Origin: Caprella mutica | Lineage: Eukaryota; Arthropoda; Malacostraca; Amphipoda; Caprellidae | Assembly: GCA_947561585.1 (NCBI GenBank) | Contig: CANNZV010002309.1 | Location: forward strand, 62,001-126,000 | Reading direction: 5' to 3' | DNA length: 64,000 bases | Part shown: positions 1 through 64,000 of the stretch, piece by piece | Numbering within the stretch: position 1 is the stretch's first letter | How the letters are laid out: the number at the start of each line of letters is the position of its first letter | Position numbers and translations under genes: made by a program | The notes under the pieces: model-generated | Told to the model about the DNA's origin: nothing | The model's database searches: none | What the model saw: only the letters and a program-made list of their open reading frames with translations

Positions 1-3000
1 ATTAAAAGTTTCTTATGTTGAAGGTTTGTTCACGAGAGCCATTATACAATCGGGAGTTTCGAACAGTGCATGGGGTGCACTTGACAAGAGTTATTCTCGT
101 AAGTCCGCTTTCGAAGTCGGAAGCCATCTCGAGTGTTCGGAAGACAGTTTGAAGTCCAGTGAAGGACTCTTGGAGTGTCTAAGACAGAAACCACAAACGG
201 ACCTTGTTAAAGTCGTGGAGAAGTTTGCGGTAAATTATTCTGATAACATATTTAGGATCACTTGTAGAATCCGCACTCCAGCTCAGTTTGGGGTACGGAT
301 TGTTCTGGATTGAAATCTTTGGATGCAGATTATACAGGTGCTTCCATATTCCTTCCTAGTTCATACAGGATCTTTCACGGAAACTGTCAAATAATAAATG
401 GCTTATAGACCCACTTAATGTAGACCAAATTTTATATACTAAGTCACGTTATAAAGTTTATAAAATGCAATTTTACAGTATTCTTACAGATTGCAATTTT
501 ATGTTGAATCCAAGCCATACAAAATTCACAAAGTTCAGACACTTACAGAAATGCAGCGATTGCAATTCTGTCAGTAGTGGCATAAGCAGCACGGAAATTT
601 TTCGCAAAGAGTAATATTTTCCAACTTAAAGTGGTTTGTGAGAAGAACTGCACCTAACAGACAAGATCCGCATTAAATCGAAGAACAACAACGACAAGGA
701 GGTGAAAAGTTAATGGATTGGGTTGGTCTCATCGAAAGAGAAATTTTAGGCGTGTATTGGTTTAAAGATGAAAATGACAATGCAGTGAAAGTTAATGGGG
801 AATCATATTGAAGGAAGTTTAATGAACACGTTTTCCCACATATAACAGGAAACAATGGTGGTTTCAACAAAATGGAACAACGCCTCACTGCATAATGGCA
901 AACATTGAAATGATGCAAACCAAAATTCAGGACCACTTAATTTCAAGGAGAACTGTTTAGCCAAGTTCAGATATGAATCCTCTTGACTTTTGGTTTTAGG
1001 GGTACTGCATTCAAAACATCAGGAATAAACATCCAGAAAATATAAAAAACTGTGCACCATTGAGCAACAATACTCCAGCTGAAATCGTCAGAAAGCCAAT
1101 TAATATAAGTCGACGAGTGTAATTTTGTCTTGAATGTAATGGAGGTAATTTTTAAAAAAATTAATGAGGAAATTAATTAAATTTTAGATGCTCATAAATT
1201 GCATTTTCTAACCTATATAACGTGACTTGGTATATAAAATTTGGTCTACATTAAGTGGGTCTATTAGCCATTTATTATTTGACAGTTTCATTGAAAGACC
1301 CTGTATATGATTTTCTTACAATTATATTTTGCAGGGTATGAAAAATACGTTTTAATTTTTGGGAAGTGATTATTATACATAAAATAATTAATAAATACAA
1401 ATCAAGAAGATAATATCAAATATAGGTGTTGAATATTTCAGTGAATGCTGTCAAGTTGTGATGGATTGTTCTTCTTTTCAGATGTTTGGTGTGTACCCTA
1501 AGGTTACCATTCCAGTGGTAGATGGCAACTACCTCAAAGAGCACCCTGTTGTATCTTCTGCCAAAGGATCCTACCATCCTGTGGATATAATGGCTGGTTA
1601 CAATAAGGATGAGGGAGCTTTTATTTCAGCACGTACGTTTATTACTCTAGTTATTTTGAGAATGGGTTTCTATCTTCTCATATGGTTGACTACTCTGCGG
1701 CAAGACCACCCTGTGACTGGTTTTGAAAGCCAGTCGAACTTAAGAATTTGTACGATAATGTTTTGCTCTTTTCTCCGTGTGTCGCAGACCATTTTGGAAC
1801 TGTGTTCAGAGTGTCTGTAAAAGTAACGTTTTGTTACTTGCGTAGAATTAGGCAGTGTAAGTACATGTTGTGCTAGCGTTATAATTTACTTTGGGAATAA
1901 ACAACGCAGTGTTTATTTTGCTGTTTCAGCAAGCAAGTTGCAGATTAGGTATTGTGATTTGCTTCTTGAATACTCAGTGTATTTTTGTAGCTAGAGTGTT
2001 TCCGGTGGTCATATCACAGTTGTATGGTCACAACCTAGGTTGCGTAGGCCGGTTGTAGGGGAAGGTTGGAGACCGTGCAATATTTCTGGAAACTCGAAAC
2101 TAGGTTGCCCATTGGTTTAGCTATGGCTTACTAACCAGTGACGTCATATTAACATCACTGCATCAGCTCAGGGGGATGGATACTAGGTGGCTCTTACACC
2201 TCTTTCATAAAAAAACTGTAGTTAACTATTTTCAACAGTAGCTATTTTATACCAAAGGTAACTAACTCTAGAATGATTAAATCAACAATCCCCACCTTAC
2301 TTTTCTTCATTTAATTCTGATTCTCTTCAATTATCAGCAAATTTATTGAATGCACTTTTGTAATCATCTCTTCAATATTAGACAAGCTCTAAAAATGCTC
2401 TTTATTGTAGTTGGCATAAATGTTCCATTTCATTCAAAATTACATTTAATGTAAACCTTTAATTTAGCCACTTTAGATAGTGAATAGTAATGTTCTTTAT
2501 TTACAATATACATTTCCAATACATTTACAACTTTTTTCTGATGCTGCAAATCTCACCAGAATTTTACACAAGTGAGAAAATGTTCCAAAGTCTCAAGGAG
2601 AATTTCGACAAGATGGCCGCCCCTTCTCTCGGCATTTTCCCCGACCATTACCAGCCGGAGACTGTCTCTGAACACATTTACCAGTACTACTTAGGGCAAG
2701 AGTTCAATTTCGAACAACAGGGGGACCAGATGAATGAGGTGAGGCAGATTATAACACTATTGGTATCAATTGAAGAAAAAACTATAAAAGAACGTCTACA
2801 CATCGGTAATTTAAGGTAACCTTTCAATTTCCCGGACATTCTAATACTCCGAAAGGGGGTGTTAACACAGTTATGAACCAATATGACCTTTATAAATCTC
2901 AAATTGATATTTTAGGAATCATGCTTTAACCCACTATCAGAAACTGTGACCGTAATCAAGTGTCCGAGTAGATAACAACATTTATTCATTTATTAAAACA

Positions 3001-4774
3001 TCCATTTTATTCTTTTGGTAGTTATTTGGGGACAGACTGTTCAAGGTAAGTATTGAAAATGCCAAAAACAGTTTCCTGAAGACCACAGCAAACTCTGACA
3101 CTAAATCCTATTGGTATGAACTGACACAAGCAGCAGCTTACAGCTACATCACCTACCTACCTATGCAGCACCTAGTCAATTCTACACCTAGGAGTGAATG
3201 TGAGTACATCTACACCAGTGGTTCTTTACCTAAGTGGAGTGATTATGAAATTTATGAGACACGCAGGTTTCGCGTTTACTCAATAAGTTTTGTCTCTAAA
3301 TCGAGACTCTTAAAGTGCATCGAACTATGTTTGATGTTTGTTCAGCAGTAACCAGACTGCCGAACTCCTGAAAATTATTCACCAATCCTTGGTACTTGAC
3401 TGAATCCTTGCTAAGAGTCACTGATTTAGATATAGGCTATAGTTAGAACTATGAACATAATCATTAGGAAGGAGACACCATGAAATATTTATTCTCATTT
3501 AAGAAAAATGTACTTCAAAACACTAGGCAAGGTTATAGTGTAATATTTTTTCGCCCTACATGGCGTTATAAATGAAAAAGGGATTTTAACAAAAACAAGA
3601 CACTTAGTATATAAATAATTAATAATGTGCTACTTGCTTTGGAAAGTTGTTAATATTCGTAATTTGTCTCCAGTTTGATTCATATGAGATATTTTAATTT
3701 TCAGGGGTGAGTCACGCTGACGACATTTTCTACCTCTTTCACGGGGGAATGTTTCCACCCCTGACCTCGGAAAAAGATTTGCACCTTTCCAACATGATGG
3801 TGAAACTATGGACTAACTTTGCCAAAACTGGGTAAGGAACAGAATATTTGCAGGAATGTGTCACTTTTAATGGAAGATTAATTAAAGATTTTAATGAGAG
3901 GTTCACTGCCATTGTTTGATATTTTTTCACTTAATCTCAATAGATAATCTTAATTAAATTTCAATAAGTTTATCTGATCCTTAATGAAAATAAAACGAAA
4001 GCAGTTAGACAGAGGCAAGTAGTCGATTTTCCTCTATTTAAATTTTAAAAAGAATCTTTCATTCTATAAAATTCACGATGTTAAGTCAGTTGCAATTTAT
4101 TAGGTTTGTTATTTTCTTTTATTATTCGCAGAGATCCAACTCCTGATGATGAACTTGGATTCAAATGGACGCCATCTTCTTTGCCTTCGAATTTACATTT
4201 GGATATCAATGCATCGCCTGAAATGCGGGGAGACAAAATGAAAGAGGTATTCGAAAGATAGAATCTGTAATTTTCAATAAGAACTAAAGTGGTATTCGAA
4301 AGATAGAATCTATAATTTTTAATAAGAAGTAAAGAGGGGAATTTATAATTATTTTCGTTGTGCTTAAATAATTATTTACGTAGCGACTAATTGATCAATT
4401 TCTTTTCTGTTAACTGTATAGCCTCAGTTCTACAAATATAAATCATTTCTAGAGAAATTTCAATTTAGAGGCATTTCTGAAAACTTTTGTTCTCTAACAT
4501 GTTTTTTTATTTGTATTATCTATTTACATATATGAGTTTTTTTTGTAGAAAAAATTATATTGCACAATGCTCATTATTTAATATTACGATATTATATTTG
4601 GCAGAGAGAAATTTGATGTCATTTCAATTGTTTTTTCAGAGGTTGGACTTCTGGAACTCTCTTCCTTTGGATGAAAACATTAGAACAAACCCCGAGGATT
4701 TTGACCAAATGGTCTCTGCGATGAGGGACAGAACTGAAACCTGGAAATCAAAAAGGGGAAAAAATGAACTGTAA
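1..4774 (+). CDS. Carboxylesterase (COesterase, alpha/beta-hydrolase family), 3' portion, seven exons
   Basis: Exons are about 1(or earlier)-229, 1482-1632, 2560-2738, 3022-3199, 3705-3831, 4132-4246 and 4640-4774 (TAA stop). All introns are GT-AG and the junction phases (0,1,0,1,2,0) join into one frame of about 370 residues. A full enzyme of this family has about 550, so the N-terminal third, including the oxyanion hole and the nucleophilic Ser elbow, lies upstream. The visible part opens with EGLFTRAIIQSG, the segment that follows the Ser elbow. The catalytic acid is the Glu in NKDEG (codon 1611-1613), as in cholinesterases and carboxylesterases. The catalytic His is in VSHADD (codon 3713-3715). 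Both residues are intact and there are no internal stops, so the gene looks functional. The protein ends in KNEL, which fits the ER-retrieval pattern, suggesting a luminal microsomal esterase. Hydrolysis of carboxylic esters is known for the family; the substrate cannot be inferred. The donor at 3199/3200 is the least certain junction: it gives Trp where Gly is usual before VSHADD. Confidence 0.9.
366..1303 (+). mobile_element. Degraded Tc1/mariner-type DNA transposon in esterase intron
   Basis: The element is 938 bp and is flanked by TA on both sides (364-365 and 1304-1305). Its ends are inverted repeats of about 110 bp, left 366-478 and right 1190-1303, roughly 90% identical, starting CAGGATCTTTCA and CAGGGTCTTTCA. 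TA target duplication and CAGG-type ends are typical of the IS630/Tc1/mariner superfamily. It sits wholly within the intron between exons ending at 229 and starting at 1482, in the same orientation as the host gene. The transposase inside is broken, so this is a non-functional copy. Confidence 0.85.
700..1153 (+). pseudogene. Transposase relic of the Tc1/mariner-type element
   Basis: Two reading frames carry recognisable DDE-transposase pieces. One (about 709-810) gives WVGLIEREILG and KVNGESY followed by a stop. The other (about 859-1150) gives WFQQNGTTPH, SSDMNPLDFWF and a terminal CLECNGGNF, interrupted by several stops. These match the conserved WFQQDGA.PH, SPDLNPLDFWLWGY and C.E.NGGHF blocks of this transposase family. 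The first catalytic Asp block and the N-terminal DNA-binding domain are not recognisable. At least one frameshift and several stop codons make it inactive. Confidence 0.8.
1640..2559. other. Esterase intron 2 (no further feature)
   Basis: AT-rich intron between exons ending at 1632 and starting at 2560. A short GC-richer patch lies around 2040-2180. Nothing else recognisable was found. Confidence 0.5.
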
Positions 4775-5425
4775 TTTCTAGTCATGGAACATATATACAT
4801 TATGTAGCAATGATATTTACATTACATTTTGTAATGATTATTAACTAGTGATGAAATATACAACGTAGGAAATATTATTAACAAATTTATAAACAATCAT
4901 TGTAGGGTGAGTTACGAATTATGGTACAGTTCCGACATATTAAAGCTGTAAGATTTATTGGCTTCTTTGAAATTAACGTATGTTGTTATTAATGAAAAAA
5001 CCTAAGTAGTTATTCCTAATAAGCAACATATTAATAATATCATCAAACAACATATTGTATATAAATAAATGAATATAAATTCACATTATCAAAATTAAAT
5101 ACAATGAATATGATTGTCTACAATGATTAATATTATATCTTTTTTAATCTTTATTCCTCAGTTGAACTGGACTTTTTCCCAAACAGTTTTTCTATTTCAT
5201 TGTCACGTGTCAATAACTGTGACGTTTATTGACGCCACAAAGATATTCTTCAACTAAAAATCTACGGGTTGCGGTATCCATTTTTGAGGGGACAATTCAA
5301 TTAGTCACAAAACCTTCGAGTTCTTTTTTTCAATTTCAATGGAGTTGCAATGGTTGTATTTATTTAATTTGAATAAAGAAATGAGCGGAATGAGGGAGTG
5401 AGTTAAATTGAGTCAATTTTCTCGT
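4775..5425. other. 3' flank of the esterase, AT-rich
   Basis: The stretch holds the probable 3' UTR. One degenerate arm (about 4905-4945, GGGTGAGTTACGAATTATGG) resembles the outer arm of the hairpin MITE family seen at 14.95, 28.15, 34.57 and 40.39 kb. No coding sequence is supported. Confidence 0.4.
5064..5069 (+). promoter_or_regulatory. Possible polyadenylation signal of the esterase gene
   Basis: An AATAAA hexamer lies about 290 bases after the TAA stop of the esterase. It is a clear canonical signal downstream of the gene. In such AT-rich DNA the hexamer arises often by chance, so the assignment is tentative. Confidence 0.3.
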
Positions 5426-5430
5426 TTCTT

Positions 5431-6432
5431 AGAATTTTCACTGTGGGAAATTTCACTGTCGGAAAATTCTCCGTGAAGAAGAAATTATATGGGACATAGC
5501 CATTGAAACACATAAGTATTGATAAAAATATTGATATTTATAAAAAAACACAATTTGTTAAATAACAATATCACATTTAAAATTTTAGCTAATTTTAGAA
5601 AAATTGATTTTTTATTAGAATTTATAATTGTAAATATTAATTGTAGGTGATTGTGCAAAATTGTATGTCTGATAAAATACCTAAAATTTCTGTCAACTGT
5701 TCATATTTGCAATGTATATTCTAATCATTACTCGTATAATTTTGTGTCACGAGAGGTCGCTGTATATCATTTGGAGTGTTTGATTGGTTGACTAAATAGT
5801 CGAAACTAATTTCTTTGTTAAAAAAATGTTCAGAAAAAATGAATAACATCACTAGTGATAGTCAGCTTTGTTTTGGCTAATCCTAGTCGGTTTGCATCAC
5901 TTCCCCTTAAAAAGTGTTTGTGTTCCTTTATGTTTAATATTGTGAATTTAAGATAAGTTCGAAGCTATATGTACTTTCTAATTATTGTACTATTCTGAGT
6001 CATTGATGGTTTCATACCTACCTAAGTTTTGATTGTTTTGAATTATTCGGTATTACCTTGTATGGTTTACCTCTTGAAATATGAATTATTGTGCATGTCA
6101 CAAATATTTCAAGATAGTACACTGTATATAATGCTACATTTAAAATATCTCTCTTGTGAGTGTATGTGATCTCTCTAAACCAAAATTCCATTCATTTCTA
6201 TTTTAGAATTCATAAAAATCTTCGTTGCTGCGATTCTAACGTAATATGAGGAATAAATAGGGATAACATTTTCTTTGTTATATAATATTTAAATAAACAC
6301 ATATATGAATAAATGTATTTAGTAATATAATTATTTATACATACGTATATACCTCACGGCGAATTTTCCTCACGGCGAATTTTCCTAACTGAGAATATTC
6401 CAACGGCGATAATACCGACGGCGAATTTTCCG
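5431..6432. mobile_element. Candidate element with tandem-repeat inverted ends (GGAAAATTCNCCGT unit)
   Basis: The left arm (5431-5480) and right arm (6353-6432) are inverted relative to each other. Both consist of repeated copies of a short motif, GGAAAATTCGCCGTGAG on one strand. The right arm has about four units and the left about two or three. The ~870 bp between them is AT-rich with no open frame. The architecture is that of the 54-kb and 61-kb elements, where inverted ends are short tandem arrays. The arms are only moderately similar and no target duplication was identified, so the boundaries are approximate. Confidence 0.45.
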
Positions 6433-6619
6433 GTAACATTTAGCATCAAATTCCTATTAATTAAAAATTAATTTATATTAATTTTATAAATTCTTAAATT
6501 AATTAAGAAATTAAAAAAATCAGTATAATGAATTTCTTTTCAATAATAGATTTATAATAAAATAAATACTACTTTAATTTCATACTTTCTTTACTTTAGC
6601 ACTATTTAGTTTGCATTGT

Positions 6620-7752
6620 TAAGTAGATTAAATTGATTAAATAGATTAAACAGATGAAATAGATTAAATAGATCAAATAGATTAAATAGATCAAATAGAT
6701 TAAATAGATCAAATATATTAAATAGATCAAATATATTAAATAGATTAAATATATTAAATAGATTAAATATATTAAATAGATCAAATATATTAAATAGATC
6801 AAATATATTAAATAGATCAAATATATTAAATAGATCAAATATATTAAATAGATCAAATATATTAAATAGATCAAATATATTAAATAGATCAAATATATTA
6901 AATAGATCAAATATATTAAATAGATCAAATGTATTAAATAGATTAAATAGATTAAATAGATCAAATAGATTTTATATATCATATATATCAACTAGATTAA
7001 ATAGATTAAATAGATCAAATAGATTAAATAGATTAAATAATTTAAATAGATTAAATAATTTAAATAGATTAAATAGATTAAATATATTAAATAGATGAAA
7101 TATATATAATAGATTAAATATATTAAATAGATGAAATAGATTAAATAGATGAAATAAAATAAATAGATTAAATAGATTAAATAGATTAAATAGATTAAAT
7201 AGATTAAATAGATTAAATAGATAAAATAGATCAAATAGATTAAATAGATCAAATAGATTAAATAGATCAAATAGATTAAATAGATCAAATAGATAAAATA
7301 GATCAAATAGATTAAATAGATCAAATAGATTAAATAGATCAAATAGATTAAATAGATCAAATAGATTAAATAGATCAAATAGATTAAATAGATCAAATAG
7401 ATTAAATAGATCAAATAGATAAAATAGATCAAATAGATTAAATAGATCAAATAGATTAAATAGATCAAATAGATTAAATAGATCAAATAGATTAAATAGA
7501 TTAAATAGATTAAATAGATTGAATAGATTAAATAGATTAAATAGATTAAATAGATCAAATAGATTAAATAGATCAAATAGATTAAATAGATCAAATAGAT
7601 TAAATAGATTAAATAGATTAAATAGATTAAATAGATTAAATAGATTAAATAGATTAAATAGATCAAATAGATTAAATAGATTAAATAGATTAAATAGATC
7701 AAATAGATTAAATAGATTAAATAGATTAAATATATCAAATAGATCAAATAGA
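6620..7752. repeat. 9-bp minisatellite AAATAGATY (about 125 copies)
   Basis: Direct reading shows AAATAGATT and AAATAGATC alternating, so much of the array has an 18-bp higher-order period. Around 6700-6930 the pair is AAATATATT/AAATAGATC; around 7230-7490 it is AAATAGATT/AAATAGATC, with scattered AAATAGATA units. Open frames on both strands (repeating LIY, LFN/LFD and NRLNRS) result from a 9-bp unit without stops and are not genes. Confidence 0.95.
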
Positions 7753-9316
7753 GTGGAGTATCCAATGGAAGGATAATGGAGAAACATATTAAATTAAGCG
7801 GCCTAATAGAATTTAGTGAATGGAATTAAATTAAAAAGCTAATTGCCTTCTTTCGTAATGGAATCTAATCAATGAAATGTACCGTGAAATGCTTAGAATA
7901 ATATTATTATTTACAATGGATCAGTATAACAATATATTTTACAATGGTTCAGTATAGTAATATTTAAAATGGTACAGAATAATATAATTTACAATGGTTA
8001 TATATATTATGATACAAATTTTAAGCTTATATGTATGCGTAGTACATAAGTAGTGTGTATTCCTGTTGCGGACTGAACAGTGTATGTTCAGTACTCAACA
8101 AGCCACTAACATGGGTAACACACTCCGTACACACGGAGAAAGAATTGGTCGAATCAAATTTGATTTGTTTTGATTTATGTGAATGGTTTGTTTTTGTCCC
8201 TACCTACGTGGTGAGTTGCAGGTACTACTTAAAAGTAGGTAAATTGACGTTGGTTTAAACGAATCAGTCGTTTTGACTCACTCCTTAATTTAATAAAAGT
8301 TGCGCCAACTCGCATAGTAAGTTAATTTATACACCAGATACATTGGATTAACAGTCTTTGTGAGTTACTACAATACACTCTGTCATAGTTGTTTCAACAT
8401 ACGTTAAAATTCTAATAAAAGTAACTTTTAACTCTCATAGTAAGTTGATTCAATCTGTAAAATGAATTGAATTAACTTTAACTAATGTTTGATGTCACAC
8501 TACGTCATAGTTGTTTTAACACACATGAAAACATGAATAAAGTCCAACCAACTCACGTAAAAGGACTTTCAGATATTAATGAAATAATATGCAAATTTAT
8601 CTCTTCAAAACAAAATATATATTCTTTATTGACATAATTCAGTAACTGATTTAATTAATGTGCACCAATTACTTTTATTTGGTCACTTTTATTTGACACA
8701 AATATAGAAATACACTGTTCACTAAATATGGACTTATTGCGGATTATAGAAAAGAGGTAAAATCTAGATCCGATCTGCCTGAGACACGAGTACCAAGACA
8801 AGGGCTGACGCAATTTTATGCCTATAATTTATCACATTAACCACATCATGCGCCATATATGGTACACAGCTAACTTGCTCAACCTGCATCATGTACACAC
8901 GAACACTTTTTTTATAATTTTTTATAATTGATTTTTTGTGATCTCTAGGTTTATTCACCCTAAACTGATCATCTAGTGTTAATGCAGAACACTATAGTTA
9001 CTGTCACTCAAGTCATTAGGTGTAGCTTATATTCTCTGACTTCATGAGCGAACACCTAGCTTGGTATTTCAGGGAATTAGTGCAATAAAACTACTAAATG
9101 ATAACTCTAATAGACTGTACTTCTATACAAGTTACTACACAAGTTCTTTATGGTAATACCACAGCGTTTATTACTGTTAAGGGCCGTACACACGTAGGGT
9201 TTTTTAAGTCTTTCCACCAGACTTTTTGCTAAGCTCCTCCTACTTTTCCCTATAGAATATAAGAAAAAACGCTATAATAATTATTTATTTTAGTTGGTAT
9301 CCATGATACCTGTAGG
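7753..9316. other. Non-coding, weak degenerate repeats
   Basis: No gene is supported. About 7908-8000 holds three to four degenerate copies of a ~28-bp unit containing TTTACAATGG. About 8285-8560 holds roughly three diverged ~120-bp copies sharing CATAGTAAGTT and GTCATAGTTGTTT. The rest is unremarkable AT-rich sequence. Confidence 0.4.
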
Positions 9317-9449
9317 TTCCAGCAACCAATCAAATCTCACCAGAGAACCTTTCCAGCAACCAATCAAATCTCACCAGAGAACCTTTCCAGCAACCAATCA
9401 AATTTCACCTAAGAACCTTTCCAGCAACCAATCAAGTCTCACCTAAGAA
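9317..9449. repeat. 34-bp tandem repeat, about 4 copies
   Basis: The unit begins CCAGCAACCAATCAAATCTC and ends AACCTTT. Copies 1 and 2 are nearly identical; copies 3 and 4 carry CCTAAG in place of CCAGAG. Confidence 0.9.
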
Positions 9450-9877
9450 AATAGTAACAACTACACAATATTTCTACGGACAATTCATCGGTTGGTAGAA
9501 TTTCTTTGTTTGTTGAGGACGAAAAATGTTTTCCAGGTTTGGAAATATGCAAAGTAAGATATTCTGTGAAGGGATTGCATGAAGGGATTTGCAGGGAAAG
9601 GATTTAGAGCGAAGGGTATTTGCCGTGAAGGGTATTTAGAGCGAAGGGCTATGGCAGACCCACAAATACAAAAGGGATTACCTTAAAAGGTAGACACAAA
9701 GTACATCATGCCTTGTTACAACAAAAAAGTTACACTGAGGGCAAAGTAATGGTTGACAGAAGAAAGATATTTCGGGAAAATGTGTGAATTTACAGTTGTT
9801 AAAAAATTTGTATATCTTCTTTATTGCTTCTTTATTGCTAATATTAGTGCTAAGATGCGACATATACGTCAGTAATA

Positions 9878-10119
9878 CAGTGAAACTCATGAGTTATGCA
9901 GTAAATGGTATCTTCATAACTCAGAGCCACTTCATAGCTCAGGGACACTGATAGTTTTCTATGGCTGAAATCTTGGAGAAAACTATGGTATTTGAGAGAT
10001 AACTGGGACAAATTTATATTGTTTTCTGTAATTTAAACATAGAAAATAGTTCATAACTCAGGTCCTCCATAACGCGAGTGGTTCATAGCGCAGTACTTCA
10101 TAACTCAGTAGTTTTACTG
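9878..10119. mobile_element. Tc1/pogo-like MITE, about 242 bp
   Basis: Inverted ends start CAGTGAAACTCATGAGTTATG on the left and CAGTAAAACTACTGAGTTATG on the right, each flanked by TA. The inside carries further copies of a CATAACTCAG-type motif. CAGTA/GAAAC ends with TA target duplication fit pogo/Tigger-type or related Tc1 MITEs. There is no coding capacity. Confidence 0.65.
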
Positions 10120-10121
10120 TA

Positions 10122-11137
10122 TATTTTACAATGGTATTGACATTAATGTGAAATATTGATTTGCATGTGTTTTTGTCTCAAATAATCCTCAACTGTTTTC
10201 TATTTTAAAACTAATTTCATTAAACTTGTTGGTCTATTGTATTAAATTGAGATATTTCAATGTATTCAAACAATGAGATAAATTTATATATCATTCTGTC
10301 ACTTTTCAAAATAATTTGATTGAACTATCAAATTAATTTGCTCGTATCACGGGTATTTATTTGCAATAACTGAGAGTGGAATAGCCAGTTAGTAATTGAA
10401 TAATGAACGTATTTATATTTTAAAATTTATATTGTATGTTTCTTTGGTTTAGTAAATGTTGTAAAAAAGAGATTTATAAAAAAAAATTTCAACAATATTT
10501 ACAATTTATGTATTTATGATATTTATTATAGCATAAATTTTCGTTAGTCAATAAAAAATAGATAACAAAAAAATATTCATCAATTATTAATTTATTCATA
10601 AATTGTATCCACATTTTAAAAATTTAACTTTCTGTAAAAATTTAACTTTCTGTTTAAGTACATCTAATAAAAAATCAGCTTCAAATACATTTCAAATCTA
10701 TATTATTTTTTCTTTGTCGGGTAGAACTCATGCGTTCATATGAGAAAATTTGATGGTAAAACTTTTTCAATTTACCGCCTAACTTTGCATTCATTGTTGA
10801 CTTTAAAAATGTTATTCGAGAAAATATTCCCCAAGTTCCCAATGTTAAATATTAGAATTTCTTGGCAGAAGAATATTCCCATAATCCGAGAAAATATTTT
10901 CAGCCGAAAGTTTCAGTAAGAAAGCTCTAACAACCAAACTGTGAATCTGCCTTTTTAGCATTAGTTAGATATTATTATTATTATTTTTACCTTTAGTTAG
11001 ATAGGTTATTATACCTAAGATGGAATTAGTGTGTGAATTTTAAAATCTGTTCCTTAAGCCTTTCTATCGTGAAAAAGAACTAAAAGAGAAAAACTGGATC
11101 GATTCATAAGCTTTTGAACGGTTATAGATAAGCTATA
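10122..11137. other. AT-rich non-coding DNA
   Basis: No gene or structured element is supported. A short direct duplication of AAATTTAACTTTCTGT lies at about 10618-10652. Confidence 0.4.
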
Positions 11138-11516
11138 ACAAGTTCATACACGTTCTAACGTCTTCTAGCATGTTTAGATGTGTTCTAACACGTTCTAATG
11201 TGCTCTAACACGTTCTAATAAGTTGTAACACGTTCTAATGTGTTGAAACACGTTATAATGTGTTGAAACACGTTATAATGTGTTGTGACACGTTATAATG
11301 TGTTCTAACACGTTCTAATGTGTTGAAACACGTTCTAATGTGTTGAAACACGTTATAATGTCTTGTAACACGTTCTAATGTGTTGAGACACGTTCTAATG
11401 TGTTCTAACTCGTTCTAATGTGTTCTAACACGTTCTAAAGTGTTCTAACACGTTCTAATGTGTTCTAACGTCTTCTATCATGTTCTAAAGTGTTCAAACA
11501 AAGGCTAAAATGTTCT
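11138..11516. repeat. 20-bp minisatellite with internal inverted halves
   Basis: The consensus is close to AACACGTTCTAATGTGTTCT, with variants TTGAAACACGTTATAATGTG. AACACGTT and AATGTGTT half-units are near-inverted, so each monomer can form a small hairpin. About 18 copies, degenerate at both edges. Confidence 0.85.
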
Positions 11517-14500
11517 ATCGAACTCTAACAAAAAGATTCAAAATAAAATAAAGACACATGCCTAAATTGTAAAATTTATCATCTCACTTTTGTTTAGGTG
11601 GAAAAGTTTGAAATCTAAAACATAATGCTTTTACTTCTGAAGAATATTTCAGTTGAAAACATAAGACGATTTGACAATCTAAATGTCTAGATGTTTGACA
11701 ATCTAAATGTCTAGATGTTTGACAATCTCTGTGTTTGGCAATAAAGACACATGCAGTTTGAAGAGAGAAAAGTACAACAGTGACGCTCTTGTAAGAAGAA
11801 AAGCAATTCAGTGGAGCGTAAAAGCCATAGTTACAGCTTTCCCTTTTACTGTTATTATCTTCAAGATTGTTCGTATCTTCTATTTCTTGTAGAGTAATTG
11901 ATTACATCGAAAACTATCATGACTGTATTGCAGAAAAGATGATTACGGATGTAACAGAGCTGACCATCCCGAAAAAGCTCAAAGTTATGAAGATAGAGAC
12001 CGACCAATCAGGATTACCGTTCGAAATTTCTTATATCCTAGTGGCCTGACATCAAGCTCCTAAGCCTAATAGGGAATCAGATGCCCTAAGTTAGGAATGT
12101 GTAGTTGTTATTGTTCTATAGCCAGATCTCTAAAATTGGGTTATACTCTATTTTAAAGGTAGGCCCATAGTAAATAGATAGAAAAGTATACAAGTTTCAA
12201 ATTTATTGACGGTGAACTTGATTCCGGTCTTCAGAAACGATGTAAACAAATGACGTCAAACAAAATCAGATGAAGTAATGTCAAAATGAGAATTATATAG
12301 ATGTGGCAAGTAAATAGATATAATATGTCAATAAACAATAGGTTTGGTTATCTTCCAGTACCTAGATAACCTATATATATTTAATACCAGGCTGGCACTT
12401 ATAAGTTGGCTTATTGGCAAAATTGTAAATGGAATTTGTTAACTAGTAACCTATTGTACTTACAATGAAGCACTTCAATGACTATTATCTAACATATAAA
12501 CCTGATTGCCTGTAGTGAAAGGTTATTTTCAGCACAATTTGAACGAATGAAATTTTACATAAAATTCTTATTTAATCAGATAAATGCAAATGTATCTTAG
12601 ATCCTTCAGTCACCTTTACTCTACTGGAGAGTTTGAAGGCTATTAAGCCTATTATTATATGGGAATGGAGTGTAAAACGTGATAAAAACAATATTTTATT
12701 TAAGTCAATTTCCATGAAAATGCACATTTAACTGAATTATAGCACAGTTTGGAAATTACTTGTGTGACGTCACTCGTTTTAATCGATGTCACGTCTATGT
12801 AGTATTTTCGGATGTTCCAATATTGTACTTTGCATACTTTCTATTTAGTTACTATGGGTAGGCCTATTTCAAGTCTAAGTAGGTTAGCTCCTATAGCAGT
12901 AATGAGAAGAAAACAAATAAAGTGAGTCTCTATTGAAGTTGAGAGAATACGGAATCTAGTGGTGCAAATTTTATAAATTAAATAAATATGTTTTATTTAA
13001 AAAGTCTCTATAAATAAAATCTTTAATTTTCAACTATAATTTATTTTTCAAATTATATCTAATTTTCTAATTCACTCTTTGCTAATATATAAATTTGCTG
13101 CAAATCCTTAACAGTTTCCTCTATCTTTTTCTATCGAGAGTAGTCACCGATATTCGATATCGGAATAGACTCTTTCGCCCCAAGCTGTTCTATCGGAATA
13201 GTCTCATTGCCTCAAGCTGTTCTATTGATTACCGGAACAAATTAGGCTCAGGTAACGGTAATATAATTTATAGAGTATGTCATTCAGAAGGATATAACAA
13301 TGGAATAAAAATAGGAAAATACTTTCTGCCTATTATTATTGATATGGGGAAATAAATGATTGGATTAGATTTTAATTCAAATCAGTTATCAATAATCGCT
13401 TTAATTACGGATAAAGTTGTTTAAATGAACCTGAAAAAGAACCTTTATAGGCGGCAAGGGTCGCTGTAGGCTTTGTTCAGTCGAGGATTCAAATTTTTAA
13501 TTTTTTTTACATCATTTTAAAGAAACACTAACAGAGTTACAACAATCACAGAATGAAATTTCTTTATCACGTTTTTGTAAATTCAGTAATCTAAAATGTG
13601 TTATATTTTACCTAATTTTTATAAAACAAAAAGAAGGCCTCAGCAACTATATAGATATTAATTACGTAAAAAATAACGTCTAGTTGTTTACGTTATACTT
13701 ATACCTAATAAAATTTTCTATTATTATGAAAGCAAATGTTTAGGGGCGGGAATACTAGATTAATAGTTTGAAAGATACAAGCTTTTTATTCGAAAGCTTG
13801 AATCCTGATAAAAACTTCAACGCAGAGTTTAAATAACCTCTAATATTGTAGATTAATAGTATTACTGAAAAAATAAGTTAAGTAATGATTGTCTTAGTCG
13901 AAATGTATCGAGTGGAATTTTGGGTATTTTACTGGATAATTTTAATATTTTTAAAATTTTAGAATATTTTTTAAATATTTTAAAAAATCACTCTAATATT
14001 TTAAAAATATTTTAGATATGTATTTTAAACATCTTTCACATATTTTAAAAATCTATTTTCTGTCAAATAATTCCATCTAATTAGCAATTCCCCATTCACT
14101 CGGTAGATAAATTCTCCAATTACTGTATCTTCATCTCGCGCAATGTTGACAGGGAGTTATTTTCGTTAGCGATCCTTTGACTTACAAACTGACAGATAAA
14201 AGACTGCTAATTACACAGTCTGTACAGTCTTATTTAAAGACTGCTAATTAGTCTTATTCAAAGACTGCTTACAATAAAGTATTTGATGGATCAATAGGTT
14301 GCTGCAAAATAACAATAGCTTTTCTATTGTCTGTTGAAACAGCTAATGATGGTGTAGACTATTGTTTGGTGAAATTTCATTCAATGATACTTTATTATGT
14401 TCATTATCATTTTTAATAATGAACATTTAGGTTTCAATTTATAATGATAATTGAACATTTAGTTCATACTTGATAATGAATATTATTGGAAAAAATAGAA

Positions 14501-14720
14501 AATTCAATTGTTAAATAAAATAAAATTTATTAAATAAACTTTATAATAAACTTCAATTTAAAAAATAAAAAAATAAAAAAAAAATTCGAGCAAATAATGT
14601 TAAAATTGAAAAGATTATGATAAATTTCAAAATTTATTTTTATTCAATTAGAAATTTCTTTGTTAATATTGTATGAAAATTAGATCCTTTTGTGACATCA
14701 AAACTGAAATAAAATGAAAA
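11517..14720. other. AT-rich non-coding DNA with short duplications
   Basis: No gene is supported. Small features are a two-copy repeat containing CAATCTAAATGTCTAGATG at about 11676-11722 and a diverged ~50-bp duplication around 13130-13230 (CCAAGCTGTTCTATCGG / TCAAGCTGTTCTATTG). Several open frames of 60-86 codons here have no recognisable content. Confidence 0.4.
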
Positions 14721-14852
14721 AATCCTGATATTGAATGGTATAATAATCCTGATATTGAATGGTATAATAATCCTGATATTGAATGGTATAATAATCCTGA
14801 TATTGAATGGTATAATAATCCTGATATTGAATGGTATAATAATCCTGATATG
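14721..14852. repeat. 24-bp tandem repeat, about 5.5 copies
   Basis: Monomer AATCCTGATATTGAATGGTA plus TAAT, almost perfectly conserved across five copies, ending in a partial unit at CCTGATATGAATG. The small open frame across it on the minus strand is a by-product. Confidence 0.95.
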
Positions 14853-14950
14853 AATGAACTTTCAATGAAGAAATAATTATAATAGAAATAAATTGAAAAT
14901 TTGATGGATATTTTCTGCATCATAATTAAGAATTATTATTTAAAATTATT

Positions 14951-15092
14951 GTAAGTTCCGAATTATCGAACTGTTCAACATTTTCAGTCACATAAAAAAG
15001 TATACAATAATTAATAATTTTTTTTTTTAATCATTCCCTTTTTTATTATATGACCGAAAATTGTGAAACTGTTCGAAAATTCATAACTAATC
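14951..15092. mobile_element. Hairpin MITE copy 1
   Basis: Inverted arms: the left starts GTAAGTTCCGAATTATCGAAC; the right ends GTTCGAAAATTCATAACTAA. CATATAA/TTATATG occurs at the inner ends, and poly-T/A lies around the centre. It is one of four related copies in the window (also about 28.15, 34.57 and 40.39 kb). No coding capacity. Confidence 0.65.
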
Positions 15093-15900
15093 CCATATTA
15101 AAATTTTATTTCCATTCTGTCTTCTTTAATTTGAAGAAATCGAAGCTAATTGAATCCAATCGACTCTTCATCCAATTTCAATAGATAGAAGAGAGAAAGA
15201 TAAGCAATTCGAAATGGTGATCACCTTACCGAATTACCTGCTAATTAAAGTCCAGAAAGTATTCGATTGAATTGAAGTTGAATTGAATAAACCTTAAGAC
15301 TATAATGATCTAATCTCTATAATTGATTTGGAAAGTGATATGGATTGAATTCCTTGCTAGCTCAGTCATCCGAACCAATAGAGCTGATACGAAAGGCAGG
15401 CAATTAAGGGATTTCAATCTCGTGTTGAGGAGGTTATTCTTCCTTGGCTAGGAAATTAAGATCATTGGTTGAAAGGCAGTCTTAATTTCTTAGACTCTAC
15501 TGGTAGAAACTTACTGGGAACATCATGAGATATGTTTTAAAACTGTATTTTCCATTTTAACTCTTCTGTCACTCTCATCAAACTTACTCCATGTTAGTAA
15601 CTTCAGTTTTAGAGCAAACCAACTCCATGAGTTTGGTTAGTTGATTCCCATCACGTTCGACTGGAGGGAGTCACTTTTCGAAGAGATGTGTTGTGAATTC
15701 TAAACTATATCCTCACTGTCTAACTATTACTTATTGAAACGATTATTAGTAATGAAATTAGCGGGGAGCAAAGGTTTTTTTAATATAAAATGTTCCTCAA
15801 TAACGTTCCTCCTCATAAATCAATGATATAAATATTATATATTCATTCAGTTTCCGTGACATGTTAAACTAGAATGGAAAACATAGAATGACATGTTAAA
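15093..15900. other. Non-coding DNA
   Basis: Ordinary AT-rich sequence without a supported gene or repeat array. Confidence 0.35.
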
Positions 15901-15903
15901 CAT

Positions 15904-16060
15904 ACCTTCGCCACCGCTTATAAATGATCTTGACCATCCAGTATTCCTTTAGTTATAAAGGACCTTGACGTTGACCTTTGACCCGATCGCTTCCAAAATC
16001 TAATCAAATGGTCCTGGATAACGACCAATCGTCCTACCAAATTTATCCAATTTGGTTGAA
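15904..16060. repeat. Dispersed repeat fragment, copy 1
   Basis: CATACCTTCGCCACCGCTT is followed by GACCTTGACGTTGACCTTTG and ACCCGATCGCTTCCAAAATC. The same arrangement recurs at about 34395-34480, so this is an interspersed element. Tracts of GACCTTGACCTTTGACC type occur near the ends of LINE/SINE-like repeats in many invertebrates; the class here is not determined. Confidence 0.5.
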
Positions 16061-16737
16061 TACTTTTTATGTTATGCAAATAAAAACAAGATTACAAATA
16101 AATCCAACTAAAACACAACCTTTCACAATTTTGCGAAGGTAACAACTATACCTTAGGAGGTAACAGTAGAATTATTATGACCAATGTGAGCTAAAAATAC
16201 CTTGAACATTATTTTCAGAATCGATGTTGAAATACTTTCACGTGAATAAATCCTACAGGAACTGATTTCTGTTAGAATGAATCTGATTATAAAGAAGAAT
16301 ACATTACTTTCTTATTTAATTTTTAAGTCTATTTACTTCCTCCTTGTTGATGTGCATAATAATGAAGCATTTAATCCTGATTTACCATTAGGAAAATAAT
16401 GAGGTTCTGAAGAATACCTAATTTACTAGCAAGACCCGTGGAAATTCCACGAGATGAGAATCTACAAAAATGTTTTGAAATATGTTCAGTTATATGCTTT
16501 TGAAAATAAGATCCTTTGTATTTAATTATCTCGGTCACATTACGTACTTGATTTACAATAACTTTATGAGGCGCTATTGATAAAATGTCTGTTTAACCCG
16601 TTTTGTGACGGACAGATACAGTGACACGGCTTCATTTATAATAGTATATAGATTATCTTTTATAAATATTCTACCAGTAACATTAATTTACACCAACTTT
16701 ATAAGGTACTATTTAACGTATTTTTGCGACAGACTAG
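16061..16737. other. Non-coding DNA, possible retroelement tail
   Basis: The segment 16428-16672 (from CTAGCAAGACCCGTGG to ATAGTATATAGATTATC, with GACGGACAGATACAGTGAC) resembles the kind of sequence found at retroposon ends. This is a weak impression only. Nothing else is recognisable. Confidence 0.25.
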
Positions 16738-17148
16738 TGTGAGACATCACGTGCTCCACTGTTATTACCTAACACTGAGGCTCAATGTGAGACATCACGT
16801 GCTCCACTGTTATTACCTAACACTGAGGCTCAACGTGAGACATCACGTGCTCTACTGTTATTACCTAACACTGGGCTCAACGTGAGACATCACGTGCTCT
16901 ACTGTTATTACCTAACACTGGGGCTCAACGTGAGACATCACGTGCTCTACTGTTATTACCTAACACTGAGGCTCAATGTGAGACATCACGTGCTCTACTG
17001 TTATTACCTAACACTGAGGCTCAATGTGAGACATCACGTGCTCTACTGTTATTACCTAACACTGGGGCTCAATGTGAGACATCACGTGCTCTACTGTTAT
17101 TACCTAACACTGGGGCTCAATGTGAGACATCACGTGCTCTACTGTTAT
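16738..17148. repeat. 48-bp tandem repeat, about 8.5 copies
   Basis: The unit contains GTGAGACATCACGTGCTC, then TACTGTTATTACCTAACACT and GAGGCTCAA. Length 48 is a multiple of three, so one frame stays open (repeating RHHVLYCYYLTL). There is no sign of a real gene: one early copy is shortened by a base, which breaks that frame. Each unit holds the palindrome CACGTG. Confidence 0.9.
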
Positions 17149-17483
17149 AAACGTCATGATAGCATCTGAGATAATTAACTAACTCTCTAAGGAAATAGCA
17201 ACAATAGACAGAGAGGCTGGAATACAACTAAAGAAAAGATTGCTCACCGAGACAATAAGATGTTTATATTAAAAAAATAATTATTGTTCAGTAAGATTTC
17301 TAAGCTTGAATAAATAAACACTCCTTGAGCATTATGATAATTAAATGAGTATTGAATATAATGCTAAACATTCATATTAAAAGAGATTAATAAAGAGATA
17401 GAAACATCAATAATTATAATTCTTTATTAGAAAAAATGACATCAAATGTATAATGTACAGTTCTATGGACATATGAAAGATTG

Positions 17484-20400
17484 GAAGCAAAGAGTGATGA
17501 TTACCTTTAAGGTGAATGGAACCTTTCTTGTTCAATGTACCTTTGAAGGATCTAAAGTAAAGAGTGATGATTACCTTTAAGGTGAATGGAACCTTTCTTG
17601 TTCAATGAACCTTTGAAGGATCTAAAGCAAAGAGTGATGATTACCTTTAAGGTGAATGGAACCTTTCTTGTTCAATGAACCTTTGAAGGATCTAAAGCAA
17701 AGAGTGATGATTACCTTTAAGGTGAATGGAACCTTTCTTGTTCAATGTACCTTTGAAGGATCTAAAGCAAAGAGTGATGATTACCTTTAAGGTGAATGGA
17801 ACCTTTCTTGTTCAATGTACCTTTGAAGGATCTAAAGTAAAGAGTGATGATTACCTTTAAGGTGAATGGAACCTTTCTTGTTCAATGAACCTTTGAAGGA
17901 TCTAAAGCAAAGAGTGATGATTACCTTTAAGGTGAATGGAACCTTTCTTGTTCACTGTACCTTTAAAGGATCTAAAGTAAAGAGTGATGATTATCTTTAA
18001 GGTGAATGGAACCTTTCTTGTTCAATGAACCTTTGAAGGATCTAAAGCAAAGAGTGATAATTACCTTTAAGGTGAAAGGAACGTTTCTTGTTCAATGAAC
18101 CTTTAAAGGATCTAAAGCAAAGAGTGATAATTATCTTTAAGGTGAAAGGAACCTTTCTTGTTAAATGTACCTTTGAAGGATCTAAAGCAAAGAGTGATAA
18201 TTACCTTAAAGGTGAGAGGAACCTTTCTTGTTCAATGTACCTTTAAAGGATCTAAAGTAAAGAGTGATGATTATCTTTAAGGTGAATGGAACCTTTCTTG
18301 TTCAATGAACCTTTAAAGGATCTAAAGCAAAGAGTGATAATTACCTTTAAGGTGAAAGGAACCTTTCTTGTTCAATGTACCTTTGAAGGATCTAAAGCAA
18401 AGAGTGATAATTACCTTAAAGGTGAGAGGAACCTTTCTTGTTCAATGTACCTTTAAAGGATCTAAAGTAAAGAGTGATAATTACCTTAAAGGTGAGAGGA
18501 ACCTTTCTTGTTCAATGTACCTTTAAAGGATCTAAAGTAAAGAGTGATAATTACCTTAAAGGTGAGAGGAACCTTTCTTGTTCAATGTACCTTTAAAGGA
18601 TCTAAAGTAAAGAGTGATGATTATCTTTAAGGTGAATGGAACCTTTCTTGTTCAATGAACCTTTAAAGGATCTAAAGCAAAGAGTGATAATTACCTTTAA
18701 GGTGAAAGGAACCTTTCTTGTTCAATGAACCTTTGAAGGATCTAAAGCAAAGAGTGATAATTACCTTAAAGGTGAGAGGAACCTTTCTTGTTCAATGTAC
18801 CTTTGAAGGATCTAAAGTAAAGAGTGATGATTACCTTTAAGGTGAATGGAACCTTTCTTGTTCAATGAACCTTTGAAGGATCTAAAGCAAAGAGTGATGA
18901 TTACCTTTAAGGTGAATGGAACCTTTCTTGTTCACTGTACCTTTAAAGGATCTAAAGTAAAGAGTGATGATTATCTTTAAGGTGAATGGAACCTTTCTTG
19001 TTCAATGAACCTTTGAAGGATCTAAAGCAAAGAGTGATAATTACCTTTAAGGTGAAAGGAACCTTTCTTGTTCAATGAACCTTTAAAGGATCTAAAGCAA
19101 AGAGTGATAATTACCTTTAAGGTGAAAGGAACCTTTCTTGTTCAATGTACCTTTAAAGGATCTAAAGCAAAGAGTGATAATTACCTTTAAGGTGAAAGGA
19201 ACCTTTCTTGTTAAATGTACCTTTGAAGGATCTAAAGCAAGGAGTGATAATTACCTTAAAGGTGAGAGGAACCTTTCTTGTTCAATGTACCTTTAAAGGA
19301 TCTAAAGTAAAGAGTGATGATTATCTTTAAGGTGAATGGAACCTTTCTTGTTCAATGAACCTTTAAAGGATCTAAATCAAAGAGTGATAATTACCTTTAA
19401 GGTGAAAGGAACCTTTCTTGTTCAATGTACCTTTGAAGGATCTAAAGCAAAGAGTGATAATTACCTTAAAGGTGAGAGGAACCTTTCTTGTTCAATGTAC
19501 CTTTAAAGGATCTAAAGTAAAGAGTGATAATTACCTTAAAGGTGAGAGGAACCTTTCTTGTTCAATGTACCTTTAAAGGATCTAAAGTAAAGAGTGATAA
19601 TTACCTTAAAGGTGAGAGGAACCTTTCTTGTTCAATGTACCTTTAAAGGATCTAAAGTAAAGAGTGATGATTATCTTTAAGGTGAATGGAACCTTTCTTG
19701 TTCAATGAACCTTTAAAGGATCTAAAGCAAAGAGTGATAATTACCTTTAAGGTGAAAGGAACCTTTCTTGTTCAATGAACCTTTGAAGGATCTAAAGCAA
19801 AGAGTGATAATTACCTTAAAGGTGAGAGGAACCTTTCTTGTTCAATGTACCTTTAAAGGATCTAAAGCAAAGAGTGATAATTACCTTTAAGATGAAAGGA
19901 ACCTTTCTTGTTCAATGTACCTTTAAAGGATCTAAAGCAAAGAGTGATAATTACCTTTAAGGTGAAAGGAACCTTTCTTGTTCAATGTACCTTTGAAGGA
20001 TCTATAGCAAAGAGTGATAATTACCTTAAAGGTGAGAGGAACCTTTCTTGTTCAATGTACCTTTAAAGGATCTAAAGCAAAGAGTGATGATTACCTTTAA
20101 GGTGAAAGGAACCTTTCTTGTTCAATGTACCTTTGAAGGATCTAAAGCAAAGAGTGATAATTACCTTAAAGGTGAGAGGAACCTTTCTTGTTCATTGTAC
20201 CTTTAAAGGATCTAAAGTAAAGAGTGATGATTATCTTTAAGGTGAATGGAACCTTTCTTGTTCAATGAACCATTAAAGGATCTAAAGCAAAGAGTGATAA
20301 TTACCTTTAAGGTGAAAGGAACCTTTCTTGTTAAATGTACCTTTGAAGGATCTAAAGCAAAAAGTGATAATTACCTTAAAGGTGAGAGGAACCTTTCTTG

Positions 20401-23400
20401 TTCAATGTACCTTTAAAGGATCTAAAGTAAAGAGTGATGATTACCTTTAAGGTGAATGGAACCTTTCTTGTTCAATGTACCTTTAAAGGATCTAAAGCAA
20501 AGAGTGATAATTACCTTAAAGGTGAGAGGAACCTTTCTTGTTCAATGTACCTTTAAAGGATATAAAGTAAAGAGTGATGATTACCTTTAAGGTGAAAGGA
20601 ACCTTTCTTGTTCAATGTATCTTTGAAGGATCTAAAGTAAAGAGTGATGATTACCTTTAAGGTGAATGGAACCTTTCTTGTTCAATGAACCTTTGAAGGA
20701 TCTAAAGTAAAGAGTGATGATTACCTTTAAGGTGAAAGGAACCTTTCTTGTTCAATGTACCTTTAAAGGATCTAAAGTAAAGAGTGATGATTACCTTTAA
20801 GGTGAATGGAACCTTTCTTGTTCAATGTACCTTTAAAGGATCTAAAGCAAAGAGTGATAATTACCTTAAAGGTGAGAGGAACCTTTCTTGTTCAATGTAC
20901 CTTTAAAGGATATAAAGTAAAGAGTGATGATTACCTTTAAGGTGAAAGGAACCTTTCTTGTTCAATGTACCTTTGAAGGATCTAAAGCAAAGAGTGATAA
21001 TTACCTTAAAGGTGAGAGGAACCTTTCTTGTTCAATGTACCTTTAAAGGATCTAAAGTAAAGAGTGATGATTATCTTTAAGGTGAATGGAACCTTTCTTG
21101 TTCAATGTACCTTTAAAGGATCTAAAGCAAAGAGTGATAATTACCTTTAAGGTGAAAGGAACCTTTCTTGTTCAATGTACCTTTGAAGGATCTAAAGCAA
21201 AGAGTGATAATTACCTTAAAGGTGAGAGGAACCTTTCTTGTTCATTGTACCTTTAAAGGATCTAAAGTAAAGAGTGATGATTATCTTTAAGGTGAATGGA
21301 ACCTTTCTTGTTCAATGAACCTTTAAAGGATCTAAAGCAAAGAGTGATAATTACCTTTAAGGTGAAAGGAACCTTTCTTGTTCAATGTACCTTTAAAGGA
21401 TCTAAAGTAAAGAGTGATGATTACCTTTAAGGTGAATAGAACCTTTCTTGTTCAATGTACCTTTAAAGGATCTAAAGCAAAGAGTGATAATTACCTTAAA
21501 GGTGAGAGGAACCTTTCTTGTTCAATGTACCTTTAAAGGATCTAAAGTAAAGAGTGATGATTACCTTTAAGGTGAATGGAACCTTTCTTGTTCAATGTAC
21601 CTTTAAAGGATCTAAAGCAAAGAGTGATAATTACCTTAAAGGTGAGAGGAACCTTTCTTGTTCAATGTACCTTTAAAGGATCTAAAGTAAAGAGTGATGA
21701 TTACCTTTAAGGTGAAAGGAACCTTTCTTGTTCAATGTATCTTTGAAGGATCTAAAGTAAAGAGTGATGATTACCTTTAAGGTGAATGGAACCTTTCTTG
21801 TTCAATGAACCTTTGAAGGATCTAAAGTAAAGAGTGATGATTACCTTTAAGGTGGAAGGAACCTTTCTTGTTCAATGTACCTTTGAAGGATCTAAAGCAA
21901 AGAGTGATGATTACCTTTAAGGTGAATGGAACCTTTCTTGTTCAATGTACCTTTAAAGGATCTAAAGTAAAGAGTGATGATTATCTTTAAGGTGAATGGA
22001 ACCTTTCTTGTTCAATGAACCTTTAAAGGATCTAAAGCAAAGAGTGATAATTACCTTTAAGGTGAAAGGAACCTTTCTTGTTCAATGTACCTTTGAAGGA
22101 TCTAAAGCAAAGAGTGATAATTACCTTAAAGGTGAGAGGAACCTTTCTTGTTCAATGTACCTTTAAAGGATCTAAAGTAAAGAGTGATGATTATCTTTAA
22201 GGTGAATGGAACCTTTCTTGTTCAATGAACCTTTAAAGGATCTAAAGCAAAGAGTGATAATTACCTTTAAGGTGAAAGGAACCTTTCTTGTTCAATGTAC
22301 CTTTGAAGGATCTAAAGCAAAGAGTGATAATTACCTTAAAGGTGAGAGGAACCTTTTTTGTTCAATGTACCTTTAAAGGATCTAAAGTAAAGAGTGATAA
22401 TTACCTTAAAGGTGAGAGGAACCTTTCTTGTTCAATGTACCTTTAAAGGATCTAAAGCAAAGAGTGATAATTACCTTTAAGGTGAGAGGAACCTTTCTTG
22501 TTCAATGTACCTTTGAAGGATCTAAAGCAAAGAGTGATAATTACCTTTAAGGTGAAAGGAACCTTTCTTGTTCAATGTACCTTTAAAGGATCTAAAGCAA
22601 AGAGTGATAATTACCTTTAAGGTGAAAGGAACCTTTCTTGTTCAATGTACCTTTGAAGGATCTAAAGCAAAGAGTGATAATTACCTTAAAGGTGAGAGGA
22701 ACCTTTCTTGTTCAATGTATCTTTAAAGGTTCTAAAGTAAAGAGTGATAATTACCTTAAAGGTGAGAGGAACCTTTCTTGTTCAATGTACCTTTAAAGGA
22801 TCTAAAGTAAAGAGTGATGATTATCTTTAAGGTGAATGGAACCTTTCTTGTTCAATGAACCTTTAAAGGATCTAAAGCAAAGAGTGATAATTACCTTTAA
22901 GGTGAAAGGAACCTTTCTTGTTAAATGTACCTATGAAGGATCTAAAGCAAAGAGTGATAATTACCTTAAAGGTGAGAGGAACCTTTCTTGTTCAATGTAC
23001 CTTTAAAGGATCTAAAGTAAAGAGTGATGATTACCTTTAAGGTGAATGGAACCTTTCTTGTTCAATGTACCTTTAAAGGATCTAAAGCAAAGAGTGATAA
23101 TTACCTTAAAGGTGAGAGGAACCTTTCTTGTTCAATGTACCTTTAAAGGATCTAAAGTAAAGAGTGATGATTACCTTTAAGGTGAAAGGAACCTTTCTTG
23201 TTCAATGTACCTTTGAAGGATCTAAAGTAAAGAGTGATGATTACCTTTAAGGTGAATGGAACCTTTCTTGTTCAATGAACCTTTGAAGGATCTAAAGTAA
23301 AGAGTGATGATTACCTTTTAAGGTGAAAGGAACCTTTCTTGTTCAATGTACCTTTGAAGGATCTAAAGCAAAGAGTGATGATTACCTTTAAGGTGAATGG

Positions 23401-25028
23401 AACCTTTCTTGTTCAATGTACCTTTAAAGGATCTAAAGTAAAGAGTGATGATTATCTTTAAGGTGAATGGAACCTTTCTTGTTCAATGAACCTTTGAAGG
23501 ATCTAAAGCAAAGAGTGATAATTACCTTTAAGGTGAAAGGAACCTTTCTTGTTCAATGAACCTTTAAAGGATCTAAAGCAAAGAGTGATAATTACCTTTA
23601 AGGTGAAAGGAACCTTTCTTGTTAAATGTACCTTTGAAGGATCTAAAGCAAAGAGTGATAATTACCTTAAAGGTGAGAGGAACCTTTCTTGTTCAATGTA
23701 CCTTTAAAGGATCTAAAGTAAAGAGTGATGATTATCTTTAAGGTGAATGGAACCTTTCTTGTTCAATGAACCTTTAAAGGATCTAAAACAAAGAGTGATA
23801 ATTACCTTTAAGGTGAAAGGAACCTTTCTTGTTCAATGTACCTTTGAAGGATCTAAAGCAAAGAGTGATAATTACCTTAAAGGTGAGAGGAACCTTTCTT
23901 GTTCAATGTACCTTTGAAGGATCTAAAGCAAAGAGTGATAATTACCTTAAAGGTGAGAGGAACCTTTCTTGTTCAATGTACCTTTAAAGGATCTAAAGTA
24001 AAGAGTGATGATTACCTTTAAGGTGAATGGAACCTTTCTTGTTCAATGTACCTTTAAAGGATCTAAAGCAAAGAGCGATAATTACCTTTAAGGTGAAAGG
24101 AACCTTTCTTGTTCAATGTACCTTTGAAGGATCTAAAGCAAAGAGTGATAATTACCTTAAAGGTGAGAGGAACCTTTCTTGTTCAATGAACCTTTAAAGG
24201 ATCTAAAGTAAAGAGTGATGATTACCTTTAAGGTGAAAGGAACCTTTCTTGTTCAATGTACCTTTGAAGGATCTAAAGCAAAGAGTGATAATTACCTTAA
24301 AGGTGAGAGGAACCTTTCTTGTTCAATGTACCTTTAAAGGATCTAAAGTAAAGAGTGATGATTACCTTTAAGGTGAAAGGAACCTTTCTTGTTCAATGTA
24401 CCTTTAAAGGATCTAAATCAAAGAGTGATAATTACCTTTAAGGTGAAAGGAACCTTTCTTGTTTAATGTACCTTTGAAGGATCTAAAGCAAAGAGTGATA
24501 ATTACCTTAAAGGTGAGAGGAACCTTTCTTGTTCAATGTACCTTTAAAGGATCTAAAGTAAAGAGTGATGATTACCTTTAAGGTGAATGGAACCTTTCTT
24601 GTTCAATGTACCTTTAAAGGATCTAAAGCAAAGAGTGATAATTACCTTAAAGGTGAGAGGAACCTTTCTTGTTCAATGTACCTTTAAAGGATCTAAAGCA
24701 AAGAGTGATAATTACCTTAAAGGTGAGAGGAACCTTTCTTGTTCAATGTACCTTTAAAGGATCTAAAGCAAAGAGTGATGATTACCTTAAAGGTGAGAGG
24801 AACCTTTCTTGTTCAATGTACCTTTAAAGGATCTAAAGCAAAGAGTGATGATTACCTTAAAGGTGAAAGGAACTTTTCTTGTTCAATGTACCTTTAAAGG
24901 ATCTAAAGCAAAGAGTGATGATTACCTTAAAGGTGAGAGGAACCTTTCTTGTTCAATGTACCTTTAAAGGATCTAAAGCAAAGAGTGATGATTACCTTAA
25001 AGGTGAGAGGAACCTTTCTTGTTCAATG
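17484..25028. repeat. 70-bp satellite array, about 108 copies (7.5 kb)
   Basis: The period is exactly 70 bp over the whole tract, with one single-base insertion near 23318. Each monomer contains ACCTTT three times, spaced 18 and 18 bp and then 34 bp to the next monomer, followed by GGATCTAAAG and AAAGAGTGATGATTA. Four main variants occur: TGATGATTACCTTTAAGGTG, TGATAATTACCTTTAAGGTG, TGATAATTACCTTAAAGGTG and TGATGATTATCTTTAAGGTG. Variant order and rare markers repeat at 980-1120 bp, showing 14-16-monomer higher-order structure. No coding frame persists. Confidence 0.97.
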
Positions 25029-27171
25029 TAAAAGAAGCAAAGAGCGGTTTTCCTGCTCAAGACATGCATGTGACGGTTCACTTCTCTCACTCCAAACAGA
25101 ATTTCTCTCACGGAAAGGGAAAATGAGTTCACTGCAGTGAATGGGAGGTGGAGAGGAAATGTTTGAATATCTCTAAATGAATATTCATACATTGTGATGG
25201 TTGTGTTTATGCATGCAAGGAGCATTGTAGAGTGCTAACAAAAAGAAAGACAGCAATGTGTTATGAACATTGGGAGTCTTAAATGCCTTTTTACTCTTAT
25301 AATAATAACTAATAAAAATGAGTATTTTTATTTTTCCATGACATCAGTTGTAAAAAAGACTTAATAAAGTAGAAGATACACCTAACGTAAGAAAATCTTC
25401 TTTACGCCATTTTAACTTTCAAATTACGTATGAAAATCATAAAATTAATTACCAAATTTCTCAATTCAAATTAATTACCAAATCTCTTATTTCTTTATTA
25501 TTTGTTATTTTTTAAAATAATCCGTTAAAAAATATTTGGATTTTTTCTTATCCAGGTTTGTGATTTTTCTGTTTTGGATATGAAAATTAAACTCCAGCGT
25601 ATTTATTATAATTACATAATATAATTTTATAATATAATTTATTTAAATTATCCGAGGTTTTGAGTAAGAAAGGGACTGTGCGCATATTTTGGTTTGCAAC
25701 AATAACGTCATAAACACAAAAACATGTATTTTAGAGTTATCCATATAGAGATAAAATCATAAAATACTGATTATTTTGGTAAAAAAATCATCATTCTAAC
25801 TCAAAAATGTACCGCTAGAGAGGCTAAATGTCCTAACGATATACCATTAAATGTACGTACATTACAAGTACTAAAATGCCTCTCCTGAAAAATAGCTTTT
25901 AGAAGTTATGACAGTGTTCTCGCAAACAAGCAATATACTTTCGGGTTGATATCTGTTTGCAGGGTCATAGCGCACACCGAACACAATCCTAGTACCGGGT
26001 TCCGAAAATTTTACCTTATATAAGGGCTTGAGAAAGATAAAAAATATTGTATTATTTTATTTTTTCTCAATAAATATTAACCATTATCCATCCATAATAA
26101 TGTAGCATTGACATTGATTTACATTGGTATTTATGTACTTATTCAAAATCAGTAAGTCAATCTTAACCGAAATAATTGTACGACATAGTGAGTAACAAAG
26201 AAGAGGTGCCAACTAAATCACAGTTAATCACACTAGATCTATACCTGCAGTTACGAATGGAAGAGGGAAATGAAGAGGTGATAATAGTAAATGAAGCCTA
26301 AGAGTCTCTAACCTATAACACAAAATCTGAAACCTCGTAGTTGAAGATCATAACCCTATTGCGATCTTCTAAAACTGCAAGTAGTGTCAGTAAAATGATA
26401 AACAATGTAAATAAAAAAATACATCATAATCCAAATTACAACAGTTCGGAACTCCCCCCCCCTCTCTTCCATTCTCCACAGACAGCTTCAGGATAGAGCC
26501 CCTGGTTGTCTACCATATTGTTAACTAATAATTATTTATCAAGTATGTAGAACTAAAACTACGACGCATTGAGAAGCTACAAGAATTACCAAACAGTAAA
26601 AATGACTGTTTTTCATATTTTTATCAGTGAGACATCGTTTTCGACACATGTTGAGCAACCCAGTTGATTTTTAAGGCCGATTTATAGCCGATTTTTGGAT
26701 GAGTACCTAAACATGAATCGGCGTATTGACGATGAATCATCGATAAATATTCGAAGAAGTGTCCGTTTTATCCAAGATTTTTCGTATAAAATAAGGCAGG
26801 ATGATTTAAGACACTCTCTTAAATTTTATCTGGCAAGCAGTGACACACGCTGTTGTCTGAACACGGCAGAACGTTTTTACAGTGTGCTGCTTCCAGATTC
26901 TGTCAGTTTCAGGAAAATGACTGCTTGGTAATTCAGGAGAGAAAATACTATATCACTAAAACAACAAAATAAACTTAAATGATATTATGTGACGCATTTT
27001 ATTAAAAGTCAATCAATTTCAATCTTCTACCAACAATAGTTCAAGGCACACGAATATTTGGGAAGTAAAATGCAGGCAGATTAACTGGTTGGTAGTTCGA
27101 GTGCTAAGTCCCTTGTAATATCTTTAATTAAGGAGAATCTGAGCACATTAGGGATGTGAAATCACGACATA
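25029..27171. other. Non-coding DNA 3' of the 70-bp satellite
   Basis: Nothing recognisable. A 78-codon open frame at 26695-26931 (+) has no identifiable domain. Short C-run at about 26455. Confidence 0.35.
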
Positions 27172-27506
27172 AAGAAAGAAATTCAGCCGTTAGTTCTACT
27201 AATGATGTACTATCTGCTGAAGAACATATTCTAAAAGTACTATCCGGCACAAAAAGAAAGAAATTCAGTCGTTAGTTCTACTAATGATGTACTATCTGCT
27301 GAAGAACATATTCTAAAAGTACTATCCGGCACAAAAAGAAAGAAATTCAGCCGTTAGTTCTACTAATGATGTACTATCTGCTGAAGAACATATTCTAAAA
27401 GTACTATCCGGCACAAAAAGAAAGAAATTCAGCCGTTAGTTCTACTAGTGATGTACTATCTGCTGAAGAACATATTCTAAAAGTACTATCCGGCACAAAA
27501 AGAAAT
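27172..27506. repeat. 82-bp tandem repeat, about 4 copies
   Basis: Copies start AAAGAAATTCAGCCGTTAGT and end GTACTATCCGGCACAAAAAG. The copies are nearly identical, indicating recent amplification. Confidence 0.95.
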
Positions 27507-28148
27507 AAATGAACTCAATTGAACGAGAGACGTATTTTGTACAATTTATATTTTCGTAGAGTTAATATTAGATGTGTTTCTAGCAGTTCGAGCAGCTCTA
27601 CTAATGGTTGATGATCGTTGTTTGAATTATTAACTGTATTTCTACGAATTAAAACCTGAATAGAAATAACTTAATGTATGTACTCATGTTGCCCTAAAAT
27701 CTGCTAAAATTTATTTCAAAAATTTATTTTCTTTTCCATTGTGACAAATTCGTACGTATTAAATAAACTGACTGAAATATTTAACTTGCGACAACATCCC
27801 ACCGTATCTATTTTCGCAACTAATGTCAACAAAGGTTCGTTTTATTATTCTCAAAGACACGTCTTGTTATTTAGAATTGGCACAGAGCTCTACTTTCGCC
27901 CCTTGATTGTTGTTGTGGATATTGTTATTCGCTGTTCTTCCCCCCTGACATTTTAGAGAAGGATTCGGAAAATCTCTTTTATTTGTCCATGCTGCACATT
28001 TCTTTGGTTAAATTGTTCTTGTGTTTAGTAGAACAATAATGTCGCTAAAAAATTGTAAGGATAGGATTTAGTCGATTGGAATCTTGAAAATATTATGATT
28101 GTTTAATAAGAGAAATCAACAAGAAGTAATTACAATTATAATATGCTT
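27507..28148. other. AT-rich non-coding DNA
   Basis: A 71-codon open frame at 27741-27956 (+) has no recognisable features. No other structure seen. Confidence 0.35.
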
Positions 28149-28311
28149 AGGTTAGTTCCGAATTATCGGTCAGTACTACATCTTCGGATATATAAGATAA
28201 AAACAATATAAAAATTGTTATTATTACACAGTGCTATCTAATAACAACGTTTATATCTTTTTTTATATGACCGAAGATGTATTACTGATCGATAATTCAG
28301 AACTTAGCCTA
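28149..28311. mobile_element. Hairpin MITE copy 2
   Basis: Left arm AGGTTAGTTCCGAATTATCG followed by ACTACATCTTCGG; right arm is the complement (CCGAAGATGTATTACTGATC, GATAATTCAGAACTTAGCCT). It shares the interior ATTACACAGTGCTATCTAAT with copy 3 at 34565, but most of the second half of that interior is deleted. Flanked by TA. Confidence 0.75.
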
Positions 28312-28660
28312 GTATATCTTTAGACCATTACGTTTAAAGTTGATAGTTTAAATATAATAAAACCAAACATCTTAAACTCGAATTATTATCGGAAATATCT
28401 GAAATAAGTATTTTAAATTTACGATGAATTCATTAGGTGATCTTCCTACCATCGCTTACAATTTTTTGATAGGGAAATACTTATTATATATTAGAATTAT
28501 TTATTTGCAATACATTTGTTATTTTAATTGAAAAGCAATTAAAAATATCTTTGTGTTCTATTTAATTAATGGTGTGAAAGTAACCAAAGAAACTTCGCAT
28601 AGAGTTAAATATGTATCAAAAAATATGTATTTTATTATTTTGTATTTCATTTACTGTATA

Positions 28661-28738
28661 CTGTGTTACTGCTTTGTTACTGCTGTGTTACTGCACTGTT
28701 ACTGCTGTGTTACTGCAGTGTTACTGCAGTATTACCAT
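28661..28738. repeat. 11-bp tandem repeat
   Basis: About seven units of TGTTACTGCTG / TGTTACTGCAG just before the T-free tract. Confidence 0.8.
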
Positions 28739-28798
28739 TATCTTCATTTATTTTTTATTATTCCTAATCGTCAGAGTTCCAGAAGTGTTTACTACAAA

Positions 28799-30476
28799 CA
28801 AAACAGAAAACAAGAAACAGAAAAAAGAAAACAGAAAACAAGAAAAAGAAAAAAGAAAACAGAAAACAAGAAACAGAAAAAAGAAAACAGAAAACAAGAA
28901 AAAGAAAAAAGAAAACAGAAAACAAGAAACAGAAAAAAGAAAACAGAAAACAAGAAAAAGAAAAAAGAAAACAGAAAACAAGAAAAAGAAAAAAGAAAAC
29001 AGAAAACAAGAAACAGAAAAAAGAAAACAGAAAACAAGAAAAAGAAAAAAGAAAACAGAAAACAAGAAAAAGAAAAAAGAAAACAGAAAACAAGAAACAG
29101 AAAAAAGAAAACAGAAAACAAGAAACAGAAAAAAGAAAACAGAAAACAAGAAAAAGAAAAAAGAAAACAGAAAACAAGAAACAGAAAAAAGAAAACAGAA
29201 AACAAGAAAAAGAAAAAAGAAAACAGAAAACAAGAAAAAGAAAAAAGAAAACAGAAAACAAGAAAAAGAAAAAAGAAAACAGAAAACAAGAAAAAGAAAA
29301 AAGAAAACAGAAAACAAGAAAAAGAAAAAGAAAAAAGAAAACAAGAAAAAGAAAAAAGAAAACAGAAAACAAGAAAAAGAAAAAAGAAAACAGAAAACAA
29401 GAAAAAGAAAAAAGAAAACAGAAAACAAGAAAAAGAAAAAAGAAAACAGAAAACAAGAAAAAGAAAAAAGAAAACAGAAAACAAGAAAAAGAAAAAGAAA
29501 AAAGAAAACAAGAAACAGAAAAAAGAAAACAGAAAACAAGAAAAAGAAAAAAGAAAACAGAAAACAAGAAAAAGAAAAAAGAAAACAGAAAACAAGAAAA
29601 AGAAAAAAGAAAACAGAAAACAAGAAAAAGAAAAAGAAAAAAGAAAACAAGAAAAAGAAAAAAGAAAACAGAAAACAAGAAAAAGAAAAAAGAAAACAGA
29701 AAACAAGAAAAAGAAAAAAGAAAACAGAAAACAAGAAAAAGAAAAAAGAAAACAGAAAACAAGAAAAAGAAAAAAGAAAACAGAAAACAAGAAAAAGAAA
29801 AAGAAAAAAGAAAACAAGAAAAAGAAAAAAGAAAACAGAAAACAAGAAAAAGAAAAAAGAAAACAGAAAACAAGAAAAAGAAAAAAGAAAACAGAAAACA
29901 AGAAAAAGAAAAAAGAAAACAGAAAACAAGAAAAAGAAAAAAGAAAACAGAAAACAAGAAACAGAAAAAAGAAAACAGAAAACAAGAAAAAGAAAAAAGA
30001 AAACAGAAAACAAGAAAAAGAAAAAAGAAAACAGAAAACAAGAAAAAGAAAAAAGAAAACAGAAAACAAGAAAAAGAAAAAGAAAAAAGAAAACAAGAAA
30101 AAGAAAAAAGAAAACAGAAAACAAGAAAAAGAAAAAAGAAAACAGAAAACAAGAAAAAGAAAAAAGAAAACAGAAAACAAGAAAAAGAAAAAGAAAACAA
30201 AAAACAGAAAACAGAAAACAAGAAACAGAAAAAAGAAAACAGAAAACAAGAAACAGAAAAAAGAAAACAAGAAACAGAAAAAAGAAAACAGAAAACAAGA
30301 AAAAGAAAAAAGAAAACAGAAAACAAGAAAACAAGAAAACAGAAAACAAGAAAACAGAAAACAAGAAAACAGAGAACAAGAAAACAGAGAACAAGAAAAC
30401 AGAAAACAAGAAAACAGAAAACAAGAAAACAAGAAAACAGAAAACAAGAAAAGAAAAAACAAAAAACAAGAAAAAA
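28799..30476. repeat. About 28-bp A-rich minisatellite lacking thymine
   Basis: Repeating GAAAACAGAAAACAAGAAAA plus AGAAAAAA, with length variants (AACAG versus AAAAG, extra AAAAAG). From 28794 to 30486 the + strand has no T. With no T there are no TAA, TAG or TGA codons on the + strand, so every + frame stays open; the minus strand, which lacks A, is open as well. The open frames of 520-654 codons on both strands come from this and are not genes. Confidence 0.95.
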
Positions 30477-30486
30477 GGAGACACGA

Positions 30487-31161
30487 TAACAAGTGTCAGT
30501 AAGTGCGCATTATCTTCCCCTCTTACAAACTATTCTGTTAACATCTTCTCAAGTGATTTACATCTTCTGAAGTGATTTACATCTTCTCGAGAGAGAAAAA
30601 CAAGAGATTGATTCTGATTGAACAGAACACGCAGATTTTATTGAAAATAAGAAATGGAAAAGTTATTTGTACAAGACATGTTAACATTGCTGATGGTGTT
30701 ATCTTTTATTTCAATTTATACTAATGGATAAATCTATTATTAGTAACTGAAGATGTATAGAAAGCTTTTTTTTTGTAGTAATATTCATGAAGTTAATTCT
30801 TAGTTATCAATGAGTTACAATTTAATAATGATTGAGTGATAACAGTTATTTAAGGGGCATCCATAACCGTTATTATATAAAAAGATCATATTCATTATTT
30901 TATTTGTTTGTCTATAGGTTTTTTTCTTCCTTTCAATCGCTGAAAATAACTTTATGATAAAAGGACAAAATGAATTATCACAATAAATCACAGTTCAAAG
31001 TTTTTAAAACTAAAATCGTAATCGGTAGTTATGTTTAAATGAATTTCTCTCGCAAATTTGCCTTTAAAATTGTAAAAATTGAAAAAAAATCTTTTTTAGG
31101 TACCTTACTAATAATTGAAAAAATCATTTTGGTTTCCAGGTAGCAATGATTCTAAGGCCAT
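30487..31161. other. AT-rich non-coding DNA
   Basis: Contains a short direct duplication of AAGTGATTTACATCTTCT at about 30551-30587. Nothing else seen. Confidence 0.4.
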
Positions 31162-31628
31162 TATTGTCCCAATATTGCCAATGTTGTCCCAATATTGCTA
31201 ATGTTGTCCCAATATTGCCAATGTTGTCCCAATATTGCCAATGTTGTCCCAATATTGCCAATGTTGTCCCAATATTGCCAATGTTGTCCCAATATTGCCA
31301 ATGTTGTCACAATATTGCCAATGTTGTCACAATATTGCCAATGTTGTCCCAATATTGCCAATGTTGTCACAATATTGCCCATGTTGTCACAATATTGCCA
31401 ATGTTGTCCCAATATTGCCAATGTTGTCACAATATTGCCAATGTTGTCCCAATATTGCCAATGTTGTCACAATATTACCAATGTCGTCCCAATATTGCCA
31501 ATGTTGTCCCAATATTACCAATGTCGTCCCAATATTGCCAATGTTGTCACAATATTACCAATGTCGTCCCAATATTGCCAATGTCGTCCCAATATTACCA
31601 ATGTCGTCCCAATATTGCCAATGTTGTC
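31162..31628. repeat. 20-bp minisatellite TGTTGTCCCAATATTGCCAA, about 23 copies
   Basis: Near-perfect 20-bp period with variants GTCAC for GTCCC and ATTACC for ATTGCC. Variants cluster towards the 3' end. Each unit carries the palindrome CAATATTG. Open frames across it are artefacts. Confidence 0.95.
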
Positions 31629-31945
31629 CATAGGGTTGTACAATGTACAATGTACTTTTCTCTTCCATTGGTAATGAGTCAAAGAAAAGACTCCATGGCA
31701 AGTGAGATGTGACTCTGAAAAAAAAATAAAAAAAATTGTGAAGGTAAAGGCAAAAAATTACGTTGCCTCTTTTCTATGTATTTTGAACCATAAAATGAGT
31801 CTTTAGAAATGAATACCAACTCTGAAAAGTGAAGTGAAAATTATATAACAAGTTATTATTATACAGTAGAACTAAAGTTGCAACTAGTTCACTATATAGA
31901 GGTTACTTCATTATAGAGGATTCAAGAGATGCACAGAAAACTGAT

Positions 31946-32108
31946 GTCACTCGTGAGGATGAAGGAAGTCACTCGTGAGGATGAAGGCAGTAACTCGTGA
32001 GGATGAAGACAGTCACTCGTGAGGATGAAAGCAGTCACTCGTGAGGATGAAGGCAGTCACTCGTCAGGATGAAGGAAGTCACTCGTGAGGATGAAGGCAG
32101 TCACTCTC
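31946..32108. repeat. 22-bp tandem repeat, about 7 copies
   Basis: Unit GTCACTCGTGAGGATGAAGG plus two variable bases (CA or AA). Just upstream, at about 31864, TACAGTAGAACTAAAG resembles a pogo/Tigger-type transposon end with no partner. Confidence 0.9.
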
Positions 32109-32195
32109 TTTGGTGAGAGTTATTTTTAGAATTCTAATTACTGCTGATTTTCCATTGAAGTCCTTCACCGTTTGATGTCTGGAATAGCAACAATT

Positions 32196-33480
32196 TATTA
32201 ATGACTCAAAATACTGACATAGCGTCAATTAATGACTCAAAATACTGACATAGCGTCAATTAATGACTCAAAATACTGACATAGCGTCAATTAATGACTC
32301 AAAACACTGACATACCATCAAATAATGACTCAAAACACTGACATACCATCAATTAATGACTCAAAACACTGACATACCATCAATTAATGACTCAAAACAC
32401 TGACATACCATCAATTAATGACTCAAAACACTGACATACCATCAATTAATGACTCAAAACACTGACATACCATCAATTAATGACTCAAAACACTGACGTA
32501 CCATCAATTTATGACTCAAAACACTGACATACCATCAATTAATGACTCAAAACACTGACGTACCATCAATTAATGACTCAAAACACTGACGTACCATCAA
32601 ATAATGACTCAAAACACTGACATACCATCAAATAATGACTCAAAACACTGACATACCATCAAATAATGACTCAAAACACTGACATAGCATCAAATAATGA
32701 CTCAAAACACTGACATACCATCAAATAATGACTCAAAACACTGACATAGCATCAAATAATGACTCAAAACACTGACATAGTATCAAATAATGACTCAAAA
32801 CACTGACATACCATCAAATAATGACTCAAAACACTGACATACCATCAAATAATGACTCAAAACACTGACATACCATCAAATAATGACTCAAAACACTGAC
32901 ATAGCATCAAATAATGACTCAAAACACTGATATAGTATCAAATAATGACTCAAAACACTGACATACCATCAAATAATGACTCAAAACACTGACATAGCAT
33001 CAAATAATGACTCAAAACACTGACATACCATCAAATAATGACTCAAAACACTGACATACCATCAATTAATGACTCAAAACACTGACATACCATCAAATAA
33101 TGACTCAAAACACTGACATAGCATCAAATAATGACTCAAAACACTGACATAGCATCAAATAATGACTCAAAACACTGACATACCATCAAATAATGACTCA
33201 AAACACTGACATACCATCAAATAATGACTCAAAACACTGACATAGCATCAAATAATGACTCAAAACACTGACATACCATCAAATAATGACTCAAAACACT
33301 GACATAGCATCAAATAATGACTCAAAACACTGACATACCATCAAATAATGACTCAAAACACTGACATACCATCAAATAATGACTCAAAACACTGACATAG
33401 CATCAAATAATGACTCAAAACACTGACATACCATCAAATAATGACTCAAAACACTGACATACCATCAAATAATGACTCAA
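32196..33480. repeat. 31-bp minisatellite, about 41 copies
   Basis: Unit AATGACTCAAAACACTGACA followed by TACCATCAAAT or TAGCATCAAAT. The first copies carry AAATACTGACATAGCGTC. Period 31 bp throughout, with the CCATC/GCATC variants interspersed. Confidence 0.95.
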
Positions 33481-33976
33481 AGGTCCCATTTTTTAATTTT
33501 CTAGGAAACAAGAGAATGATGAGGAAATTCAAAACTCCTTCAAGACAAAATCGTCTGAATTCAGAAATTGACATATTCGATGGATAAGCCTCTTGTGAAA
33601 GAGGAGGAATAGCTATCTAAAATATCTCTAATTAAATGAGATAGATATTCATAACCAAACATTGCTAGTTACGTTAACTTCTTAATTATTTTATGTGTTG
33701 CAATATTAGTATTTGCTTTATAATCTAATTAGCCAAGAGGCGCATAATAATAATTACTTGCGTCTAGTATTATCCTCTTAATAAGGGGCTAATCAAATTG
33801 CCCCCCCCCTTTGTACTCTAATTACTCATCCCTAACCCCCCTTTCAGTGTTCGGCTTTAGAAGTTCGAAATCCCCGTAACTGACAGATTTAGAACAGCTT
33901 CTCAACTTAGAGGTAGAAGTTGGCTTTTAGAGGAAGAAGTTTGCTTTAATTCATTGGTGAGAGTTGGTACCAAGAT
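33481..33976. other. Non-coding DNA
   Basis: Holds C-runs at about 33802 and 33836. No gene seen. Confidence 0.35.
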
Positions 33977-34346
33977 TGCAACACAGAATTAGTAACTCTA
34001 GTAGTGTAACTTGCTACACAGAAATAGTAACTCTAGCAGTGTAACTTGCTACACAGAATTAGTAACTCTAGCAGTGTAACTTGCTACACAGAATTAGTAA
34101 CTCTAGCAGTGTAACTTGCTACACAGAAATAGTAACTCTAGTAGTGTAACTTGCTACACAGAAATAGTAACTCTAGTAGTGTAACTTGCTACACAGAATT
34201 AGTAACTCTAGTAGTGTAACTTGCTACACAGAAATAGTAACTCTAGTAGTGTAACTTGCTACACAGAATTAGTAACTCTAGTAGTGTAACTTGCTACACA
34301 GAAATAGTAACTCTAGTAGTGTAACTTGCTACACAGAATTAGTAAT
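33977..34346. repeat. 35-bp tandem repeat, about 10.5 copies
   Basis: Unit AGTAACTCTAGTAGTGTAAC then TTGCTACACAGAAAT. Variants are GTAGTG/GCAGTG and GAAAT/GAATT. Confidence 0.95.
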
Positions 34347-34394
34347 ACAAATGAAAATAGGAACAAAACTAGAACGGGCACTCGTAGATCGCAT

Positions 34395-34480
34395 ACCTTC
34401 GCCACCGCTTCAATAAGTTTTGACCTTTTCATGGCCTTGACCTTGACCTTTGGCCCAATTGCTCCCAAAATGAAAATGAT
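34395..34480. repeat. Dispersed repeat fragment, copy 2
   Basis: CATACCTTCGCCACCGCTT then CCTTGACCTTGACCTTTGGC and CCAATTGCTCCCAAAATG, matching the 15904 copy. It lies directly after the 35-bp array. Confidence 0.5.
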
Positions 34481-34564
34481 AAAATTTATATTTGTAGTTA
34501 ATGTTGGTGTGTAATTATGATTAAAAAAATATAGAATTTAAATGATATGAAAACACGATATAAT

Positions 34565-34783
34565 AGGTTAAGCTCCGAATTATCGGCCATTACTACACCT
34601 TCGGTCATATTAGAAAAAAAACAATATAAAAATTATTATTATTACACAGTGCTATCTAATACTTCTGCAAACCCGGGTTAGCAGAAGTATTAGATAGCAC
34701 TGTGTAATAATAACAATTTTTATATTGTTTTTTTCTAATATGACCGAAGATGTAGTAATGACCGATAATTCGTAACAAACCCT
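34565..34783. mobile_element. Hairpin MITE copy 3 (near-perfect foldback)
   Basis: Two arms of about 100 bp are almost exact reverse complements. They begin AGGTTAAGCTCCGAATTATC and end GATAATTCGTAACAAACCCT, and are separated by a short loop around AAACCCGGGTTA at about 34673. Transcribed RNA or single-stranded DNA would form one long hairpin. This is the most complete copy of the family. Confidence 0.85.
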
Positions 34784-35255
34784 ATATTATTTATTTCATT
34801 ACAATATCCTTACAATTTGAGCAAGAATTCGGCAGCGCCAATTGTTCCGCTACAAATCTACACAATAGAAAGTAATTTGGGGCCATTGCAGCTTTCGTTT
34901 CAAGATTATCCTAACTAATAAATTTTAAATGAAATCTGCTAAGTACAGAGCAATTTCCTAATAAAATCAACCTAATAAATTAAAAAAAATTACAGAAGTC
35001 TAATTACAAAGTAGTTAGTAATTATCTAATAAAATTTATCCTATTATAACCTTTATGGGACTGACAAAATTCGAGAGGATTCTTTACACAATGATATTTA
35101 GGAAACCAGCTGCTCGAATTATAAGATTTTTTGTCAGTTAATAGCTTATATCATATTAATGTACTGGACAAAATTTTATTTGCTCAAGATTGATGGAAAT
35201 AGTGTTATTATATTGAATGAATTTGGTTTGTCGAGCTTAAACTCCTCAGTCAGCC
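34784..35255. other. AT-rich non-coding DNA
   Basis: No supported gene; the last bases before the hAT-like element include its target duplication. Confidence 0.35.
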
Positions 35256-35263
35256 TTTCGAGG

Positions 35264-38200
35264 CAGTGGTCGGCAACCTTTTTATCGTCGTGGACCGGTA
35301 AATGTTCAACAATATTCTCCCGGCCCGGCGTGATGAATGTAGCTAATAGTATTGGGTAGACCAAAAATTCATTCGCTTATTAGAGGCTACTTCTTTCTGA
35401 TGATGCCAAAACGAGATAATATAATATATTGCTTTATATAAGATTCCTTTTAAAATAACAATCTGGTACAAAACATAGCAATAATACTCAAGTAAAAATA
35501 TTTTCATCACTCAGGTAAAAAATATAATCAGGTAAAAAAGGGATCACCTGTATAATTCGCTCCCCAGTCTATATTGGTATGTGGATTGTACAGGAGTGAA
35601 ATCATTGGGGTGTGGATTGTACAGGAGTGAAATCATTGGGGTGTGGATTGTACAGGAGTGAAATCATTGGGGTGTGGATTGTACAGGAGTGAAATCATTG
35701 GGGTGTGGATTGTACAGGAGTGAAATCATTGGGGTGTGGATTGTACAGGAGTGAAATCATTGGGGTGTGGATTGTACAGGAGTGAAATCATTGGGGTGTG
35801 GATTGTACAGGAGTGAAATCATTGGTGTGTGGATTGTATAGGAGTGAAATCATTGGGGTGTAGATTGTACAGGAGTGAAATCATTGGGGTGTGGATTGTA
35901 CAGGAGTGAAATCATTGGGGTGTGGATTGTACAGGAGTGAAATCATTGGTGTGTGGATTGTACAGGAGTGAAATCATTGGGGTGTGGATTGTACAGGAGT
36001 GAAATCATTGGGGTGTAGATTGTACAGGAGTGAAATCATTGGTGTGTGGATTGTACAGGAGTGAAATCATTGGGTTGTGGATTGTACAGGAGTGAAATCA
36101 TTGGGGTGTTGATTGTACAGGAGTGAAATCATTGGTGTGTGTATTGTACAGGAGTGAAATCATTGGGTTGTGGATTGTACAGGAGTGAAATCATTGGGGT
36201 GTTGATTGTACAGGAGTGAAATCATTGGTGTGTGGATTGTACAGGAGTGAAATCATTGGTGTGTGGATTGTACAGGAGTGAAATCATTGGTGTGTGGATT
36301 GTACAGGAGTGAAATCATTGGGGTGTGGATTGTACAGGAGTGAAATCATTGGGGTGTAGATTGTACAGGAGTGAAATCATTGGTGTGTGGATTGTATAGG
36401 AGTGAAATCATTGGGTTGTGGATTGTACAGGAGTGAAATCATTGGGTTGTGGATTGTACAGGAGTGAAATCATTGGGGTGTGGATTGTACAGGAGTGAAA
36501 TCATTGGGGTGTGGATTGTACAGGAGTGAAATCATTGGGGTGTGGATTGTACAGGAGTGAAATCATTGGGGTGTGGATTGTACAGGAGTGAAATCATTGG
36601 GTTGTGGATTGTACAGGAGTGAAATCATTGGAGTGTGGATTGCACAGGAGTGAAATCATTGGGGTGTGGATTGTACAGGAGTGAAATCATTGGGGTGTGG
36701 ATTGTATAGGAGTGAAATCATTGGGGTGTGGATTGTACAGGAGTGAAATCATTGGGGTGTGTATTGTACAGGAGTGAAATCATTGGGGTGTGGATTGTAC
36801 AGGAGTGAAATCATTGGGGTGTGGATTGTACAGGAGTGAAATCATTGGGGTGTAGATTGTACAGGAGTGAAATCATTGGGGTGTAGATTGTACAGGAGTG
36901 AAATCATTGGGGTGTGGATTGTATAGGAGTGAAATCATTGGGGTGTGGATTGTACAGGAGTGAAATCATTGGGGTGTGGATTGTATAGGAGTGAAATCAT
37001 TGGGGTGTGGATTGTACAGGAGTGAAATCATTGGTGTGTGGATTGTACAGGAGTGAAATCATTGGGTTGTGGATTGTACAGGAGTGAAATCATTGGGGTG
37101 TTGATTGTACAGGAGTGAAATCATTGGTGTGTGGATTGTACAGGAGTGAAATCATTGGTGTGTGGATTGTACAGGAGTGAAATCATTGGTGTGTGGATTG
37201 TACAGGAGTGAAATCATTGGGGTGTGGATTGTACAGGAGTGAAATCATTGGGGTGTAGATTGTACAGGAGTGAAATCATTGGTGTGTGGATTGTATAGGA
37301 GTGAAATCATTGGGTTGTGGATTGTACAGGAGTGAAATCATTGGGTTGTGGATTGTACAGGAGTGAAATCATTGGGGTGTGGATTGTACAGGAGTGAAAT
37401 CATTGGGGTGTGGATTGTACAGGAGTGAAATCATTGGGGTGTGGATTGTACAGGAGTGAAATCATTGGGGTGTGGATTGTACAGGAGTGAAATCATTGGG
37501 TTGTGGATTGTACAGGAGTGAAATCATTGGAGTGTGGATTGCACAGGAGTGAAATCATTGGGGTGTGGATTGTACAGGAGTGAAATCATTGGGGTGTGGA
37601 TTGTATAGGAGTGAAATCATTGGGGTGTGGATTGTACAGGAGTGAAATCATTGGGGTGTGTATTGTACAGGAGTGAAATCATTGGGGTGTGGATTGTACA
37701 GGAGTGAAATCATTGGGGTGTGGATTGTACAGGAGTGAAATCATTGGGGTGTAGATTGTACAGGAGTGAAATCATTGGGGTGTAGATTGTACAGGAGTGA
37801 AATCATTGGGGTGTGGATTGTATAGGAGTGAAATCATTGGGGTGTGGATTGTACAGGAGTGAAATCATTGGGGTGTGGATTGTATAGGAGTGAAATCATT
37901 GGGGTGTGGATTGTACAGGAGTGAAATCATTGGGTTCAGATTCATCAAGTAATCCTAAAAAGAAAGATAATAATACTCAAGTACGATAAACATAATAATG
38001 GGACAGTCAGTAGTTAGTTCTGAACAAGTTTGGAACGTGTTATGAAGGGTAGGTTAGGGTGTTACTTTTTCGACCGGGTCCATTGACAGAACTCTACAGC
38101 TATTGATAAAAAAAAAGTTGATTTTAATTATTATACATTATATAACCATTTTACAGGCATTTAACTAAGAAAATTATTATTATATTAATTTTGTTACTTT

Positions 38201-38326
38201 AATTTATTTATTTATGTGAGGTCACACGTATATTCATTCATTAATTATTGAATAATCTTCCGCGGACCTGTAGCAATTGACTTACGGGCCGGTACCGGTC
38301 CGCGGACCAGGAGTTGCCAACCGCTG
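35264..38326. mobile_element. hAT-like non-autonomous element carrying a 31-bp array
   Basis: Left end CAGTGGTCGGCAACCTTTTT; right end, reverse-complemented, CAGCGGTTGGCAACTCCTGG. Both continue into GGACCGGT/CCGGCCCG-rich sequence. The flanks TTTCGAGG (35256-35263) and TTTTGAGG (38327-38334) make an 8-bp target duplication with one mismatch. CAGNGGT ends and 8-bp duplications are characteristic of hAT transposons. No transposase frame exists. Outside the array the element is only about 700 bp, so it is a MITE-like derivative in which a minisatellite has expanded. Confidence 0.8.
35577..37936. repeat. 31-bp minisatellite inside the hAT-like element, about 76 copies
   Basis: Unit GTGTGGATTGTACAGGAGTG followed by AAATCATTGGG. 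Variants (GTTGTGG, GTGTAGA, GTATAGG and a rare GCACAGG) allow registers to be compared. The rare GCACAGG monomer and its neighbours recur exactly 899 bp apart (about 36631 and 37530). The last ~1.8 kb is therefore two tandem copies of a 29-monomer block. Confidence 0.97.
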
Positions 38327-38334
38327 TTTTGAGG

Positions 38335-39363
38335 GTCAACATAATACATATAAAAGTTAAATGCAAAACTACAAATACAGAACAATACAAAAATTTAGAA
38401 ACGTTTCTAATTTTTCATCAAACAATCAAAAAAAGTGAAAACATTAAATGTATAATTAGGTTTTGCGCAATTTACCGAATTGTGCAATCTCGAAAGAGCG
38501 CAATTCGGCAAATTGCGCTGAACATATGTATCTAATATACAGGAAACGAGTCATATTTAATAAGCTGAAATTATTGAAATAGAAAATAAGAACAGCTTAA
38601 TCAACATTAATAGATAGAAAAGAACTAATTCTTCTAATCCTGATAAACGTTCAAACAATGTTATAAAGATGAACTCTCTTTGACAGTTTATCTTTATAAC
38701 ATTAGAGAAATAAGATAAGGTATCTGTTATCTCTAGCCAGTAAATGAGGGCCATAAAAGACAGACATTTTGAGTCTAACATCGAAAACAGTTTATTATTT
38801 TTCTAGACTCTCTTCAGATAATCTACTGAAATATAAAACGTTAGAGTTATGTAAAATATTACGTGTATCACCTACAAGAATCATCTAGTTGTATTTTCTA
38901 TTATTTTGCCAAAGAAAACAATAGCATTTAATATTCTTCCCCTGATATAATTCTAATAAATTAAATGATGACTAAGCCAATTCTTCTCCCCCCCCCTATA
39001 TCCCTTCAATCTTTCCCCATAAATCCAAAGGGACTGGAAATTCTTATAGGGAAACCTTTTCATTCTCAATTAATTATGTTTTTTGCAGACCTTTGTCGTT
39101 GACATCTTTCTTGTTATTTTATATGAGCACTTAAATAAGATAGAACGGTTGAATTCATTTTATATGTTATAACAACACGGGGCCCTACAGAAATATATAA
39201 TACAAATATTAATAATGGTATCTTCTTATTTTAAATTATTTTCTTCATTTAGTATGATGTAAATATTATAAATTTTCATAACTTTGGATATAAATAAATA
39301 AATAAATTCTCATTTTGACTAATCTTACCCAAATTATTTTCAATTCCATCACGGCACTTTATG
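38335..39363. other. AT-rich non-coding DNA with a small hairpin
   Basis: 38464-38519 is a hairpin with 22-bp arms (TGCGCAATTTACCGAATTGT and its near-complement). No gene is supported. Confidence 0.45.
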
Positions 39364-39720
39364 CGATATTGTTACAACATTGCCCCAATATTGTAACAAC
39401 AACGCACCAATATTGTTACAACATTGCACCAATATTGTCACAACATTGCACAAATATTGTCACAACATTGCCCCAATATTGTTACAACATTGCACCAATA
39501 TTGTTACAACATTGTCACAATATAGTTACAACATTGCCCCGATATAGTTACAACATTGCCCCAATATTGTTACAATTAACATTACCCCAATATAATTACA
39601 ACATTGTTCCAATATAGTTATTACATTGTGCCCCTAAATTTACAACATTGCCCCATTATTGTTACAACATTGCCTCAATATAGTTACAACATTTCCCCAA
39701 TAATGTTACAAATTGCCCCA
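39364..39720. repeat. 22-bp degenerate minisatellite, about 16 copies
   Basis: Unit ATTGTTACAACATTGCCCCA plus AT, variable in sequence and spacing, with some copies rearranged. Contains the same CAATATTG core as the 31.2-kb array but a different period. Confidence 0.85.
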
Positions 39721-40389
39721 ATGTTGTGAAAAACATCTGGGCAATGTTACAGCCTACCTGGGACCAATAAATGTCTTTTTGTTTGGTCAAATTGTATCTT
39801 TATTTCTTCCCTTTATTTAACGTAATCCAATTAAAGTTTCTATTGAGACTCTGCAAGAATCTTCCTTTTTATTCATTTCTTCTATCGAGGAACAGAAGAA
39901 AATTTTGATTGCTTTTCTGCTTATAGTTTAATTGATCTAATTTGAAAGGCTTCTTGATGAATAGAAGATACCAAACGACTATTTTCATTGACATTTTTAA
40001 CGTAATATGATAGTATTATTTGAAGAAATTAAGTTAACTGATCGACCAAAATTGTAAATATTTATTTTGTAAATAATTATAGCAGAAAATACGGTGAGAG
40101 ATTATTTCTGTAAAGAAAAGAGCATAAAATGACGGTATCTTTATTGGATTTGGATAATTTTGTGCAGGTGAAATTGCAGTCGAATCCACCACAGGCCATC
40201 CTTCTTCTTTCTCTCTGACCCGAATTGGAAAGACGAAAAGAGTTTTTTGTCAGATAAAGGGATCCAATTCCTCTTAGGCCTCCAAATGACTATTCACTTT
40301 AAATTGCCTGTATTTCTAAAGGGGAAAAAGGATGGAAAACTCTATGACAAAGAAAAGAAATGATTGATATTGAGGAAAGAAACTGGCCA
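39721..40389. other. Non-coding DNA
   Basis: Nothing recognisable. Confidence 0.35.
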
Positions 40390-40527
40390 GGTTACGAATT
40401 ATACGACGGTTCCTAATTTCAAGTCAAGTTATAATTTTTATTTTATTTAAAGCATTTTTTAAATTATCATATAACTCTCATTATATGATCGAAAATGTTG
40501 AACCGTCTGTTAACTCGGGACGTACCC
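40390..40527. mobile_element. Hairpin MITE copy 4
   Basis: Left GGTTACGAATTATACGACGG; right ends GAACCGTCTGTTAACTCGGG then ACGTACCC. The inner right arm TATATGATCGAAAATGTTG matches copy 1. More diverged than copies 2 and 3. Confidence 0.6.
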
Positions 40528-40693
40528 AATAAGTCTACATCATCTTTAGAAAGGAGGAAGAATTCGATTATCTCAGGTAATTAATATAATGGAGACTCCG
40601 CGTGTTTTTCTTGCTTTGAGTAATGATACGAAACCATCAATTTGTGGGAGAAGATTATTCTGTCCATCAATAACTAACCTGCTGAGAGTAGAG

Positions 40694-40952
40694 ATTGAAG
40701 AGAGGATTGAAGGGAGGATTGAAGGGAGGATTGAAGGGATTGAAGGGAGGATTGAAGGGAGAATTGAAGGGAGAATTGAAGGGAGGATTGAAGGGAGAAT
40801 TGAAGGGAGGATTGAAGGGAGAATTGAAGGGAGGATTGAAGGGAAGATTGAAGAGAGGATTGAAGGGAGGATTGAAGGGAGAATTGAAGGGAGAATTGAA
40901 GGGAGAATTGATGGGAGAATTGAAGGGAGGATTGAAAAAAGAATTGAAAATA
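40694..40952. repeat. 12-bp minisatellite ATTGAAGGGAGR, about 21 copies
   Basis: GA-rich repeat with ATTGAAGGGAGG and ATTGAAGGGAGA units. The resulting IEGR/LKGE frames (139 and 90 codons) are repeat artefacts: they have no conserved sequence outside the array. Confidence 0.95.
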
Positions 40953-42565
40953 AAACTGGACAATTAGAGGAAGATTGTCATATAATGAATAAAGTTATCA
41001 TAAAATGAATGGTTAATATTTTAATTTGAAGATAATGAAATAGTACTTCAGTAAGAGCCATCTTAATGTACCACATATGTATTACTATTGTAGTAGCAGT
41101 AAAATCCTTTTTACTTTATTCAACAGCAGAACACTCCATGTTACAACTGTAAAATGTTCGAAACAGATTTTTCCTTCGAAAACACGAGCTGATATTCAAT
41201 CTTTATGTTTTCATCAAATAGTGAGAGCAGTTCTTGGCAACAGAAATGGAAGCATTGAAATTGTATGAGGAGCTTTTACACAGTGTTGATGTATTAAAGA
41301 AATATCAATAAAAATGGGCAGTCCTAAAACAGCAATACAGTAAATTTGAAAACCCCCTAAATTGAAGTTAACCCAAACACGGCAAGTTAAATAAACTACA
41401 TGTAAACAACTTTGTGATTACTAAGCTAAAATTCTTTGTTTAATTACGTCATATAAATTATAAAGCACCCACGTGATTCTTATTTTTTATTCAGTTATTA
41501 ATAGTAATTCATACAGAAGGTGTGTTGACTTTATTAATGTTTATTCATTTTGCTGCATTTAGAATATAAAATTGTTAGTAATGAATAGCATAACAAATAG
41601 ATATGTTTATATCTTCCAAATATACCTCTGGCTTCAACGATTGTGTCACTTGCATGACGAATTTTTTTTCAGTTAAAAACATTGATACATATTAATATTT
41701 AATATATACAGTTAGATATATGAAATTAGCAAAATGATACGGAATTAGTGGAATACAAATTTATATAGCAATAGTAATATCAAATTTATATAAGAAATTT
41801 GTTTTTTATGCTTAAGATATAATGATGAGAACTACAAAGTGCTGCAGGATCATCTTTTTAATTACATTAACACGTCGACTACACAGTGGTACAAATGTGG
41901 TACACAGTCAATATTTTGAACACAAATTAAATTACGACAATATGTACCACTGTTGAAGGACTGTTTTTTATCATACAGACGATACTATTAGGTACACACA
42001 GAGAGATACTCAGCTCATCTTGCTAACATATGACATGTCATACAGAAGCAATAACAAAAACTTGTAATTTATTGGAATTTTAGCCAACATGTTTAATTTG
42101 ATTTTCGACAAATTCGTCATTCGATAAATTTGTGCTACGGCTATTCTTTATTTTTGAAAATTCGTTTTCGGCAAATTTGGGATTCGACAAACACTATTCG
42201 GAGAATCCAGTTCGGCGAATTAGTTTTCGGCCAATTCCTTTTCGGATAATCAGCCAATACCCGGAGAAGGGTTCAACAGACCAAATGATGCTAACAAAAA
42301 GAATGTACCTTGACTAATTTTAATTTGGGTTCTTTTTTTGACGACACCCTGTATAGTCTATAGACGGTAATATGTATAGAATGCGATTAATTCATTTTCA
42401 AATTGTCTTCAGAAAAAAAAGTTGAGTAAAATTTAAAATTAGTGAATTTTTTAAAATTAAATAACAAAAGAGGTAAAATTTGAGACAAAGTTGAAAGTTT
42501 AGAATCCTACAATTTGGTGGTAGCTTTTCTTGTATTTTGTGGAGGGGGGGGAGGGGGTATAAATT
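40953..42565. other. AT-rich non-coding DNA
   Basis: At 42100-42240 lies an unpaired patch of TTCGGCAAATTTG, TTCGGCGAATTAG and TTCGGCCAATTCC motifs, like one arm of the tandem-repeat-TIR elements. At about 42338 ACACCCTGTATAG resembles a Tc1/mariner end without a partner. Confidence 0.4.
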
Positions 42566-42805
42566 AAAAAAAAAATCAATTGTAACTTTCATTTTGTGAG
42601 AAGTGTTTCCAATCTAACTTTTTGTGACTCCATTCGATTAAATTGGAGAGTGTGTGACAAGGTTTGAAAACTGGCAAAACTTTCAACTGAACGAGAGTAG
42701 AATTAGAGGAGAATGTTATACTTTGTAACCTTAAATTCCTGGCGATATCAACCATTAATAAAAGTTTCCGTTTGTAAGATTCAAATGGAAAAAATAAGAA
42801 TTTCG
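42566..42805 (+). repeat. About 240-bp dispersed repeat, copy 1
   Basis: Almost identical in reverse complement to 59648-59882, over more than 180 bp containing AAATTGGAGAGTGTGTGACA and AACTGAACGAGAGTAGAATT. No coding content recognised. Confidence 0.85.
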
Positions 42806-43626
42806 AAAACATATTTACCATTGATTGATTATATTAATATCTAAATACTTTTTTGTGCTGTTTAAAATCACGAAGTTTACATAATTAATATAATCATCAG
42901 TTGACATCAAGTACTAAAATAAATAAGATCTGATGGCAGTAAATGATGAAAATTCGCCTTAATATGTTCTTAGAGTTTCAGTTTCCCTGAGATGAAACAG
43001 ACGTTGGTATCTCGTTACTGTGAATCCTTCATATTCTCTAGCAAGCATGTTGTCAGATATCAATGTTGGTTGTGGATGAATGGCAAGGATTAGATTAAAT
43101 AGAAGTTAAAATTTAACAGGTAGAGCAGATAATTGTAAACGAACAAGAATTTACTTCATTATTCATAAACACTATGACGGAAATTAAAAGAAATCGTAAT
43201 AAGAATAATGTGATATGCGAAAAAAAACTAGAAATCTGGTTTCGATATTTATTATTTAACGTTTTTAAGAAATCAATATAAAAGTAGAGCATATAATTGT
43301 TTTCATTCATGTATTATATAGAATTGGTGATGTGAATCAAGCAAAATGAATATAATGATATATTCTTTTCTATAAATATTCATTATTTTCTGTTAATTAT
43401 CAACACTATCAACTTTTCAACATTAGTATTACTTCTGTTTATATATACATAGGGTACTTCTCTAACTATTCAACATTTTTATGAGCGCATGAATCAAATA
43501 TAAAAAATACTTTAAATTATTGAAGTGATGTTTTAAATATACGATCCATGGAATAGAAAGAATGATCCATAGATTAGACAAGAAAGATCCTTGGTCTATG
43601 GATTGAGAATAAAGATCCATGGTTTA
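42806..43626. other. 3' flank of the small K/P-rich gene
   Basis: No gene. The last 70 bases (downstream of the minus-strand stop) contain repeated GATCCATAG / GATCCATGG motifs; a GATCCATAG also lies downstream of the paralogue's stop (about 62382). Confidence 0.4.
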
Positions 43627-46600
43627 TCACTTCTTCTTTCCAGGAGTTGTCTTAACAATGACCGTTTTCTCAACGACTCTACCACTAGGATAAGTTGTTG
43701 TTTCAGTAGTTTTTTTCACTTTCACGGGATCGGGTTTCGCTTTCACGGGAGCGGGTTTTGCTTTCACGGGAGCAGGTTTCGCTTTCACGGGAGCAGGTTT
43801 CGCTTTCACGGGAGCAGGTTTCGCTTTCGCGGGAGCGGGTTTCGCTTTCGGCTTGGGGGACGCCTTTTCTTTACCACAATCTGAAACAGACGGAATTAAG
43901 TTAATAAAATGGTTAATAAACTTCTTAAAGACTGAGAAAACTTCTTCATAGGAAATAATATTTTTGAATATAGTTGTACATAACAGAAATACGGACTAAC
44001 ACGTCTTTGGCAATCTAGGAACAATTACACTTGTTTTAATGCCTTACACTTATTTTATTGCAGTGTGCTTAAAAAGATGTGGCATGCAGAGAGACCTTTA
44101 CAGATGCGATATGGCTATACTGAGGAACCCTATTGGCATCATATCTTTGAGTCAGTGCCCGGACAGCTCACCGCTGGATAATTCACACCCGTACAATTCG
44201 CTGCCGGACAATTCACCTTGCGACTCGAACTGTTGTAATATGAATTGAATATGTATTCCTTTTTTCCTATTAACTATGCTAATCATTTTTCTAACTCTAA
44301 TAGCCGTTTTTGAAGATAGCTCTAGGGTTATCGTTTGCTCGTGTCAACCCACATCGCTCAGTCATCCCGGTCCACCCAGCGCCATCCCAGCCTATCCCCA
44401 CACTCTGCCAGCATAGCCGCTGCAGCAACCGGGTCTCGTCATTAATATATAGGTCCTAGTTTTGTCTGTACGTGTCCTGGTGCTGTCGGTTTGATAAATA
44501 ACATAAGTCAATTGGGAGGTTTTTGCGTCGATATGGTGATATTAAGTGTGTAGAATAGGGTGGGCCAAAAAAACAACATTTTGGAAATTACTTATGGAAT
44601 AGTGATATAAAGTTGATATGACAAGTAAAGGTACGTGTACTGAAATTTGAGTGAATTCTGACATGATTAACAGTTGCCCCCAAGCGATTCAATTATCAGA
44701 AAAGTAACATTTTTGGTGATTTTTACTACATTTTGGCAAAAAAACTCACAAACTCTAAGTTTTTATCATTTAGAATAGGAAGATAGCTTGAGAAGAGCAA
44801 ATTTTTATGTTTGTGCCGGAAAATCAGACCGGGGCGACGATGTTTACAGTTGTCCCCATCCCTCCAAATTGTTCGAATTTAGGCACCGCTGGAGACTGTA
44901 GTCAGTGTAGTGCTCCACACTTATGGAGGTCTGGTGCTCAATGAAGAACATAATAAGGAAATTTACATACATACTTATTGATTAATAAACCAACATTACA
45001 ATATTTGGGACACTTAGTGACTCAAAAAAGTTGACAAAGCGAATTGCATGGGTTATTATCCAATAGTTGAAATCCAAGTAAATTCGAAATTTTTGCAATA
45101 CGAAAATATTGATAAATGATTTTATAAAATGAAATAAATACAATTCACAAAATTATTTTGATAATTAGATTACTTCTATCTTATCACAATAGCAGCATGA
45201 TTGCTCTAGAAGCCAAATTTTAAGAGAAATATTGTAATACTAATATATTTTACAAAAAAAGTGCTCGGGGCAACTCAAAAGTTTCAAATATTAATCTGCA
45301 ATTTTGCAACTTGTGTTTTTTCATAACGTGCCAACTAATTTTATCTATTCCACAGAAAAAAACAAAATCGAATATGACAAAATTAATGGGAAAATATCAT
45401 TTTGTACAAAATTTCAATTGTTTTGGAGCAACTCAAAAATATCCATAAATGGCCTGGAAATTAGCATGCAATATTCTTTTATATCGTATCAACTTATTAT
45501 AACTATTCCATATGAAGATTGAAGATTCTGAAGTTTGTCCGAAACCCCTATTTTTTGGCCCACCCGCATACCCTAGCAGAAATTTGTTAGTCCGTAGTTG
45601 GGAAATTCTTCGTCGAGTCAATTTGTCTAGTGTGTCTTCAGTTTGATCGTTGTCTGGGGCATTGAGTATTTTATTGTCTGGTTATTTTCGGTAAATCTCC
45701 CTCTACTGCAGCCTTATGACTGGTCTTTAGTCGGGTCTGTATGGAGTCTGTGCTCTGTGGGGCCTGTGGGCCCGGTGCTGTCGTGCTATTATTTTTGTTG
45801 TTGAATATCTTCTGTTTCATGTAGCGTGGGTGGGTAAGTTGGTTAGTCAGTTTGTGCAGTGGGTGGTCAGTCTACTTCGCTCTCATCACTCTTTACTTTT
45901 CCTAAAGTCAGTCGCAGTCAGTAAGTTGATAGTTTTTTTATACCTTTGTCAGTCGTTGTCTTTGTGTGTTCATTGAATGTCAGTTTAGGTTCTAGTGTCA
46001 GTAAAAGTATATAAGGATTTAGGATTGTGTCGTCAATCTTTAGGGAAAGGGTCTTGCTGTATTCTGCAGAGTCAGCAGCTGTGAATAGTGTTTTATGATT
46101 TTGTCAGCGTATAACATAAGGTAGCTGTCTATATTCCATTGTACAATCTGTCGCAGGTAAAGTTGTAGTCCTCGTTTTGCAGTTTTGTAGTCGAGATGTG
46201 ATGAGTAAAGTGTGCTATTTGAATAATTGTTTCGTGAATGAGTGAATATTTGTGTAGATGGTGAAGGCCTTGCGAACTTTAACGTAGTTGGTTATGTATT
46301 TCATGAAGATGGGTGGAATAGCAATATTGTGTAGTTTGTGTATGAGTGATTGAATGTTTACTGTCTCAAATGCTTTGCTCATGTCTAGTGATTTTGCAAT
46401 TGTTCTGTGATGATAGTTTTTGGTTGACCCATTGTTGTCTATAGTCGGTAGGTTGCTCGTAATGTAAGGGAGTATAATTTTGATGGGTTTTATGTTTGTG
46501 TCGTCAGGTCCGGTTGAGTTTCTGTTTTTACTCGGATTCGGTGCTGCGATTTTTTGGTCTTAGGTGATATTTAGGTCTGTTGTTTGTAGTTTTGCCGTCT

Positions 46601-47420
46601 TATTGTTTATTCGTCCGTTTCTTGGTTTAGTCATGCGTCTGATTATGTTGGTGAATTGTTCAATAAATTGGCATGCTATCTTATTGAGAAATAATGCTTT
46701 ATGATGTTAATGCTGTTAGGTCCTCGGTTCTGACGGTTATGGGCCCAGTATCGCAAAGATGCTCCTTCTATAGGTTCATAATTATCATTATTCCAACATT
46801 CACTACCTTAGGTATATTATGGTTTGTTACCATATAGTTAGGATTGTTTGTTACGTCAACCCTCTATTTATGTGGCTATCACAATGAGATGGCGATTTTA
46901 TTAATAAAATGAGTAATTTGACTCTAACTTGATTTTATTAAACTAAACTTACTTTGGATTTTGATGGTGATATCTGTCTCTGAAACAAAAAGAAATAAAT
47001 GAATAAATAACTGGATTGGAAACAGTCTCGACTGGATACGGGAGATTTGGATATAATTTAGCTATTTAACACTAATCTATAAATGTGGTTGAAATAATTA
47101 CTAAAATAATAGTTATAATGATAGTGACTCTTTTCTTTGATAGTACATCATCACAGTGACTCTTTTCTCTGATAGTACATCATCACAGTGACTCTTTTCT
47201 CTGATAGTACATCATCACAGTGACTCTTTTCTCTTATAGTACATCATCACAGTGACTCTTTTCTCTGATAGTACATCATCACAGTGACTCTTTTCTCTGA
47301 TAGTACATCATCACAATGACTCTTTCTACTTACTTGAATCCGAAGGCATTTTTATTGTTGCAGAATTGACACAATTGCACTGATTAGAAGACAGATGAGG
47401 TAGGAACTGTAGACGTGGAC
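43627..47420 (-). CDS. Small lysine/proline-repeat protein, three coding exons, function unknown
   Basis: Read on the minus strand. Exon 1 is 47420-47334: about 71 nt of 5' UTR, ATG at 47349, coding MPSDS plus one base. Exon 2 is a 27-nt micro-exon, 46979-46953 (TDITIKIQ in the middle). Exon 3 is 43880-43627, ending in TGA. Each acceptor is TTTCAG or TTTTCAG, both donors are GTAAGT, and both introns are phase 1, so the reading frame joins without adjustment into 97 residues. There is no signal peptide. The middle is six KAKPAPV-type units (one PAPA, four PAPV, one PDPV), strongly basic. The tail has TTETTTYPSGRVVEKTVIV and a final PGKKK. A non-coding exon must lie further upstream, because 47420 is preceded by an acceptor. 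The protein is not recognised; the basic PAK-like repeat could bind nucleic acid or another polyanion, which is a guess. The intron between exons 2 and 3 hosts a LINE relic and a DNA element; the other intron holds a 32-bp minisatellite. Confidence 0.75.
44558..45565. mobile_element. Unclassified DNA element with GGGTGGGCCAAAAAA ends
   Basis: About 1.0 kb bounded by inverted GGGTGGGCCAAAAAA at both ends, within the second intron of the small K/P-rich gene. Flanks GAATA and GCATA could be a 5-bp target duplication with one mismatch. The inside is AT-rich with scattered TTGCCCC / GGGGCAACTC motifs and no open frame. The superfamily is not identified. Confidence 0.55.
45700..46690 (-). pseudogene. 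Decayed LINE reverse transcriptase
   Basis: On the minus strand several separated frames encode pieces of a non-LTR reverse transcriptase. STGPDDTNIKPIKII lies near 46515-46465 and LDMSKAFETVNIQSLIHKL, the ...D.SKAFD.V block, near 46395-46335. LMLYADKII, a damaged YADD box, lies near 46120-46095, and LEPKLTFNEHTKTT from the post-catalytic region lies near 46000-45960. Stops and frameshifts are frequent and the second Asp of the active site is Lys. The order on the minus strand is correct for a LINE. The clade is not assigned. It lies in the intron of the small K/P-rich gene, in the same orientation. Confidence 0.75.
47124..47322. repeat. 32-bp minisatellite, about 6 copies, intronic
   Basis: Unit GTGACTCTTTTCTCTGATAG followed by TACATCATCACA. 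It lies in the first visible intron of the small K/P-rich gene. The same monomer fills 63062-64000 in the paralogue's intron, after the same flanking sequence. Confidence 0.95.
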
Positions 47421-47422
47421 CT

Positions 47423-48496
47423 GAAAAAAGTAAAGTTATTATGAAAGTAACAGCATAAAAATAATAGCATAAAAATCACAGTTTCCATAATTTTATTACA
47501 GATAAGAAATAAAAGGAAAGAAGGACCAGTAGATGACCACAACGAAGACAAACAAGATGAATTCGATCATCCATTGGCACTGAATTTTCCACTGGAAAAA
47601 CGAATGGTAGCACTTCTTAGAGACCGAATGGAGAATGGGGAGCGTAAAATTAGAGCGGAATACAAAGTTCCGGTGAATCCATAGATTTTCTGACCGTTCT
47701 GAAGGGAAAGAGGCACACAGAACCCCAAAAATAGGAGGATGGAAAAATGCGAATTTGTCTCTTATAATATGCAGCCAAGGCTTGAAAATGTTGGAGAAAG
47801 GTGAGATAGGCATTAGTTAAGTATTTAAAAAGTGGGGGCCATCTCATCCCCTTCATTTATGGGGACAATAAGGGTTCGTTCTAACGGTGGGTGAGATAGT
47901 CGTCCGCATGCATCCAGTGGCGATGCGTAGTGAAGAGATCTATGTCCGCTGCAATACCGCCATGTGGACAGCGCCAGATTTGGGCGACTTTCAGAGGCCA
48001 AATATAATTGAAGACAGAGCCAATGGACTTTGGTACCTGGACATAGTTCGGGCTGTGACTTCTGGAAGTCATATCCAGGAAGATGGTGGATTATTTGGCT
48101 GTGGTTTTGAACCATAGGTGTGTACTGTGTAATCTTTGAATGGTAAAGAGAGGGTCCAGGTTTTTTTCTGTTGTAGGTATAATTAAGGTGATGGAAATTT
48201 TTTGGGACAGAGAGACCTATCAGCAGGTTAAGGTACTGTTACATTTGTGAATGTAGTAAATATGTCACAATATGAAAGAGTGCCGACAGAATCGGATTGG
48301 GAAGAAGGGACTTGGAGAGATAGAGATTGAAGAGGAATGGGGAAAGGACGTCCTATTTAGCTAGAAGTTGTCCGGTTAGTTAGTGCTTAAAAATGATAGT
48401 AGTGTAGGGAACGGAAATAAAGAAGGCAAAGAGACATAAATTGTAATCTTGACAAGAAACAACATCTTCAAGAACTTCGACGCAGTGTATATGAAG
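47423..48496. other. Upstream region of the small K/P-rich gene, no recognised gene
   Basis: Less AT-rich than its surroundings between 47500 and 48120. Open frames of 63-105 codons occur on both strands, but none has a recognisable domain and they overlap in conflicting frames. It may hold an upstream non-coding exon or promoter of the gene, but none could be identified. Confidence 0.35.
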
Positions 48497-49660
48497 GAAG
48501 GGTGCTGGTTTGTCAGTCTTCAGGATAGCAATTACAGAATATCTCTTCTATAAAGAAGGAAGAACAATAATGTCGCATTCAATGATGGGCTAAAGTGGCC
48601 ACACAAGGCCCTGATAGAGGTAAAGTGAACCAAGATATGCTACTGCTCCTGTGGTGTAGAATCATGGAATATTCTTTCATCAAGACATTATTCTTCATAT
48701 GGTTATACATGCCTATAGAGAAACATTGCTATACAGGGTGTCCCTTATATTGTACCTATTGTTCCATATTTTAAATTTAAATAACCTCCTGAATATCTGT
48801 TCGATTTGAATTCGGTTGGTTTTAAGACAGTCTGAAGTCTTCAGAATTTTTTATTTAGGTTTATATTCATCCAAAAAAATAATATCTATAATAAATATAT
48901 TTTTATAATAACCCAATAAAAGTATTCCTTATAAAAGATCTTTTTTAAATTGAGACAGCTCTCTCTCCTTCAAACTACAGAAAACTTCTTCATTCACTTA
49001 CCGCTATGGAAAAGTGAAATATGAACCAATGGCCGAAGATATTTTATGCTCTGGGTCAGTCCTTCGTCAAAGTCTCGATGTTTCAAAACCTGCAAATGGA
49101 CCGACTTCATTAAAATTGAATTAATTGATACTTATTCGTCTTAGGAAATTATTTGTGTATCTATTATTTGTGATCCTAGGAATGGTGATAGGTTAAAGTT
49201 ATAAAAATAAAGACTTTTAATAGTTTATTGAATAAATAAAGGGTCGGTCGGATTTTCTCAAATTTCTCAAAACAATACAACGTATTATTATAGTCAGAAA
49301 GATTAAATATTTTATCAAATAATTAATTTTTGGTCTACTATCTTTTTTAAATGGACTTATATAGTTATATCAAAGAAACTATTGCCGATATTAATCTAAA
49401 TTATCTGAATTCAAATATCACAACTCAAGTTACAATTTTTTGGTCCTGGGAAGGTTATGCGGTACACAACTGTACACTCTACATACCTACATTCATTAAC
49501 AAATATGAATATACAATTATACATATTGCAGGCTGTCAGACACACATACAAACATACATACATGTCCTTTCTTGTTCGTATGCATACATATGTGAGTATG
49601 TATATTTATATACTAATATACTATAATATATATACCATCACGCATTCAAAATGTTGTATT

Positions 49661-50780
49661 AAAATATTAACTTGAATGATAAAATATTAACTTGAATGAT
49701 AAAATATTAACTTGAATGATAAAATATTAACTTGAATGATAAAATATTAATTTGAATGATAAAATATTAACTTGAATGATAAAATATTAACTTGAATGAT
49801 AAAATATTAACTGTAATGATAAAATATTAACTTGAATGATAAAATATTAACTTGAATGATAAAATATTAACTTGAATGATAAAATATTAACTTGAATGAT
49901 AAAATATTAATTTGAATGATAAAATATTAACTTGAATGATAAAATATTAACTGTAATGATAAAATATTAACTGTAATGATAAAATATTAACTGTAATGAT
50001 AAAATATTAACTTGAATGATAAAATATTAACTTGAATGATAAAATATTAATTTGAATGATAAAATATTAACTTGAATGATAAAATATTAACTTGAATGAT
50101 AAAATATTAACTTGAATGATAAAATATTAATTTGAATGATAAAATATTAACTTGAATGATAAAATATTAACTTGAATGATAAAATATTAACTGTAATGAT
50201 AAAATATTAACTTGAATGATAAAATATTAACTTGAATGATAAAATATTAATTTGAATGATAAAATATTAACTTGAATGATAAAATATTAACTGTAATGAT
50301 AAAATATTAACTGTAATGATAAAATATTAACTGTAATGATAAAATATTAACTGTAATGATAAAATATTAACTTGAATGATAAAATATTAACTTGAATGAT
50401 AAAATATTAACTTGAATGATAAAATATTAACTTGAATGATAAAATATTAACTTGAATGATAAAATATTAACTGTAATGATAAAATATTAATTTGAATGAT
50501 AAAATATTAACTTGAATGATAAAATATTAACTGTAATGATAAAATATTAACTGTAATGATAAAATATTAACTGTAATGATAAAATATTAACTGTAATGAT
50601 AAAATATTAACTGTAATGATAAAATATTAACTGTAATGATAAAATATTAACTTGAATGATAAAATATTAACTTGAATGATAAAATATTAACTTGAATGAT
50701 AAAATATTAACTGTAATGATAAAATATTAACTGTAATGATAAAATATTTACTTGAATGATAAAATACTAACTTGAATGAT
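49661..50780. repeat. 20-bp minisatellite AAAATATTAACTTGAATGAT, 56 copies
   Basis: Exact 20-bp period. Variants AACTGTAATGAT and AATTTGAATGAT occur in runs, which shows local block duplication. It belongs to copy 1 of the segmental duplication. Confidence 0.97.
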
Positions 50781-51734
50781 CTTCATTCATGATCAACATT
50801 TTCAAAGCCTGTGGAAGAATGTGTACTAATTCTATACGTTCGTAAGAAGTGCATAGGCGATTGCTTCATGGTTGCCAGTAGTTACAATAAATGTTACCAT
50901 GTGTTTTGATTACAATAAGCGTCATGGGAAAATTAAATTGAGCCTATTGTGAATAATGGAAATGATATATAATGAATGACTATATTTTGATATCAATCTT
51001 ATGAAATATTTAAAAGTTTATTATATACGACAATCTGGTAAATAGACTTTATTTAGCATCTGATTGCGGATAGAGTTATTAGGTTTAATGATTGAAATCT
51101 GTCACCCATTTTGAAGAAATAGTTAGGTACAAAATGCACTTTTCAACTCATGTTTAAAATTGTTAGGATTTAAATGAACAAATTAGACAGTCAATTTTGT
51201 GAGAGTAATAAACTAGTTAAGTAATTTGGAATTGTGAGAAAGATATTTAATTAATATAATGTAACTTGCTTTTATATTCAGGGACATGCCTTGTTTCTTA
51301 GCGTGGTCAGCTGAAACTGATATACATCATTTCCCTTCAAAGTACCTAAGTAGCATGATTAAAATAATCACGATACCATATGCAACAACACACCTCCTAT
51401 TTAACTAATTTCCTAAAGTTTTATATCTTTAATTCATACACCAAACTAACCTTAGCAATCAATTGAATGTTAATAGAGCACTCTAGTGGCACACACGCTG
51501 TCACAACCGCAAAAGTTGCCACAATGAACGTACATACGCAAGCACGCATCAACTGTGTTGCTGTGAACCACCGCCAGGCTTTGTTTCTCAAGGTTGGAAG
51601 GATGATATGAACATCTACTGCTAATCAGGTTTAGGTACCACTATGCATTGCTAACTGCATTTACTGCATATGTTTTAGCTCGTAGATTTAATGATGACGG
51701 GAATACTTGTCAGCAAATATAAATATTTTTAATT

Positions 51735-51853
51735 GGTCGACAGACGTTACGTCGACACACGTTTCGTCGAAAGACATTTCGTCGACAGACATTTCGTCGA
51801 CAGACATTTCGCCGACAGACATTTCGTCGACAGGACGTTTCGTCGACAAGACG
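51735..51853. mobile_element. Solo left inverted end of the GTCGAC tandem-repeat-TIR element
   Basis: About eight units of the 15-bp GTCGACAGACATTTC motif preceded by TTTTTAATT, matching the left end of the 54165 element. It has no right-end partner here. It was left by the segmental duplication, whose breakpoint cuts this array. Confidence 0.8.
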
Positions 51854-54268
51854 ACAAGGGTGCTGGTTTGTCAGTCTTCAGGATAGCAATTACAGAATAT
51901 CTCTTCTATAAAGAAGGAAGAACAATAATGTCGCATTCAAAGATGGGCAAAAGTGACCACACAAGGCCCTGATAGAGGTAAAGTGAACCAAGATATGCTA
52001 CTGCTCCTGTGGTGTAGAATCATGGAATGAATATTCTTTCATCAATACATTATTCTTCATATGGTTATATATACCTATATAGAAACATTGCTATAAAGGG
52101 TGTCACTTATATTGTACCTATTGTTCCATATTTTAAATTTAAATAACCTCCTGAATATCTGTTCGATTTGAATTCGGTTGGTTTGAAGACAGTTTGAAGA
52201 CTTCAGAATTTTTTATTTAGGTTTATATTCATCCAAAAAAATAATATCTATAATAAATATAATTTTTATAATAACCCAATAAAATTATTCCTTATAAAAG
52301 ATCTTTTTTAAATTGAGACAGCTCTCTCTCCTTCAAACTACAGAAAACTTCTCATTCACTTACCGCTATGGAAAAGTGAAATATGAACCAATGGCCGAAG
52401 ATATTTTATGCTCTGGGTCAGTCCTTCGTCAAAGTCTCGATGTTTCAAAACCTGCAAATGGACCGACTTCATTAAAATTGAATTGATTGATACTTATTCG
52501 TCTTAGGAAATTATTTGTGTGTCTTTAATTGTGATCATAGGAATGATGAAAGGCTAAAGTTATAAAAATAAAGACTATTAACAGATTATTGAATAAATAA
52601 AGGGTCGGTCGGATTTTCTCAAATTTCTCAAAACAATACAACGTATTATTATAGTCAGAAAGATTAAATATTTTATCAAGTAATTAATTTTTGGTCTACT
52701 ACCTTTTTTAAATGGACTTATATAGTTATATCAAAGAAACTATTGCCGATATTAATCTAAATTATCTGAATTCAAATATCACAACTCAGTTACAATTTTT
52801 TGGTCCTGGGACGGTGATGCGGTACACAACTGTACACTCTACATACCTACATTCATTAACAAATATGAATATACAATTATACATATTGCAGGTTGTCAGA
52901 CACACATACAAACATACATACATGTCCTTTCTTGTTCGTATGCATACATATGTGAGTATGTATATTTATATACTAATATACTATAATATATATACCATCA
53001 CGCATTCAAAATGTTGTATTAAAATGTTAACTTGAATGATAAAATATTAACTTGAATGATAAAATATTAACTTGAATGATAAAATATTTACTTTAATGAT
53101 AAAATATTAACTTGAATGATAAAATATTTACTTTAATGATAAAATATTAACTTGAATGATAAAATATTAACTTGAATGATAAAATATTTACTTTAATGAT
53201 AAAATATTAACTTTATGATCTTCATTCATGATCAACATTTTCAAAGCCTGTGGAAGAATGTGTACTAATTCTATACGTTCGTAAGAAGTGCATAGGCGAT
53301 TGCTTCATGGTTGCCAGTAGTTACAATAAATGTTACCATGTGTTTTGATTACAATAAGCGTCATGGGAAAATTAAATTGAGCCTATTGTGAATAATGGAA
53401 ATGATATATAAAGAATGACTATATTTTGATATCAATCTTATGAAATATTTAAAGGTTTATTATATACGACAATCTGGTAAATAGACTTTATTTAGCATCT
53501 GATTGCGGATAGAGTTATTAGGTTTAATGATTGAAATCTGTCACCCATTTTGAAGAAATAGTTAGGTACAAAATGCACTTTTCAACTCATGTTTAAAATT
53601 GTTAGGATTTAAATGAACAAATAAGACAGTCAATTTTGTGAGAGTAATAAACTAGTTAAGTAATTTGGAATTGTGAGAAAGATATTTAAATAATATAATG
53701 TAACTTGCTTTTATATTCAGGGGCATGCCTAGTTTCTTAGCGTGGTCAGCTGAAACTGATATAAATCATTTCCCTTCAAAGTACCTAAGTAGCATGATTG
53801 AAATAATCATGATACCATATGCAACAACACACCTCATATTCAACTAATTTCCTAAAGTTTTCTATCTTCAACTAACCTTAGCAATCAATTGAATGTTTAT
53901 AGAGCACTGTAGTGGCACACACGCTGTCACAACCGCAAGAATTGCCACAATGAACGTACATACATACGCAAGCACGCATCAACTGTGTTGCTGTGAACCA
54001 CCGCTAGGCTTTGTTTCTCAAGGTTGGAAGGATGATATGAACATCTACTGCTAATCAGGTTTAGGTACCACTATGCATTGCTAACTGCAGTTACTGCATA
54101 TGTTTTAGCTCGTAGATTTAATGATGACGGGAATACTTGTCAGCAAATATGAATACTTTTAATTGGTCGAGAGACGTTACGTCGACACACGTTTCGTCGA
54201 AAGACATTTCGTCGACAGACATTTCGCCGACAGACATTTCGTCGACAGGACGTTTCGTCGACAAGACG
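51854..54268. repeat. Segmental tandem duplication, copy 2
   Basis: Direct repeat of 48497-51853. It starts at GGGTGCTGGTTTGTCAGTC fused to a TIR fragment and ends inside the left TIR of the intact 54165 element. Confidence 0.9.
53021..53218. repeat. 20-bp minisatellite, about 10 copies (duplicate of 49661 array)
   Basis: Same AAAATATTAACTTGAATGAT unit with a local variant AAAATATTTACTTTAATGAT. Much shorter than the array in copy 1. Confidence 0.95.
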
Positions 54269-54484
54269 TTTCGTCGACAGATGTTTCGTCGACAGACGTT
54301 TTGTCCACAGACGTTTTGTCCACAGACGTTTTGTTGACAAACGTTTCGTCGACAGACATTTAGTCGACAGACGTTTTGTCGACAAATTTTCGTAAAGGGG
54401 ATATTGACACACTCTAATGTTTCAAAACATGTACTTTAACAGAATAATGTATCAAACGATAAAACTACAAAATAGAATAATGGT

Positions 54485-54994
54485 GGTTACTATTCAGTAG
54501 TCCGACGCCCCAGTAGTCCGACACCCGATTAGTCCGACGCCCCATTAGTCCGACGCCCTATCAGTCCGACACTTTTGTAGTTTATTACTGATTTAACAAA
54601 AAATATATGTATATCGCGAGGCGTGCCGCCCCCTGAACCCCCCTGCCAGGTCATTAAAAAATCGTGTACAGTACAACAAACTAGCGGATACAACAAACTA
54701 CATTAAATGATGAAATCAAGTGAGGGATTGCATTATAAATTACTATTAAAAATAAAGTAAAATAAAAGACTAATATAAAATTTAATAAATAAAAGAAATG
54801 AAAAATAATTATATTATTTAGATTATTTATCAATTGAGTATACCTATTTAATCCTATTTTTCATTTTAATCAAGAAATAAAGCTAACAATAACACAGAAA
54901 GATGGAACTGTCGGACTTTTGGGGCGTCGGACTAATGGGGCATCAGACTAATGGGGCGTCGGACTAATGGGGCGTCGACTATTGAGTAGTCCCC
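54485..54994. mobile_element. Nested element with AGTCCGACGCCCCATT-type tandem-repeat ends
   Basis: Flanked by ATAATGGT on both sides (54477-54484 and 54995-55002). The ends pair as GGTTACTATTCAGTAGTC and GGGGACTACTCAATAGTC. Both continue into inverted arrays of AGTCCGACGCCCCATT (about five units left, four right). It is inserted in the left TIR of the 54165 element. The centre contains a C-rich tract (GCCGCCCCCTGAACCCCCCT at about 54627), i.e. G-rich on the minus strand. No coding capacity. Confidence 0.85.
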
Positions 54995-55002
54995 ATAATG
55001 GT

Positions 55003-55837
55003 AAGGAGGAAAACAATTAAATAAATTACTATCGTTTCTCTACTTTAATACTAAACCGAAACAACTCAATAACACCAACTTATTTTGAAGTAATTTGAAA
55101 TATTGTATATTTAAAGACAAAACTAAAAAAGAAATATATCGCGCCAAATAATGAAATAATTGAAATCTAAATGACTGTAACTACACACGAAGAGCATTCT
55201 TAAATTTAATTCTTTGTCTATAATTGTAGCCTTGTGTCACAACTGCCTATTAGTATCATGCCGTGTTGGTTCGGGTAAAGATGTCTTTTCGAGTACTTAG
55301 AGAATATTAATAATAATATATTAGTTCTACAATTTAAAGTAATAAACTCATATTTTTCTTGGAGTCTGGAGAATATGTTTGACAATTTTTTCTTACAGGA
55401 TAAAAATTCGAAAATGGGATACCGTTCGACAACCTTGAACTTTTTCTCTTTTAAAGTCAACTACTTGTTTCAAAGAATCACTTTTTGGTAAAACAATAAC
55501 CTGAAATATCGATAAACATTCAACGGTTAGTTTATTATATAAAATCTTGCCATTCAATCTAGGATTAACATTCAATTACCGAACACTCACAGTAGTCGAA
55601 CAGTGGGCATTTACCAACTGACAGTGACTTGTCAATTACAAATCGGACGATATAAATATTATTAATATGAAACGTAAATTATTGAGAGGAAGTTGTTTTA
55701 TTTTGTTAAAATCACAAACGTAACTTGACCAAAAATTATTAAAATACTTTAAAATAATTTGTAATTATTGAATAGTTTTTATTTATCATTAAAGTAGAAA
55801 ACGATTTTAATATATTAAATAGTTTTCCTCCTTTATT
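55003..55837. other. Interior of the 54165 element
   Basis: AT-rich DNA without a transposase frame; open frames of 60-80 codons on the minus strand are unrecognisable. Confidence 0.45.
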
Positions 55838-56572
55838 CTTCCATTCTGTAATTTTATCGTTTGATACATTATTCTGTTAAAGTACATGTTTTCTAACATT
55901 AGAGTGTGTTAATATCCCCTTTACGAAAATTTGTCGACGAAACGTCTGTCGACGAAACGTCCGTCGACGAAACGTCTGTCGACGAAACGTCCTGTCGACG
56001 AAAAGTCTGTCGACGAAACGTCTGTCGACGAAACGTCTGTCGACGAAACGTCTGTCGACTAAAAGTCTGTCGACGAAAAGTCTGTCGACACCTTTTAATT
56101 AACTCTTATATCAAGTTTGAATAGTGGTATCGATAGCTCTATAAAATACTATTCAATTATCATTTATTTAAGGCAGAAAATTGAAATAACATTAAAAAAT
56201 TTTTTATCATTATTTTAAAGAATAAGAGTTTTCTGTTTTTTGTTTCTTAGGTTCATCCCATCAGACTGTCCTGTTAGACATTTTAAATATTTTGAACCGT
56301 TGCAGCTAAGTTTATTTCGTCAGAGTAAATGTCAATTACGTTAATTAGTTAATTATAGCTAAAGTTATTTTCACAGCGTTATTATAAATTACCATTGTTA
56401 ATATTATTGACTCAAGAAGGTGCATTTAATCTTGTTTTCAATTCAATACGAAGAAATTAGATAGTGTCGAGATAACAATCTTTTCTTGGTATTTTCTGAT
56501 GGCTTCGATATTTTCTGAGAATTTCAGTGTTATCTTCAACAGATAAAAAATTACGCAACACTAAAATTGATT

Positions 56573-57904
56573 GAGAGTGATAGTTATGAGTGATAGTTAT
56601 GAGAGATAGTTAAGAGTGATAGTTATGAGTGATAGTTATGAGTGATAGTTATGAGTGATAGTTAAGAGTGATAGTTATGAGTGATAGTTAAGAGTGATAG
56701 TTAAGAGTGATAGTTAAGAGTGATAGTTATGAGTGATAGTTATGAGAGATAGTTATGAGTGATAGTTATGAGAGATAGTTAAGAGTGATAGTTATGAGTG
56801 ATAGTTATGAGTGATAGTTATGAGTGATAGTTAAGAGTGATAGTTATGAGTGATAGTTAAGAGTGATAGTTAAGAGTGATAGTTAAGAGTGATAGTTAAG
56901 AGTGATAGTTAAGAGTGATAGTTATGAGTAATAGTTATGAGTGATAGTTATGAGTGATAGTTATGAGTAATAGTTATGAGTGATAGTTAAGAGTGATAGT
57001 TATGAGTAATAGTTATGAGTGATAGTTATGAGTAATAGTTATGAGTGATAGTTAAGAGTGATAGTTATGAGTGATAGTTAAGAGTGATAGTTATGAGTGA
57101 TAGTTAAGAGTGATAGTTATGAGTGATAGTTATGAATGATAGTTATGAGTGATAGTTAAGAGTGATAGTTAAGAGTGATAGTTAAGATTGATAGTTAAGA
57201 GTGATAGTTATGAGTGATAGTTATGAGTGATAGTTATGAGTAATAGTTATGAGTGATAGTTAAGAGTGATAGTTATGAGTGATAGTTAAGAGTGATAGTT
57301 AAGAGTGATAGTTAAGAGTGATAGTTAAGAGTGATAGTTAAGAGTGATAGTTATGAGTGATAGTTAAGAGTGATAGTTAAGAGTGATAGTTAAGAGTGAT
57401 AGTTAAGAGTGATAGTTAAGAGTGATAGTTATGAGTAATAGTTATGAGTGATAGTTATGAGTGATAGTTATGAGTAATAGTTATGAGTGATAGTTAAGAG
57501 TGATAGTTATGAGTAATAGTTATGAGTGATAGTTATGAGTAATAGTTATGAGTGATAGTTAAGAGTGATAGTTATGAGTGATAGTTAAGAGTGATAGTTA
57601 TGAGTGATAGTTAAGAGTGATAGTTATGAGTGATAGTTATGAATGATAGTTATGAGTGATAGTTAAGAGTGATAGTTAAGAGTGATAGTTAAGATTGATA
57701 GTTAAGAGTGATAGTTATGAGTGATAGTTATGAGTGATAGTTATGAGTAATAGTTATGAGTGATAGTTAAGAGTGATAGTTATGAGTAATAGTTATGAGT
57801 GATAGTTATGAGTAATAGTTATGAGTGATAGTTAAGAGTGATAGTTAAGAGTGATAGTTATGAGTAATAGTTATGAGTGATAGTTAAGAGTGATAGTTAT
57901 GAGT
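56573..57904. repeat. 13-bp minisatellite AGTGATAGTTATG, about 102 copies
   Basis: Units AGTGATAGTTATG, AGTGATAGTTAAG and AGTAATAGTTATG. The arrangement of variants, including the rare GTTAAGATTGATAG (57181 and 57688), repeats at 507 bp (39 units), showing a recent block duplication. Confidence 0.97.
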
Positions 57905-59647
57905 TACTATTACAAATAATAATATCCACCTTTTAGGTATCGAAAATAAACTGTAATTACATGTATTTGTATTTAAATTTTAAAATAATATATTTTGTCG
58001 GTGTGAGGCGTGATGTAAAATATAATCTTAATATTTACACTCCATTTATACATTTACATCCACTCTGTACATGGACATTTGCACTTCAAAACAATTTATT
58101 TTTTCAGTTTAATCATTACGTTCACAATCCATCATTATTTACGGTAACACATCCAGCTGTCACCTACAACCTCTAAAAGTAATTTAAATAAAATAGTTAG
58201 GATAATTTTCAGAATCAAATATAATGACAACCATCAATGTACTTCTTATAAGCACTAATAACATGTATTATCAGAATAAACTTTTGAAAATGGATGATTT
58301 CACAACTGTTGCATTCCTATGCGTCATTATCATTTAAACTGATGAATACCAATTTAATTAGATCCAAATCAACCGAATATCTTCTGTATGCCGAACTATT
58401 TCAAATTTTAACAAATTACTCGAAAACCTAAGCTTACTATGTCAAATATTTTATTTAAGAAATGCTATGTTTTAGAGAAGTATATGTAAAAAAGAAAGTA
58501 CTTTTAAAATTTCCTATGTTCTAAGAAAAGTTAGTTGCTGTATTGTAGGTAGATAATTTTGTACCTATTTTAAATGATTTTAACTTTACAGAGCTGGCGG
58601 TAAATAACTTGACGCCAATGGTGGCACTGGTTGTGACAGACCCATAGCTGTTTTTATCCGTATTTCCGGCTTTTATCAGGTCTAATTGAATGAATAGTAA
58701 AATTATCCTAAAATTTTAACATTTATTTGCCTTTGCATAAAAAGAAAATAGCAATTGAACAAAAAAAGACACATAAAATGATCACTTCTACCAAGGTCAG
58801 AATCAACTTCAAGTGAATCATGCAAACAATGATTTTTTTTTCATTATCCACGATAAGCCTTGTAAAAAATAGTGTAAATCGACTTTAGTAATTCATTTTC
58901 CAGTTGGAAAACAAAAGAAATGATACTCTAGGCAATAATACTAGAAATTTAATTTCTATACATGAATGGTGACAGAGACCCATTTTACCAATATTCCAAT
59001 AAATATGCTGGAAAATACCTTTTAGGGTCTGATCTTCTCATAGCAGGCTAAATTGCATCTACTTAAAAGGTACTGAGAACATAATTATTCAGGATTATTT
59101 GTCAAACAATAAAGTTTGCGCAGACCCAGTGGCACCTCTGTAAGGTTGCCCCATAAGCGAGGGACTGCTCCCTTTCTAATAGTATTACATTAGCATATTT
59201 TGTACCAACTAATTTCTGTGAGCATTACAATAAAATATAAACACTGATGATTAAATTCTTTTTTAAAATTTAGTAATTTGAAATATCACAAAAGTATTCG
59301 GAAATTAGTGAAATAAATTACTTATATAGGCAAATATACGGCAACTAGTGTACTTTCCCGTTAAAAATAACAGGTCATCATCAAAACCAATTTATTTCCA
59401 ATTATTAGGTTACTTTTAATGAATTCAATTAGAATTAAATTTTCTGCATAGTCTAATTTATTTTATAGATAAAATATATTTAAAAATTGAATAAAAACAG
59501 GATATTTAAATATCAAGTCAATATATTCCCGTGCGTATCATAGTTACATTCTTCATGTTTAATACCCGTCGTGTAAAAGCGGACACCAAATAAATAAATA
59601 AATAAACACACTAAGGAAATTATTAGTACAGAAGATTGTTATTTCCA
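57905..59647. other. Non-coding DNA
   Basis: No gene or structured repeat is supported in this AT-rich stretch. Confidence 0.35.
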
Positions 59648-59882
59648 CATTCTTATTTTTACCATTTGAATCTTAAAAATGAAAACATTTAATGGTTGAT
59701 ATCGCCAGGAATTTAAGGTTACAAAGTATAACATTCTCCTCTAATTCTACTCTCGTTCAGTTGAAAGTTTTGCCAGTTTTCAAACCTTGTCACACACTCT
59801 CCAATTTAATCGAATGAGTCACAAAAAGTTAGATTGGAAACACTTCTCACAAAATGAAAGTTACAATTGATTTTTTTTTAGT
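59648..59882 (-). repeat. About 240-bp dispersed repeat, copy 2 (inverted)
   Basis: Reverse complement of 42566-42805, very similar from ATATCGCCAGGAATTTAAGG through to CACAAAATGAAAGTTACAAT. Confidence 0.85.
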
Positions 59883-61070
59883 TCTATCAACAAAATCCAC
59901 ATTTAATGCAGTTTATTCTTCACATTTTCTGTACATAGGCGAGAATCGGGAGCATTTGACTGTTTTTGTTAAAAACTGAATAATTCGTAAACTAATTCGA
60001 ATTTTACTATTTAAAGATTTCTGTATGTGGATAAATCATTTTACTTCAATTTATATTAAGACTATTTTACAGTTTAAACCTTCATTCGAAAGTTTTAAGG
60101 CAAAATGTTAGAGGGATTCAATTGTCCGAATGCTCCTTCCTAGAGGGACACTTCGGACAAGCTGTGAGGATGATTCGGTCACCATTAAAATGGCTAAAAC
60201 ATTGGAAATTTGGGTAATTAAACGATAGGATTGAATTCGGATCTACTAATTTATTTGAAATAAACCATAAAGACTTGTTATTCACAGTAATAATTCATCG
60301 TATTTGAAATTTTATCATAACTGTAATGATTGAACATTTCCTCCAACAAAATATAGATGAGTAATCACTGTGAAATTATCCTTATATTTAATAGCTATTT
60401 ATCGAAAACAAATGGTATAACTATTTCCTTTTACTTTGGGTATAACTATTTCCTTTTTCTTGGAATTCACCAAAATTAGTAAATTACATCTTAAATATTT
60501 CATCGAATGCTTAAAGTATAGTCCATAAGTGTAGATCTTTCTACACCTCCAATTTCAGCAGCTTTTCTGACAGATAAACCTTTTTGGAATTCATGAAATG
60601 TTTTTTGAATACCTTTTTTATTACGGCCCCTATCAGTTTTCCTTTTATAATGAAAAAGCATGAATACGATCGTCAAACTGTAAAATTAAGACACTGATAT
60701 TAAAAGTTACAACTAATCTTATAAACGAACGCTATTTCAATTAAAATAATTAACTTCAAGTTCAGAATGTCTTTTTTTTTATAAGAATTACTTCAATAAA
60801 TTGTAATGGTGGACTGAATCGGATACAGAGGGAAGGTTCGGACACCGTCCGAACCAACCTAAACAGAAGTGTCCGATTCATCCCAAATGACACTTCAAAA
60901 TTGAAAACATCACCATTTTTCTAATTTCATTTGTATTATTTTTTTAACATCCCAAACATAACATAAAATATTAATATAATTCATACCTTTGAGATTGAGA
61001 ATCAGTTTCCTATTCATATAGTCCACATATACGATCTAATTGAATTCGAAAAAATGGTGACAAGAATTTA
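59883..61070. other. Non-coding DNA, possible further inverted element
   Basis: GGGATTCAATTGTCCGAATG at 60114 and, inverted, AGTGTCCGATTCATCCC ending at about 60888 could be the ends of an ~780-bp element with internal TTCGGACA motifs. The similarity is weak. Otherwise nothing seen. Confidence 0.3.
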
Positions 61071-62198
61071 GCCCAGCGGAATTTTTCCAGGCGGAATATT
61101 GCCCGGCGGAATTTTGCCAGGGTGGAATTTTGCCAGGTGGATTTTTGCCAGGTGGATTTTTGCCTGGCGGAATTTTCCCCGTGGATTATATATATATTTT
61201 TAGCTTTAAATTGGTAGATTGTAAATTAACGGTTTAAAATGTGAGATTCAACTTCCATAAATATGTATAAAACATTTTAATGTAACTTTAACATATTGTA
61301 GTATAACAAGTTTTATTTAACCAATGTAAAATAGCCACGAAATTGAAAATAAAATGAATATGATTTTACTTAAAATAATTACAGAAAATCTTATAAATTG
61401 GACTATTATATATTTAGACAAAAGTTTAGTTTAAAATAATATTATATGATTTGCTTTATTCAAAATAGTGTAATTTAGTATTCTTAACTGTTGTTTGTAA
61501 TTAACTTACTACTTTTTTCACCTGTACAGTACTTCGTGACGAGATATGACTATATGTTCATTAATATGTTCAATAATTTCATTAATGATTTCATAGTTTT
61601 CAGTCTTACATTAAGTATTAATTTTTTCTTAAATAATGATATCTTTTCCACGTGAACTTAATATTATCTACGCCATTGTGAAAGGGATAAGACAATAGCT
61701 GTAATAAAGCAAACTTCAGGAACCAACTGATTACAATGAATGAATCTTCATCTTACTTTTTCAAGTCGCATAATACCATTCATAATAACTGTTAAATTGT
61801 AACAATTATACAGTTTGTTTCTTAAATTATTGAAAATGTTAAAATATTGTTTGTTAGGTTAACATTACTTTTTTCAATTACGGTGATAAGTGAATTCTAC
61901 AATAGTGTTAGAATATAAGTGAATGTATGATGTTCAGTAATTATCTTCAGTAAATTCAAAATTCATTTTATTTAGATTTCCGTGGCTATTTAATATTAGT
62001 TAAATAAAGTTAAAAAAATGAGATTATAAAATTTAATCTCACATTTTAAACTTTTAACTTACAATTTACCAATTTAAACCTAGAAATATATAATCCACGG
62101 GGAAAAATCCGCCGGGCAAAATTCCGCCTGGCAAAATTCCACACTGGCAAAATTCCGCCGGGCAATATTCCGCCGGGCAAAAAAAAAATTTCCGCAAT
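61071..62198. mobile_element. Element with tandem-repeat inverted ends (GGCGGAATTTTGCC unit)
   Basis: The left arm 61071-61183 has about seven GGCGGAATTTTGCCAG-type units and then CCCCGTGGATTATATAT. The right arm 62090-62198 is the inverted counterpart (ATATATAATCCACGGGGAAA, then CCGGGCAAAATTCCGCC units). Unique inverted sequence continues inward (AAATTGGTAGATTGTAAATT and TTACAATTTACCAATTT; AAAATGTGAGATT and AATCTCACATTTT). No transposase frame. Outer edges and target duplication are blurred by an A-run. Confidence 0.8.
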
Positions 62199-62396
62199 TT
62201 TGCAAAGGTAAATAAATACAAAGTTTCAAGAATTCATTTAATCATCATTGCCATCAAAACCAAAAAATCAATAAGAGCAGTACCACATTTTCGGACCAGT
62301 TAGGAACATTTACATTTTATTTTAATCGGTTACCATGATAACTGCATTAATAGGAAGAACATATATGGATTTAGGAAGAGTGATCCATAGTCAGAA

Positions 62397-64000
62397 CTAC
62401 CTCTTTACAGTAGTTGTCGTAGTGTAGACATCTCTTTCGACATATCTTCCGGTAGGAGTATAATAGGATTCACGCTTAACCTGCTTCTTGACGGTAACGG
62501 TTTTCGCTGGACCAGAATTTCGATTGTAATTGTAAGTCGACATCTCTCCTTTATTATTGTAGCCTCCATTTGTATTATAGTAACCTGAAACCAAAGGAAT
62601 TTAATAAACAAAATGCTACTAAACTTCTTATAAATCTGGGAAATCGTGTTATTAGAAAATAGAAAATTTAGATATAATTTGAATATTAAACACTAATCTA
62701 TAAATGTGGTTGAAATTACTAAAGTAATAGTTCTATCTGACGGTGACGACCCGTTCGCCAAAAACATTTTCGCTGCACGACACTTTTGCCGAAAATTAAA
62801 AAAACACTTTACGTTATATATATAAAGAGATATTGTCCACCTAAGGTTAAGTTAGTGGTCCAGAGGTTTGGGACGGGGGGAGGGGAAGGGGCTCCCTCCC
62901 GTCAGGTTTGGGACGGGGGGAGGGGAAGGGGCTCCTTCCCGTCAGATTTGACAGTGACAAAGTGTATACTTTACTGTTTTTTACTGTAAAATAAGTATAC
63001 CTCATTTAGGTAGATAATTGACATTTTTTCGGCGAAAGTGTCGTGCGACAAATGTGTTTTGGTGACTCTTTTCTCTGATAGTACATCATCACAGTGACTC
63101 TTTTCTCTGATAGTACATCATCACAGTGACTCTTTTCTCTGATAGTACATCATCACAGTGACTCTTTTCTCTGATAGTACATCATCACAGTGACTCTTTT
63201 CTCTGATAGTACATCATCACAGTGACTCTTTTCTATGATAGTACATCATCACAGTGACTCTTTTCTCTGATAGTACATCATCACAGTGACTCTTTTCTCT
63301 GATAGTACATCATCACAGTGACTCTTTTCTCTGATAGTACATCATCACAGTGACTCTTTTCTCTGATAGTACATCATCACAGTGACTCTTTTCTCTGATA
63401 GTACATCATCACAGTGACTCTTTTCTCTGATAGTACATCATCACAGTGACTCTTTTCTCTGATAGTACATCATCACAGTGACTCTTTTCTCTGATAGTAC
63501 ATCATCACAGTGACTCTTTTCTCTGATAGTACATCATCACAGTGACTCTTTTCTCTGATAGTACATCATCACAGTGACTCTTTTCTCTGATAGTACATCA
63601 TCACAGTGACTCTTTTCTCTGATAGTACATCATCACAGTGACTCTTTTCTCTGATAGTACATCATCACAGTGACTCTTTTCTCTGATAGTACATCATCAC
63701 AGTGACTCTTTTCTCTGATAGTACATCATCACAGTGACTCTTTTCTCTGATAGTACATCATCACAGTGACTCTTTTCTCTGATAGTACATCATCACAGTG
63801 ACTCTTTTCTCTGATAGTAAATCATAACAGTGACTCTTTTCTCTGATAGTACATCATCACAGTGACTTTTTTCTCTGATAGTACATCATCACAGTGACTC
63901 TTTTCTCTGATAGTACATCATCACAGTGACTCTTTTCTCTGATAGTACATCATCACAGTGACTCTTTTCTCTGATAGTACATCATCACAGTGACTCTTTT
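62397..64000 (-). CDS. Paralogue of the small K/P-rich gene, last exon plus intron, 5' end outside window
   Basis: The visible exon is 62584-62397 (minus): acceptor TTTCAG, then 61 residues and TAG. It begins in phase 1, as does the last exon of the 43627-47420 gene. The protein starts YYNTNGGYNNKG, has a basic AKTVTVKKQVKRES stretch and ends YYTPTGRYVERDVYTTTTTV plus KR. The tail pattern (P-[ST]-G-R-x-V-E-[KR]-x-V) matches TYPSGRVVEKTVIV of the other gene. The KAKPAPV repeat is replaced by a Tyr/Asn/Gly-rich stretch. The adjoining intron is homologous to introns of the other gene (CACTAATCTATAAATGTGGT in both) and holds the same 32-bp minisatellite. Any micro-exon and the ATG exon would lie beyond 64000. 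Function unknown. Confidence 0.7.
62756..63062. mobile_element. About 310-bp element with CGCCAAAA...CACGACACTTT ends in the paralogue intron
   Basis: Left CGCCAAAAACATTTTCGCTG and CACGACACTTTTGCCGAAAA; right, inverted, CACCAAAACACATTTGTCGC and CACGACACTTTCGCCGAAAA. GGTGAC occurs at both edges. It sits exactly between the conserved intron sequence and the 32-bp array, a position uninterrupted in the other gene, which supports insertion. The centre carries the G-rich duplication listed separately. Confidence 0.65.
62864..62943 (+). repeat. Two 40-bp G-rich units with G-quadruplex potential
   Basis: Each unit contains TTTGGGACGGGGGGAGGGG and AAGGGGCTCC, that is four or more G-runs of three or longer, in an otherwise AT-rich window. 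Confidence 0.8.
63062..64000. repeat. 32-bp minisatellite, at least 29 copies, continues past window
   Basis: Same GTGACTCTTTTCTCTGATAG-based unit as 47124-47322, nearly homogeneous, reaching the window end. It lies in the intron of the paralogous gene. Confidence 0.97.

Follow-up and report, generated by a model that had tools for sequence, protein, structure and literature searches.

A candidate family of small spliced crustacean genes with a shared predicted hairpin tail and divergent middles

Results

Two small genes lie on the minus strand of the window, the 64,000-nucleotide stretch analyzed here, which corresponds to bases 62001–126000 of a 218,718-base contig in the 903-Mb assembly of Caprella mutica. 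Gene 1 is contained in the window from its first coding exon to its stop codon, and gene 2 is represented by its last exon and part of the preceding intron. Across the contig, 19.9% of the sequence is masked as tandem repeats or N runs.

Several other features share this sequence. A multi-exon carboxylesterase/cholinesterase-like gene occupies window 1–4770 on the plus strand, and a rough join of its exon translations best matches decapods (Eriocheir at 36%, Procambarus, Cherax), mantis shrimp and krill, as would suit a malacostracan-like crustacean. Open reading frames near-identical to this gene, on the opposite strand and outside the window (contig 47572–53606), probably form a second copy. 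The window also holds a 70-bp tandem array of ~108 copies (17485–25030) and a tandem duplication (48498–51848 and 51856–54279) with two long aligned pieces that are 95% and 97% identical. A repeat of 1.56 kb, 94% alike between L053 and contig C2309 190454–192016 and accompanied by inverted partial copies, is probably a DNA transposon.

The gene 1 coding sequence joins 47349–47334, 46979–46953 and 43880–43627 on the minus strand into a single open frame of 297 nt, or 98 residues, that begins at the ATG at 47349. Its two introns, 354 nt and 3072 nt long, both run from gtaagt to cag. Hence, the original prediction of three in-phase exons with consensus splice sites is borne out in its coordinates, its sites and its one open frame. 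Exon A (47334–47420, 87 nt) is bounded by an acceptor before 47420 and a gtaagt donor after 47334. It holds the end of a first frame, ORF1, reading VHVYSSYLICLLISAIVSILQQ with its stop TAA at 47354–47352, and the start of a second, ORF2, which opens at the ATG with MPSDS and leaves the exon in phase 1. The micro-exon (46953–46979, minus strand) spans 27 nt, is phase 1-1 and adds nine residues. The last exon (43627–43880, minus strand) encodes KAKPAPV repeats, built from a 21-bp unit in 6.5 copies (43849–43714), followed by a predicted hairpin tail, TYPSGRVVEKTVIVKTTPGKKK, and the stop.

Intron 2 of gene 1 (43881–46952, minus strand) contains a decayed reverse-transcriptase remnant at 46559–46218 (PF00078, E 3.3e-6, 27.4 bits, under the 29.6-bit cut-off). 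By eye, the same intron also shows a 15-bp perfect inverted repeat with arms ~1 kb apart (45565–45551 and 44572–44558), possibly a short DNA transposon. A charged open frame (47502–47681, plus strand) sits behind an acceptor-like CAG and runs antisense to the sequence immediately upstream of exon A; a Pfam search with the longer frame 47451–47681 returned no match.

The gene 2 last exon (62397–62584, minus strand) is open in phase 1 for 61 whole codons plus a stop and encodes a Tyr/Asn/Gly-rich part followed by a predicted hairpin tail, YYTPTGRYVERDVYTTTTTVKR. Upstream in its intron lies a minisatellite with a 32-bp unit (63062–64000), which continues to an N run of 2,926 bases that begins 474 bases past the window end. 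A search of the contig with exon A of gene 1 found gene 1's own copy only; the first exon of gene 2 is therefore either within the N gap or absent.

Sequence comparison confirms that gene 1 and gene 2 are related, through the last exon, the end of the last intron and a stretch of intron 1. In a six-frame scan of the 218.7-kb contig, the pattern P[STAD]GR-x-[VI]-[EDQ] is confined to two places, the tails of gene 1 and gene 2, and 2000 shuffles of the gene 2 exon never reached the tail score between them. The pair gives a BLASTP E of 0.001 over a short tail match. Searched DNA-wide, the tails match weakly, at a tblastn E of 0.02–0.05 in the contig, where a chance-like Tyr/Asn-rich match to gene 2 scored 0.011. 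Within the introns, 47045–47117 of gene 1 intron 1 and 62666–62735 of gene 2 (both minus strand) are 86% identical over 73 columns, and the last-intron ends are 72% identical over 99 columns, running three bases into the last exon. The P-[ST]-G-R tail, the phase-1 acceptor of the last exon and the related intron sequence had all been proposed as shared features, and each holds. So does the proposed difference between the middles, KAKPAPV repeats in gene 1 versus a Tyr/Asn/Gly-rich stretch in gene 2.

The two shared intron stretches adjoin in gene 2 and lie ~3.1 kb apart in gene 1. This ~3.1-kb gene 1 segment contains the micro-exon near its upstream edge and then the reverse-transcriptase remnant, and both of its edges fall at similar AATTATATCTAAAT-like words. 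Such edges would fit a segment either inserted into gene 1 or deleted from gene 2.

A shared intronic minisatellite had also been put forward. The 32-bp unit is indeed present in both introns (6.3 copies in gene 1 intron 1, 47123–47325), but it has 170 matches in the genome, with more than 30 other contigs among the matches listed. As a repeat dispersed genome-wide it provides no gene-specific evidence, and we rejected it as a family marker. At seven other loci of the minisatellite, two of them overlapping, the flanks lack the shared intron stretch except for one weak 26-nt match. The unit had no match in viral contigs and none in prokaryote contigs.

The 27-nt exon of gene 1 is likely real. 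In a scan with simple site matrices and with thresholds taken from the micro-exon itself, no other cassette of 9–60 nt on the two strands of the contig (437 kb) reached its scores at both sites. Lowering the thresholds by 3 and 2 bits yielded 39 cassettes, of which three have a length divisible by three and an open phase-1 frame. From the site densities, ~0.02 cassettes are expected by chance in the 3.4-kb span, and 0.006 with a length divisible by three. The same densities predict ~2 for the whole contig, so the one cassette seen there is no excess. Joining exon 1 straight to the last exon also preserves the frame. The micro-exon originally described keeps its consensus sites, its open frame and its divisible length, and phase alone is no proof of it.

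These chance counts, the frame that survives skipping and the location of the exon in a segment missing at the matching place in the gene 2 intron would all suit a chance decoy, with exon 1 spliced directly to the last exon to give 89 residues. We consider such a decoy somewhat unlikely, given that the only cassette with both site scores in 437 kb falls within a gene 1 intron, on the correct strand, and that its 27 nt are divisible by three and open. Separately, an origin of the micro-exon in a repeated transposon was rejected: in a genome search with 46560–47060, all 14 other matches begin beyond the micro-exon, which lies outside the intron part that has matches elsewhere in the genome.

The genes had been presented as a pair. 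Two related genes are present, but at least a third locus has the first exon. Searching the genome with the DNA of 47326–47800 produced a second match, at 84%, on contig C5228 (23391–23500). The exon there reads ...TAATGCCTCCTAAAC then GTAAGTAGAAA, with the donor and phase of gene 1 and 3 nt fewer after the ATG. Later exons of this gene 3, the last exon included, were not found in C5228.

Over the 71 nt before the ATG, gene 1 and C5228 show 13 differences. In frame 0, which is not the frame of the ATG, 19 of 22 residues agree (VHVYSSYLICLLISAIVSILQQ versus VHVYSPYLICLLISASVSILQHQ), compared with 13 of 23 in each other frame, and agreement at the frame-0 level was reached in any frame by 73 of 10000 randomizations. 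The third-position bias of frame 0 is weak by itself (8 of 13; 0.10 once corrected for the three frames). Its hydrophobicity was matched by 106 of 5000 random stop-free frames. The frame-0 stop adjoins the ORF2 ATG in both copies, as TAATG in one and TAA-AA-ATG in the other, and the 22-residue ORF1 peptide has exactly two genome matches, gene 1 and C5228. Because the 71 nt are better conserved in a frame other than that of the ATG, exon A may contain both the end of a small hydrophobic ORF and the beginning of the following one. The first exon of gene 1, as originally described, does start its frame; a second, hydrophobic frame appears to end in it as well.

Exon A might instead be an ordinary first coding exon for one protein, the 71 nt being plain 5' UTR and the frame-0 pattern chance or a minor upstream ORF. 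An upstream ORF1 exon was not found in a donor scan of the 8.4 kb before the C5228 exon (best 25/48, under the null of 27/48). Nor did one emerge when all 29.8 kb of C5228 were compared with the gene 1 contig, which returned exon A plus matches taken for repeats and not tested one by one. One such match, between window 59345–59644 and C5228 21768–22071, is 91% identical and has the expected order and strand, but additional, oppositely oriented copies of it exist in C5228. The missing upstream exon and a third-position bias that is not significant alone after correction favor the plain UTR, which we regard as a serious possibility, if not our preferred one. Against it stand the frame-0 residue identity, both in the randomizations and relative to the other frames, and a hydrophobicity that few random frames attain.

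Exon A could also close the coding sequence of a distinct upstream gene, its hydrophobic tail being, for instance, a membrane or GPI anchor, with the ORF2 gene using its own promoter inside or after exon A. The frame-0 stop in both copies and the hydrophobic end would agree with such an arrangement. We find it improbable: no conserved upstream exon was recognized when the gene 1 contig was compared with the 23.4 kb preceding the C5228 exon, although exon A itself is 84% conserved, and the donor and phase downstream of the ATG are conserved too.

Searches with the gene 1 and gene 2 last exons addressed further copies. The 83-residue last exon of gene 1 has at least 181 genome matches, and those listed besides itself are mainly in lysine/proline repeats. 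Six of these loci were checked as candidate last-exon relatives, and all six proved by translation to be unrelated repeat arrays; at least three further listed matches, on C476, C813 and C572, extend into the tail. The 61-residue gene 2 exon and the 35-residue gene 1 tail matched only themselves in the genome. As neither last-exon query finds its sister, other distant copies are possible, and three loci are a lower bound.

No homologue or known family was recognized in the protein, Pfam, NCBIfam and PDB searches, all of which have little power for short proteins. In the protein database, one search gave two candidates, neither at E ≤ 10, and another gave none; these searches are word-seeded and weak for short proteins. 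Pfam returned nothing for the gene 1 protein and only MgsA_C for the gene 2 exon, at 13 of 27 bits. Among NCBIfam models, the gene 2 last exon had no match and the gene 1 last exon two at ~5 bits, none over the curated cut-off. Two PDB candidates were taken for composition and set aside, a single chain for gene 1 (Piercer of microtubule wall 1 protein, E 0.0097, in the lysine/proline part) and an ADP-ribosyltransferase for gene 2 (E 2.7). Against viral contigs, ten stretches fit a gene 2 exon pattern and none was confirmed; the gene 2 region had no match in plasmids. The string PSGRVVEKTV had no occurrence in the literature searched, and literature searches on crustacean micro-exons, exonization, orphan genes and isopod repeats turned up nothing recognized as this gene family. 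In the available part of PMC7062882, 'microexon' figures only as a program option. The kinship and these null family searches together support the initial claim of two related small spliced genes of no recognized family.

A codon-by-codon comparison of the tails found 14 identical residues over 31 aligned codons, seven of them encoded by synonymously changed codons. When these substitutions were placed at random, at least 14 agreeing residues arose in 11 of 5000 trials and at least seven synonymous changes in 192 of 5000, with codon pairs taken from a protein-level alignment, which favors the codon result. The codon changes suggest translation.

AlphaFold2, run without an alignment, predicts a beta-hairpin in both tails, with P-[ST]-G-R as the turn between strands 27–41 and 47–60 of the gene 2 exon and strands 53–62 and 68–77 of the gene 1 last exon; single-sequence hairpins of this kind can arise from composition alone. 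Ten-residue-block pLDDT rises to 90 in the gene 2 hairpin and 92 in that of gene 1; for each model as a whole, confidence is low (mean pLDDT 67.3 and 71.0, pTM 0.35 and 0.25). Outside the hairpins the models are of low confidence or coil, except for a short strand at 15–19 in gene 2. A structure search with the gene 2 model only gave a best E of 0.1 and none at 0.001. ORF2, beginning MPSDS, has its most hydrophobic 11-residue stretch in the tail.

Both loci might be decaying copies or untranslated RNA genes, as the lack of a homologue in the protein searches made and the transposon and minisatellite debris in the introns would allow. We give this little credence in view of the open frames, the synonymous bias in the tails and the hairpin predicted in both.

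Discussion

We favor, at a probability of about 0.6, a small, fast-evolving, lineage-restricted family of at least three loci, in which ORF2 would encode a basic hairpin protein, exon A would also carry the end of ORF1 and gene 1 would contain a cassette exon. This reading builds on the in silico results, namely the in-phase exons, the kinship of the genes, the conserved frame and the predicted hairpins.

From these features we infer splicing, translation, a two-ORF mRNA and a function for the family. The ORF2 product would be short and basic and would lack its own signal peptide. Its middle (the KAKPAPV repeats of gene 1 or the Tyr/Asn/Gly-rich stretch of gene 2) would be variable and probably disordered, and its C-terminus would form a conserved beta-hairpin with P-[ST]-G-R at the turn. 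Hydrophobic ORF1 would additionally end within the first coding exon, its stop adjoining the ORF2 start, and the 27-nt cassette exon of gene 1 would leave the frame open whether used or skipped. In such a protein, the hairpin could act as a shared binding or self-assembly unit and the middle as a changeable spacer. A more specific proposal, which we hold to be doubtful, is a two-ORF crustacean family in which exon A, with its stop-start overlap, serves a hydrophobic micropeptide and then a basic hairpin protein, the middle is replaced outright between copies, and one copy carries a 27-nt cassette within sequence missing from its sister.

In schistosome micro-exon genes (MEG), several short frame-keeping exons form much of the gene, and the products are secreted by way of a signal peptide; here there is one 27-nt exon, no other cassette of equal strength in the contig, and an ORF2 that opens with MPSDS and is most hydrophobic in its tail. 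Gene 1 resembles the MEG described in the available part of the source in its small variable protein without homologues found and its frame-keeping short exon, and differs in having one micro-exon only, an ORF2 with no apparent signal peptide and a crustacean-like rather than a fluke genome (PMC10399815). Aphid bicycle genes likewise combine fast sequence change with a preserved gene structure; those characterized, in the part of the source available, average ~17 exons, with a minimum of five, and almost all internal exons are phase 2, unlike the three coding exons and phase-1 junctions seen here (PMC9168663).

Arthropods have poly- and bicistronic small-ORF genes, among them pri/tarsal-less, sarcolamban and wurmchen1/2 (PMC11475943). 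As far as the available part of that source describes them, the present genes are similar in their small peptides, one possibly hydrophobic, possibly on one mRNA (PMC11475943). PTGxY within the gene 2 sequence TPTGRY is reminiscent of the Pri motif LDPTGQY; unlike pri/tarsal-less, the genes have no LDPTG, with TPTGRY in gene 2 and YPSGRV in gene 1, and the motif falls inside the predicted hairpin of a longer protein rather than in the 11–32-residue peptides of Pri-type genes (PMC11475943). Also unlike the arthropod small-ORF genes, ORF2 is modeled as spliced with a micro-exon, and the use of two ORFs is putative (PMC11475943).

If the genes are transcribed as modeled, sister copies close together on one contig would keep a short fold and swap the remaining protein, and one of them would carry a frame-keeping cassette exon in a segment missing from its sister. 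An exon in which a stop adjoins a start would offer a testable example of two small ORFs joined in one arthropod mRNA.
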